From Ustulina deusta (lineage: Eukaryota > Ascomycota > Sordariomycetes > Xylariales > Xylariaceae): a DNA stretch of 64,000 nt. The notes beneath the pieces were generated by a model, which saw only the letters and a program-made list of their open reading frames with translations, had not been told where the DNA came from and made no database searches. Positions 1 through 64,000 of the stretch are shown here, in pieces. Numbering within the stretch: position 1 is the first letter of the stretch; every line of letters starts with the position of its first letter. The stretch is from positions 469,071 to 533,070 of the forward strand of contig JAJNNX010000036.1 of the NCBI GenBank assembly GCA_023159155.1, in the 5' to 3' direction. The translations under genes were made by a program, and so were the position numbers.

Positions 1-1910
1 AATTAGCAATATATTTTTATAATAGCTTTTTTTTAAGCTATCTAGCAGCTAGTTATACTTCTAAATCTACTAATAATTTAATTTTTTGTACGATCTACTA
101 ATTTTATTTGCGATTAATAAGTTAAAATAAAAACTTTTTGAAATACTGTCGGCTAGTTATATAAAGCTATTGCTACTTATTTAGGTTATATAGTTCGTTA
201 GGTCTAATAAACTTATATGTACCCTTTTATATCTAAAAAGTATTGCGGCTGCATTGCGATCGATACGCCTACTTATAATCGGATAAAGCAATGGATTAAA
301 GAAGATCGGAGGCATCGATTGGTTGTTTGGTACAATATTCCGTTGTTTTTACTTAAATTAGGCAGTTTTAAAAAAATAGCAATAAATATAGCAATAAAAG
401 TACTTAGCTATAACTGCTAGGTCTGCTGCTAAAATATTTAGCTTATTTGTAGCTATAAAAATGTTTGTTTTGCGTTTGCAAAAGCTACACTTAATAACTA
501 CCCTAAAACTATCGATTAGTTATAATCTTATATAATTACTTTCTTAAATAAGTACTAGGCTTATAATAATTTTATATAAAAAACATAAATTATAGTCCAT
601 AATAACAAAAATATTACTAAATTTGACTTTATATATTAAAAAGCTAAAAGCTAAATAATCTAAGGTATGATCTATAGGTATAGGAAAGGCTTTTTTTTTA
701 TATAGGAAAAAAATATAAGTAATATAAACGTTATAAAATATTGCTATAATATTTTTTTGTTAATTGCTAAATATATATATTAATATTACAGCATTATATT
801 CTAATATAATAATATACTTTTATATATAGCAAAAATAATAAAAATATTAATATATAAATATAAAATATATATTTTTAAATAGCCTGCTAAAAGCCCTAAT
901 CTTAACCTAATCGAAAATATATAGTTTTAAATAAAAGACTAGCTATATTACAACTATAACTTATAAAGTTTAGGCCTTTTAAAATTATATATTGCTATTA
1001 CTTATGTTTAGGAAGCTATTCCGGAAGATTTTTTATATAAATTAGTATTAAGTATGCTAAATCGGCTATAAGAAATAATTAAGCGTAATAAAAAGTTATT
1101 AAATCGTTAAATAAATAAATTGTTATATAAAATATATATATTTATGTTTTAAACGTAATACTATAATATTTTTAAAATATTTAAAAATAATTTAAAATAA
1201 TAAAATATAATTTAATTAATATATAAGCAGCTTTTTATATAAAAATATATATAAAAATGCTTAAGGTATAATATTTAAATAATTTAATAGTTTTGCTATT
1301 TTATTACTTACAAAAAACTTTTTAATTTTTATATAATTGTTTTGTATATATAGTTATTTAATCTTTATATAGCTAATCTATAGCTATATATTTTTATTTA
1401 ATATATTTTTTATATGCCGGTATAAAAAACGCTTAAAATTGCTTTTGTATTAGCTAGTAAAGTTATATATAATATATTATAAAGATTAGTTATTTAAATT
1501 GCAGCGTTAAATAATATAAGTTTTGTTAGGTTAAAAAGGCGTACTAATACACCCGATAGGGCTAAGATAAACTATTATTTTGTTAGCTAATAAAATTATA
1601 TGTAATAAAAATAAAAATTTATATAAAATAGTTGTATAGCAATTAAGAAAAATTTAAGAACATTAGGGGCGTTTATTATACTAGCTAATACGGTTAGTTA
1701 TATAAGTTTTATTTTATATTTATATAAATGCTATATAAACAAAATAATTAGTCTATATAGTAATACTAATAGGACTAAATATAGCATTAGAATTGCAGAT
1801 TTAGCGTGGGAAGTGCAGAAATAGCTAAAAAACGCGGAATATATAAAATGCGTTGATTGGTAATATTAGTATTATTAGTGTTGTTAGTGTTGTTGCAGGT
1901 GGTGTTATAG
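1..1910. other. AT-rich RIP-type block, left edge of window
   Basis: Very AT-rich, TA-rich DNA with stops in all frames apart from a short less mutated patch at about 235-350. It contains the transposase relic described separately. From about 1900 the composition returns to normal, with several G or C runs at 1920-2090. The element carrying the transposase probably starts left of the window; no convincing terminal inverted repeat was found. Confidence 0.8.
217..1110 (+). pseudogene. RIP-inactivated Tc1/mariner (DD34E) transposase
   Basis: One reading frame runs through this segment with many stops, mostly explainable as CAG/TGG turned into TAG/TAA. The DDE core can be read in that frame. A degraded F-S-D-E-C block lies at 541-555 (first Asp codon now AAT at 547). 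A degraded F-x-x-D-N-A-P-x-H block lies at 799-825 (second Asp now AAT at 808). S-P-N-L-N-L-I-E-N-I-stop lies at 892-924, matching the family motif SPDLNPIENIW with the Trp codon now TAG and the catalytic Glu at 913-915 intact. The second Asp and Glu are separated by 34 residues, as in Tc1. The C-terminal S-M-P-x-R-L-type block is at 1051-1071 and the stop at 1108-1110. Normally this enzyme cuts and pastes its own element; here it is dead. The start is uncertain and may lie upstream of 217. Confidence 0.8.
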
Positions 1911-2656
1911 GTGTAAAAAAATAAAGGGGTTAGCCGGTCTGTACGAATTTTTCAGGGTTTTTTGGGCTTGTACCTTCCCATACAAATTACAGTGTATATA
2001 TACATACAAGGGGAAACGTCAGCCAATTTTATAGACCCCTACAACCCCCTTGCTATGACCCCGGTACACCCCCTGCTAAAGGCCCTGGTTGCGTACCCAA
2101 ACTAACGTTAAAGATCCTGGAATAGGTGTAGGTGCCGATGTGCTACAAATAACATGATGCCGGGCTAATAACACCGAAACAGGGTATCGGACTCAGACAC
2201 CTAACCACAAAATGACCTCCATGTTCGGACAAGGATTGGACGCCATGTCGGTTCATGGCACTGTTGGTAGCTGTTAAATCGACATTCCGCAGGCCCATAC
2301 AAGCATATGTGTAGCATACTGTAGATGAAACAGACAATGAATGAGAGAAATCATGTCGACTGAAGAGTCAAGAAAGGGAAATAGAAGCAGCCTATGAGTG
2401 TGAATGTCAATCGTGTGTGTTACTATATGTAAGTAAACCTATCAACCATTCAAGACGAATTGTTGGTGGCTAGTTTTTTTTCACTTGCTGACCCTGACTC
2501 GACTCAGCTCATTCTCAATCAATTACGCCGAGTGTAACTGTAAAACCTACTATTTAAAGAGGCTGGTATTCTGCTTAGGTGGTCGGTATTCCAGAACAGT
2601 ACAGTCTGTACGGTGCAGATCTGCATTGTGTAGCGCACACTGTATTTATAGGTAGA

Positions 2657-2666
2657 TACCTAGGTA
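2657..2666. repeat. TACCTAGGTA palindrome (copy 1 of 3)
   Basis: Perfect 10-bp palindrome in a local run of related TAGGTA/TACCTA words. The same word occurs at 9839-9848 and 13532-13541, all in gene-free DNA of the first island. Function unknown. Confidence 0.6.
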
Positions 2667-5600
2667 CCTACCGGCAAGCCTCTATAAGTCGATCGCCCAT
2701 CAATGCACTGGATCGCACAGGTTAGGTATTCCCAGTAGGTATAGGTCCTTTAGTAATCATTTAATTTACCTAACCTATTCCCTTCCTCCCTTCTGTTTAG
2801 GACATCGAACCATCTAGTGTAGGGCGGACCCAGAGTCGTGGGATCTGGTGTATGCTAGACTAAATACCAAATACTGCATGGTCGAAAGGGGAGTCGAGTG
2901 TTAGGTATACTAGATAGGTACACTAGGTAGAAGACGAACAACATCAGACACTCGTGCGGGTATGGCTCCTCCATCGGCCATTGGTAGAGAGAGTTGGAGG
3001 AGTTGGAGGAGGCGGGCAGGGTGGACACGCTGTGCGGCGACCTCCACGTTTTTGCCTGGACCTCGTTTTCCCCGCGATGCATGTGGAGGTGCAGATGACC
3101 GTCTCAAGCATGAACTATTCCCTGTTGAGGGGTTCAGTCTTGAGTGGATTTCCGATGGTGAATCACGACCAAGTGCATATGTCACCTCAGTGACACGATC
3201 AATGATAATGCGCGAATAGCTATCTACCTATAAGTACATGTTGGGTAAGTCGATGGCTGACGACGGTAGGAGACTCATGACCTGAAGCCTACTACCTACC
3301 GGTATATGCTACATAGTAAGCAAGCTCGCAAGCAAACTAAGAACAAGTAGGGATGGATACCTAAGCACGGCTGCACCGTTCACAGAGGATGGAACTTGAC
3401 GTTAGGCTGTTCTTCCGTCACATCCGATACGGGCGAATACCACCTACCGTACATTACATAGCACTCTCGATAAGGAAGCAGGCTGTGTTGCACAGTACCT
3501 CGCAGGTGTGATGTGATGGTGGGTGACCATGATGACTGATGGCTGGGAGGTGTCGAGTCACATTAACGCAAGCGCTCGATGAAACCCTGTGCCAATGAAA
3601 AGGTGTGTGCGTGGGACGTCACCTCAGTTGCCTCGCACCACCATCCTCCATCCGGAAAGCATTCTGGCTATATCGAAGAATCACTGGTCGCTGATCTACC
3701 AATCCGAGTTGAATCCCAGACCCTCTTTAGACAGCCACACAACGGCTGCTTCCAGGTAGACGTCGAGACACCTAGGAAGCAGTTGAAGATGGGGTACACC
3801 AGAACTGGCGTAGATACTGACTCAATAAATAGGAAAAGAGAGATGGCCTAAGTAGTCGGTTGGGCAAAGGCTAATGTGGGAGTTACCTAGCAGTCCAATG
3901 CAATGCAATCCAAGTTCTTGTTCTTGCTCTGATTGGTCTGGCCCTAAATCGACCGCGAATTACAACCCGCGGCCATGTAGTACACGCTATATAAAGATAT
4001 TAGAAGATGCACAACATATAGCATAACTACCTGACTTGCAACCATGCACCTACACTACACCAGAAAGATTTCGGGTGGATGTAGGCACACTATCTACCTA
4101 GTATACACTACCTAAGGCAGGCCAACCCAACTCCGGGCCTGTGTCCATCCAGCCCGTACCTGGTATGCATGCCCCTCCCCCTCAGTGTTCCCCCTCCTTC
4201 GCCCAGAACGGAAGAGTCTTGGGACAGCTGATGGGATCTGAGGAGGCGGGGGAGGACCGAGACCAAGTCTGATCTTTGCTTGATGGAGATCACACTTCGC
4301 AACTGGCCGATCTCACTCTGTCCCCGCTCGCTCTCTCACGCCCTCACCCACCCACTCACCCACCCATTCACTCATCCCACTATAAACCAAGTGGCCTCGG
4401 GCGATGACGAAAGCAGGCTGTCGTCTTCTTCCATCTTCTGGTCTTGTGTCTCGCAAGCAACAGTGTCGTCTATGACAAACGCGTACACCCTCTGCCTACC
4501 TGCCTAACCTGCCTATCTATCTATTTACTACTCCTACTTACCACAATATATTTATACGGTCTGTCATCCTGCCCAATCTTTGTTCCCAGAGTTTGCTCGG
4601 TTGACCAGACCAGCACGTATTCGGTTGTGAAAATAGAAATCTGTAACCGCCAGGCCGTATCTTCTATTTTGCGGTCTGCTGACAGGTATCCGGATAGCCG
4701 TTCGATCATCTCCTCACCAATCTCTGACGTTTTGAACCATTGAGCGTTTGTAGCTCCTCTGGATGACCTAAGTGCGTCATTAAGCCGCGACTTTTCATCT
4801 CCCACATTTCAGCTGCCTCAGCATCATCAAGCTTTGCAACAGCTTTGGATAGAAAAACCGGACGAGGCCTTTTTTGCCTGTCCCCCTTCAATAAAGTCGC
4901 CAGTCAATAAGGCAATCTGGCGTTAAGCTGGTTTGACTTGACTTGGCCGCGGATTTGCACGACCAGTTGTGTCGTCCGTGCACTTATTACCGCAATTTTT
5001 GAAACGGCTCTTTGACCAAGCTTCCAATCCTGATTGACCAACAAAAGATAAATTGCAACCAATTGACCAGAGGGCTGGGCTACCTTTTCTTCACTTACAC
5101 TATATGGCGACATATCACTCGTCACGAATTGTTTGCGAACGCGATAACGACTCATCCTTACCTGGCTCCCTTGCGCGACGGGAGCGTTTTCATTGATGAA
5201 TTAGTGAGGGATGTACCTGGACTGTAAAGAGGAAAATTTTCATTGCCTCTTTATACAGTACTCTAGACGACTAGGATAGTCGCAGAGGATTCCACCTCAC
5301 GGACGGCGCGGACTTTAGCTGCCTGGCGCATTCGTGTTTCTGGGCCGTGTTCTCACTTGCACCACATCTCAATCTCGCTAAACTCCGATCCAATTTTAGG
5401 AGCTTCGCACAGATCCCGACCTTATACATTATTCCAAGCTATTTGGGACGACCCTGGCACCCTAGCATCCTATCGGGCCAGGTTTACGCACACACGCAGT
5501 GTAGTGTACACTACCGGTATTTCGCACAGTCAGAACTTGAAGACAAGCGAATAGGCGCTTCTTTCGACACGGTTACGAAGACGCCGGACGGACACCTTCT

Positions 5601-6544
5601 AGACATCGCATGCGAGAAACTACTCAACTACCGGCATGCTGATTTTTGTCAGCGACTGACTACTGAAATCTGATCGCGTCATCGTGTGGGCGTTCTGGTA
5701 CAGGCCGTGAAATCCTACAGAAGTGCGGGACTGCGAATTTGCCAATTGCGCAAACGATTCATATTCGCGCCCCTTGCCGATCCATCGTTAAGACCTCATC
5801 AGCTACACGAGAGTCATCTCTGCTAGGCGTGACCTTGTTGGTTGCCTGTGGCGAAAAGGAAAAGAGCTTGCGATTGGTGTTCTACATGTACAGTCAATCA
5901 ATCACGGATCGACTGGGAGTGATTCATTGCCAGCCAGTTATGACACATTTTGGCAGGAAAAACAAACGCGGCCACTCAAAGAAAAGACTACTCCAACACT
6001 AGTGTCTGGAGCTGATGAATGAGAGGCAACAGCACTAGCAACAGGCGAGAGCTGAAAGGAGAATCCAATCCACTAAATTGAAAGACTGCAATCCGCTACA
6101 ATCACGACGGATTGGCACCAAACCGGGCCAAAACTGGAAGCCGACTGACAGTCTTTAGCACCCGGACCGCTGTGCCGGGAGAGCCAGCGATTGGTGCTCG
6201 ACGTGCGTTGGGCACAAAGTGCGAAACCGAATCGTCTTGGACGTTGTGGCTGTGTCGGCGAAGAATTACGAATCTTTTGACAGCCGACCTAAGCCTAAAG
6301 GGGTATCTCGTGGATGATCGCACTCCCCCAACCCCTCTTGAGCCGCCCCTCTGCCCCTTTCCGGCGCCGGCTAGGGAGAGATACAAGATACAAGTACAGG
6401 CGACACACCCAGACCCTAGTCGGCCTGACTTTTACTAGGCTGCTAGCAGGTTATTTGCCAAGGATCAGGGCTTCAGTGGCTTCCGGTCCCCCCCTGCACG
6501 TCTTGGCTGTTTTTTCCCTGCCCCCTTCGCAGCGCCAAACAACC

Positions 6545-7223
6545 TAAAAAAAAAAACAATTAAAAAAATATAGCAATAAAAAAATTTCTCAAAGGACAGT
6601 CCCACAGCACGCAGGCCCCAACCAGACCAGGGCCTCGCCAATTATTCATCCATTATTATCGCCGCCATACAAAAGCATCCCGCCCGCACTCTGACACACA
6701 CAACTTTTCTGTTGTCATTTTTTCTCTCAATTTGGCTTTCGCCATATCTGTGACTCAATCGCTACCGTCTCGACGCCTGTTCGACCGCACCGACCACACC
6801 GACATCGATCCCCCCCATCGATTCGTCATCGCTACGCTGGATCTCGAACTGTCCGGCCCCTTCTCGCGCATTCCGCCATCACGGTCGACGTCTCTCGGCG
6901 TTGATTACCACTCGCCCGTCCATCCTCACCCTGGGGGATAACATCTCAGACTTGTAGCATGTTCTCACAAAGAAGTCGGTCTTCCTCTCCTCTTCCTACC
7001 GACCACAATCCCAGGTGACGGGCGTCACTTTCTAAGCGTCACGACATCGGCGCGAGCTCATCTCGACAACCACTCCAGCATCCACATCCCTCATTTCGCG
7101 CGCGGCCAGGGGGGCGACGGCGAAACACACTTCGACGCATTTCGACCATCCCAGGATCCCAGCGCGCGTCGCCGGACCGAGCATCGCAGCCCCGAGCAGC
7201 ACGCCTCGTCCGACAGCAGCACC
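6545..7223 (+). promoter_or_regulatory. Probable promoter and 5' leader of the 431-aa gene
   Basis: The region directly upstream of the start codon has an A-rich run, then CT-rich blocks, then a GC-rich leader without a strong TATA box. This is the usual arrangement for constitutive filamentous-fungal genes. The start codon has an A at -3 (ACCATGA), a good fungal context. Transcript ends cannot be set from sequence. Confidence 0.35.
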
Positions 7224-8519
7224 ATGAGCCACTACGGTTCTCCCTACTCGGGCACTCCTCACAGAGGAGGCGACCCTTACTATAATTACGACGTGAATAG
7301 CCCCTCGCCAACACCGTCGCCTCATCACTACCCATTCTACCCAGCAAAGACCCCGCAGCGATCGGCGACGCGAAACCACGTTCGCGGTGCCAGCACCGGC
7401 TTCGGCGAGTTCATCCCGCGTCCGACCACCGCCTTCTCGCCTCGATACAAGAGCACCGGTGAATACGCCACTGGCCCAAGCCCGCAAGTGAGTTCGCGCA
7501 AACGTAGTTTTTCACAGAAGGGGTCGAAGCATCACTATTATCATCTTGACTATGACTATGCCGCCCGCGAGCCCGCGACGCGAGAGCGGCGCAAGTCTTT
7601 TTCTTGCTATCGGGCCTCTTATGGGGACTCGGACGAGGACGAAGTAATCGAAGCCGGAAATGGTTACGTCTATGTATTGAGACCGCAGTGGAAGAGTTCA
7701 AGGCACAAAAATCATTATGACTATTACACTGATCGTCCCGAGCATGGCACTGATTCCCGCTACTACGCACAGGCTATTCCGACGTTTTCGTTTGAGAAAG
7801 AGAAGGCCGAATACGGCCGCTATGAGGAACCCCCGCTGCGCTCCGCCACCAGGGTTGGTCATCACGCCCACTCGCGTCGCCCGTCCTCGGGGGCTGTTCC
7901 TAACATCCAGCGCTCTGCGACGGCCCGTCCTACGGCTGCCGTGCCCAAGAAGACAGTAACCGCACCAGCTCCTCGAGCCACAGAGGCCGACGCCAAGAAG
8001 CACCACATTCCTACCGGCTACTCCCTAAAAAACTGGGACCCAACCGAGGAACCTATTATGCTGTTGGGTAGTGTCTTCGACGCTAACTCTTTGGGCAAGT
8101 GGATCTACGACTGGACTGTCTACCATCACGGCCCTGCGACTCCCATATCGGACATGGCTGGTGAGATGTGGCTCCTCCTCATCCAGTTGTCAGGCAAGAT
8201 AAAACGCTCCGAGGAGATTGTTCCCCAAGTCCGGACACAGGAGAACCGGGAAATGATCGAGGACTTCATTGCGTCAGGCGAGCGCTTGACAGACAAGCTA
8301 CGGTCTCTTCTCAAGCGATGCGAGGCTCCAATGCTCAAGGCCAGCAAGAAGCGCGAGGCCGCCCAGCTCGGCAAGAATTCTGGTATTGAGTTTGTTGAAA
8401 CTCTCTTTGGTCGTGAGCGCGAGCTCGAGAAAACTGAACGCTTTATGCAATCGGTGCGCCTTTGGAATCTCCGGTTTGACGCCAACTGCGAGGATATTCT
8501 GAAAAGGCCAACCCAGTAG
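7224..8519 (+). CDS. Conserved fungal protein of unknown function, 431 aa
   Basis: Single-exon frame with typical fungal codon bias and a good start context. The first ~255 residues are low-complexity, rich in Ser, Pro, His, Tyr and Arg, with many RS/SP pairs and a short acidic stretch (DSDEDE) near residue 135; no signal peptide or membrane segment is visible. From about residue 262 (PTGYSLKNWDPTEEP) to the end the sequence is ordered and mostly helical in character, including LLGSVFDANSLGKWIYDW and a C-terminal charged helix. I recognise this C-terminal block as conserved in many Sordariomycete hypothetical proteins, some database-labelled 'vegetative cell wall protein gp1'. That name reflects only the low-complexity N-terminus and is probably misleading. 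Role unknown. A GTGAGT at 7491 could be a 5' splice site, but the uninterrupted frame makes splicing unnecessary. It is the only clearly intact gene in the first 17 kb. Confidence 0.9.
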   Translation: MSHYGSPYSGTPHRGGDPYYNYDVNSPSPTPSPHHYPFYPAKTPQRSATRNHVRGASTGFGEFIPRPTTAFSPRYKSTGEYATGPSPQVSSRKRSFSQKGSKHHYYHLDYDYAAREPATRERRKSFSCYRASYGDSDEDEVIEAGNGYVYVLRPQWKSSRHKNHYDYYTDRPEHGTDSRYYAQAIPTFSFEKEKAEYGRYEEPPLRSATRVGHHAHSRRPSSGAVPNIQRSATARPTAAVPKKTVTAPAPRATEADAKKHHIPTGYSLKNWDPTEEPIMLLGSVFDANSLGKWIYDWTVYHHGPATPISDMAGEMWLLLIQLSGKIKRSEEIVPQVRTQENREMIEDFIASGERLTDKLRSLLKRCEAPMLKASKKREAAQLGKNSGIEFVETLFGRERELEKTERFMQSVRLWNLRFDANCEDILKRPTQ

Positions 8520-9838
8520 ATTCCGCCATCGGATGGATTCTCCCCTTGGATTTCCTGCCAACTTTTGGTTTTCCCTGTCTTTGGTATCTCCCAGGGCTCA
8601 CCCAGGATAATCCTTCTCCCTTACAACCTTGAAAACTGAAAAAAACAAAAACACCAAGACCCACCAGCGAGATGGCACAGTGCCGCCATCGTGTACACTA
8701 CCGGGATTTGCCATTGGTTTTTATCCCACGGACTTCCCTCCCCGGAATTTCCTATGTGTTACTACTGTCATATTACTTAGGCCTCAGGGCAGTTTCGCAT
8801 TACGGGGGCGAGAAGGGTTTTCCATACACTTTATTTCTGTCTCAGCTATTTCTATTTTTTTGAGATACCCCAGAGCCGAGCAGAGAACTATCACAACGAG
8901 AGAAGACAGTGAAGGCAGCGCAGCTATTTGCGCTTTTCCGTCATTCTTCTTCATGATTACATATCGCGCCGCGCAAGCAACAGCAGCACACGAACGAGAA
9001 CACGAGTGGTCCGATCAATGACGGGCACATTCAGATTATGGAAGATAAAAGTTAGGACTTGGAGGATTCGGTTCTTTTGTTTTCCTTTGTTTAGACCTGC
9101 GGCGAGTTATTGCTTGTCCGGGACAGGCGATGAATTTTTAATAAGATTTTATGAGGGAGATATCTGGCCGGCAATATTTATTTACCGGACGGACTGATTG
9201 GATCATGGGTCAGCGCAGGGCGTTTTTCTTATTCGGCTCAACTTCCAGCAACTTATAGACTACTTTGGAGGCAGGCGCGAAGCCAGTTGGCCTGGTTGGG
9301 TTTTGTTCACGCTGGCTGGCTGGATTGGATATACCCTGTTTGCTTTTTGTACTCAAATGTAGTGGTAGGCGACGAGGTTGAAATTTCAAAACCACACCTA
9401 AATCTTCTCTCAATTGCTGCATCTTCATGCCCGCGTGAAAACCCTGTGCAGCCTGCAGCCTGTTCTAGTATACCCTGTTATGATAGGCAAGGCTGGCGAT
9501 GTGTCCGCAGCGTGGCCATCATGATGATGTCTAAGTTAGTGTAGGTACTCATGCATGTCTCCCGCGCCCTGGTGCTCTGCAGGCCGCGGACCGCGTGGAT
9601 ACCTCGTGCGCCAAGAGACGACGTTGCGCTGCATACGGAGTAGGAAGGTATATAAGCTCACCTATATGGTCCTGATAAGATATCTCACCACGGCCTCATG
9701 AAGATGGGATAATACGTCAGAATACCTCTGTATTCTAGGTAACCTGCCAAAGAGAGAGGGAGAAAGATAGAGAAAGAGCCTTATGTGACCATACTAGTAG
9801 GACAATAATGAAGCGAACATCACCACCCTAACTGTAGG

Positions 9839-9848
9839 TACCTAGGTA
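9839..9848. repeat. TACCTAGGTA palindrome (copy 2 of 3)
   Basis: Same perfect palindrome as at 2657, in the flanking context GTAGGTACCTAGGTAG. Confidence 0.6.
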
Positions 9849-9890
9849 GTTTTTCAAAATTGGCAAACCCCTGTGATAATCCTTGGCCGC

Positions 9891-9910
9891 TTTTTTTTTT
9901 TTTTTTTTTT
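9891..9910. repeat. T20 homopolymer
   Basis: Uninterrupted run of 20 T followed by an AT-rich patch. Its complement, an A20 run, occurs at 13011-13030. Confidence 0.9.
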
Positions 9911-10107
9911 AATATTTGCGGCGTCATTAATGTGCGCATTAATCTCGTTATTACTTACTATTAAGCGTACTAGTGTCGCATGCACGGCTCACATCGTGGC
10001 TCTCGTCCTCTGACAGTGCCCGGAATTACCTCATAGATGCCCTTTTCGCATTTCGCTTGTCCGGGGGACGAATCCTGATACGCCCATAGGCGCGGCACAG
10101 CTAGCGG

Positions 10108-10131
10108 ACACACACAACACACACACACACC
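10108..10131. repeat. (CA)n microsatellite
   Basis: CA dinucleotide repeat with one interruption, directly followed by a T-rich run. Confidence 0.9.
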
Positions 10132-13010
10132 AAAAGTTTTTTTTCATTCCCCCTTCAAATACACTGGGTAGGTTACGCCGTATCGGTTGGCCGGCTGTGG
10201 TATTTGTCAAGTGCGATTATTTCGATCAAACGCGCTCGTTAGTATGTGTGTGCATTGACGGTGCAGGAATGTTGGTATGATGCGGTAGGCGGTTTGCAGC
10301 AAAACCAAAACAAACAGCTAGATACTATAGATACTGACCGTAGTGAGTGTAAACAAAATATTACACGGTTCTGGCCTGCTACCTAGTGTGAGACAGTGGG
10401 CGGAATTCCCTGGATCGGCCTTTGGGGCTGTTGGAATCCAGGAAATTTAGGGTTGCCCAATACCCTGTCAGGGCACGATCCCAGCGTACCCTGTCTCCCT
10501 AGTCTCCGCTACACGACCGACACACGGTACACTAGGTACACTAGAAGGGCGTGCTCGTTCAGGGGTGTTTCGAGGGAGATCGGATTAGTGGGAAGGAACC
10601 AAGTCTAAGGGAGGACGCTACACACACCCTCACCTTGGATGCAGGTCGTCGATGCGATGGCCCCTCGTAGGACTTGTCGTCCGCGATGGTGACCGAGCTA
10701 GCTACAGTCGGTTTCACAGACCACCACGTGTATTTGTGGCCTGCGGGGTTCTCTCTGCCGTTGCCCTACTCGTACTTTGCCAGTCCTCGTGTACTACACT
10801 GTCGGTCGAGTAGGTATCACACAGGATGCCGCCGTCAGGCCAGTCGACGATCATCGCGGCTCATCTGGATAGATGCACTAGGCAGCACAGGAACGCGGCT
10901 CCTTGGTCCTTCGCAACCCCTATTCATCCATCCGCCCATCCACCTCGGTCCGGGCGGCGTTGTGTTGGATGCTCTGATCCTACTTGTACTGTACGCCAAC
11001 CTCGGTTCATCCTCCAAGCAAAAAGAACCATGTCGTATTTTGGGATTGACTACGAAACAGCCAAACCGCCCCCGGTGAAAGTGTATACTGTGCAGCTGTG
11101 GCTGGTGAAATAACTACAACGTGTTTTACAGATGATTAAAAAAAGGAAAGGGGTGTGGAGATGGAACGAAGGGAGTCAGTCAGCTAGCTAGTCGGTCCTA
11201 TCTTGGAGTAAAGGAATGCGATCTTTTTTTTTCTCTGCCCTTCGGATGGTAGATTTCGAAAGAGATGGTGTGCTGATGAGCCAAGGCCGCCCGCAATTAT
11301 TACTCTGCTTCCCTTCCACCCCTGCCATGATGATGGGCTTATGCTTTTCCAGACGCCCCAGGCGAGAGATATTGCTGGTGCCTTGCATGGGGCAGCGCCT
11401 GAAAAACCGGTTCCGGGACTCGGATGAGGCGAGGTAGCAATCAATCAATGGATAGTCTCCTCAAATCTGCTTTCGCTTGGTCAGGACTCGTCTCCCCCAA
11501 AATGGTCCTACTGTAGACGAATCGCTAAGACTTCATCTGGTTGATGCGACGGGTTTCAACTCCAGTGAGTCAGTGAGACGAGATAGGACGTCGCGTACGA
11601 CACCCAGCCACCCTCAGGTGGGGGGATCGGGGTATCACAGCTTACATGGACTTTGTGTGTGCTCATGCACCGCGGCAGACACGGATGGTGATACGGAAAA
11701 GGCTGACAAGGCGTCTGTATTGCCAATCAAGAACCCGAGGCAAATGCCTCTCAATAAAATCATGCTAATGAGGGGCTGGACCCAAGAAGACTACCTATGT
11801 GTATGCGTCTGGTGTTACTGTTTCACCAAGAAGAAGACGTACCACCAGCCTATCTTTTCATCCCAACCATCTCACCCCAACCAGCCCAGAGTCGCACATC
11901 ATCGTATCAAAATAGCAGCATATATGCAACCATGTGCTAGGTAATAGGGACGCAAGTGGACGCTGCAGTATAGGTAGTGTGAATAATCAATTGCTGGCCA
12001 ACAGCGACGGGGAATGGCGTCAGCCAGCGACGAATAGTGGGATGCGAACATGCGGCAGTGCTAGCTAGTTCTTACCAACCGTTTTATTTCCTTCTTACTT
12101 CCTCCTCGTTTCCTTTCTTCCCTTCCTGTTTCGTCTTCTTCCCGCTCTTGACTTTTGGGGCGAAAGAGAGGCTGGCGGATTAGGCAGATCATGTCCAATT
12201 TTGACTTAAACCTGGGTTTGAGGCTAAAGGATGAACCATATACTTACAACCGCACAGTTACTTCACCTCCCGGGCTGCGGAAATATAGGCATTGCGCATA
12301 CATACCTACTACCTACACCTATTATGCACCTCAACCGCCGAGAAGTACACTGCCGACCTACTACTAGTAGATAACTCGTGTAGTTTACATGGTGGCAGGT
12401 ATGCTGCCTTCCCCAGCCTCCCGTTCGCTTCCGCTTCTAATTCGGGAGCCGGAATACCAGTTTAACTGGGACACAACCATAAGTAAAGGCAGTCAGTTAC
12501 TTAGGCCAATCAAATTGTGAGCTGGCCCTCCAAAACACATAGGCATCAAGTCACTCCTCCCTTGCGGAATTTTGTCTACAATACAGGCTGTATCTAGAAC
12601 CCAGATGCGAAAGTAGCAGCCCAACATTCGCGCGACTCCAACTACGTCATTCGTTGGATATCACCTAGGTAGTCTAGGCTACTCAGTTTGTGAGATGGAT
12701 ATCGTGAGGAGCCGCGCATCTATACATACGTATCTACAAAGTAACATGCACACACAGACATGCACACGCACAAACGCCTTCTTCACCAACCACCCAAAAC
12801 ATCATCCTTCAGAAACAGAAAAAGAGGGGAAAATGGGAGTTCAGCGTTATGACGCTGGGGTCCAAGTGCAGTTCCAGCCCAGCCCATGACCCCTCATCCT
12901 CATCCTTTCCACTACCGAGGTACTTCGCCCATGATCCATGTTGCCCAATGCATATCATCATCACTGTCGGTTGGTGGTGGCCGGGGACCAGAGACAAGCG
13001 AGGAAGAGAG

Positions 13011-13030
13011 AAAAAAAAAAAAAAAAAAAA
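13011..13030. repeat. A20 homopolymer
   Basis: Uninterrupted run of 20 A after a GAGAG-rich stretch. Could be a retroposition tail, but no flanking duplication was recognised. Confidence 0.9.
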
Positions 13031-13531
13031 CCTAATACTAAGAGAGCAGCACCCAAAAACCCCTCCAGCCAATCATAGCCATAGGTGTGGTAACATCGTC
13101 CTCACCCTTCGAGATATTCCAGGTTGCATCTACCATCGTGTACTAGGTTAGAAGAAGAAACAACCATAATCAAGGCGAAATACATACAAGCCGGCCGTAT
13201 TTTCCCTCGTGGCTGGCCTGGCGTTGTCTTAGCCCCTCCTACCCTACCCCCCCTTTTTTTTTCTTGGTATGTACTCTTCCTAGTTTTTTTAGTTTTTTTT
13301 TTTGCGCGCAACCTTACCCTGGACCAAATTGCATGTTCTTCAACAGATCCTTCCATGCTTATTCCCTGGCTTGCCGGGTCGTGGGCCATTGACCGGTAGC
13401 CGGCCGTTTTCCACATCCCCCCCCTTCCCACGGGCAAAACAGAATACCCGCAAGCGCGGGCACGGAACCCATGTCTCCCGCACCTCTCTGATCCACCGCG
13501 CGTCCGCCAACAGCATATTAATGTAGGTAGG

Positions 13532-13541
13532 TACCTAGGTA
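13532..13541. repeat. TACCTAGGTA palindrome (copy 3 of 3)
   Basis: Perfect palindrome inside a GTAGGTAGGTACCTAGGTAC run followed by ACTTACTTAC. Confidence 0.6.
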
Positions 13542-15762
13542 CTTACTTACACTACTAGACTATCTCGATAGTGTGTACAACGGGTCCGTCGCGGACAACA
13601 AAGAGTCCTCCGCGCGTCAATGATTCATAGAGACCTCTCAAGATAATAATAACTCACTGACTGACTTATGTCTTACCTACATATTTGTGCTACTAGTATG
13701 TAGAACAGGATGAGATAATCCACGCCTATTTAGTATTTTTTAGTGCATATTGTTGTTGCACGTCAGACTTTGGTGTAACCGGGACCTCCAATGTCTGTCT
13801 ACCGTAAATAGTCGCGTACATACAAACTACTTTCTTACACACACACAAGACTACTAGTCGGTGGTTAGCTCACGACAGCCTTACTAAGCCTTGATAGATA
13901 CTGCAGCTACCGCGACCTATTCTAGTGTAGTGCGATGCAACCAACCCACGCACGCATTCTGGAACGCGTGTGGGAGGTAAGCGCCGCCGCTTCGGTACCT
14001 TTGCCAGAAGGCTAGAATCCTCTCTGCATTCCTTTCCTCAGGTTTAGGTAGGCCACACATATCTCCTCGCCGAGCGACACCTTCCCCCGTTATGCCCCCT
14101 TGCGGTTAGAACGAATCTGGACTGTGGAGTGTCGAGTGGCCGGGTTGAGAGATCTATCTAGATAGGATGTGACTAACGCCGTTTTCCACGGCGGCGCGGA
14201 AGATCTGGTCTGGGGACATTGTGCCTACTATGCTATGCTAGGCTTCCACGTGTCTGAGCCGCGGATTACCACACGCATCGATAGCAGCATGCCTGTATAC
14301 GAAACCCTTAGATCGGTACTAGGTAAGGCAAATACCTCGTAAAATATCAATCAATACACAGTCCTCCTCAAATCTTCGGGGTTGTATGCCCCCCCTTCTA
14401 CAACCCTCTCCGCTGCGCAACAGCCGGATAATTATCTCCCGTGAAAACCATCGTAGTTAGCGAAGGTAGTTACACAAACCCGACCGAGTCTGGGGTAGAG
14501 AGCGGGAATATAGAGGATTAGACGCATGAACGAGACGGATACGTGCATCGTCGACTACCGTGTTGTGCCCTTGCCCGCCGGCTAAACGCAGCATAATCCG
14601 GGATCATGGTAGTTAGACGGGTTGCACAAACTGCGTTGTTCTTCTTCCTTGTGTCCTTTTCTTGTGTCTAGACTAGTGCAAGAGAGGGGTTCGATTCGTA
14701 TCGTGTAAATCAATGTAGTTTGAATGTGTTGTATATTATGTCGTGTAGCATAATACCTAGGGAGGGCCATTCCTCTACCCGATGAAAGAGGTGGCTGGCT
14801 ACCTTGGGATTCGGTAGCACCTGGCTACTTGGTAGAGCGCCCTTAGTTGGTTTATCTAGAATATGAATCAAGAGTTACGTAGAACTACGACGCCGTACTT
14901 TGCTGGGTGAGACAGGTGCTGTAGATATCTGCACCGGCACAATGCACGACATCTTGCCTAGAAAGACAGTTGCCTTGCAATTCCGGGTTACTCGCAGGCT
15001 TAGACGGCGAAGTAGGAGCATACTGAGATATAATCAAGACTAGAGTACTCCATGCTCTGAAAGGGTGTTCGTTAAAAAATATACAAACAACTAGTATTCT
15101 ATTTTTATTTACCTACATGACAAATAAATCGTGTCATATATCTTTATGAATACAATAGCTTCGTCTTGGTCATTGACATTGATTCTCTAGGTAACTCGAT
15201 AAACATATGCTAAAAAAAATAAGAACCAGGTTGAAGTACAACTCAAATCTAACTTACTGCTATCCTGTAAGTAGTTCACAAGGAATAAATTGAGTTTAAT
15301 AATTCAGTATAGGGAAAACATACGACTAATACCGAATTTAGTTCTATTCGGTTCCGGCTAGTAGTTATAAAATTTTCCGTTTACATTATTAAATCAACAA
15401 TAAACTCCTGGTTTACCGTTATTATCTTCATCAGCAAACGTAGGAAGTCAAGTGCCCGATTTGACAACTTTCTACTTCTGCCGGTAGTATGGCGGTATAG
15501 CTTTGCGATTGGCTCTGTTGCGTGACAAGCTCCTTCTATATAAAATCTCACCCAATAGCTTCTCTATCACCTATGGTTTACTACGGGACAGGAGTCAAAT
15601 TGGTTTGGGCTGATAAAGACATCGAGAACTGTACTGCCATGGGCGTAACTTCTGACAAGTGCAAGCGACCAATGGGTATATTTGTAAGGGTGACAGAAGC
15701 CTAACACTCTCAAGATCATCTACGTGTGTATAAACATAGGTAATGGCGACCAGCCTACTCGG

Positions 15763-17094
15763 TCATACAATATCAACTACGACTTCAGCCTCATCATGCA
15801 TCTCACCTTTCATAGCCCCGTGAGCGAAGCAAAAACCCCGATGCGACACCGCGCCCCTTCTGGCCGCAACACCAGAGGATGGGCACTGCCATAAGGGATG
15901 AATAAATACGACATCTCCGAGCTGCGTCGGCGCGATGCAGCAACCAATACGCTTCTCCTTTGTCTCCCCTGTAGCTGCAAAGAAGCTCGCCTCCGGATAC
16001 TCGAAATCCCAAACCGGCTTTCCGAGTGAAGAAGCGATTCTGTCGCTGCATTCCTCGGTCGTCTCCGGCCCGATGTCCTTGTTGTACATTTCCTCATCTA
16101 GGATACATTTCAGGCAAGCCGCGAAATTGTGAAAAATAAGCTGCTCGTCCGCTGGGTTGCACTTCTCGTCGAATCCGAAGGAGAAAGAAACGGCGGCGGA
16201 AATCGAGGTGCGGTTGTCGAAAGGCGGGGATTGGACTCCTCTGGCCATGTCGCCCAATATGTTAGACCAGCTGGCCCGCAGCGTCGCTTTCCCTTCGTCC
16301 GATTCCATCATAGCGTTGCCGAAGAAAGTCTCGACATAACTCGATAACGGCTATTTCGAAACCGCGCAAGGACAGAATATTCTGCCGCCTGCCAATTTCC
16401 CACCTTGGCTCCGATTCCCCGGCCGGTCTCCACGGCAGAGCCTGTCCGAATGTGAACGGGTTCCGGAAGAGCATCGGCCGATCCCACAGAGGAACCCACG
16501 ATGGTGCCTCGACGCCGTGGACGTAAAGGAGGGCATTCGTGTTCTTGAAGTTGAGGAACGCAGCCTCGACAGAGTCTTGGCAGACGTCCACGGCGGTCTT
16601 GCCGTAGTGGGGATCGAGAAGCCAGCCGCCGTCGCCGCTCTGTATCATCCCCCGCAGGCCGTAGATGACATCCCGGGGATCTGTCGTTGAGAAGTTGGAC
16701 ACGAGATACAGCATGTGAAGCCAATTCTCCCCTTTCGGGATGTCGGACGACAGCGTGGACGCCCACCAGCGGTACACGTCTGTGAAGCCGCGGCTCTGAG
16801 AGAAGGCCGTCTCGAGTATGATGTATCCGGCCATCAATTCGATGGCGTCCCACAAGACGGGCTGGTGACCGCGGTAGACTATTCGGGTTTCGCCCGTGTT
16901 GATCTCCTAGATGATCTAGACGCGTGGTCGCCCCATGCGTATGAAAGCGCTTCATACTTGGGCAGATTGGACCATTCAATCTCATGCAACAGACATGAGA
17001 CCGGGTCTCCAGGCTTTCCTGGAAGAAGGTCCGCGATCCTGACTGACATGGGCAGAAGTCTGTCGTGGTATGCATCCACCGTCCTGTCTGCCAT
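15763..17094 (-). pseudogene. Decayed HET-domain (heterokaryon incompatibility) gene
   Basis: On the minus strand the N-terminal piece (17094 to about 16925) reads IADLLPGKPGDPVSC ... YEALSYAWGD, the canonical start of a HET domain. The central part of the domain (normally the WVDAICINQ region, roughly 60 or more residues) is absent. A different frame resumes at about 16905 (INTGETRIVYRGHQPVLWDAIELMAGY) and continues through DPRDVIYGLRGM, the usual post-HET motif. Near 16340 the frame shifts again (VIELCRDFL against the expected SYVETFFG), and the last third runs to a stop at 15763-15765. Two more, mutually compensating, shifts enclose a PYGSAHPLVLRPEG stretch at about 15835-15910. Composition is normal, so decay came by indels and deletion rather than RIP. 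HET proteins trigger cell death on fusion of unlike strains; this copy cannot make an intact one unless the assembly is wrong. Confidence 0.75.
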
Positions 17095-17851
17095 TAATTA
17101 TATCTTATTTTGACTGGGTCTAGTATACTATCTGTGACAATTGATCAGGGAACTACCCGTGCATCTAGCTAGCATTGAAGAATTGCACGATGCGGACGAA
17201 GGCTCGCCATGACGGATTCAACAACGCTGCCGTAAATTGGAGCTGTAGTATCCTTGCTACCCATGACCGTTCACCGCAGCAGTAAAATCAACACCAATGG
17301 CATGCATACTACAGCCGCAGAAGTTCTACTACTTTAAAGCCAAACAAAACAACCACTTGAAATAGGAAATAAATATGAATATACACTCCCAATTTTATTC
17401 AATTATTTTCTTTGTTCGTCTTCAAAATAGTAGGCTCAATGACAATAACCTGGAATCACCAGTGATATTTACACTCAGTAGCTCAACCAATCAACACGCT
17501 CACCTTTAATCCATCTCTTATCCAACTTAGCTGTTTTTTGAAAGTGGTGTGTAAATTGTTTATCTGCCTACAAATCGGCTGAGATTCCTTTCGTTGCATT
17601 CCATTTCCCGAATCATGATACCATGATACCCGCGTCCACACTCATCTTTCACACGCTGCTGGTCGCCGTCAAAAGTTATATGCCTAGCTATGAGTTGGGG
17701 GTATGTGGCGAAGACGCGTGGCTCAACTGTCTCTTGGCATTAGACGATGTTGCTACCTAAGCAGTCAACCTAAACACAGCATAGCCCTCATCCTCAAGAA
17801 AACATGAACATTTACCCACAACCCGCTAGTTCCATTAACACCGTTTAATCA
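17095..17851. promoter_or_regulatory. Divergent intergenic region between the two HET loci
   Basis: 757 bp between the start of the minus-strand HET pseudogene and the plus-strand HET gene. It is AT-richer in the middle (17330-17560). It would have to hold the promoters of both genes; no specific sites were recognised. Confidence 0.4.
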
Positions 17852-19504
17852 ATGTCAAATGTACATGAGCAACGATGTGGCTCATTAATACCTCTACTCA
17901 TAGATTTGTTCCATGCAAACGAGCCTACGGACAAATATTTAATCCTGTCGCACACCTGGGAAGAAGAGGAAGTCACGTTCCAGGACTTCCAAGACCTAGA
18001 CTTTGCACGGACTAAAAAGGGGTTCTCCAAGATTGAAGAGACATGTCGCTTGGCCCGGGAAATTTCGCTGGGATGGGCCTGGATCGATACTTGCTGTATT
18101 GATAAAACGAGCAGCGCCGAACTGAGCGAGGCTATCAACTCAATGTTTCGATGGTATCACAATTCTGCTATCTGCGCTGCATACTTATCGGATTTGCCAC
18201 CGCACGATGGCCATGCTCCAAGCCGAGGTCAGATGACCCGTGGAGCGCCGGGGGAAGACTTAGAGGAACCTTTGAAAGAGAACTTTTTTTCCTCGGTGGA
18301 TGAGTCGGGATTGGAATTTGGAGGTGAATGGGATGGGTCTTCCGAAGGGGACCCAGATAATGAGTTACTGTCGGAGTTTGAAAAGGAGCTGCTGAAAGAA
18401 CACAAAAGCTCTGACAAAACTTCCTGGGCCAAGGTCGAGTTCCCAAAGTGTCGATGGTTCACCAGAGGCTGGACGCTCCAAGAACTCCTCGCGCCTAACA
18501 ATGTCAAATTCTACGATAAGCAGTGGAATTTCCTTGGAAACAAGATCTCATTAAGAGACCTGCTCTCCGAGATCACTAATATCGACTCATTGGCTCTCAC
18601 GAAGTCAAGGCCCCTGCGGGATTATTCTGTCGCAGCCCGCATGTCCTGGTCTTCGGAAAGAGTGACGACGCGGCCAGAGGACCAAGCCTATTGCCTTCTG
18701 GGCATTTTTGGAGTATACATGCCGCTGATATATGGCGAAGGAACACACGCGTTCGCACGATTACAGGAAGAGATATGCAGAACTACGAACGATCTCTCGC
18801 TATTCGCTTGGACATCGCAGCAGATAGCTCTCCACGACCACCACGGCCTTTTTGCACAATCGCCCGCCGATTTTTGGGACTGCCACCGAATAGAGCGGTT
18901 TTCACTAAGCCGTAGGCGGGATAGTGACCTCACGGTCACTAATAATGGGTTAATTTTCAATAAAGCGCTCATTTATTCCGAAGGGCGCTCGCGAATTGTC
19001 TTAATGCTAGACTGTTTCAGTTCAGAACCCGGCATGACACAGAACCCGATGCCTATTGGTATATTCATCCGACAGATAGACGGCCAGTTTTGCCGCAAGT
19101 CTGCATGGGAGCTTTGCAAAGGTTTGTGCTATAGCAGCAGCAGCAGAATGCTAAGCGTGCTCAGTCTGAATGCCAGAAAATTCAGATTCACTAGACCGGC
19201 AGTCCCACAGTCGGCCCTCGGTTGGGAAACCAAGATACAACTTACGCGACCAGATATTAACGTAAAATTACTAAGTTGTCTTCCTCTTCCATACCGCACG
19301 AGCCCTAGGGTGATATCATGGTCCATTGACGACCCGGCCTACCTGGTGTATTGCATACTCAGATTCGATAACCTATCTCCAAGTGGGCAGGATGGTGAGA
19401 GATTTCTATTCTTGGTAGCCTGGAGCCTTGACGCCAAGGATGGCACCAACAAAGCATTCGTGTGGACAGAGCAATGCGAATTTTGGCACATCTACAGCAC
19501 ATAA
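17852..19504 (+). CDS. HET-domain protein, HET-E/HET-D-like, 550 aa
   Basis: Stand-alone HET-domain protein. Visible motifs: KYLILSHTWEEEEVTFQDF (residues 28-46), WAWIDTCCIDK (75-85), EAINSMFRWY (93-102), RGWTLQELLAP (205-215) and RPEDQAYCLLGIFGVYMPLIYGEG (274-297), all diagnostic of the HET-E/D/R type. An acidic, low-complexity insert of about 80 residues (114-195) separates the two halves of the domain. There is no NACHT or WD40 region, and the C-terminal ~230 residues match nothing I recognise. The role is inferred from family: triggering incompatibility cell death. Oddity: in another frame 17875-17910 encodes MWLINTSTHRFV, which resembles the usual HET N-terminus (M-R-L-I-N-T), so the first ~20 residues as given are probably out of frame after a 1-nt deletion near 17905-17915. 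The gene may be hypomorphic or start elsewhere. Its stop lies only tens of bases from the AT-rich block. Confidence 0.8.
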   Translation: MSNVHEQRCGSLIPLLIDLFHANEPTDKYLILSHTWEEEEVTFQDFQDLDFARTKKGFSKIEETCRLAREISLGWAWIDTCCIDKTSSAELSEAINSMFRWYHNSAICAAYLSDLPPHDGHAPSRGQMTRGAPGEDLEEPLKENFFSSVDESGLEFGGEWDGSSEGDPDNELLSEFEKELLKEHKSSDKTSWAKVEFPKCRWFTRGWTLQELLAPNNVKFYDKQWNFLGNKISLRDLLSEITNIDSLALTKSRPLRDYSVAARMSWSSERVTTRPEDQAYCLLGIFGVYMPLIYGEGTHAFARLQEEICRTTNDLSLFAWTSQQIALHDHHGLFAQSPADFWDCHRIERFSLSRRRDSDLTVTNNGLIFNKALIYSEGRSRIVLMLDCFSSEPGMTQNPMPIGIFIRQIDGQFCRKSAWELCKGLCYSSSSRMLSVLSLNARKFRFTRPAVPQSALGWETKIQLTRPDINVKLLSCLPLPYRTSPRVISWSIDDPAYLVYCILRFDNLSPSGQDGERFLFLVAWSLDAKDGTNKAFVWTEQCEFWHIYST

Positions 19505-19552
19505 TAGGGCACTCCACAAGTAGGGGGTACGCATGTATTGGGGGGAGCGTGA

Positions 19553-19660
19553 GCCTTTTTTGGCTAGCTTTCGGATCAAAGCTGCTATTAAAGCGCTAAT
19601 AAAAAGTTCAATATATCGCTGGTTTAAAAACTAGTCGTAAACTGCCCACTACTAAAATAT
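19553..19660 (+). repeat. Lightly mutated copy of a direct repeat (partner 19931-20038)
   Basis: The segment containing GCTGCTATTAAAGCGCTAAT realigns with 19931-20038 at an offset of 378 bp, where the same word reads GCTATTATTAAAATATTAAT. The differences are mostly C-to-T and G-to-A. This copy sits at the boundary with the HET gene and keeps more GC. Confidence 0.7.
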
Positions 19661-19930
19661 AAAACAAATAAAAAATAATATATTAAAATAATAAAATTTA
19701 ACCCTTAATAATCTTTTATTATTATTTTTTTTAGTTTTTAAACTTTAGTAATTAAAATAATAAATAAAACAAATTTATTATATATTTATTATATATATAT
19801 ATTTATAATTATAATATTATAAAAAAATAAGTTATATAATAAGTTTTTAAATTTTATAAAATTATTTATTTATAATATATAATAAAATATTTTATAAATA
19901 AAATATATATATATATTAAAAAAAATATAA

Positions 19931-20038
19931 GTTTTTATTAATTAGTTTTTAAATTAAAGCTATTATTAAAATATTAATAAAAAGTTTAATATATTATTAT
20001 TTTAAAAACTAGTTATAAACTATTTAAATTTATATTTT
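19931..20038 (+). repeat. Heavily RIP-mutated copy of the 19553 repeat
   Basis: Partner of 19553-19660 with nearly every C and G of that copy changed to T or A. Together the two copies show the direction of mutation. They could be ends of a small element or a simple duplication. Confidence 0.7.
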
Positions 20039-23000
20039 AAATTATATTAAAATAATTAATTTAAATTTAATAAAATAGTTTATATATTAAAAAATATATT
20101 TTAATTAATTAGTTTATATAAATAAAGCTAATATAGCCTATTATATAAAAAGTTTTATTATATATTATAAAATTTTTTTTTTTAAATATTATATATTTTT
20201 AATATATATTATATAATAATAAATTTATATTAAATTTAAGCTAATATTAAAGTAGCTTTACTTTATTTTATTATTTTTAATTTATTATTATTATTATGTT
20301 TTTTAAAGCAGCCCTTATAAAAAAATAGCCCGCTAGCCCTACTTTTTTTAATTTATAAAATAAAAATAAATTTTATATAAATTTAAAACAAATTTAAAAC
20401 TAATTTAAACAAACTAAAAATTTATAACTATAATAAAATATTAAATATATTATATTTATTATATTTATTATATAACTAAAATATATATAATATAAATATA
20501 AATTAAATTTAATATTAAATTAATATAAAAATTTAATATTTATTATAATAATAATATAAATATAAATATTTTTAAATATATTTATTATATTTATATTTAT
20601 AAAAATAATTATTTTAATAATTATATTTTTATAAATATATTATATAAATTTAATATAAATTTAATTTTAATTTAGTTCTAAATTAATATAAATAATTATA
20701 ATATTAATAAATAATAAAACTTATTTATATAAGTTTATTAAACTACCCGCTTAAACTAAATTAATAAAAAAGTTTTTAAAGCTTTTTATTTTATTAGTTA
20801 TAAATATTCTAAATAAATTAAAAATAAATTTAATACTAATTTATATAACTTTTTTTTTAAAAATAATTAATAATATTTAAAAATAAATTTATTATATTAT
20901 TAATAAAAAAAATATTAAAAAATAAAATAAAATATAAATAAAACAAATATAATATAAATTTAAAACAAATAATATTTAAATTTTAAATTAAATTATAGCT
21001 TTTTAAATAAACTTTTTTTAAATTATATTTAAATTAAATTTAAATTTAAATTTTTTATAACTAAAATTTTTTATTAAATTATTATAACTATTATATATTT
21101 TTATTATATATATAATATTATAATAATAATTAAAATATAATATATTTATATAGTTATTAAGCTAGATTTTATATATAAATATATTATAATAAAAAAACAA
21201 GCTTTATTTATATTTAATTTTTTTAATATTAAAACATTTTATAATTAATTTTAAAATAAAATATTTTAAAACTTAGAGCTTTTTATTTATTAATATTTTA
21301 TAATATTATTTTATTATATTAAAAAATTAATAATTTAATAATTTTAAATTTTTTTTGTTTATTTTTATATTATAAATATATTAAATAATATTATAATAAA
21401 AACTATAGTTCATATATATATTATAGTTAATATTTAAACAAATTAACTTATTTTAGAATATATTTTTTGCTTAAATTTTTATAAAAACGCTATATATAAA
21501 TTAAAACAATAATAAATAATCTATAATATAAATTAATATATTTTTTTAGTTTAATAGTTTATTTATATAAGCTATTAAGCAACCTAGTTTTTTTATTATA
21601 TTTAATATTATATAAACTTTAAAGCAATTTTTATTTGTTTTTATATTATAAAAAAATATTTAAAAATATAATCTATTTTATATTAATTATATTATTAATT
21701 TTAAAAAGCTTAATATATACTATTTTTAAAAATTATTTAAGTTAGAATTATTATAAATAATTAAAAAAAAAAAAAACTATACTATATTATAATAAATATT
21801 ATATTAGCTATTAATATATTATATAAGTTTTTATTAATTATAATTATTTTTAATAAAAGTTTAGCTAATATTAATTTTATAACTAAATTTTTTTTTAAAA
21901 TTTTTTATTTATAAAAAAATAAATATATTATATTTTAAATTAAATAATAAATATAAAAACTTTTAAATATTAATATATTTAATATACAATTAATATAGAT
22001 TAAATATAATATAAATATATATAAACTTATTAATAAATTTTAAATTATTTTTTAAAAAAGATTATATATTTTATCATATATATAAAAAACTAATATTTAA
22101 AGCAATATAAGCTAAGCTATTATATTCTAACTTAAGTATTATATTTTATATATTTTTATTATTAATTTATAATTTTTTTATATTAATTCTATTAAGCTAA
22201 TATATATTAAATAAATATATAAGTTTTTATAGCACTAGCTATATAAATTTATTTTGTTTTAGAAATATAAAATTAGCTAACTTTTAATAAGTTTTGCTAA
22301 TTAAAATATAAATTAATAATTATAACAAAATTAGCTTAAAAAAAAGTATTTATTAGTTTATTATTTAAAAAAATCATTTAGCAGGCTTAAAAATAAATAT
22401 TTTAATATATTACAAATATAAAGATTTTTTAAAGCAAATCTAAAAAAAGCAAATTTTTTATTAATATATTAGCTAGTTTTTATTAAACTATTATATTATT
22501 AATATAGATTACTACCACGCTTAATTTTTAATATATATATTAATATATAAATATTAATTAGATTATAATAATTTTAAATATATTAATATTTAGATCTGCT
22601 TTAATATTAAAACAAAAATAAACAAAAGCTTAATATTTAAATATAAATAAAGCTTAATATTATTAATATATTTTTTTTTTATTTTTTTTTATAATATATT
22701 TATAATTTGTACTAAAACTTTTAATATAATACTAGTAATTTTATATAATCTTTTTTATATTAAATAAAGTTTTACTATTTTTATAATATTATATTAAAAA
22801 TTATTTTTTTATTTTTAATATAATTATATTAGGTGGTTTTAATTTTAAATATATTTTTATACTTATTAGCTTTTTTAGTACTTATAAGCTATTTTTTTTA
22901 ATAAGTTTTTTTTTATATATAATTAAAAACTATTATATTTTTTTTTAATTTCTTTTTTGTTTAGTTATTAAATATTTTATTATATTTAACTTAAAAGCTT

Positions 23001-26000
23001 TATTTATAATAATTTTTATATTAGTTTTCTTTAGTACTAAAATAATCAACCATATATTTTATTTAAATAAAAGTTAAACTAATAATAAATTAATACTAAT
23101 TATCTTTTATAAATTAATAACTTTAGTAGTTTTTTTTATATATATTAGCTATTTTTTTAAGTTAATATATCTAGTTTTTAATACTTAATTTTTTTATTAA
23201 GCTATAAATCTATAAAGAATTAAAAAACTATATTTAACTTTAGTTCTTCTTTTTTTAAAACATATTATTTATAAATAACTATTAAAAATAACCAAACACT
23301 AAAATTAAGATTTTTTAAGCTTAAATAACAAAAAACCATTTTATTTTTTTAGTTATAAAAACAAAAATAAATTAGCTCAAATAATTAATTATAATTTATA
23401 TTTATTATATTTTATAGTTTTATAATAACTATTTTCTGTTTAATCATTAAAAATAGTTTATGTTTAATTTTAATATAAATATAATATTATTTATAATATT
23501 TATTTATATTTAAAAATTAAAAAAGCTACTAAAAATAAGCTTATAGGTTATAAAAAATTATTAAAATATTAAAATATTTATAGCTATTATAAGCCTAGTT
23601 TAAAATAATATTAATTTTATAAAATAATAAATATTTATTAATAATCTAGTAATAAGCTAAGTTTTAAACTATATAATAATATTTATTTAAAAAAAGATCT
23701 TTTTATATTTTATGATTTAAAATTATAACTTTTATAATATTTTTATATTATAAACAGGCTAAATAATCTTTAAAAAAGTTTTTCAGGTTTTTATTAATTA
23801 AATTAACAAAAATAAATAAAAAAACATTTAAATTACTTTTCTTTTTTTTTAGATATTAAAAAAAAAAGCTAAATATTAGTAAAGTTAACTATAAAAAAAA
23901 ACAATTTCTTAAAATCAAATTGCTTAATAAGTATATAAATTAATTTATTAATTTAAAACAGTCTATTTATAATTTTAATAATTTTAAAAATATTTAAATA
24001 GTAATAAATAATAAACTAATATTTTTTTAAGCTTCTAATTTAATTCCTAAAATATTTATTAAGTTATAATAATCTATATATAATATAATTAAAATTTAAA
24101 ATTTAATAATTAGCTAGCAGTATTTTATTAAGTAGTAAACCACTTTTAAAAAAAATCTTTTATTAATATTATATCTTATTTTTAAATTAGAAAATCTAAA
24201 TAATATAAATATAAAAATTTTTATTAATAATCTTAGTTCTAATAAATTGACTAGCTATTTAAAACAATATTTTATTTAGTTTTATTAATAAAACATTAAT
24301 AGTTAAATAATACTAAATAAAAAGATTTAAATTTTTAATAATATAGTTTTAAATCTTTTTATATATTATTTAAAAAGCTTTTTTATTATTTTTTTTTAAA
24401 TAAAACGCTTTTTTTTTTTTTTTAAATTATTTTTAAAACTAATTTTTAGTAAGTACTTTTTAATATATTAATTAAGTCTGCTTTTTTTTTAAAATATATT
24501 TTAAAATATAAAACTAAATATAAAAAGTTTTTTAATTTTAATATATTAATTAAATAATTTTTATTTAATACTTATTTTTTAAATTAATTTTAATGCTTTA
24601 AAAATAGATATATTTATTTCTAGAATAATTTAAAACTTAATATATTAATATTATTTATAAATAGGATTATTTTTAAAAAAAAAGCTAATTAAAATAAATA
24701 TAATTTATAAAAAATACTAGGTATATAAAAAATTAAAAAAATTATTAAATATATAGCTAAATATATTATAATTATTAATAAAAATAAAAAGCTGAAAACT
24801 TTTTTTATAAATAGCTATTTTTTAAAACTAATATTTTAAAAGATTTTTTAATTTATATATTAACTATTAAAAGCAATAAATCTAGTTTTTAGTTAATTTT
24901 TATATTTTGTTAATATAGCCCAAAACTTATAAGTAATATTTTTTTTAAAAGAAATATTATAATTTCTTTAAATTAAAATACAAAAAACTTTATTTTATCA
25001 ATATATTAGCTACTAAAGTTTAATTATAGCTTAATTTATTAAAATATAATAATATATAAATTAATTTGTTTTTAGTTTAGCTTTAAATAAATAATAAATT
25101 TATATTTTTTAAACAAATATTTTTAAATAAATAAAGCTAATAAATTCTAGTTAAAAAAAAATTCTAGTAATAAATTATTTTTTTTATAATATATTTAAAT
25201 TAATAAAACTAAAAAAAAGCTATTATAAAATTAGTTATAATTATATATTTAACTAAGTTAGTTTTTTATATATTTTTAAAACTTATAATAAAATAATTTT
25301 TTTGGATATAATATAATTTCCAAACTAATATTTATTATTTTAAAATTTTAGTTTTATTTTTAATAATAAATAAAAATTAAATAAACTATATATTAACTAT
25401 AATTTAAAGGCCTTTAAACAAAAAATATTATTTAAGTTTATATTATACTTGGGGTTTTTTTTATACTTTCTAGCTTAAAAAAGCATATTTAAACAAAAAA
25501 AATATATATAAAATTATAAAAAACAAGAATAATTAGTCTTTTTTTTAAAAAACTAACTAGCTTTATATTAATTACTAAATCTAAATTAAATTTGTTTTTT
25601 AGAAATTTTTTAATATTGTTGCAAAAAATTTTATTTTATTTTATAGCTACTAAAACTAGATCTATATTTAAACAATTATTTAAAACTAATATTATTTATT
25701 TTTAATTATTATATATATTAAATAATAAAAACAATTAATTTGTTTTATTTTTAATAATATAATAAAACTTAATAAAATAAGTTTTATACTAATATAATAC
25801 TTTATTATAATTAGTATTAAAAATGAGGATTATGTTTTTAATAAATATAAATAAAATATAAATTAGCTTTTTTAAAATCTTTATATATTTATTAATATAA
25901 TTAGAAATAATTAATAAAAATAATCCTATATATTTAAAAAATATTTTATTAAGAATTATAAATAATAAAACTTATAATAAAGATTTATTTTAAACTTTAA

Positions 26001-29000
26001 TTATAACAAATTTTTTATTAGTAATCTATTTATAATTTATAAATTAATAAAAAATAGATTTTTTACTATAAGTATTAAAATAATATTATTAATATTAATA
26101 AATAAAATTTTTTTAGTTAATATATCTAAATTTATTAGTAGCTTAAAAATAATTTCTAATTTAATAATAATAATAAATTTTTTTTTAATTTTTTTTAAAT
26201 TTAAATAGTAATAAATTAATATTTTAAGTTATATAAATATTCTTTTTAAGTTTAGCTTAAAATTAAGCTTTTGTTTGGTTTTTCAAAAAAAAAATTAAAA
26301 CTAATATTAATTTAATAATATTTAATATTTTTTAACTAGATTTTTATTAATTAAGTTTTAATTTAAAATATTATTAATATTTTAATTTTTTTTAAAACCT
26401 AAAAATCTTTTAAAATCTTTTTTAAATTTAATAAACAAATAATTATTAATATAAAAAAATTAATAAAATTTATTTTTAGTTTTTTAAATATATATAAGTT
26501 TTATAACTAAAACATTATATATAATTAAAATATTAAATATTTTTTTTAAACTTTACAAAATAATTTAATTACTTTTATAATTAATAATTATTAAATTTTA
26601 TTTTAATTAAGCTTTACTAAAAAATATTTTATAAATTTAATTATTTTTTATAACTAAAAAAAAAACTATATAATATTTAATTAAAGTAATATTATTATTA
26701 GTTATTTTTAGTTCTAATAGCTTAAAAATAATATAAAAAAACAAATTATATTATATTATATATATAAAACTTATTAAATTAACTAAAGTTTTTTTATTAA
26801 CTAAAATATAATTAATAATAGTTTTATTAAATATTTTTTTAATATATTTAAAATAAAATTTTTTATTTATTTAAGTTTTATTTTTATAAACTATAATAAT
26901 AATTAAACTTTATAAAATTTAAAGCTTTATTAATATAAAATAATGTTTTTTTTTTTAAAAAGTTTCAATTATTTCAGCTTAGCAATTAAAAATAATTTTA
27001 TTTTTTAAATAAGCTAAGCTTTAATAATAAAAAAACAATTAAAAAATTATTTTTATATAATCTAAAAAAAAAGTAATAAAAAAAAAATATTTAATATTAA
27101 TTTATTTTTTTTTAACTATTTTTGTAAGCTTAAATTAAAACAATATTTTGCTTTTAAATAATTTTTTTAGTTTTAATTAGCTAATAGGTTAATTAATCCT
27201 AAAGCTATTTATTAAAAAATACTAGTTTTGCTGCTTTTTTTAAATAAATAAAAATAGCCCAAAAAAGAGCTTATTTTTTAGTTTTTTTTAAATTAGCTAA
27301 TAGACCTTTTAATCCTAAAAGCTTATTAAATATAGCTATATTTTTAAAAAAAAAACTCTTTTTTTTTTTTTTTTTTTTTAGGTTTGCTAAAAAAGCATAT
27401 ATTATATTTTTGTTTTTAAAAAAAATAAAAATTAAGTTTATAAATAATAAAAACTATTTAACCCTAATAAACTAATTTTTTTTTATTAAATAATCTAAAT
27501 TTATTAAAAGCTTTTTATTTTTTTAATAATCTTATTTGTGTTTATAAACTATATACTAGTAAGATTTTTTATATCTAGATTAACTTCTAATAAATTATAT
27601 TAAAAATAAATTAATAATAATTATTTTTATTAAATAATATTATAAATTTAAATTTTTTTTAAAGTTTTTATTTTTTAATATAATTATAAAAAATTTTTTT
27701 TTTAATTTTATAGTTTTAATAAATTAAAAACTTTTTATTATAACTAAAATTATAATTTTTTTTTTTTTTTTTTATATTTTTTATAGTTTTTTTAATTTGT
27801 TTTACTACTAATTTTTCTAAGATTAGGTTTACTTTTATATTTATTAAAAAAATTAATAAATATATTATTTCGGGTGTTTTAAAATAAATATAAAAAAGTT
27901 TATAAATTTAAGTTTTCGTTAAATAGTTTTATTTATATATTAAGTTTTTTTATAAATATTATAGCTAGTTATAATAATTAATAAACTAATTATATTATAA
28001 ATAAATAAAAAATATAACGTTTAAGTTTTTTAAAAAAAACTATAATATATATTAGTTAAATAAAAACTAAATTAAAAAAGTTAGCTATAGATCTAACTAA
28101 AATCTTTTTAAAATATTAATAATAATAATATTTAGTTTTTTTTAAAAATTTGCTTTTAAATAACTTTTTAAGTAAGCACACTATCCTAGTTTTAATTTAG
28201 TTAAAAAAAAAAATTTTTAAGCTTTAAAGCATAAATAATAATAATTTTTTTTATCTTTTAATAAATATTGTTTTTTTTAAACTTTTTAAAATTATTTAAA
28301 AACTAAGTATTAATTAAACAACTTATAATTTACTTTTAAAAAAAAAATTTATTTAAATAATTTTTTTTATATATATTTTTATAAAAGCGTTTTTTTAGTT
28401 TGTTTAATTAATTATTATTAGCTTAAAAAAAAAACTTATTAGCTTAATTAATATAGTGAGCTAAAAACTTTTTAGCTTTTTAGTTAAATTTATTAATTTA
28501 AGCTTTAAAGCTAACGTTTTAATTTTAAATTTTTTAAAAAAAAACATTTTTTTAAACTATTTTATAAAGCTTAATAATCTTTTTTTTTATAAAAAAATAC
28601 TAATATTATTCTTTAATATTTTTTTATAAACTATAACAAAATATTAATTATTTTTTAGCTTTATTTAGCTATTTTATTTTATTAATAGTTTTAAATTAAG
28701 TACTAAAAAAGTTATAAAACAATTTTTTAATCTAAATATTTATATTATTAATATATTTCTAAAAATCTTTTTTTATAACCTTTTAAATATAAAAGCTCTA
28801 AAAAATTTTTTTTTTTTTACTTAAAGCTAATCTAGTTTAAAAAAAGTTTAGAATTAAAAATTGTTTAAATAAAAATTTTCTGATTTAAAATATATACTTT
28901 AGCTTAAAAAAAGGAAAATTTTTAATTAAAAATTAATACAAAATTTTTATTTTAATAAAATTAAAAATTAAAAAAACTTAGCAAGTATTCTAATTTTTTT

Positions 29001-29229
29001 TAGATTTAATTATAAAAATAAAAATACTTTCCGATTATATATTAATATTTTTTTTCTCAAACTAATATTTCTTTTTCTACTAAAATATTTAATAAAATCA
29101 AATCAAAAAAATTAATTAATAATATATATAAATTAAAAATTATAAAATAAAAAAAATCTAATAAACAATTTAATAATAATTAATTAATATTACTAACTAA
29201 TAGTTTTAATTTTTATTAAAAAAGCATAC

Positions 29230-29406
29230 CAAATTTTAGTTAAACAGTAAATAAAACAAAAAACAATAACAACTGAACTAAATAGGAAGTGGCCTCCCAC
29301 TTTCTGGTAGATTTTTGTTCCTGGGAGGTTTGTTAGTTCTATAGGTATAAAAAAAACATAAGTAATAGGAAATCGGTAAACAACCAGGCTAGAAAAAACC
29401 AGCACT
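29230..29406 (+). repeat. Tandem duplication, unit 1 (177 bp)
   Basis: Begins CAAATTTTAGTTAAAC and is followed at once by a second copy. The copies differ almost only by transitions, in both directions, so each was mutated independently from a common GC-richer ancestor. Unit 1 keeps AAGTGGCCTCCCACTT, largely lost in unit 2. It carries a short fortuitous minus-strand open frame. Confidence 0.85.
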
Positions 29407-29583
29407 CAAATTTTGGTTAAATAGTAAACAAAACAGGAAATAATAATAACTAAACTAAATAAAAAGTAGCTTTCTATTTTTTGGTAGATTTTTATTTCCG
29501 GGAGGTTTATTAGTTTTATAGGTATAAAAAAAACATAAATAATAAGAAATTAATAAATAACTAAGCTAAAAAAAGCTAGCACT
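29407..29583 (+). repeat. Tandem duplication, unit 2 (177 bp)
   Basis: Adjacent copy of 29230-29406 with the same length. GTGGCCTCCCACTTTC of unit 1 reads GTAGCTTTCTATTTTT here. Confidence 0.85.
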
Positions 29584-30249
29584 AATAGATTTTCTTTTGC
29601 AACAGTAGATCTACTACCGTATTAATAGAACTACTTTAATTTTTTAACTCTTCTTTTTTAAAAATAATTTTTTTTAATTTTTAGTTATTAAATATATATT
29701 TAATTAGCTTTTTTTAGCTTAAACAAATATTTTACATAATAAATAACCGCTATAATCGTAAAGACCTCTTTTTTGTTAGAAAAACTAAAAAAAAAAAATT
29801 GTTTATGTTTTAGTCTAGCTATAATAAAAGAAACCGCATAAGAAAAAAAATCAAAAGCTATATACTTTTACTAAATTGTTATATTCTAAATAATAAATTT
29901 AAATTATAAAAGTAATAGTCCTTATTTATTAATCTATAAACTAGAACTAGCTATATAGATAAGATCATGTGTATAAATCTATATTATTACTTTAAAATTG
30001 TTATAGAGTTTAATTATTATAATATAATCCCTAGTTGCACTTTATTAGACTATAGCTAGCTTGTATATCTGGAACAACAAAAATAAGGAGCTAGTTTAAG
30101 CGGTATATTGTATATGCTTTTATATATTTGATTTAAAATAAGAATATTGTAGTAGTATATTTGATTAGATAAATAGGTAAAAAAATAAGAGCTAGTTGCT
30201 TTTGGGAAACTTATTTAAATCTATAAAGTTTTAAGAAATTATAATTTTT

Positions 30250-33200
30250 ATAATTGTTTTTAGAGTGTGTTGGGTTTTTGTTTTATTTTACTTAAGAAAT
30301 TGGTTTAGGAAATATTTTGAAACTAGGTTAAGGATTTTAGAATTTGGGTTGGAACTGGAATTGGCTTAGAAAAATGAGGTTTGGCAGTGGGTGAAGGTTT
30401 ATGTGTAGAGTTGAATTTTAATATTTATGACTGTTTTGTGAGGCTGTAAAGCGTTTTTTTTTTTTTGAAAAGGGTTGGGGAGAGCATTTTTTTGCGGTGA
30501 TTTTAACGCTAAGAATACGAGCAAGTTAGCAGGGGTTGTAGGCGATGGTTTTTTTGTGAAACTTTTTGTGTTGCTTTTTTTTATGGCTATATTGTATGCG
30601 CGATTTTTAACAAGAATAATTAGTATACGAGGAATGTTGTATATAATAAAATAATGTTATAGTGGAAATAATTGTATTATATTTGGAATGGAAAGATAAA
30701 CGTTTATAAATAGGGGTAGGTAGGTTTATTGTATGTTTATATAACGGTGATTTAGAAAGTATTAGAAGTATGGAATATATATTATTTAATTGTTTTATAT
30801 TTTATGTATTGTATTTTTGTTTTTATTCTATTTAAGCTATGTTGTTAATAATGAGCTATAGAAATATTTGTAGGACGTGATAACTATAAGGGTTTTAGCT
30901 TGAAATCTAGTAATAAAAGTTGGCCCTAGTTTATAAAATCTATATTTCTTTTTTAGTGCTTGTTTTATTTTGTATTTTAAGCTTTACTACTTATTTTTAT
31001 TTTATTCTGTTTATTATTTTATTTTGTTAATAACTAGGAAAATATGTGTTTTTGTGCTAAAAATAACTTTAGTAAAAAGAATAAAATTGTAAGGATTAAA
31101 TAAGAAATATAAATATTTTAGGGTTTTTGTTTAAAAAACTATATAATATAAGCTTTTATTTTAGGGGGTACTTGGGGTAGAAGTAGGAAGCTTATAATAG
31201 GGAATTTTTTTAAATGTTGTTATAATATATTAGTTAAAAGTTTTTTATATTGTTTTTTGGAGGTAATAAAATAGTATTTATATTGTTTATAGAAGTATAT
31301 TTTTAATTTTTGTTTAGTTTAGTATATTTTTTAAATATGTTAAATATTTTTTATTTTTATTTATAATAAATAGGGTTTTTAGTAATATGTTATATTACAA
31401 ATAGATTTTTTATAATTTTTAGTTTTTATAAGTTATATATATTTAGTGGTTTAATAATATAATCTTTTTTTTATATTACTAGTAAATTTTTGGTAGATGC
31501 TAGAGGTTGATTGCTTGGCACTAGGCATAGGTCTTTTTTATTAGTATTAAACTATGCAATTTTAGGGGCAAGTCTTGTTTTAGTTATTATGTATATTTTT
31601 TAGTATGTTTTTATTAGATTGCGTGCGAGGTAGATTTGATTTTTTTTTTTTTTTTTTAATTTGGCTATTTGTATGTTTTAGATAATATATGTTTTTATAT
31701 AGCACTAAGGGTAATTAATCTAGGTAGGAAACAAACAAAGTGATTTATTTTAAGTAATAGTAGTTTATTAATTTTTTATAGAAGTTTAGCAATAAATTTG
31801 AGACTTAAGTGTTTAGTAGTAGTAATAAAGTGTTTTTGGATTTTTTTAAAAGTTTTTTTTTATATTTTTAAGTAAACAGGCTTTTGTTTAGAGGTTTGTA
31901 AGAATTGTTTTATTAAGTATTTTTAAATGTGTTAGCAATCTATTACTAAATTGAAGTATAGTATAAATTTAAACTATAATATAAGTTGCTACGATTTTTA
32001 AGTTGAATTTTTTTTGATGTGAACTTTTTTGATTCTGGGTGTATAAAAATAGGGATAAGGTTATTTATAGCGTAATTGTTGCTAAGTATTTTTATTACTT
32101 TTTTGGCTTTTTGCTAATAAGTATTGTTACTTGTTAGGTAAGATAAATATTTTATTTTGAACTATAGTATATTGATTTTAGCTATAGATAATGATTTTTT
32201 GTTTATATGTAATAGCAGACCTTTTGCTTAGGATAGGTGCATATTAGTATAAGAAATATTAGAGCGCGATTTATAAATAGGTAGTAACTTATTAGTAAGT
32301 TGTACTGTTTTAGATAAATATATTGAATTTTTGTAAGATATAATATTAGGGAGCTTTATAGTTAAGTAGTGCATGGATAATAATCTTTTAAGCATATGAA
32401 TGGTTGTTTTAAATATGTTTATGTTTTAGTTTTGGTTGTAGTCTAGTTTATATTGTAACTATTTGCGAGGCTTATTTAAGCGGTTAGTAAGGTTTATAAG
32501 TATAATTGTGTTAAGACTATTGATAATAATTTATTTTAAATTATTAGAACTTATTTAAAAACTTGTTTTTAAAATAGGATAATATTTGTTGTTGTTTAGT
32601 TTAATATAAAGTTAGTTTTGTATTATTAAAATTTAGTTATAAACTAACTTTAAGTGTTAGTAAAGTAAGCGTTCTAGTTAGTAGTAAAAGTGCTTTTTAT
32701 TTTTTTTTGTTTAGTATTTTAGTTTATTTAGCTTTTAGTATAAAAAAGTCTAATAGGATTATTATTTATTTATTTAAATAGAAGTAGTGTAAATAATAGA
32801 GCTAAGATTAATATTATCTAAAGCTTAAATAATAGTTTTAAGAACAAAGGAAAATAAAAGTGTTGCAAGTTATAATGGGCGGTTGTGTTCTTTTTTTGAG
32901 CTGCTATATTTGTTTTAATAGCTAGGGAGACTATTTGGATAATGTTTGATTTAGGAAAAAAATATTAGAGTGTGGTAGCTATGAGGCAAGGTTAAAGTGG
33001 ACTATAAGAAAGTTTTTTAATTTGTTGTTTGAATAGGAAAAGTTCTTTATTTTTGTAGTGATATATTGTTGACTATAAGCAAAACTAATAAATACTTAGG
33101 TGGCTATATGTTGGTAGAGGATTAGGTATTTAAGGCTGCTTTTTGTATTATGTTATTTATAATAGTTAGTTGGTACTTTATGTATTATTTTTTGTAAACT

Positions 33201-34150
33201 TGGCCTGTTGAACTTAGTAATAAAGGTAACTAACTATTTATTCTATAACTAAAAATAATTTATTAAATTATATTTTTGCGGGTATAGATATATTTTTAAA
33301 AATTTAAGCGTATATGTTATAGCAAGAGTATATCTAGTAGTGACTAGTAATAGTGCGGTTATATTTTTTGTTTTTTTGATAACTTTATTTATACTGTTGG
33401 TTGAATGCAGTAAATACTTTTGGCTTAATGGACTTAGCTTTGTAGTATTTGATCCTGGGTATAGATTAGATATTGATATTGATATGTGATGCGTGCCTTT
33501 TGCGGTAATAATGTGGTGGGAATAAGGCTGGCTGGGAGTTAATAATAAAGATTATATTGCTATTAGCTTGGGTTTTTTAATTTGTTTTTATAAATAGTAG
33601 ATAGTAGTATTTTTGGTTGAGAATGAGTTAAGCACGCTTGCTATGTGCTGTTTTTTGTATGTTTAACTTAAATTTTATTTTATAGCTTGATATAATTGTT
33701 GCTAAGCTATTTATTTTTAGAGGTTATTATTTAAAAAATAGTATTTTAGGGTTTATTGTTAGAGATTGTTTGTTAAACGTATTAGTAGGTATGCTTTTAA
33801 TTTATGTGTTAATATTAATAAATAAATCATATTTCTGGTATATAAAGATAATAAGTTTGATAAGAGGTTCTATAATAGGTGTTATTACTATTATAGGTTG
33901 GAATATTAAATTGATAATATTAATAATAATAAAAACTATTATACTGAGCTCCGCTATAACTTTTTTTAATTTTATACTTATGTTTAAATTTATACTTGTT
34001 ATGTTTTTTTTGTTGCTAAGCTTTTTATTGTTATTGAACAACGTATTTTAGATTAATTTAAGGGTTGCTGCTAGTATTAGAGTAGGGGTTGGATTGGGTG
34101 TGATTGGGATAGTATTATTGCTTGTTATTTTTTGCTAAATAAGGAGAAAG
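30250..34150. other. Strand-skewed AT-rich segment (G much greater than C on +)
   Basis: Lines of 60 bases here commonly hold 10-18 G but only 2-4 C on the plus strand, whereas flanking AT-rich DNA is roughly balanced. No protein family could be read on either strand. The open frame at 33770-34051 is a T/A-rich chance product. Most likely a transposon with strand-biased composition, orientation unknown. Confidence 0.6.
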
Positions 34151-34900
34151 AAAAGGAGAAGCCTTGTAGAAGCGCTCCAAACCTATTATTAAAACAATAG
34201 CGTAATTTTTGTATAATTAACCCTATACGAGTTTTATGTATTTCTAGCGAAGTATAAGTTATAGGACTAATAAATAGGATAATATGAATTATAGGGGTTT
34301 TAGAATTCTGTCTAGGGTTAATATAAGGGTTTTTTTATTTTAGCTAAGCTATATAAATAATATTTAACTGAGTTAGCGTATGTTTAATAGGTAATAAGTA
34401 GTTTATTTATATTATGTAATATAAATAATCTTGCTATATGACTTTTTAAAAGAGCTTATTGAATTATACTAGGTTTTTGTTTAAGTTAAAGGTTAAGCTA
34501 CTTTATAAAACTATAGCAAAAATATATTTTCTATAAATAATAATAGAAATATAAGATAATTATATACTGCGATTGAGGGTATAATAAATTAATATTTTTT
34601 AATATTTTAGCTTTTTTTAGTGCTTAGAACTTAGCTTTTATTGTTTAATGGTGCTGGTAGAGATATCCTGTGTGGGCGGTCTACTAATAAGCCGGACTAA
34701 TAGAACATGCTACATATATGTACTACTGTACTAAACAACTAAAATGTTAGTAGTAATTGCATGTGCGAAGTGCCTATTTATTTGTATATATATCTGACAA
34801 CTACCTTATTGACTTTATTAGTTTAGAAGCTAAATGAATACTTAATAAAATAAAATAAAAGAAAGAGAGAGAGAGAACCTAGAAGTGTATATATGGGGTG

Positions 34901-35979
34901 GCTATAATTAGAATGGTGTTAAAAAACGCTGTTTACTTTATTTTTGAATGATGTTGGTGCCTGTTTTGTAGCAAGGAGCATATGTGTATTGGTTACGTAA
35001 GGATAGGGTTAGATGATAATTAGAGAGAATTCCGATTGGGTAATAGCGACGGTAAAGGCACGAGAACGTTGGGGGTTGAGATTAGCTTCCAACAAAGTAT
35101 ATTATATAAAAGTTTGTATAGCAGGTAAATTTTTGGGCGGAATTAGCCCAAATTCCTTGTTAATTACTATGTTAAATATTCTACTATATGTTAGATATAC
35201 CCACTAAATCACGAAACATGGGGATTTGCTAGAAATGTTCAATTTAAATGAGAAATCTATGTTTGGCATTTGAGGTTCGACTTCGGGATATCCCCATGAC
35301 AGTGCTATGTACATATAAGGACCCCTCAGAGCGGACAAGCCGATTATATATATACCCTCCGCAACATCCCACACGGCTCGAATTAACCTGGGCTACACCC
35401 TGCCAACTTTACGATGGCTAATATGATTAGGTGTGTCTGCGCGAGTGTCCTTTGTCAACTGTGTTTATCACACTAAGCAATTGCAATTACATCAGTGCTA
35501 TATTTACTTCGAGTTGAACAAGCGTTTAGCGGCTTGTTGTGGTGTGGACGGACAAGATATATACGCTAACTTCTTATATTACATTGCAAAATTACAATTG
35601 TCTTCTCTCGGGGGCTAGTTTAAAGTTTGCTACAAACTAATACACTACTACTTCATTGTTGTTAGTTAATCAGTCGTGTACCTCATTAAATAAATAATCG
35701 CAAAGGCCTCGGCAGACAAAATATGCTAGCTTTGATGATAATTTCACAGGAAATGTACAGCATCTAGTTTAGGTAAACTTTTCGCAATTAAACTAACTAG
35801 TTGTATAGTACACGGCTATGATTGTTATCTAGCGGTGGCTTGTGTAATGTGAACTGAACCGTGAAGATGGTATAGTGGAACTTGGAATTGTGAGGCTTGT
35901 TGTGAGGTGCTTCCGTAGATTGTCTCGAGTACAGCTTGATCCGGTAATGACAAATGGAAGCGGCAGAATGTCCAAAATG
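34901..35979. other. Gene-free transition into the second island
   Basis: Composition rises to near balanced. Frames of 60-64 codons at 35013-35207 and 35433-35618 show no codon bias or recognisable motif. A GA microsatellite (about 34862-34876) precedes it. Confidence 0.5.
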
Positions 35980-36885
35980 TCAACTAAAAGCTTGTCGTGA
36001 AGGGCTCTTAGGTCCCTTTGCCATTGCCAGCAGGACAGCCTGATCGGCTACTAAATACAAAATCTCCTCGCCAATGCCAGTCATACCTAAACACAAAGTT
36101 CTTATTGAGCCCTTTCTCATTGAGAAGTTTGATGGTCGCATTTGTGTCATTCCAAAACTCTCCGATTGAGTCGTCTTCGCGTTGAATGTGCAGGATAATG
36201 CCCAGGGTAGCATCCTCGGGGCCACTGGGTGCGGCAAGCATCTGCCGGCCTTGCCCGGAAGACTGCATTTCAGCTATGTAGAAGGCCTCAAGCTTCTGGG
36301 CGGACCTGCTCCCGCAACAGAATTATTTAACATTATGATGTATTATATTGGCTTTGTTGGCTATCTTAACTCTACCACAACCTAAATATTCAATAAATGT
36401 AGTTAATAAATTCTCATCTCTTATATGTTGAGATATAGGGAAAACCAAACTAACACTAAAACCTGTAAAATAATTTTTATTTTTTAGTGATTTGATCCCT
36501 TTCTGTCGACTAGTCTGAGACATCGGGGACTCAAGAAAGTATATCAACTGGGTGAGCTCTTGAGTGGTAAGACAGTCAACCGCCTTTCTAGCGAACTTTT
36601 CAGCCACCCTTCGACGCACTTCTGCTCGGCAGGTACTAGGGCTTGAGGGAAGCCAGACAAGCCTCGGTTGCGAATATGACATTGCTGTAATGCATTCAAG
36701 CATCTGATGACCGCATTGCCATTCGGCCGGATATCGTACATATCCTCTCGAGAGGAAAGAGAAATTTCGCTAGAAGACATTAGTAAGGGGATGTATTGGT
36801 ACGCGGTCGTAAAAGAGAACCCGAGGAAAGAGACGAATGTTAAGAAAGCAGTTGAAGCGGAGTATAATAGAGAATATCTCTCCAA
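35980..36885 (-). pseudogene. Broken nuclear gene of unknown family
   Basis: Several minus-strand pieces with fungal codon bias lie in shifting frames. The upstream piece (about 36780 down to 36500) runs from MSSSEISLSSREDMYDIRP through QALVP; then, after a frame change, AEVRRRVAEKFARKAVDCLT continues as TQELTQLIYFLESP. The downstream piece (36268 to 35980) has EDATLGIILHIQREDDS and EFWNDTNATIKLLNEKG; after another 1-nt shift it ends TGIGEEILYLVADQAVL ... RQAFS-stop. The two pieces are separated by a mitochondrial-type insert (36325-36492). I do not recognise the family. Multiple frameshifts plus the insert make a functional product unlikely, though introns could explain some frame changes. 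Confidence 0.5.
36325..36492 (-). pseudogene. Nuclear insertion of a mitochondrial LAGLIDADG endonuclease fragment (NUMT)
   Basis: A 56-codon minus-strand frame reads SVSLVFPISQHIRDENLL followed by TTFIEYLGCGRV. That is the conserved second-half signature of LAGLIDADG_1 homing endonucleases encoded in fungal mitochondrial introns (typically FQISQHxRDxxLLxxxxxYLGCG). Codons are strongly A/T-ending, unlike the GC-ending codons on both sides, and GC drops sharply only across this ~170-bp piece. The frame stops at TAA after HHNVK. Only the C-terminal half of one domain is present, with no LAGLIDADG helix, so it is non-functional. The family assignment is by eye; capture of mitochondrial DNA at a break is the simplest origin. 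Confidence 0.75.
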
Positions 36886-36946
36886 AGAATCGTGTTAAAG
36901 TCTTCTTCAAGGGGTGGCGATTGTCTAAAAATAATATATAAAAAAA

Positions 36947-37480
36947 GAGAATTGCTGGAGGTGCATCCATGTTTTTACTACCCGTGCACCCATCAAATGG
37001 TACCAGCTGGATACGTCTATCAATCCAGACGAGCCCTTTTTCGTGGTGTACCTGCATAAAAAAGCTCGTCACACTTGTTACAAGATATCTCCGACCGTAT
37101 TGAACACACCCTCTCAGTGTCTGCCTTCTGTAAGCGCTGAAGCTATCGCCAGTGCTGAATCTTCATATAGGTATATCACAAATCCATGGTGTTTTTGATT
37201 GGTTGAATTTACCAGGAGTGCTATTGCGCGTACGGCTATTTCTTTTTCACTTTGCTAGAGTATGAGTTCGATTCGGGCTGTCGCTGTTCCTTTTTACACC
37301 TTTTTACACCTTCTGGTGCCTGGATTATCAGGTGTTCTTTCAAAGTTGTTGAGATGAACGAGGTGCACCTGCAAAAACATGTTTGCCAAGACAATACAGG
37401 TGGCTGGTGGAGTCTTGCAGTGACTGGCAGTTGCTGGGTGCACGGGTAGCAAAAACATGGATGCACCTCCAGCAATTCTC
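36947..37480. mobile_element. MITE-like element, 534 bp, 46-bp terminal inverted repeats
   Basis: The left end (36947-36992) begins GAGAATTGCTGGAGGTGCAT and the right end (37435-37480) is its reverse complement, with one mismatch in 46 bp. A related subterminal word, GGTGxACCTGCA next to an A-run, appears on both sides inside. Both flanks are A6 (36941-36946 and 37481-37486), a possible target duplication. No internal frame looks like a transposase, so it is a non-autonomous DNA element. The right edge lies only 12 bp beyond the 3' end of the minus-strand tRNA-Asn, within its terminator. Confidence 0.65.
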
Positions 37481-37486
37481 AAAAAA
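37481..37486 (-). terminator. Pol III terminator of tRNA-Asn (T6 on minus strand)
   Basis: Six T on the minus strand, 6 nt past the tRNA discriminator base, the usual RNA polymerase III stop. It coincides with the putative target duplication of the adjacent element. Confidence 0.65.
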
Positions 37487-37492
37487 CAAATA

Positions 37493-37616
37493 CTCCCCCG
37501 GAAAGGCTCGAACTTTCAACCTCCTGATTAACAGTCACTGCCGATATGGTTAGATTAGATTGTCAATAGTGTCAGATTTTAACTTACGACGCGCTAGCCA
37601 ATTGCGCCACGGAGGA
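37493..37616 (-). tRNA. tRNA-Asn (GTT) with a 50-nt intron in the anticodon stem
   Basis: Exon 1 is 37616-37588 (29 nt) and exon 2 is 37537-37493 (45 nt). Joined they give a 74-nt cloverleaf: acceptor TCCTCCG/CGGGGGA, D stem GCGC/GCGC, anticodon stem TCTGA/TCAGG, loop CTGTTAA with anticodon GTT, T stem GAAAG/CTTTC with loop TTCGAGC. Without joining, the anticodon stem cannot form: only TGA/TCA is contiguous. The interrupting 50 nt (37587-37538) begins GTAAGT, contains CTAAC, and ends GGCAG. The split is between positions 28 and 29, not the canonical 37/38. Internal promoter boxes are present (TGGCGCAATTGG and GTTCGAGCC). It is identical in both exons to the gene at 41209, on the opposite strand. 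It would decode AAC and AAU. Confidence 0.85.
37538..37587 (-). other. Spliceosomal-type intron inside tRNA-Asn (50 nt)
   Basis: Starts GTAAGTTAAAATCTGACACT and ends ATATCGGCAG, with a perfect fungal branch-site word CTAAC about 10 nt before the 3' end. The first 20 nt are 18/20 identical to the intron of the other tRNA-Asn and the rest has diverged, while the exons are identical. Removal by the spliceosome is an inference; a tRNA-endonuclease substrate at a non-canonical site is the alternative. Confidence 0.75.
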
Positions 37617-38257
37617 CAACGCTGGTTGTTAGATCCGTGTCTCCTTAATTTTCTCTACCACCAATAGAGGCCACCTGGGTTGGCCGCCATGCCAATCAGC
37701 TCTGCCCAAAGTATCCACACTACCTAAATTGGGTATAGCTTATACTTATATCTTATACTAACCTTTTATAGTAACTAGTACTTTAAGCATAAAAAATCAG
37801 TATTTTTTATTTTGCACTAATGTTTATCAATGTGCCCTGCACCAATAGCCCGCATCCTCGTCTTCACGCCTTCATACAGCTGCTGTAACAGGGGCCACTA
37901 TAAATGGCGCCTACTGCTTAACGTTGAACTAACGACGTCTTTATTACCTACTATTGCTTCGTTTTCTCTGTGTGAGGGGGAGGCATTGCATCCCCATCGT
38001 TGACCCTGAATGGCTGTCTTGTTGCCCGCCCCAAGTCCTCTCTACGGCCGCGATCAGTGACGCGCCAATTGAAGCAACCTTAACATATACGGCCTGACAG
38101 CCTTGACGAACTACGGCGGCGACTGACGCCCACGTCTTCCAGGTAACACCCGGACGAGTCCATGATCAAACATCGACTTCGCCCCCTGACGAGTCTTCTC
38201 TTCGAATCGAGCCCTCCCACGATCACCTCTCAAACACCATTACTTAACAGTGCCATC

Positions 38258-38292
38258 TTATGATGACGATGATGATGATGACGATGGCGGCG
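38258..38292. repeat. (GAT)n-type microsatellite
   Basis: Imperfect GATGAC/GATGATG repeats passing into GGCGGCGG. Confidence 0.8.
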
Positions 38293-38482
38293 GTAGTTAG
38301 TGGTGGTGAGGGCCAGGACCACTGGGACCACCAAGAACCTTAAGGCCACAGGATCTCACCTGCCTACGCATCCAAGCATTGCGATGCAAGTAGTGATGTG
38401 CCCCTTAATCTGAACGATGATAACGTGTGCCATAGGACCTCGATGATGCTTTGCCTACCTCGATGATATTGGCGATGGAATT

Positions 38483-38516
38483 GGTGGCGATGGTGATGGT
38501 GATGGTGATGATCGTG
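38483..38516. repeat. (GGTGAT)n microsatellite
   Basis: Three or more GGTGAT units following GGTGGCGAT. Confidence 0.8.
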
Positions 38517-38846
38517 GTTTTCTTATATGTAGGTAAGTAGGTTAAATAACTGAGTAGGTAGGTTAGGTAGTTATCGACGAGTTTACGATCGAACCTCGAC
38601 TCCGTCGTTCCTGATTTCCTGCCCGTTAATTAGAAAGCGTAGCTTTCCTTAAGCTGCAGTGGCTGTCCAAGTCTATATTATACCTAAAACATTCATGATA
38701 TTGGGCAAAATCGCCGTGTTTAAACCTTGCTACTAGAAACCTATAGAAGCCTTGCCATTTCAAAGGGGAAAAGGTTTTTAGATATCGCTGTCTAGTTACT
38801 TGCTCTATTATACCTCGGTTTTCTACTAGCCCAGAAAGTCCTTCAT

Positions 38847-39045
38847 TTCCACCGCGTTCGTGTAGGGGATTTGCATAAGCAACATGTTGGCTGCGAGTTG
38901 GTCTGTCTTCACGTCAGTAAACTCTGACGTGGTGAGGACCACCTTTGGAGGTTTACCCTCCCTCCCTCACCCAGGGTGGCGAGCTCTCTCGCCCACTCCT
39001 CCGTTATCTCGAAGCCAACAATCTGCTTCTCTGTGGAATCGTGGT
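38847..39045 (-). pseudogene. C-terminal fragment of an unknown protein, frameshifted
   Basis: The minus strand reads TEKQIVGFEITEEWARELAT, then, after a 1-nt shift in a GGGA repeat at about 38963-38972, PPKVVLTTSEFTDVKTDQLA and NMLLMQIPYTNAVEMKDFLG with a stop at 38847-38849. Codon bias is clearly fungal in both parts, so this is real coding ancestry. I do not recognise the family. With the next fragments it suggests a stretch of scrambled or decayed genes. Confidence 0.5.
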
Positions 39046-39148
39046 ATTAACTACGATATACACAGGCGGTAGCCACTGAGCTCACTATGGTATTGTCTGT
39101 AGAGCGGACCCTGGGTGCACACTGTACCGGAAATAGTGATGTTCTGGT

Positions 39149-39406
39149 TCAAGACTTACCTCGTGCTCGGCCGTTCAGATAAGTACAAACTGGCGGAGGG
39201 GACGTACCTCGGCGAAATGGGTGGTATGCGAGCATTGCGTTCAGCTTATCTACTTCACAAGAGAACTCGGAAACCCTCATTAAATACATAAACGCCATCC
39301 GTGCCCTTCGTGCTCCTTCGCCTTGGACAGTACATGAAGTGACTCCTTGACACATTTCATTTTCAATGGAGCCCACATCATTTGCCACGCCTAAGCTGTT
39401 CTCGTA
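39149..39406 (-). pseudogene. Fragment with a terpene-synthase-like NSE motif
   Basis: A minus-strand frame reads LGVANDVGSIENEMCQG ... RRARMAFMYLMRVSEFSCEVDKLN and stops at 39149-39151. N-D-V-G-S-I-E-N-E fits the second metal-binding NSE motif (NDxxSxxxE) of class I terpene cyclases, where the motif is followed by a Gly-containing turn and a helix, as here. No aspartate-rich first motif and no upstream coding part could be found; stops appear just upstream in the same frame. The assignment is tentative because the motif is short. Confidence 0.4.
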
Positions 39407-39539
39407 CCGTCAGAGGAGGTGCAGTTTGTGTCACTCATAAGGTCGAAATACCTGGCTTCAGTAGTGCTGGACGGCCTGCACGTGTCGGCCCAGTAGAGGC
39501 ACGTGCTACCCTGACCTAGGATATCCAGCGTAAAAATGG

Positions 39540-39804
39540 ATTATGGCAAGCTTCGCTTCCAAGAAGCAGATGGATGAAATCAACTGTGTCGCTGTCATCG
39601 ACATTGGTGGGCCATTCCCGATCGACGGTAAAGCCGCCGCCCTCCCCTTCCAGCGCTAGCGGGCTGCTCATCTCAATTGCAGCGCCAAAGTCCTCGTGGC
39701 CGTGGTTGGTTCAGGGTGTGATCTTGTTGTCCGAAACCTCTGCTATGTCGGCGAGGCCATCTTCCGTCATATCTACGGCACACGTCTTAGTGTTGGGGGT
39801 TGAT
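39540..39804 (+). pseudogene. Fragment of an unknown protein with one internal stop
   Basis: The plus-strand frame reads MASFASKKQMDEINCVAVID, then GGPFPIDGKAAALPFQR, one TAG, then RAAHLNCSAKVLVAVVGSG and DLVVRNLCYVGEAIFRHIYG. Third positions are mostly C or T, the fungal pattern, on both sides of the TAG, so the stop probably replaced CAG or TGG. Family not recognised. The overlapping frame at 39574-39870 lacks this bias and is a shadow. Confidence 0.45.
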
Positions 39805-39809
39805 GGTAG

Positions 39810-41208
39810 GTTTATGCGCGAGGGGTGGCATTGGTTAACCAGCAATACCTGCAGCTATGGCCGGAGCTGAGACCACCATAGGTGCGCAGATACCCCGAGA
39901 GTCTCTTCCCGCTCAGGGACTACCGCCAGATCAAGTCGTGTGAGTCTCCTTCTCCACACACAAGGTCGGGGCTCCGTCTCGATCTACAGTATCCGTTGTC
40001 CTCTCCTGTAGAGATCCCGAAACTTGTCGAGCTTCCCGCCGCCGCCGAGAGACGGCTGATGACCAGGCGCACGCGTAGCGAGCCCTATTAGACGCAGCCT
40101 GCGGTTCAAGCTAGCCAACAACGGCGATTTTTATGTTAACATTGACTATTTACCGTACGTACTTCCTGACAGCGTCGTTTGTAGGTACCATCGACCGACT
40201 AACACTCATGTATTTCATGCAGGAGACCAAAGGAAGGTCTGGTCAGCGTCAGAGCCCCCAAAGCTCTGCCGTACAACAACATTCTGTACCACACACCTAG
40301 TATTGCAAGTGGTCCAAGACATTGATACTATAAATATCGCTGTTATATATAGTATTTCTCAGGCTAACGGCTCTAATAGCCATACCGGTGTCTATCTATT
40401 ATCTGTACAGGTAAAAACCATGCCTTTTGGCCCGGTTGGTCATCGTCACCGATTCGCTCCAGGCCCGTAGGCTGGGCGAAAACATCTTGTCTCTACTACG
40501 TATCCCTGACTTTACCGCTTCGTTCTCCTTATGTGTGCTGCTACCTCTGGTCCGCTTCTCCTGTTTCGCTCTGTCTCGTATCGTGCTATTAACTGGATGC
40601 ACGCATCCGTCATATCGCTGTTATATTGAATATATTACCCGAAGCCCTTATTATAGCGGCACTCTCTGAGCTTCTAAGCTTGAGCATCTCTAGCTGAATC
40701 ATCCTCATTATAACCACTGCAGCAGCGGCATCATAGCGGCATATCACAATTTCAATGTCAATCAACCATAATAGATATCATATTAGTCAACTATATATAT
40801 GATAGCACTACGCTCTTCCCGGTCTAAATTGCACAGACTGCCAATATATATTGGCGGTGAGAATTAAATAAAATGCCGACTTGAACGCTTTAATTCTCAG
40901 TGAATATACTACTGCATAGAGTTTCCAGTCTGTTGAGCCCATAGACCCATCTCTCTAGTTGGCGTTATAGCTTTTTCCTTGGGGTTAGCAGGTAAATACT
41001 TGATTCTCCAATCCACATGTATTTTAAGTCCGAGGTGTTCCAGGCAATATCCTTCATGAACCATCCCTTTGCTCTATGTGATATATTCGAGCTAGACCCA
41101 CCAGCTGCAGCCAATCATACCTACTACTAGTTGTTCAGGTGGTGTGGGTCTGCGCTTTACAGAAGCTCAATATATATATACCAATAAAAGTTCAAGCAAC
41201 CAACCTAG
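39810..41208. other. Gene-free or gene-debris stretch
   Basis: A frame at 39882-40091 continues GC-rich coding-like sequence from the preceding fragment but carries no motif. The rest (40100-41208) shows nothing I can assign. Confidence 0.45.
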
Positions 41209-41331
41209 TCCTCCGTGGCGCAATTGGCTAGCGCGTCGTAAGTTTAAATCCGACACTTCTCGTGACAAATGGCTTACCATCCGCAGTGACTGTTAATCAG
41301 GAGGTTGAAAGTTCGAGCCTTTCCGGGGGAG
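41209..41331 (+). tRNA. tRNA-Asn (GTT) with a 49-nt intron in the anticodon stem
   Basis: Exon 1 is 41209-41237 and exon 2 is 41287-41331. The joined 74 nt is identical to the minus-strand gene at 37493-37616 and forms a complete cloverleaf with G discriminator. The 49-nt interruption (41238-41286) begins GTAAGT, has CTTAC 10 nt from its end, and ends CCGCAG. It splits the anticodon stem between positions 28 and 29. A T7 run immediately downstream is a Pol III terminator. Box A and box B are both inside the exons, so the intron lengthens their spacing by 49 nt. Conservation of both exons alongside intron divergence argues that the gene is or was recently functional. Confidence 0.87.
41238..41286 (+). 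other. Spliceosomal-type intron inside tRNA-Asn (49 nt)
   Basis: GTAAGT donor, CTTAC branch-like word, CAG acceptor, and a length at the low end of fungal mRNA introns. The first 20 nt are nearly the same as those of the other copy; the middle is unrelated in length and sequence. Confidence 0.75.
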
Positions 41332-41332
41332 A

Positions 41333-41339
41333 TTTTTTT
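41333..41339 (+). terminator. Pol III terminator (T7) of tRNA-Asn
   Basis: Seven T directly after the discriminator and one A. Confidence 0.85.
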
Positions 41340-41894
41340 GGCTTTTTTATTCAGCCTTTTTTTTACCTTAGGGCGCGGCCCCTATCCTGGGTAATGGCTG
41401 GAGCCAGGCAATTAAATGTGAGAATTATTTGCACCATGATCTCAGGCTTGATATCGTGTTACATGAACATGCTTGCCTAGCCATTTTCTAGCCGCGATAT
41501 TCTGTTCGCGCTATTGCAGCCAGGCTATTCCAGCTCAATAGCCTGGCAACAACCATTTCCATTTGAAAATGATTTCAAAGTTGAACATACCTAACCTACC
41601 TTGCTGGAGATGTCGGCAGAGTTGTCAAGGGCTGCAGATTCTCGCAGCTCCTTGACGACGAGGAGATGATCTGGAGGGTCCAAATGAATGGCTCCGGATG
41701 TTGACGTTGGCTGCTTTTCTGATGATGTTGACGGACAGAGGTCTTAGTGATGGCAAGCAGGAGATCTGGGTATATAATGCCGTGTAGGGCCAGGTTATGT
41801 CCCTAAAATGGAAAACTTTGCCGGCAAAGCTCCATTTCTAGTATGCTGTATTAAATCAAAGTGCAAGACACTTCAATTTAATGCTTTTATATTT

Positions 41895-41930
41895 ACCTAC
41901 TTACTTATTTACTTACTTACTTGCTTAGAG
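41895..41930. repeat. (ACTT)n microsatellite
   Basis: Imperfect CTTA/ACTT repeats. Confidence 0.8.
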
Positions 41931-42846
41931 GTAGGTAGATATATAACTTATTAAGAGAAGACCTTTTTTGATTATTTTTCTTATTTGTTTAAGATAACTT
42001 AAAGTTATAGTTAATTTATAATTATAAGTTTAACTAATAGGTAAGCTATAGATACTTTCTTTTAGCAAACTATAAGCTTGTAGGTAAATACAAAGTTTTA
42101 GGGGGTCTAGTAATAGAATCTCTTGAGTCCTTTTTTCCGATTTTAGTGACGCCCCAAGATCCGTTCTTCTTCCACGGTTGGCAATAAAACACACGCTGCT
42201 GCTTCTTGGACCCCGAGGGCGGCCCTTTCAGCATTGTTGATGGAAAAGGGGGGAGAACAGGCACGATTGGTAGAAAGACTAACTTCTTTACAAAGATCCT
42301 AGATAATCTTTATAAGGCGACAAATGACGCGGGTTTCAAAAAGCCTAGGCCCCATGGTAGCGCAGATGAGCGTGTAAACAGCGCAGAATATAATTAGAAA
42401 TCGATCCCTCTACTAACCCTGCAGTGCATAGCCTTTTGGGATGTGGTTTACCCTAATAACGGGCAGTTCCCACGTTAAAATTAATCAGTCCATTATATGT
42501 TTACGGAGATTATTAACAGTTTCATTTCTTCCAGGATTATTACAGAATACGTTCAAGCTCCCACATAGTTTAAAATCGCTACATTTTGTCGTCATGCCAA
42601 AGATAGTGGCTGTGATATCAAGTTTTGTCTTCATTGTGCGCCCAGTAACCACCACCAAATGTTTCTGTTCAGTTCCAATGCCTCGGTGATCGGATTTTAG
42701 CTGTCGGTTCTCGTATCTAGTTGAGTTGATGGCTGTAGTCAAGTTAAGTCCTCAGACGTCCTACATATTCGCTCTTCGAATGTTCATATCTCGATCATAT
42801 AAGGAAAGAAGGGATGTAGGGGACATTCAACATGAGCTTATCCTTC

Positions 42847-43671
42847 TCAGTCGGCTGAAGGGAAGCGAATAAAATAGATCTGATCAGTGGTCTCGCCAAA
42901 TGCGATCGCGTTTCCGGAATGACCGTAATGTGGACGAAGTGGCGAATTTCCGCGATTCTCTGGGGGTATCCAAAGATAGCACTCGCCGTTCTTCAAAACC
43001 CAGTATCTATATGAACTAATGCCTATCCCGGATAACGCGCCTGCAGGAATATTGTCGCGGCCGTATTCTATCGAATCCCTAATGTCGTTCAATAGCGCTT
43101 GTGTACCATAGATGCCACGGTGGGTCAGAAGTCCAGCTCGCTCCCATCTTATACTACGAGCATAATTCCAAAACCCCTTGAGACTCTTTACCTGAGTCCC
43201 TGTTTCGAGGTCCAAGATCCGGATCATGCCGTAATTTCCAACATATGCTACGTATCTACAGTCTGGTGAGAACGTGAGCGGAGCATCATCAGGCGTGTCT
43301 CCGAGAGCAATTGAGTGGGTGCGTAAACCCGTCGCTATATCCCAGATTCGTACACCTACTTCAGATCCAGATATTGTTGCCACCTTTGCGCCCTCGGGCG
43401 AGAGTACAAACGATAGGCCCTCGACCATGTCGTCGGGGCTCGCAACTGGAATTGTGCCGAGGCAGATGCCTGTCGCCGCATCTAATACCTGTATTATGTC
43501 GCAATATAAGGCTGGATTCTGATTCTTTAGAAATCCTGATGCCAGTCGCCCCCCGTCCGCTGAGAAAAATGTCGTATGGGAATAACCCCCTTTGTACCCC
43601 GTGAGCGACTCCCACAGGCGGCGGCCGGTAACCGCATCGAAGAGCTCTATTGTAGAATCTCCCGTAAGCTA
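42847..43671 (-). pseudogene. WD40-repeat C-terminal fragment, truncated at an AT-rich junction
   Basis: An open minus-strand frame of about 275 codons. It begins, without a start codon, TGDSTIELFDAVTGRRLWE just inside the junction at about 43672 and ends FIRFPSAD-stop at 42847. WD40-type blades are visible: IELFDAVTG...FSADGGRLASG, IQVLDAATG...LSPEGAKVATI, VRIWDIATG...FSPDCRYVAYV and IRILDLETG. This is the repeat type found at the C-terminus of fungal NACHT-WD40 (NLR-like) and HET-E-like proteins; that parent is inferred, since the upstream part is missing. In-frame ATG at 43428 would give only a 193-residue piece. Codon usage is normal, so the truncation is a break rather than RIP. Confidence 0.7.
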
Positions 43672-43712
43672 ACCCCCCCCCTCGCGGGCCCCCCCCTCTC
43701 ACGGGCCCAATT
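43672..43712. other. C-run junction between WD40 coding DNA and the AT-rich block
   Basis: Two C runs separated by TCGCGGG and followed by CTCTCACGGGCCC, exactly where the coding frame is cut. Composition changes from about half GC to almost pure AT within 50 bp. Could be the end of a transposon or a rearrangement scar. Confidence 0.6.
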
Positions 43713-44323
43713 AAAAATCGCAAATTTAAAATATATAATCCCTGTTGATAATATGGATAAAATAGCTAAAAATAGTCTAGTTTAAAGATTTAATATATAA
43801 AACGTAATATATTTTATAAAAAAATAAATAAAAAATGTAGCTATTTTTTATTTATTTAATAATGAATTTTTAAAATAATATTATAAAGTTTTTAAAATTT
43901 AAAATTTTAAAATAGTTTAAAAAGTGGAAATAATAACTAAAAATAGTTTAGCGTTAAATTTTAATATAAAAATATAAAAATATTATATATAAAAAATAAT
44001 AATAAATTAGCTTTATTTTTAAATTAATACTAATTAATTTATGTATAGTTTTTTTAATAAAAATTTAGTACTAACAATTTTATATATATATTAGTAATAA
44101 ATTTGTTAATATTATATAAAAAGATTTCGAAGTTATATTTTTAAACCTATTTTAAAAAAAATAAAAGTAGAGATTTATTTTTGTTTAATTTTTCTTTAAT
44201 TAAATATAATTAATTAATATTTAAATATTATAACTAAGTATTTTTATTATTTTTACTTGATTTATTATATAATTTTAAGTATTAATTTTTAAAGGTTTTT
44301 TTATGCGAATTTATATAGGAAAA

Positions 44324-44504
44324 TGTTACGATTAGTTAAGTAAAGCTTCTATAGTTAGTTTATTAATACTATAAACAAAAACTCTAAGCTAAAAAAAAAA
44401 AAAAAGTTAAAGTTTATAAAATAAATAGATATAAACTTTTTATTTTATTACTATATAGGTCTAAAGTTTTTTTAAGTTTTGCTAAAACTATATTAATTAT
44501 TATA
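44324..44504 (+). repeat. RIP-mutated LTR copy (family of the 53765 solo LTR)
   Basis: Starts TGTTACGATTAGTTAAGTAA and follows the 53765 LTR with C-to-T and G-to-A changes. An internal segment of about 60 bp is missing. Ends in a degraded form of CTAACCGTCACA. Confidence 0.8.
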
Positions 44505-46042
44505 CTATTTTTTTTTAAAACTAAAAATTTAAATATAGTTTTAATTTAAAGTTACTAATAATATTAAGTTTATATAACTTTTTTATATTATACTACTTTA
44601 TTATTATTTTTATAATTATTTATAAATTTATTAATTATTATTATGTATATTTATTTTTATAATTTTATAAAAAATTCAAAAACTTTTTTATAAGTTTTAT
44701 AAAATTAGTTAAGCTTAATTAATATAGTTTTAAAATTTTAAGCTATATATTAAATATTATTAAAATTATAGCTTTTTTAAATAATTTAGTACTATAGTTT
44801 TTTATTTTTTTTATATATTTTTAATTATTTAATTTATTTAATTTTAAATTTTGTTTTATTATTAATATTTTTAGCTAGAAATAATAACTAAATTTATTAA
44901 AATAAAAAGTTATTATTTGTTTTTTATAATTAGTTAATATAAAACAAGTTTTTTATTTTATAAAAATTAAATAAATCAAAAATATAACTAAATTTTTATT
45001 TTTAAAAAATTTAAAAAAGTTTAATTAATTAGGAGTCTAATCTAATAGTTAGTATTTATATTACAAAACTTTATTTTTTATTTTAATATTTATTAAATAT
45101 TATTTTTTATTAATTTATAGCTTATATTATTTTTATATAAAAACTATTATATTAAATATTTTTTTTTAAATATTTTAAGTTTAATAAACTAATTTATAAT
45201 AGTTTTATTAATATTTATTATTAAAAAGTTGTATATTTTAATTTTTTTTTGGTATTTTTAACAATAATATATTAATTAATAAATATTATAAAAAATTATA
45301 TATAAAATTTAAAATAAAAAAATAACTATTTTAAATATTTTAATATTTATTAATATAAAAACAAAGTTATTAATCTAGTTTTTAATTAATTAATTTTATT
45401 ATTTTTTAAGTTTAAAAATAATAAATACTACTAAAATAGTACTTAATATTTATATATTTAGTATACTAAAAATTTTTTATAAATTTTTATAGTATTATAT
45501 AGCTAATAATTTTATAATATTTATTTTTTTATTAAATAAAGTTATAATTAAATAGTTAAATTTATTTATAAATATTTATATATAGTTATAATTTTATTAG
45601 TTAAATAATATATTTTTATTATTTATTATTATATATTGCTATATTATAGCTAATATAAATAATAAATAAAAAAAACTAAAAGTTTTATTTTATAATATTT
45701 TATTTTTTTTATAGTTATAATAATTATATATATATTATTTATAATTATATTTTAAATAAAACTAGTAATATTTTTATTTTAATATTTTAATTATTTTATA
45801 TTAATTTTAATATATAATAATTAAAACTATATAAAAAAAATAGTTCTATTTAAAATAATTTTAAATATATATAGCTTTTTATTTTTATTTTTCAAATTTT
45901 ATAACTAGTTTTTTTGTTTAATGAAGTTTATGAAATTAGCTTTTTAAAAAATATTAAATAAAAAATGTATAATTAATATAAAACTTAATATTTTATTAAA
46001 AAAAACTAATACTATTATTTTTTTTTTAGTTTTTTTAGCTTT

Positions 46043-46270
46043 TATAATAATTAGTATAGTTTTAGCAAGACCCACAAGGACTCTAGTCCTATATAGTAAT
46101 AAAATAAGAAATTTATATACCGACCAACCTATAATTCTATAGCTATATATACAAAGTTTATATCTATTTATTTTATAAACTCTAAATTTTTTTTTTTTTT
46201 TTTAGCTTAAAGTTTTTATTTACAATATTAATAAACTAGCTATAAAAGCTTTACTTAACTAATTATAATA
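46043..46270 (-). repeat. RIP-mutated LTR copy, inverted
   Basis: Reverse-complement match over the whole length to the LTR at 53765, e.g. AAGACCCACAAGGACTCTAG here against AGACCCGCAAGGACTCCAGA. Ends at CTAATTATAATA, the degraded complement of TGTTACGATTAG. No internal element or matching target duplication is recognisable. Confidence 0.8.
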
Positions 46271-49200
46271 TTATTTTAAGCTTATTAATTATTTATTAAT
46301 AAATATTTAATAAATATATATATTTTTATTTTGTTATAATTAGCAAAATATAAATAAACTTTTTGTTTTTAGTTATATATCTAATATAAAAAATTATATA
46401 TTTTATAATATAAATTTAATTTTAATATAGTTTTAATAAAACTTTTGATTTTTATACTATTTAAAAGCTAATAATTTATAAAAACCTAACTTTAAATATT
46501 CTATATTTATTTTTAGTTTTTAAACAATTAAAATAACTTTAGTTTTTAAATATAGCTAGCTTTTTATTATTAAATAATTTTAAAACTTTTTTTGTAAAAA
46601 AAAAAAAATTTTTATATTAAACTTTTTTGCAAACGTTTTAAGTGAACTAATACTTAAAATTTTTTTTTTAAAGAGAACAAAAAATTTAAATTTAAAAAAA
46701 TAAAATCTAAACTAGAACTAAAACAATTTAAAATAAATAATATACTTAAAAATATATTAAAAAATATTATAGCTATATAAATTTATAATTTTATATTAGT
46801 TTTAATAAAACTTTTTTAATAAATAAAAAAAATAAAGTGCTAATTTTTTATTATATTTATTTTACTATTTTTAAAAAATAATTATAATTTAATAATAAAA
46901 AATATATTTAAAAATATTAATTTTAACTTTTTTAGTTTTATTATTTCATTTGTTTTTTATTTTATTAGTTTATTTTTTAGCGCTTTAAACTTTATTTATA
47001 TTAAAAAAGCTAAAATATAAAAAACTAATTTTAATATATTATAAACTAATTAAAAAAATTTATTTTTATTTAATTAAAAAACTATTTAATAATATTATTA
47101 AAATAATTTAAACTTTATTTATAATTTATTATAATTTTAATAAAATAGTTATTATTTATAAAATATTTTAAATATATATATATATAACTAATAAAAATAT
47201 TAATAAAATTATTTTTATATTTAATAGTTTAATTTAAAAGTATTAATTTGCTAAATTATAATAAAAATATAAATTATAAAATTATTTTTATATAAACTTA
47301 AAAAAAATTTATATAAAGTTTTTATAAATTTAAATATTTTTTACAAATTATTTATTAATAAAATTATTAAATAAATTTATAAATTTAATTAAATAAAAAT
47401 TTAATTTAAATAATTACACTTTTAGCAAACTTATTTATTAATTTTTAGCTAACTTTAAAAATTTGAAAATATTTATTTTAAAATAATTAAAATAAATATT
47501 AATTATAAAAAAAAAAAGAGCTTATTAAAATAATAAAACTTATTTTATTTATAAAAAAAAATATATATATATATTAATTAATTATTTTAATTAAAAACTT
47601 AAAGTTTTAAATATTGAATTAGCAAAAAAAACTTATAATAAAAATAGTTTTAATAGGTTACTTAACTTAAAAAACAAATAGAACTAATAAAAGTTTTTTT
47701 ATTAGTTTTTTTATTTATTTTAATTAAAATATATAGCTAAAATAAATAAATAATTTTTAAAATATTTATTTAATTATAAATTAATAATATTAAAATTTAT
47801 ATATTTTTAATAATTAGTTATAAGTTTATATAATAAATTAAATAATAATTAAAAATAAAAATAGTTTATTTAATTAAACTTTAAAAACTTTATAACTATT
47901 AAAATAAAATAATTAATAAAGTTTATAAATATTTAATATATATAATAAAAATTAATAATTAATAATTTAAAAATTAAATATTTTAAATTATTAATTTTAG
48001 TTATAATATTATTATTAGTATTAAATAATTAATAAAATAAAATATTTTAATAAAAACCTAAAAATAATAGTTAATTTAGTTTAATTTTTATTAATAATTA
48101 TAATTAAACTTTTTAGTTATAAATAATAAAATATAAACTTAAAAATATAAAAGAATATTAATTAATATAATTAAATATTAACAAAATACTATTAAATATT
48201 AAAATAATCTTTTAAAAATAAAATAATTATTTTAAAAATAACTAAAACTAAAAAAATATAAAAAAAACTTAAAAATTTTAAACTTAAAATAAAAAAGTCC
48301 ATATAGTAATTTAAAAAAAAAAAAAAACCAAACTATTATTAAAAAAATTATATAAAACTTGAAAAAAGCTTATTATAATTAAATTTATAACAATTAAAAA
48401 TAATTGAGATTTTATAAAAAAAATAAACTTAGATTAATTAAATAGTATTATAAAAATTTTTTAATAATAAATTAATTTTATTTTTAAAAAAAAAACTTTA
48501 AATATATAAAGTTAATATAAAACATTTTATTTTTTTAATTATTATATTTAAAAAGATTTTTTTAAAAAAAAAAATCTAAAAATTTATTATTATTATAATT
48601 AAAATTTAATATAGTATTAAAACTTAATAATAAAAAATATATTTTTAAACTTTATTAATATTAAATATTAATATATTTTATTTTATTTAAAAAAAAGTTT
48701 ATAAATAAACTACTAGTTATAAATTTTATTAAATAAAATATAAATTTAAATATTATTTTTATTTTATTTATATTTAAACTTAAATTAATTAAATATAAAT
48801 TTATAATTAATTATTACTATAAAAATATATATTTAAAAAATAAAATTATATATTATTAAAGTTTTTATTAATTATTATTAATTATAAAATTATTTTTCTT
48901 TTTTTAAATTTATAAAAAAATATTTTAATAAAAAGTTTTATTATTTAATTTAAAAATAAAACCTATTTAGTAGTAAATTTTTATTAATATATAAATTTAA
49001 AAACTTTTAAATAAATTTATAAATATTTATATAAATAATATTTTAATTTATTTTAAAACTAAAAAATAATATTAAACTTATTATAAAAAAATAATTTATT
49101 ATTTATATTAAACTAAATATTAAAAAAATATTAAAAAGTTTTATTTTAATATATTTATTATTAATTATTTAAAAATAGTTATAAAAACTAAAATAAAAAT

Positions 49201-50044
49201 AAAAATTAATTTTATTAAAATTTAAATAATTCTAAATTAAAACTTTAATAATTTTAAAAATACTAAATTAATTTAGTTATTTTTTAAGCTTTATAATTAT
49301 ATTTATATATTTATTTATTATATTAATAAAATCATTATTTTTTTAAATTAATTATTAAAAAGAATAAAAATAAACTTTTAAATATATAAAATTACTAATA
49401 TATAAAACGTTTATTTTAGTTTTTTTTTAAGTTTAGCTAACTAATATAAATAAAAATAAATATTTTTATAATAATAATACTAACTAAACAAGCTTATTTA
49501 ATTTAAAATTATAAATTTTTAATAATAATATAAAATTTAAAATATTGCTACTTAAAGCTTTTTAAAACTAAGTTTTTTATAATAACTAATTATTAAGCTT
49601 TATTATATTTTTTAAATAAATAGATTTTATTAATATAATAAATATATTAAACTAACTTTTTATTAAATTTTAAGATTATTTTTTAATATTAATTAAAAAA
49701 ATAGTAAAGCTTTTTATAATAAAAACTAAAAAAAAAAAAAAAAATAATAATATTAGTTCTTTTTAATAAAATATTAGATCTTATATTAACTATAAACTTT
49801 TTATTTAATATTTTTTTTAAATTAACTTAATAAATTTAATTAAATAAAAAAACTAATTATAAAATTTAAAAAATAAAAACAAAAAATTATATATATTTAA
49901 AATTATTTTAAATAAAACTATTTTTTTTTTATATAACTTTAATTTAAAAAACTTATATATTTCTAATTATTATATATTAAAATTAATACAAAACAATCAA
50001 AATATTAAAACAAAAATATTACTAGCTTTATTTAAAATATAATT

Positions 50045-50310
50045 ATTATTAGGTAGCTAAAAAATATAATATTATATATAATAAAAAAGCAAAATAAATA
50101 ACTATATATATTAATCTATCTCTTTAACTATCCATACAAAAATAAGACTTTTATATAAAAAATTCTCATATAATAAAATTTTTTTATATATATATACTAT
50201 CTATACAATTAAACCAACAGTTAATTACTAGTATTATATAAATAATCTTATATATAATTAATAATAGCTTTATATATAATTAATACTATTATTATAATAC
50301 TAGCTCTTTT
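50045..50310 (-). repeat. Heavily mutated inverted copy of the repeat at 57960-58220
   Basis: Its reverse complement aligns along about 260 bp with 57960-58220; nearly all differences are C-to-T or G-to-A in this copy. Both end at TAGCTACCTAAT(A/C). Could be the end of an LTR or a short terminal-repeat element. Confidence 0.75.
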
Positions 50311-50728
50311 TTTTTTTAACTATAGCATATCTTTATAAAACTACTAAAAAAAATAAAAAACTTTAAACATAAAAAAATCATAAACTATAACGTATAGCTA
50401 ATCTATAACTAATAAAATTATTTAATAGTATATTAAATTATTATTTTTTTAAAAAGCTTTTTATAGTTTGCTTATTATATATAACTATTTTTTATATATA
50501 ACTGCTTTTTGTATATTATTTAAAAATATTTAAAATTAAATAAAGTGTAATATTTATAGCTGTTATATATAAAACAGGCCGCTTTTATACTACTTTTTTT
50601 TATTTCTTTTATTTTTTTTTAAGTATACATATATATATATATATACCTATATTATATATATACTTTAGCTATTATTCTAAATTTATATTAACCTAAAAAT
50701 AATAGCAGTAATAATAGCAGCAGTATTA

Positions 50729-50757
50729 ATAGTAGTAGTAATACTACTACTACTATT
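50729..50757. repeat. Self-complementary TAG/CTA triplet repeat
   Basis: AGTAGTAGTA followed by TACTACTACT within a longer triplet-repeat run (50701-50780). The two arms can pair into a hairpin. Confidence 0.75.
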
Positions 50758-51029
50758 ACTACTACTACTATTATTATTATATATAAAGCTTTTTTGTTAT
50801 TCTAAATATTATACTAATAGTAATAATAACAAAAATATATCTATTACTACTTTTGTTTACTTATATTTAATATTGCCTGCTTTAAGTAATGTTTTATAAT
50901 TTTAAAATTTTGTTTATATAAAAAATAATAGCTATATAAAAATATATTGCTTCTTTATAAAAAATCGGGCTTACTAAACTTTTATATAAACTTTTTATAT
51001 AAATAATTTTTAGTATACTTAATAGCAAA

Positions 51030-51170
51030 TATATTTTATTATATAATAAAATAAAAAAAGTATTATTATTAAATATTTTTATAAACGTTTAAGCTAAGCT
51101 TATCTACTAAAAAAACTATTTTTAGGCTATTTTAGTCTAAAATCAGAAAATAATATCCTTGCTTTACTCG
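51030..51170 (-). repeat. Inverted copy of the sequence at 63835-64000
   Basis: Its reverse complement (GCTTAAACGT..., TTTAGTAGATAA..., ATATTATTT...) aligns with 63835-64000 with mainly RIP-type differences and one insertion of about 36 bp in the right-hand copy. With 50045-50310 it may be part of one long LTR read leftwards. Confidence 0.65.
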
Positions 51171-51222
51171 GACAATTTGTGCAGCAGCTACTGCTACTAA
51201 AGAAGGCCGGGGCAACTCGACA

Positions 51223-51461
51223 TTAAAACAACTAAAAACAACAAAAACAAACTAGAGCGCCTGCTACTAGAAAACTGGTATGAATGCTATACGTTTAAAG
51301 TAAGTGTTGCTTTAAGAAGTTCGAAGGCTTTTAGCTATTCGAACCTCTGAATATAGCCGAAGATTAGCCGCTTTGGGCCGCAGGCGGCCCGAATACGGCT
51401 AACAATTGCTATATAGCCATATTTGCAGCTGCTAGCGGGCCGCTAGCACTAGCTCTGCTGC
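51223..51461 (+). repeat. GC-retaining hairpin repeat, copy 1
   Basis: About 240 bp shared in the same orientation with 55185-55437. Central hairpin 51364-51402: arms TTAGCCG and TTTGGGCCGC pair, after a 2-nt loop, with GCGGCCCGAA and CGGCTAA; one G-T type mismatch here. A second inverted pair GTTCGAA/TTCGAAC is at 51319-51344. Surroundings are AT-rich. Confidence 0.85.
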
Positions 51462-52079
51462 AAACTTTCTTTATTTGAAGCTTTATTTTTTAGATAGCTT
51501 TGAATCTAAAAATGTAGGGCTGAAAATATTAAAAAAGACAATATAATATAATATAATACTTATTCGAACCTTTAGGCTTTAATGGCTTAAAAAAAAAAAA
51601 AGAACTAGCCTTAACCTATTAAGCCACTAAGCTTTTGATTAGCTGATTGCTGAACCGGTTATAATTTATAATAGATTTCTTTTGGTCTATATACTGTATG
51701 CCTTTTGGTATGACCTCTTGGCATAACTTTTTAGCTTTTTAAATAATTTATTCTTTTATATTCCGTTGACATTTTTTTATATAAAATGTATGTAATTCTG
51801 TTTAGACCTGACGTATATAGTAGTATTTACTAGTATTTTGTGTTAGAACTTAGGTAGGTGTTATAGTTAGCTACTATTTCGAACCTAAGCTAAATTTCTA
51901 TACGAAAAGTTATGCTATAGCTTTTATTACTTTTAATATATATAAATTTTTATATAACTATAGTAATATTTTTTGGTAGTATATATATAGGTTAGAGTTT
52001 GTAGAATAAGCCCTGATCGGCTTTATAAATAGATTAATAGACTTAGTGAATAATTTTAAAAATTGCAAGTGTAAGCGCG

Positions 52080-55000
52080 GTTCTATACAAATTAGTATAA
52101 GTAGCTGTTTATATATAAAAAAAAATTATAGATCAGTAACGTAGCAATAATATATTAGCAGTACTATATATATATATATAAAATAGCTAATTAGCGTAGC
52201 AATAATATATTAACTAATTAGTAGTATTGTAATAACTATATAATATATATAATATAAATAAGTTTATATATAAAATAGTATAAAAAATTGTTTATATATA
52301 ACTAAATAATTAATTAGCGTAGTAATAATAATTTATTAGTGCTATGCTATATATGTAACGTTATATATGTTCTAATTAGTAGTATAGCTAATTATATAAT
52401 ATAAATATACTATAAGCAAGTTTATATATAAAATAATATAAAAAGTTGTTTATATATAATAAATTAACTAGTTAGTGTAATAATAGCAATTCTAACTAAT
52501 TAGCGTAGCAATAATATATTAATTAATTAGTAGTGCTATATTATATTTGTAACGCTATATATATATTGCTATATATATAAAGTATAAAATATATAAGTTA
52601 TATAAATATAAACAGATTACTATATAATTTATATAGATAATTATTTATATACTTATATTTTTTATATAAACTAACCGATCGGCATAGCAAACAAATAAAC
52701 TGATTAGTATTGCTTTATATATAGTGCAAAATAGTGTAAAGCTAATTAAAAAGCTTTTGTGTAAATAAATAATATATATATAAGCAGGTTTATATAAAAA
52801 ACTATATGTATGTTTGTTTATATTTAAATAAAACATAGTAAACTTGCTAATTAATAGCAAATAAGGTATAATGTATTAATATAAGCATATATATATATAA
52901 ATTAATATAAGTAACTATTTATATATATATATAATAGCTAAGTTGCTAATTAATATATATAATAGCTAAGTTGCTAATTAATATATATAATAGCTAAATT
53001 AGCTGATTAATAGCGTGGCAGTTTATTAATTAGATAGCTAGCTATATAATAGCTTTTTTTAAACTATAGGTGTAAAAGTATATTTATATATAAATTATAT
53101 AAAGATCTGTTTATATAACTATTAAATATAGAACTAAACAATATAGCTATTAAAACAAAGGGCTAAATAAAGAACTAGCTAATTAATATATAATTTATTA
53201 ATTAAAGCTATAAATAAACATTTTTTTATAAGCTATAAATATATTTATATATAGATTAGTATATAAATATATTTATATACTACTAAACATAGTAGGCCTA
53301 GCTAATTAATAATATAATAATTTAATAGGTAATATATAGCGCTAAACATTGCAATAAAAATAATACTTTTAAAACAAAGCTTTAAAACAAGGTTTAAATA
53401 GTGCTTTTTTTAGACCGTATATATTTAAGCTAACTTTTATATAAACTATATAGGTACTTGTTTATATAGCGATTTAAATAAAAGGAACTAGCTAATTAAT
53501 AATATAAAAACCTAAAAATAACAAAAAATAATAAAAAACCTAAAAATGCTAAACAATAAAATTAATAAAAACAAAAGTATATATATAGCTAACAAAAGTT
53601 TGGAACAAATATATAGCTTAGAGCAAACTTTCTTATAAGCTATAGTACTGCAAGCATATTTATATATAAATATATATAAAGATCTATTTATAAGGCTATA
53701 TATAATAAAAAATCTAGCTAATTATAAATTAAACAAAAGATTTAAAGCAATAGCTTTTTATAGGTGTTACGATTAGTCAAGTAAAGCTTCCACAGCTAGT
53801 TTATTAATACTATGGACGAAGACTCTAAGCTAAAAAAGAAAGAAAAAAAGAAAGGAAGTCAGAGTTTACAGGGTGGGTAGATATGGACTCTGTGTGTGTG
53901 GCTGCAGAGTTAGGTTGGTCCGTGCGCAGACTTCCTATCTTATCGCCATGTGGGTCTGGAGTCCTTGCGGGTCTCGCCAAGACTGTACAGACTGTACTAA
54001 CCGTCACAATAGGCAATATAAATATAAGTAAGTTTATATATAAACTTATATAATAATTTATTTATATAGTATTTAAATATAGATTTAATTAATTAATATA
54101 TAGCAGTAATATATATAGCTAGTTAATAAGATAACTTAGCTAATTAATATAGGTAGTTATTAATTAGCTATTATAGATTTAAAATAGAAGTTTTTTTAGA
54201 GGCTATATATTTGCAAGCTAGTTTATATAGTAACTTATATATAATTTAGCTTATAGGTATATTTAGGTCGGGGCATGATTTATAAAAGTAATTAGCTAAT
54301 TAACTAACTAATTAACTAACTATTTTAGTAATATAACTGCTTTAATAACATGGCTAACTTAGTAATATATATAGCTAACTAATAAAGCAACTAGTTAATT
54401 AAGCTAATTAATACATATATAACTAGCTTAGCTAATAAGGCTTAAAAAACAAGGGCGATTAATTAATTAGTATATTATATATATAACGTATAACGTATAA
54501 GTAGGAGCATGTTTATATAATAATTTGTATAGCGGACTATTTAAATATATATATAAACATAGGAACTAACTAATTAATATATAACTAGGCTAATTAGGCT
54601 AATTAATATATATTGTTAGCTTAGCTAACTAGAGTGGCTATTTAAACTAATAAACTAAGGTTTTTTTATAAGTTATATATTTATAAACAAGTTTGTATAT
54701 TAATTTGTATAGTAGGTTATTTATATATATATTTTAGCAAAAGATTTAGCGGTTAATTATATAGCTAGTAGCAAGGCTAATAAAGCTGATTAATGTATAT
54801 AGTAATTAGCTTAGTTAGTTATACGGATATATAAACAAACTAATTAATAGTAAACTAGGCTTTCTAAAAAATGTATAGCTATAAGCAAACTTATATATAG
54901 ATTTATATAAAAAAGTGCTCGTAGATATATTTATATAAAGCTTAGCTAATTAAGCTATATAAGCTAGGTTAGTTTTTATGCAGAGCTAGCATTAAAGCAA

Positions 55001-55130
55001 TTAATAAGTTATAGATATATTTATATAGTAATTTATATAAAAAAGCGTTAAGTAATTAATTTCTAATTATAAGTTATGTTTTAAGGAGTAAGAAATATAT
55101 ACAAGTATTATTATATATAAATTTATATAA
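52080..55130. repeat. Degenerate satellite-like array
   Basis: A motif resembling AAGCAAGTTTATATATAAA, then a second TTTATATA block and AGCTAATTAATATATA, recurs roughly every 150-220 bp: for example near 52424, 52785, 53080, 53650, 54027, 54212, 54500, 54680, 54890, 55010 and 55100. Units are diverged but keep order and orientation. The array is interrupted by the solo LTR at 53765. No coding potential. Confidence 0.65.
53760..54013. mobile_element. Nearly unmutated solo LTR with 5-bp target duplication
   Basis: LTR 53765-54008 (244 bp) begins TGTTACGATTAG and ends CTAACCGTCACA, imperfect inverted termini of the TG...CA type. It is flanked by ATAGG at 53760-53764 and 54009-54013, a perfect 5-bp target duplication. 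GC is about half, against nearly none in the flanks. Two RIP-mutated relatives lie at 44324 and 46043. There is no internal retroelement sequence, so recombination between two LTRs removed it. The open frame across it is fortuitous. Confidence 0.93.
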
Positions 55131-55184
55131 CGGACTGCTTTATTATAGCTTTATTAAAGATATTATTAAAAAAACGAGGTAATT

Positions 55185-55437
55185 TAATACTAAAATAACT
55201 AAAAACAACAAAAATAAACTAGAGCGCTTATTACTAGAAAACTAGTATAAATGCTATACGTTTTAAAGTAAGTATTGCTTTAAGAAGTTCGAAGGCTTTT
55301 AGCTATTTGAACCTCTGAATATAGCCGAAGATTAGCCGCTTCGGGCCGCAGGCGGCCCGAATACGGCTAACAATTGCTATATAGCCACATTCGTAGCTGC
55401 CAGCGGGCCGCTAGCACTAGCCCTGCTGCACTACTAT
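55185..55437 (+). repeat. GC-retaining hairpin repeat, copy 2
   Basis: Direct copy of 51223-51461. Hairpin at 55332-55370 has 17 perfect pairs: TTAGCCG and TTCGGGCCGC with their complements, 2-nt loop AG, small internal bulge. Inserted beside the inverted copia fragment: the sequence on its right (55431 on) aligns with 63813 leftwards. Confidence 0.85.
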
Positions 55438-57957
55438 ACTAAAATGCTATTTTTAGCGTATTGTTAGGTCTTTAGTTTCTAGGGAAGTATATGTAGTACT
55501 TACGTTTAGCGCTTGTATAAAACATAATATTTTAACTATAATTAAAAAAAAAAAAAAAGAATAAAAGTAGTTATATATTAGTTCTTTAAAGTATAAATAA
55601 ATTTTTGTTATTTTTTTTATATTTTTTTATTTCTTTTAATACTTATATATAATATTTGCCTTTTTATATATAGCCTAATTATTAGCTATCTTTTGTTATA
55701 TAAGCATATTTTTTATAATTTTTTAATAAGTATTTCGATTTATATAAATAGCTTATTAATAAAAACTAAAATTTTTAATATTTAGTTTAAAATATGTTTA
55801 ATAAATATATCTATTAAATTATTTTTATTATTAATTTATTATATTGTAAAAAAAGAATTTTTTTTATATATAATTTAAAAAAAAACATAATATTAATTAT
55901 TAGTTTTTTTTATTATTATTTCTAATTTAACTAAACAATTATATAATAATTTTAAGTCTAAGTATAAAACAATAAATATTAAAAATAAATTAAATATTTG
56001 TATAATTTTCTAAAAAATTATATAAAAAGCAATAATACTATTAAAACTATTTATTATATTATATAATTTATTAACTAGAACACTTTATATAACTTATTTA
56101 TATTTATTTAAATTTTAATATATAATATTTTTTTAAATTTTAAAATTTAAATTTATTATATTTTTTATTTAAGTTTTAACTATTAATATAAGAATAAAAC
56201 TAAACTAAAAAGTTATATTTATATTATTTATAAATAAACTCTTTATAAAAATAAATAGTTTTATATAATAAAAATTAAATAAAATAAATATAAGTTTTGA
56301 AATTAAATTATCTTTTTATTATTTAATCTATTTATTTAATACTTTAATATTATATAATTATAGCTTAATTATTTAAACTATAATAATAAAATTATATATA
56401 ACATTTAGTTAATATATACTATTAATATATATTTTTTAAGTTTATTAAAAAATATAAGCTTAAGTAAACCTTTTTATATAAAAGTTAATTTTAGCTAAAT
56501 TTTTAGTTTAGTTTTTTTTAAATTATTATAATATTATATTTATATAAAAAAATCTTTTTATTATTAAACTTAATTAAATAGTTAAAAAATAAAGTTTTTT
56601 TTAGTTTTATATAAAGTTTTGCTTACTAAAATTCTTTCTTTTTGTATATTAAAAAGTTCAAAATTATAAAGCTTAAAATATTATCTGTTTATATCTTAGT
56701 TATTTTGAAAATATTTAAGCTATTATATATAAATAATAAATATAAGTTATATATAAATATTTATATTTTAAGTTTTTTTTAATAATATTAATAATAAATT
56801 TTAAACTAATATAGCCTAAATTTAGCTAAGCTATATAAAAATTATATAATTTATAAAATAGTCCTTAAAAATATTTATTTTTTAGTTCTAAAAATAAACA
56901 AGCATAAATATTATATAATAGCTTATTTTCTAACTAAACATAAACTTAAGTAATATTTTTAAATTTATATAATATTTTAAAATTATATATAAAAATAGGT
57001 CTAAAAACTAAGATTAGCTATTAGTTTATTTATTAAATTTTTAATAATTAAATTAGAACTATATTTTTTTTAGTATTATTATACTTTTATATAACTAGCT
57101 TTAATTTTTTATATAGCTTAATATTTTTATTTTTATTTTTTATATAAAATAAGATTTAAAAAAATATTTTTTTTTATATATATTTAGGTTATATATAATA
57201 AATTTAAAAATATTTTATATAATAAGTTTATTAATCTTTATTATATTTAATTTTTTAAATAGTTTTTTAAAAGTTATAATAATCCTATTTATATAAAGCT
57301 TAGTTATTAGCTTAAAAGCTTAATATTTTTTTATAATTAAAAAAATCTATAATATTTAAATATTATATAATAAATATATAGCAAGTTTTTTTTTTAGCTA
57401 GCTATATTTTTTTTATATTATTATTAGCTATACTAGTTATATACTATTATTTTTTATATAGTAGTATAGTTTAACTTATATATAGCAAAAATATATTAGC
57501 TTATTTATTAAAACAATAATTATATTTAATTTTTTAATTGTTTTAATTTTATATAAGCTTTTTTCTTTTTTTTTCTATTTTTATATTAAGACTTTGCTAC
57601 AGAAAAAATATATAAATACATTATATAAAAATAGTTTATTCTATTCCTTAATTATATAGTTAATTTTAATTTTTATACAAGGGCCAAAAAAAAAGAAATC
57701 TTTATTAATATATAAATATATTTTAAAAATAAAAAAAGTTAATATAAAGCTGTTTAGTCTCGCTATATTGTTTAATGTTTTAATTATTATTTATAAAATT
57801 AATTTATTATTTGTTTATATATTAATTTTTTTTTTAAAAATATTATATATATATTTTAGCAGTTTATACGCTTGTTTTATTTTTTTAATTGCTTAGTATA
57901 CTTTAATAAATATTTTATAGCATTATATATTTATTATTTTTATATACTTTTTAAATT
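55431..57957 (-). mobile_element. Inverted partial copy of the copia element (2.5 kb)
   Basis: Its reverse complement aligns with 61193-63813 at every place compared: 57.80-57.95 with 61.2-61.4 kb (almost identical), 56.80-57.00 with 62.27-62.42, 55.79-55.86 with 63.38-63.45, and 55.43-55.50 with 63.75-63.81. The conserved pol C-terminus reads N-L-I-D-I-F-I-K-H-I-L on the minus strand here, complementing the plus copy. Stops throughout, so inactive. The break at 57957 abuts the repeat at 57960. Confidence 0.85.
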
Positions 57958-57959
57958 AT

Positions 57960-58220
57960 ATATTGTTATAATAATAGTATTAACTGCACACAAGGCTACT
58001 GCCGACTACATATAAAACTATTCATACAACACTAGCAATTGGCTGATTAGTCCAATTGCGTAGGCAGTATATATATACAGAATTCTTTTACTATATAAAA
58101 ATCCTTCATATAAAGGTCTTACTTTCGTACAGATAATTAAAAAAATAGATCGATATATATAGTTATTTATTTTACTTTTTTATTACGTACAATATTGTAC
58201 CCCCTAGCTACCTAATACTA
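57960..58220 (+). repeat. Less mutated copy of the 260-bp repeat
   Basis: Keeps GC-containing words (GCACACAAGGCTACTGCCGA, ATTGGCTGATTAGTCCAATT) that are fully converted to AT in the inverted copy at 50045-50310. Its ends share TAGTATTA in inverted orientation, so it could be a small terminal-inverted-repeat element; its place just upstream of the copia interior would also suit the end of a 5' LTR. Confidence 0.7.
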
Positions 58221-61200
58221 ATTAATATTTTTAGCTAAAACATATAAATTAGCAAAAGTAAAAACGGAATTTTAACCTAGTTGTACGGATTGCGTATTCT
58301 ATATTATATTTTAATTTTTCTAGCAGTAAGCCAACAGAAAAAAAAAATTAATTACCTGTTCATACTTTGGTTCGGCCTTTATACAAAAGTATAATTAATA
58401 GTGCGCAATTATGCTATTTTTTAATTATTATTATACAAACTATATAAAAGTTCGTATTATAATTAAACTTTTTTATTTTATTTCTTATATTTATAAATAT
58501 ATCAGACAATAACTAATTATATAAAAGCTATTAAAAATAAACATATAAAAACACTAAAGCTTCTAAAAAATAACCTTTAATGTTTTTAAATAATTTTTTA
58601 TACAAATTTATAGCTAAAGAAATTGCTAAGTATACTAGTATTTTTTTAACTGCTATATAAAAAATAATTAACTTTTATATATATAATAATACTTTATATA
58701 ACTTTTATATAATAACTAAAAAAAAAATCAATATATAAGCTATATATTTATATATTAAATATAGCTAAACTTTATATAAATTAAAAAACTTTTAAAAAAT
58801 ATTAATAAAAAATATTAAATTAGTTAAACTATAAACGTTACAAATAATTAATAATAAAATTATTATAAAAATATATAATATATTTTATATAAAAAATATT
58901 CTAAATTAAAAGCTAGTAAAACGTTTAAAAAAAAACTATATTATATAACTTATAAAAAATAAATATATTTTAGTATATAAACTTTAACTTTTTATATAAC
59001 AATTTTAAATATTACTAGCGTTTTTTATTTTAAATTAATAACTTTTTAGTTAAAACTATAATAATAAAAACTTTTTTATATAATAAAATAGTTTTATAGT
59101 ACTTACTTTTAAAACTAAAATATAATTCTAAAAAAACCTTTATATATAAAATTAAAAAAAACTTTTAACCTAAAATAATATATTACTATATAATAATAAA
59201 ATATTAAAAATATATTTCTAAAAAATGTTTCTAACTATAAAACATTACTTATTTTTTATACTAATTAATAACCTAACTATATAAACTAAAAATATGCTAT
59301 ATTTTTAATATATAATAGAATACCTAGTCTTATAATATTCCTTATAAACTTTTAAATAACTAATATTTTATATAATACTAAATATAAAAATAAGATTATT
59401 CTAGTAGCAAAATACTAAATATTTCTAAAAACTTAATAATAAAAAAAACTATTCTAAAAAGCTATATAATCTACTTTATAATAAAATATAATAATTTATT
59501 AATTTTTATTACAAAATAAAAATTATAAAAAAATAGTTTTATATAATATTTTTAGCTATTTTAACTAATTATATAAAAAACTATTATATATATTATATTA
59601 GTCCCGATTATATATAAAAGAAAATATATAATACTATAAACTTATATTTTAATATAGTTATAAACTATAATTAATATTAAATAAATTAAACTAATATTAT
59701 TTTTATATAAAGTATTAAAAATTATAATTAATAAACTATTAAAAATATAAAAAATATTTAAAATAAAATACTTAAAAAAAAATATTTTAGTATAACTATT
59801 ATATAAATATATAAAAGTATATTAGAATTTAAAACAATATTTATTTTTTAAAAACTTATGTCCGAAAGTTTTTTTTTTAATTTTTATTTATATTTCCGAA
59901 TTAAAAGCAACCTATTAAACAAACATTTTATATAAAAAGTAGAAAATACTTATTATATAGATAGGCGATATAACTATATTAATTGCTACCCCGCACAATA
60001 TAAAAGTACTAAACAATACTTTTATAATTCCTAAAAATAATACTTTAGCTAAAATCATATAAATACTTATTCTTAGAAAAATATTTATATAAACAAAAAA
60101 TACTTTATTTATTAAAAAAAAATATTAATTAACAAACTATACTTCTTAAAAAAAAGCTTATATAAAAAATTAATATTTAATAATAAACCAACCTTAGCAA
60201 AATTTTTTATTTATTTTACTAAATATAAAAGTTATTTAGATTTATATAATAATAATAAAAGAAATTCTAATATATATAATAAAAATATAATATAATATAT
60301 TATAAATAATATATTTATATATTATATAACCTAAAAAGATATTTAAGCAATAATAATAAACTAGCTTTTAAACTAATTTATATTAAACAACTAGTATTAT
60401 ATAAAATATTAAAATATTATTTAAAATATAAATGTTTTAAAGTTTTTAACTATAAAAAAACTATAAACAAAAATATATATATAAAAAAACTTTAATACAA
60501 AAATTATATAAATACCTAAAACAACCAAAATAAGCTTTAGTAAAAATTATATAATAATTTTAATTAGTATAATAAAAATTAATAATAAAATCGGTTATAT
60601 AATTTTTTATATATTAGATACCCCTATTTTGTTTTTATTTTTACTAAAAAATATAAACTATTTAAAAGCCTACTTTAATAATATAAAAGATATTATTATA
60701 TAAAAAAACAAAAATACTTTTTTTATTATATATAAATAGTGCTACTTTTTTTTTAATATTTATTTATATAAAATAGCTAGCTATTTTACTAAAATTAAAC
60801 TATAACGCTTATATAAATATTTTAAGCACCTTTATATAAAAAAATTATATAAAATATTAACTTATATAAAACATAAAGTTAAACAGCCAATTTTAGAAAA
60901 AATCTAAAAGTTCTATTATTATTACTAAACATATAATAAAGCTTTACGCTGCTTTAAGTTTATAATTAAAAATAATTATAAATTTAACTACAAAATAATT
61001 ATAAATATTATATAAATAAAAAACCAAAACGTACTATATATAATTAATATTATAATATTATTTTAAATAGTTATTTTTTTAAAATCTATATTTATATAAA
61101 ATATATAAAAAATATTATATAAATATTAGATTAATATTTATTAAAAACTCTTTAATAATATTATATATAATTTAAAAATAAATTTTTTATTAAATAAATT

Positions 61201-63490
61201 TAAAAAATATATAAAAATAATAAATATATAATGCTATAAAATATTTATTAAAGCATACTAAGCAATTAAAAAAATAAAACAAGCGTATAAACCGTTAAAA
61301 TATATATATAATATTTTTAAAAAAAAAATTAATATATAAACAAATAATAAATTAATTCTATAAATAGCAATTAAAACATTAAACAATATAACCGGACTAA
61401 ATAGCCTTATACTAACTTTTTTTATTTTTAGAACATACCTATATATTAATAAAAATTTTCTTTTTTTTTTAGCCTTTATATAAAAGGTAATAGCTATTTA
61501 AAACATAATAAAAATACTATATAAAAACTATATAAAAATTAAAATTAACTATATAATTAAAGAACAAAATAAACTATTTTTGTATAACGTACTTATATTT
61601 CTTTTTTATAACAAAGTTTTAGTATAAAAAAAAAAAAAAATAAAAAAACCTATATAAAATTAAAACAATTAAAAAATTAAACATAATTATTGCTTTAATA
61701 AATAGGCTAATATATTTTTGCAATAAATAAATTAAACTATATTATTATATAAAAAATATTTAAACTAAAAATATAAAAAATAATAATATATAATTAATAT
61801 AGCTAATAATAATATAAAAAAAACATAGCTAGCTAAAAAAAAAACCTATTATATATTTATTATATAATATTTAAACATTACAAACTTTTTTAATTATAAA
61901 AAAACATTAAGCCTTTAAGTTAACAACCAAGCTTTATATAAATAGAATTATTATAACTTTTAAAAAACTATTTAAAAAATTAAATATAATAAAAATTAAT
62001 AAACTTATTATATAAAATATTTTTAAGTTTATTATATATAACTTAAATATATATAAAAAAAAACATATTTTTAAATTTTGTTTTATATAAAAAATAAAAA
62101 ATAAAAATACTAAGCTATATAAAAAATTAAAACTAATTATATAAAAATATAATAATACTAAAAAAAATATAGTCCTAATTTAATTATTAATAATTTAATA
62201 AATAAACTAATAGTTAATTTTAGTTTTTAAACTTATTTTTATATATAACTTTAAAGTATTATATAAGCTTAAAAATATTACTTAAGCTTATATCTAGTTA
62301 GAAAATAAACTATTATGTAATATTTATACTTATTTATTTCTAAAACTAAAAAATAAATATTTTTTAAAAACTATTCTATAGATTATATAATTTTTATATA
62401 GCCTAATTAAATCTAAGCTATACTAGTTCAAAACTTATTATTAATACTACTAAAAAAAACTCAAATATAAATATTTATATATAACTTATACTTATTATTT
62501 ATATATAATAGCCCGGATATTTTAGAATAATTAGAATATAAGCAAATAATATTTTAAGCTTTATAACCCTAAACTTTTTAGTATACAAAAAAAAAGAACG
62601 TTAGCAAACAAAACTTTATATAAAACTAAAAAAAACTCTATTCTTTAACTACTTAATTAAATTTAATAATAAAAAGATTTTTTTATATAAATATAATATT
62701 ATAATAACCTAAAAAAACCAAACCAAAAATTTAGCTAAAATTAACCCTTATATAAAAAAGTTTATTTAAGCTTATGTTTTTTAATAAACCTAAAAAATAT
62801 ATATTAATAATATATATTAACTAAAAACTATATATAATTTTATTATTATAGCTTAAATAACTAAGCTATAATTATATAATATTAAAATATTAAATAAATA
62901 AATTAAATAGCAAAAAAACAACCTAATTTAAAAATTTATATTTATTTAATTTAATTTTTATTATATAAAGCTATTTATTTTATAAATAGCTTATTTATAA
63001 ATAATATAAATATAACTTTTTAGCTTAGTTTTATTATTATATTAGTAATTAAAACTTATATAAAAAATATAACAAACCTAAACTTAAAATTAAAAAAAAA
63101 TATTATATACTAAAATTTAAATAAATATAAACAAGTTATATAAAATATTCTAACTAACAAATTATATAATATAATAAACAGTTTTAATAGTACTATTACT
63201 TTTTATACAACTTTTTAAAAAATTATAAAAATACTTAACTTATTTTAATACTTATTATTTTATGTTTAGACTTAAAATTATTATATAATTATTTAGTTAA
63301 ACTAAAAACAATATAAAAAAAAAACTAATAATTAATATTATATTTTTTCAAAAATTATATAAAAAAAAAAAATTTAAAATATAATAAATTAATAATAAAA
63401 ATAATCTAGCAAATATATTTACTAAACATATCTTAAACTAAATATTAAAAACTTTAGTTTTTACTAATAAGTTATTTATATAAATTAAAA
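58221..63490 (+). pseudogene. RIP-inactivated Ty1/copia-type retrotransposon pol
   Basis: The best evidence is the pol C-terminus: at 63403-63435 the frame reads N-L-A-N-I-F-T-K-H-I-L, and the inverted copy supplies the Asp, together matching the copia RNase H end (xxLADIFTKxL). About 50 codons upstream is a degraded H-I-D-I ... F-F-Q-K-L block, as expected. Around 62110-62165 an L-Y-G-L-K-Q ... LYKN ... LKKIGF-like stretch fits the reverse transcriptase. At 60600-60700 YILD ... FLFLLKN ... LKAYFNNIK resembles the integrase core, in another frame. Plus strand is C-richer than G, unlike neighbouring blocks. Gag and the start are not resolved. The whole is full of stops. Confidence 0.7.
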
Positions 63491-63718
63491 TACTTATTAA
63501 AAAATTATAAAAAATATATTTATATAATAAAAAATAGCTAATAATTAGGCTATATATAAAAAAGCAAACATTATATATAAGCGTTAAAAAAAATAAAAAA
63601 ATACAAAAAAACAATAAAAATTTATTTATATTTTAAAAAACTAATATATAACTACCTCTTTTTTTTTTTTCCTAGACAAAACTTCCTTTCCCTCTTCTCT
63701 AACTATAGTTAAAATGTT

Positions 63719-63735
63719 GCGCTTTATATAAGCGC
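63719..63735. repeat. Short hairpin in the 3' region of the copia element
   Basis: GCGCTT and AAGCGC arms around a TATAT spacer; one of few GC-rich words here. Confidence 0.6.
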
Positions 63736-63834
63736 TAAATATAAACGTTATATGTACTTTTTTAAAAACTAAAAATCTAATAATATACTAAAAATAGCAC
63801 TCTAGTATAATAGCGGCAGCTGCTATATAAACCG

Positions 63835-64000
63835 TTTATACAAAGCAAAAATATTATTTCTTAACTTTAAACTAAATAACCTAAAAATAGCTTTTTAGTA
63901 GATAAACTTAGCTTAAACGTCTGCAAAAACGTCTAATAATAATACCCAAAACATAATATTAATAAACGGGGCAATAATAATAGTGCTTTTTTTATTCTAT
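63835..64000 (+). repeat. Copy of the 51030-51170 repeat, possible 3' LTR start
   Basis: Aligns in inverted orientation with 51030-51170 and runs off the window. Its position just downstream of the pol C-terminus suits a 3' LTR, but the far end is not visible. Confidence 0.55.

Follow-up and report, generated by a model that had tools for sequence, protein, structure and literature searches.

Candidate spliceosomal introns in the tRNA-Asn genes of Ustulina deusta

Introduction

In the textbook account, a protein endonuclease excises tRNA introns. According to Yoshihisa's 2014 review, eukaryotic tRNA genes are supposed to have non-canonical introns only rarely, and most such introns mark pseudogenes, except in Cyanidioschyzon merolae and nucleomorphs (PMC4090602). 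Spliceosomal introns, in turn, are on record for fungal U6 snRNA genes (Tani and Ohshima 1989; Canzler et al. 2016, cited in PMC5832005). The same source names U3 and U6 as the only small structured RNAs in which introns are, to date, known to be frequent, and describes the introns of fungal U3 snoRNA by the signals GTRWGT, RCTRAY, and YAG with a branch distance of 6-36 nt (PMC5832005). In the open-licence literature searched, represented mostly by titles and the first lines of abstracts, no case of a spliceosomal intron in a nuclear tRNA gene was found.

Here we describe split tRNA genes of Ustulina deusta, starting from a stretch of 64,000 nucleotides (the window, which is part of contig C54). 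Like the fungal U6 introns, their introns combine GT-AG ends with a branch site in what would be a short uncapped Pol III RNA; unlike them, they lie in tRNAs, in three families of them, and the intron breaks a helix that the tRNA fold needs. The U3 introns, as far as the excerpts describe them, have the same signals and branch distances and likewise occur in genomes with both split and intact copies, but U3 is a snoRNA and the host here is a tRNA. Canonical introns at position 37/38 also cut a nuclear tRNA gene between the A and B boxes and also have to be removed, but the introns described here differ from them in position, in their GT-AG ends, and in their branch motif, and the Asn junction is without a helix of the anticodon-intron type. 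Sites other than 37/38 are used in C. merolae and nucleomorphs as well (PMC3978253 and PMC4090602, in excerpts), but the introns there are mostly short and, in C. merolae, tied to a bulge-helix-bulge (BHB) and the endonuclease, whereas the introns described here have spliceosomal signals and no BHB.

Results

Two split tRNA-Asn genes in the window

The preliminary description had proposed that two exons separated by a 49-nt insert at position 28/29 (GTAAGT...CTTAC...CAG) join into a tRNA-Asn(GTT), and had mentioned a second copy. Both copies are present, with the following features:

41209..41237, plus strand: 5' exon of tRNA-Asn copy 1, positions 1-28, 29 nt
41216..41227, plus strand: A box TGGCGCAATTGG of copy 1, uninterrupted; assigned by the A-box consensus
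41238..41286, plus strand: intron of copy 1, 49 nt, GTAAGT...GCTTAC...GCAG
41276, plus strand: A in CTTAC, the branch point predicted for copy 1 from the motif only
41287..41331, plus strand: 3' exon of copy 1, positions 29-73, 45 nt, anticodon GTT
41311..41319, plus strand: B box GTTCGAGCC of copy 1, uninterrupted; likewise assigned by the B-box consensus
41333..41339, plus strand: T7 run just 3' of copy 1, probable Pol III terminator
37588..37616, minus strand: 5' exon of tRNA-Asn copy 2
37538..37587, minus strand: intron of copy 2, 50 nt, GTAAGTT...TCTAAC...GCAG
37550, minus strand: A in CTAAC, the branch point predicted for copy 2 from the motif only
37493..37537, minus strand: 3' exon of copy 2, with a T6 run 7-12 nt downstream

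When 41209-41237 and 41287-41331 are joined, the resulting 74-mer is called tRNA-Asn(gtt) by ARAGORN and forms a complete cloverleaf in which 21 of 21 stem pairs (7+4+5+5) are made. The proposed exons and intron are correct to the nucleotide. The insert also has the form proposed: the break falls at 28/29 (standard positions, numbered by hand) and the A of CTTAC lies 10 nt from the 3' end of the intron. The GT-AG boundary of copy 1 is unique, with no sliding possible, and removal of the intron restores a perfect tRNA. Copy 2 occupies 37493-37616 on the minus strand.

No tRNA was reported by default ARAGORN and Rfam in the whole window, nor by a permissive Rfam scan of 36-44 kb. A group I or group II self-splicing intron was considered and rejected, as Rfam gave no match at E up to 10 in window positions 36000-44000; an intron of 49-58 nt is too short for either group. 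The G+C content of the window switches between about 45-50% and 6-14%, and positions 20001-28000 and 44001-48000 have 8-9% G+C (in 4-kb steps) beside blocks of 40-50%. An ORF at 17852-19504 has a HET (heterokaryon incompatibility) domain (E 2e-14). The switching base composition and this ORF would fit a filamentous ascomycete with RIP-like AT-rich blocks.

Four tRNA-Asn loci, none intact

The assembly searched comprises 56.06 Mb in 123 contigs. A BLAST search with the joined tRNA as query and a search for CTGTTAAN{4,10}N9GTTCRANNC both led to the same four tRNA-Asn loci: the two in the window and single loci on C111 and C1. When the pattern was widened to TGTTAAN{13,19}GTTCRANNC, 15 matches were obtained, including these four (16 in the backwards control), and ARAGORN found no tRNA around the other 11. 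The preliminary description had left the further tRNA-Asn genes to be counted and had named an intact, intronless set elsewhere as one case that would speak against it. All four loci found are split, at one and the same bond (28/29), and an unsplit tRNA-Asn was not found by BLAST and the two patterns in the 123-contig assembly, although an unassembled copy is possible.

The Rfam tRNA family RF00005 gave 58 matches at E <= 0.001 and 63 at E <= 10, with no Asn among them. These lists are no evidence of Asn absence, because none of the four split Asn genes appears in them, and at least one Pro and one Leu gene are missing as well. There is likewise no gene for Phe or Ile in the RF00005 list, and searches for these two gave no match, a result that carries no weight. 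The split motif had 0 matches in genome_contigs and viral_contigs; these collections are prokaryotic or viral and have no bearing on fungi.

The four Asn introns are 49, 50, 50, and 58 nt long, and all start with GTAAGTT. Their branch motifs are CTTAC, CTAAC, CTAAC, and CTAAC, with the A located 10, 12, 11, and 11 nt from the 3' terminus; the first three introns end in CAG and the fourth in TAG. In each of the four the GT-AG boundary is unambiguous and cannot slide.

Splice signals against chance and against mRNA introns

Two motif sets were defined. The strict set consists of GTRWGT, CTNAY 6-36 nt from the end, and YAG; the looser set has GTNNG in place of GTRWGT. The strict set is found in all four Asn introns and in six of the eight split tRNA genes overall, the remaining two having the 5' sites GTGAGC and GTTAGT, and the looser set is found in all eight. 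Chance levels were measured over 839,594 intervals taken from both strands of 14 stretches (60,867 bases), in seven lengths that are the same as those of the introns. The strict set occurred in eight intervals, but four of these are simply the window's two Asn introns or extended forms of them running to ATCAG in exon 2; the looser set occurred in 55, two of them the Asn introns themselves. Chance is not an explanation for the Asn splice motifs. The ATCAG of exon 2 provides a further CAG, and with it a wrong 3' splice site is available.

All eight tRNA introns have CTNAY 6-13 nt from the 3' end, and three of them (the Lys introns on C67 and C90 and the Arg intron) have the exact RCTRAY. Among the Asn introns the branch hexamer is TCTAAC in three and GCTTAC in one, and GCTTAC is also present in a GC-AG mRNA intron of the same genome. 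That intron belongs to the mRNA comparison set, seven introns of CCT chaperonin genes (one of them less certain) with lengths of 49-75 nt and with branch sites CTAAC (five), CTGAC (one), and CTTAC (one, the GC-AG intron) at 9-12 nt from the end. The tRNA introns, at 49-64 nt (n = 8), fall inside this length range. In length and in signals, the eight tRNA introns and the mRNA introns of the genome look the same.

The branch motif also explains a different reading of the loci. Allowed introns of up to 120 nt, ARAGORN reads each of the four precursors as Val(tac) or Val(aac), which would make them tRNA-Val genes with an intron. The 'anticodon' of that reading, however, is the branch motif CTTAC or CTAAC, its anticodon stems make 3-5 of 5 pairs and differ between copies, and the perfect Asn anticodon arm would have to fit into a variable arm of some 20 nt. 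Ordinary Val genes are, moreover, present in the genome. We reject the Val identity, which is contradicted by the invariant Asn arm and has a negligible chance of being right. Because the usual tools miss or misname the split Asn genes, similar cases may sit unnoticed in other genomes.

Other split Pol III genes

For tRNA-Lys(CTT), BLAST found three intact, three split, and one decayed copy. In the split copies the T stem is interrupted at 52/53 by GT-AG introns (55, 63, and 64 nt), and their removal yields exactly the intact Lys sequence in all three, a matched control. Read together with GTTCGACC, the final G of the intron re-creates a B-box-like GGTTCGACC. The intron boundaries can slide over four to five registers in Lys and over two in the Arg intron described below, and one register of each gives GT-AG. 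The decayed copy, C29:551822 (L079, L080), holds an intron remnant without the 5' GT in a changed body, with a changed acceptor strand and TTCGG in place of TTCGA. The Lys(CTT) copies (L073-L079) are also accompanied, split and intact alike, by a conserved trailer, about 40 nt long, that separates the tRNA from its T-run and is composed of CAATTCC(C/T)GATGC(C/T)TC, a hairpin whose arms co-vary between copies, and AGCAAC. Its predicted fold has z-scores of -4.0, -2.4, and -1.0 in the three copies tested, and the trailer is possibly a tRNA-linked small RNA.

One tRNA-Arg(CCT) gene and two U6 genes are split as well:

C80:782324-782341 and 782401-782455: exons of tRNA-Arg(CCT), coordinates by hand
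C91:574090-574241 (L101): U6 over the Rfam cut-off
C69:1560121-1560227 (L102): U6 over the Rfam cut-off

The Arg intron is 59 nt long (GTAAGT...GCTAAC...CAG) and lies in the D loop, at 19/20. A search of the whole assembly with the joined sequence gave no second tRNA-Arg(CCT) locus at E <= 1. A tRNA-Arg(TCT) is present in the genome and could perhaps read AGG codons. Asn is the strong case, no intact alternative having been found for it, whereas Lys has intact copies.

Seven Rfam matches to U6 were obtained at E <= 1. The two over the cut-off are split by GT-AG introns of 53 and 50 nt at different places, one of them inside the catalytic core and adjoining AGAGAAGAT/TAGCATGG; both contain the looser motif set and not the strict one. 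Three of the five weaker matches were inspected (L103, L104, and L105) and look degenerate, L104 with an intron-like insert. The preliminary description had drawn on the mRNA-type introns of U6 as a precedent in Pol III genes, and that precedent, cited in the excerpts of PMC5832005, extends to this genome, where both good U6 genes are split.

Conserved exons and drifting introns

The four Asn exon pairs differ from one another at 0 or 2 of 74 sites. Both changes belong to pair 6:67, where the two C54 copies have C-G and those on C111 and C1 have G-C, a compensated change. The intron interiors (the intron minus the 5' site and the last 17 nt) have 17/27, 8/27, 10/40, 11/27, 12/35, and 15/35 identical columns in the six pairwise alignments, and the likeness between the four loci extends no further than about 40 nt from the gene. 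Such conservation of the splice signals and the tRNA body, with drift elsewhere, is the pattern expected of spliceosomal introns in working genes.

If instead the split genes were silent or pseudogenes, an intact tRNA-Asn would have been missed by the assembly or by the searches. Insertions in the D or T arm of eukaryotic tRNA genes are usually ascribed to pseudogenes, according to excerpts of PMC4090602, and C29 does have a decayed Lys copy. The assembly is divided into 123 contigs, and BLAST and family searches score best candidates only. Neither of the two whole-assembly patterns, however, produced an intact gene. Four separate loci keep near-identical exons and splice signals while their intron interiors decay, and the single change in the Asn body is compensatory, whereas the dead Lys copy looks otherwise, with its acceptor change, its TTCGG, and no 5' GT. 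Taken with this evidence, silent or dead Asn genes are very improbable.

Ordinary tRNA introns and the endonuclease

Introns of the 37/38 type are common in this genome, and the split genes depart from them in position (Asn 28/29, Lys 52/53, Arg 19/20). ARAGORN placed 20 introns in the anticodon loop of other tRNAs, and none of them has GT-AG ends; at least two of these placements look doubtful (L062 and L069), and the intron-bearing L068, L082, and L085 are outside the 20. By eye, L082 (C59:340545 onward), a tRNA-Arg(TCT), has an apparent very long anticodon-loop intron of about 150 nt or more, also without GT-AG ends.

The frequency of ordinary introns, together with two endonuclease-family genes (PF01974) in the genome, lends some plausibility to a route in which the Sen complex cuts the introns at an unusual place, as in C. 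merolae and nucleomorph tRNAs, and a Trl1-type ligase joins the exons. Eukaryotic endonucleases are able to cut a BHB at unusual sites, as excerpts of PMC4090602 and PMC3978253 report. The criterion for such a BHB was a 3-nt bulge, a 4-bp helix, and a 3-nt bulge at the junctions. At the exact junctions the central helix makes only 0-2 of 4 pairs in all eight split tRNAs, whereas at least three pairs were made at the exact boundaries of 11 of the 20 ARAGORN-placed introns, boundaries that are themselves approximate. Within 2 nt of the junction, four of four pairs were found in none of the eight split tRNAs (maximum three of four), compared with 14 of the 20 placed introns and 30% of random cases, in what is a coarse helix test. 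The Sen route also leaves the GT-AG ends and branch-like motifs of all eight introns unexplained, and we give it little chance. The preliminary description had further allowed that a new processing route may mature tRNA-Asn in place of the spliceosome; the junctions have no conserved bulge-helix-bulge.

Discussion

The Asn genes have the layout of Pol III type 2 genes, with A and B boxes intact, a T-run terminator, and no earlier T5. All four copies have T6-T9 within 13 nt downstream. In the Asn, Lys, and Arg families the intron sits between the A and B boxes, as 37/38 introns do, so that Pol III could read through it. The longest T run inside the Asn introns is 4, and as mRNA introns also have a maximum of 4 T, the T-run test for a Pol III constraint on introns does not discriminate and was set aside. 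To judge from their sequences, the Asn precursors would be transcribed by Pol III.

Under the proposed mechanism, Pol III would read the whole split tRNA-Asn gene through the intron, and the spliceosome would recognise GTAAGT, the CTAAC-like branch site, and YAG in the precursor. Two transesterification steps would then remove the intron and join positions 28 and 29 directly, and only once these are joined would the anticodon arm fold. U1/U2-dependent nuclear splicing followed by ordinary end trimming and modification appears the most likely route, and the spliced tRNA-Asn is presumably used in translation. The difficulty is that the precursor would be uncapped, about 125 nt long, and structured, and that splicing would compete with tRNA folding; in some Asn precursors the intron ends are predicted to be folded into stems.

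The suggestion of the preliminary description that tRNA-Asn may need the spliceosome has gained from the four of four loci split with conserved signals. It has gained further from Lys, Arg, and U6 genes with the same kind of intron, and from signals that match those of mRNA introns and not 37/38 introns. On the sequence evidence, it is very likely that these are spliceosomal introns in Pol III tRNA genes and that Asn decoding is spliceosome-dependent: with all tRNA-Asn loci found being split, the cell would rely on the spliceosome to read AAC and AAU in the cytosol.

It is likely, at a somewhat lower level of confidence, that the spliceosome acts here as an essential tRNA-processing machine and constitutes a third route of tRNA maturation, one that would serve all Asn, the single-locus Arg(CCT), and part of Lys(CTT). 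This would imply at least three independent gains of introns in Pol III genes, and since U6 is split alike, translation and splicing would be interdependent through Pol III transcripts.

The proposal makes two questions testable: by what means the spliceosome locates an RNA that is strongly folded and has no cap, and whether Pol III genes gain introns in the way that mRNA genes do. If the proposal is true, the division of labour between Pol II with the spliceosome and Pol III with the endonuclease is not absolute, and the decoding of Asn would be sensitive to splicing.
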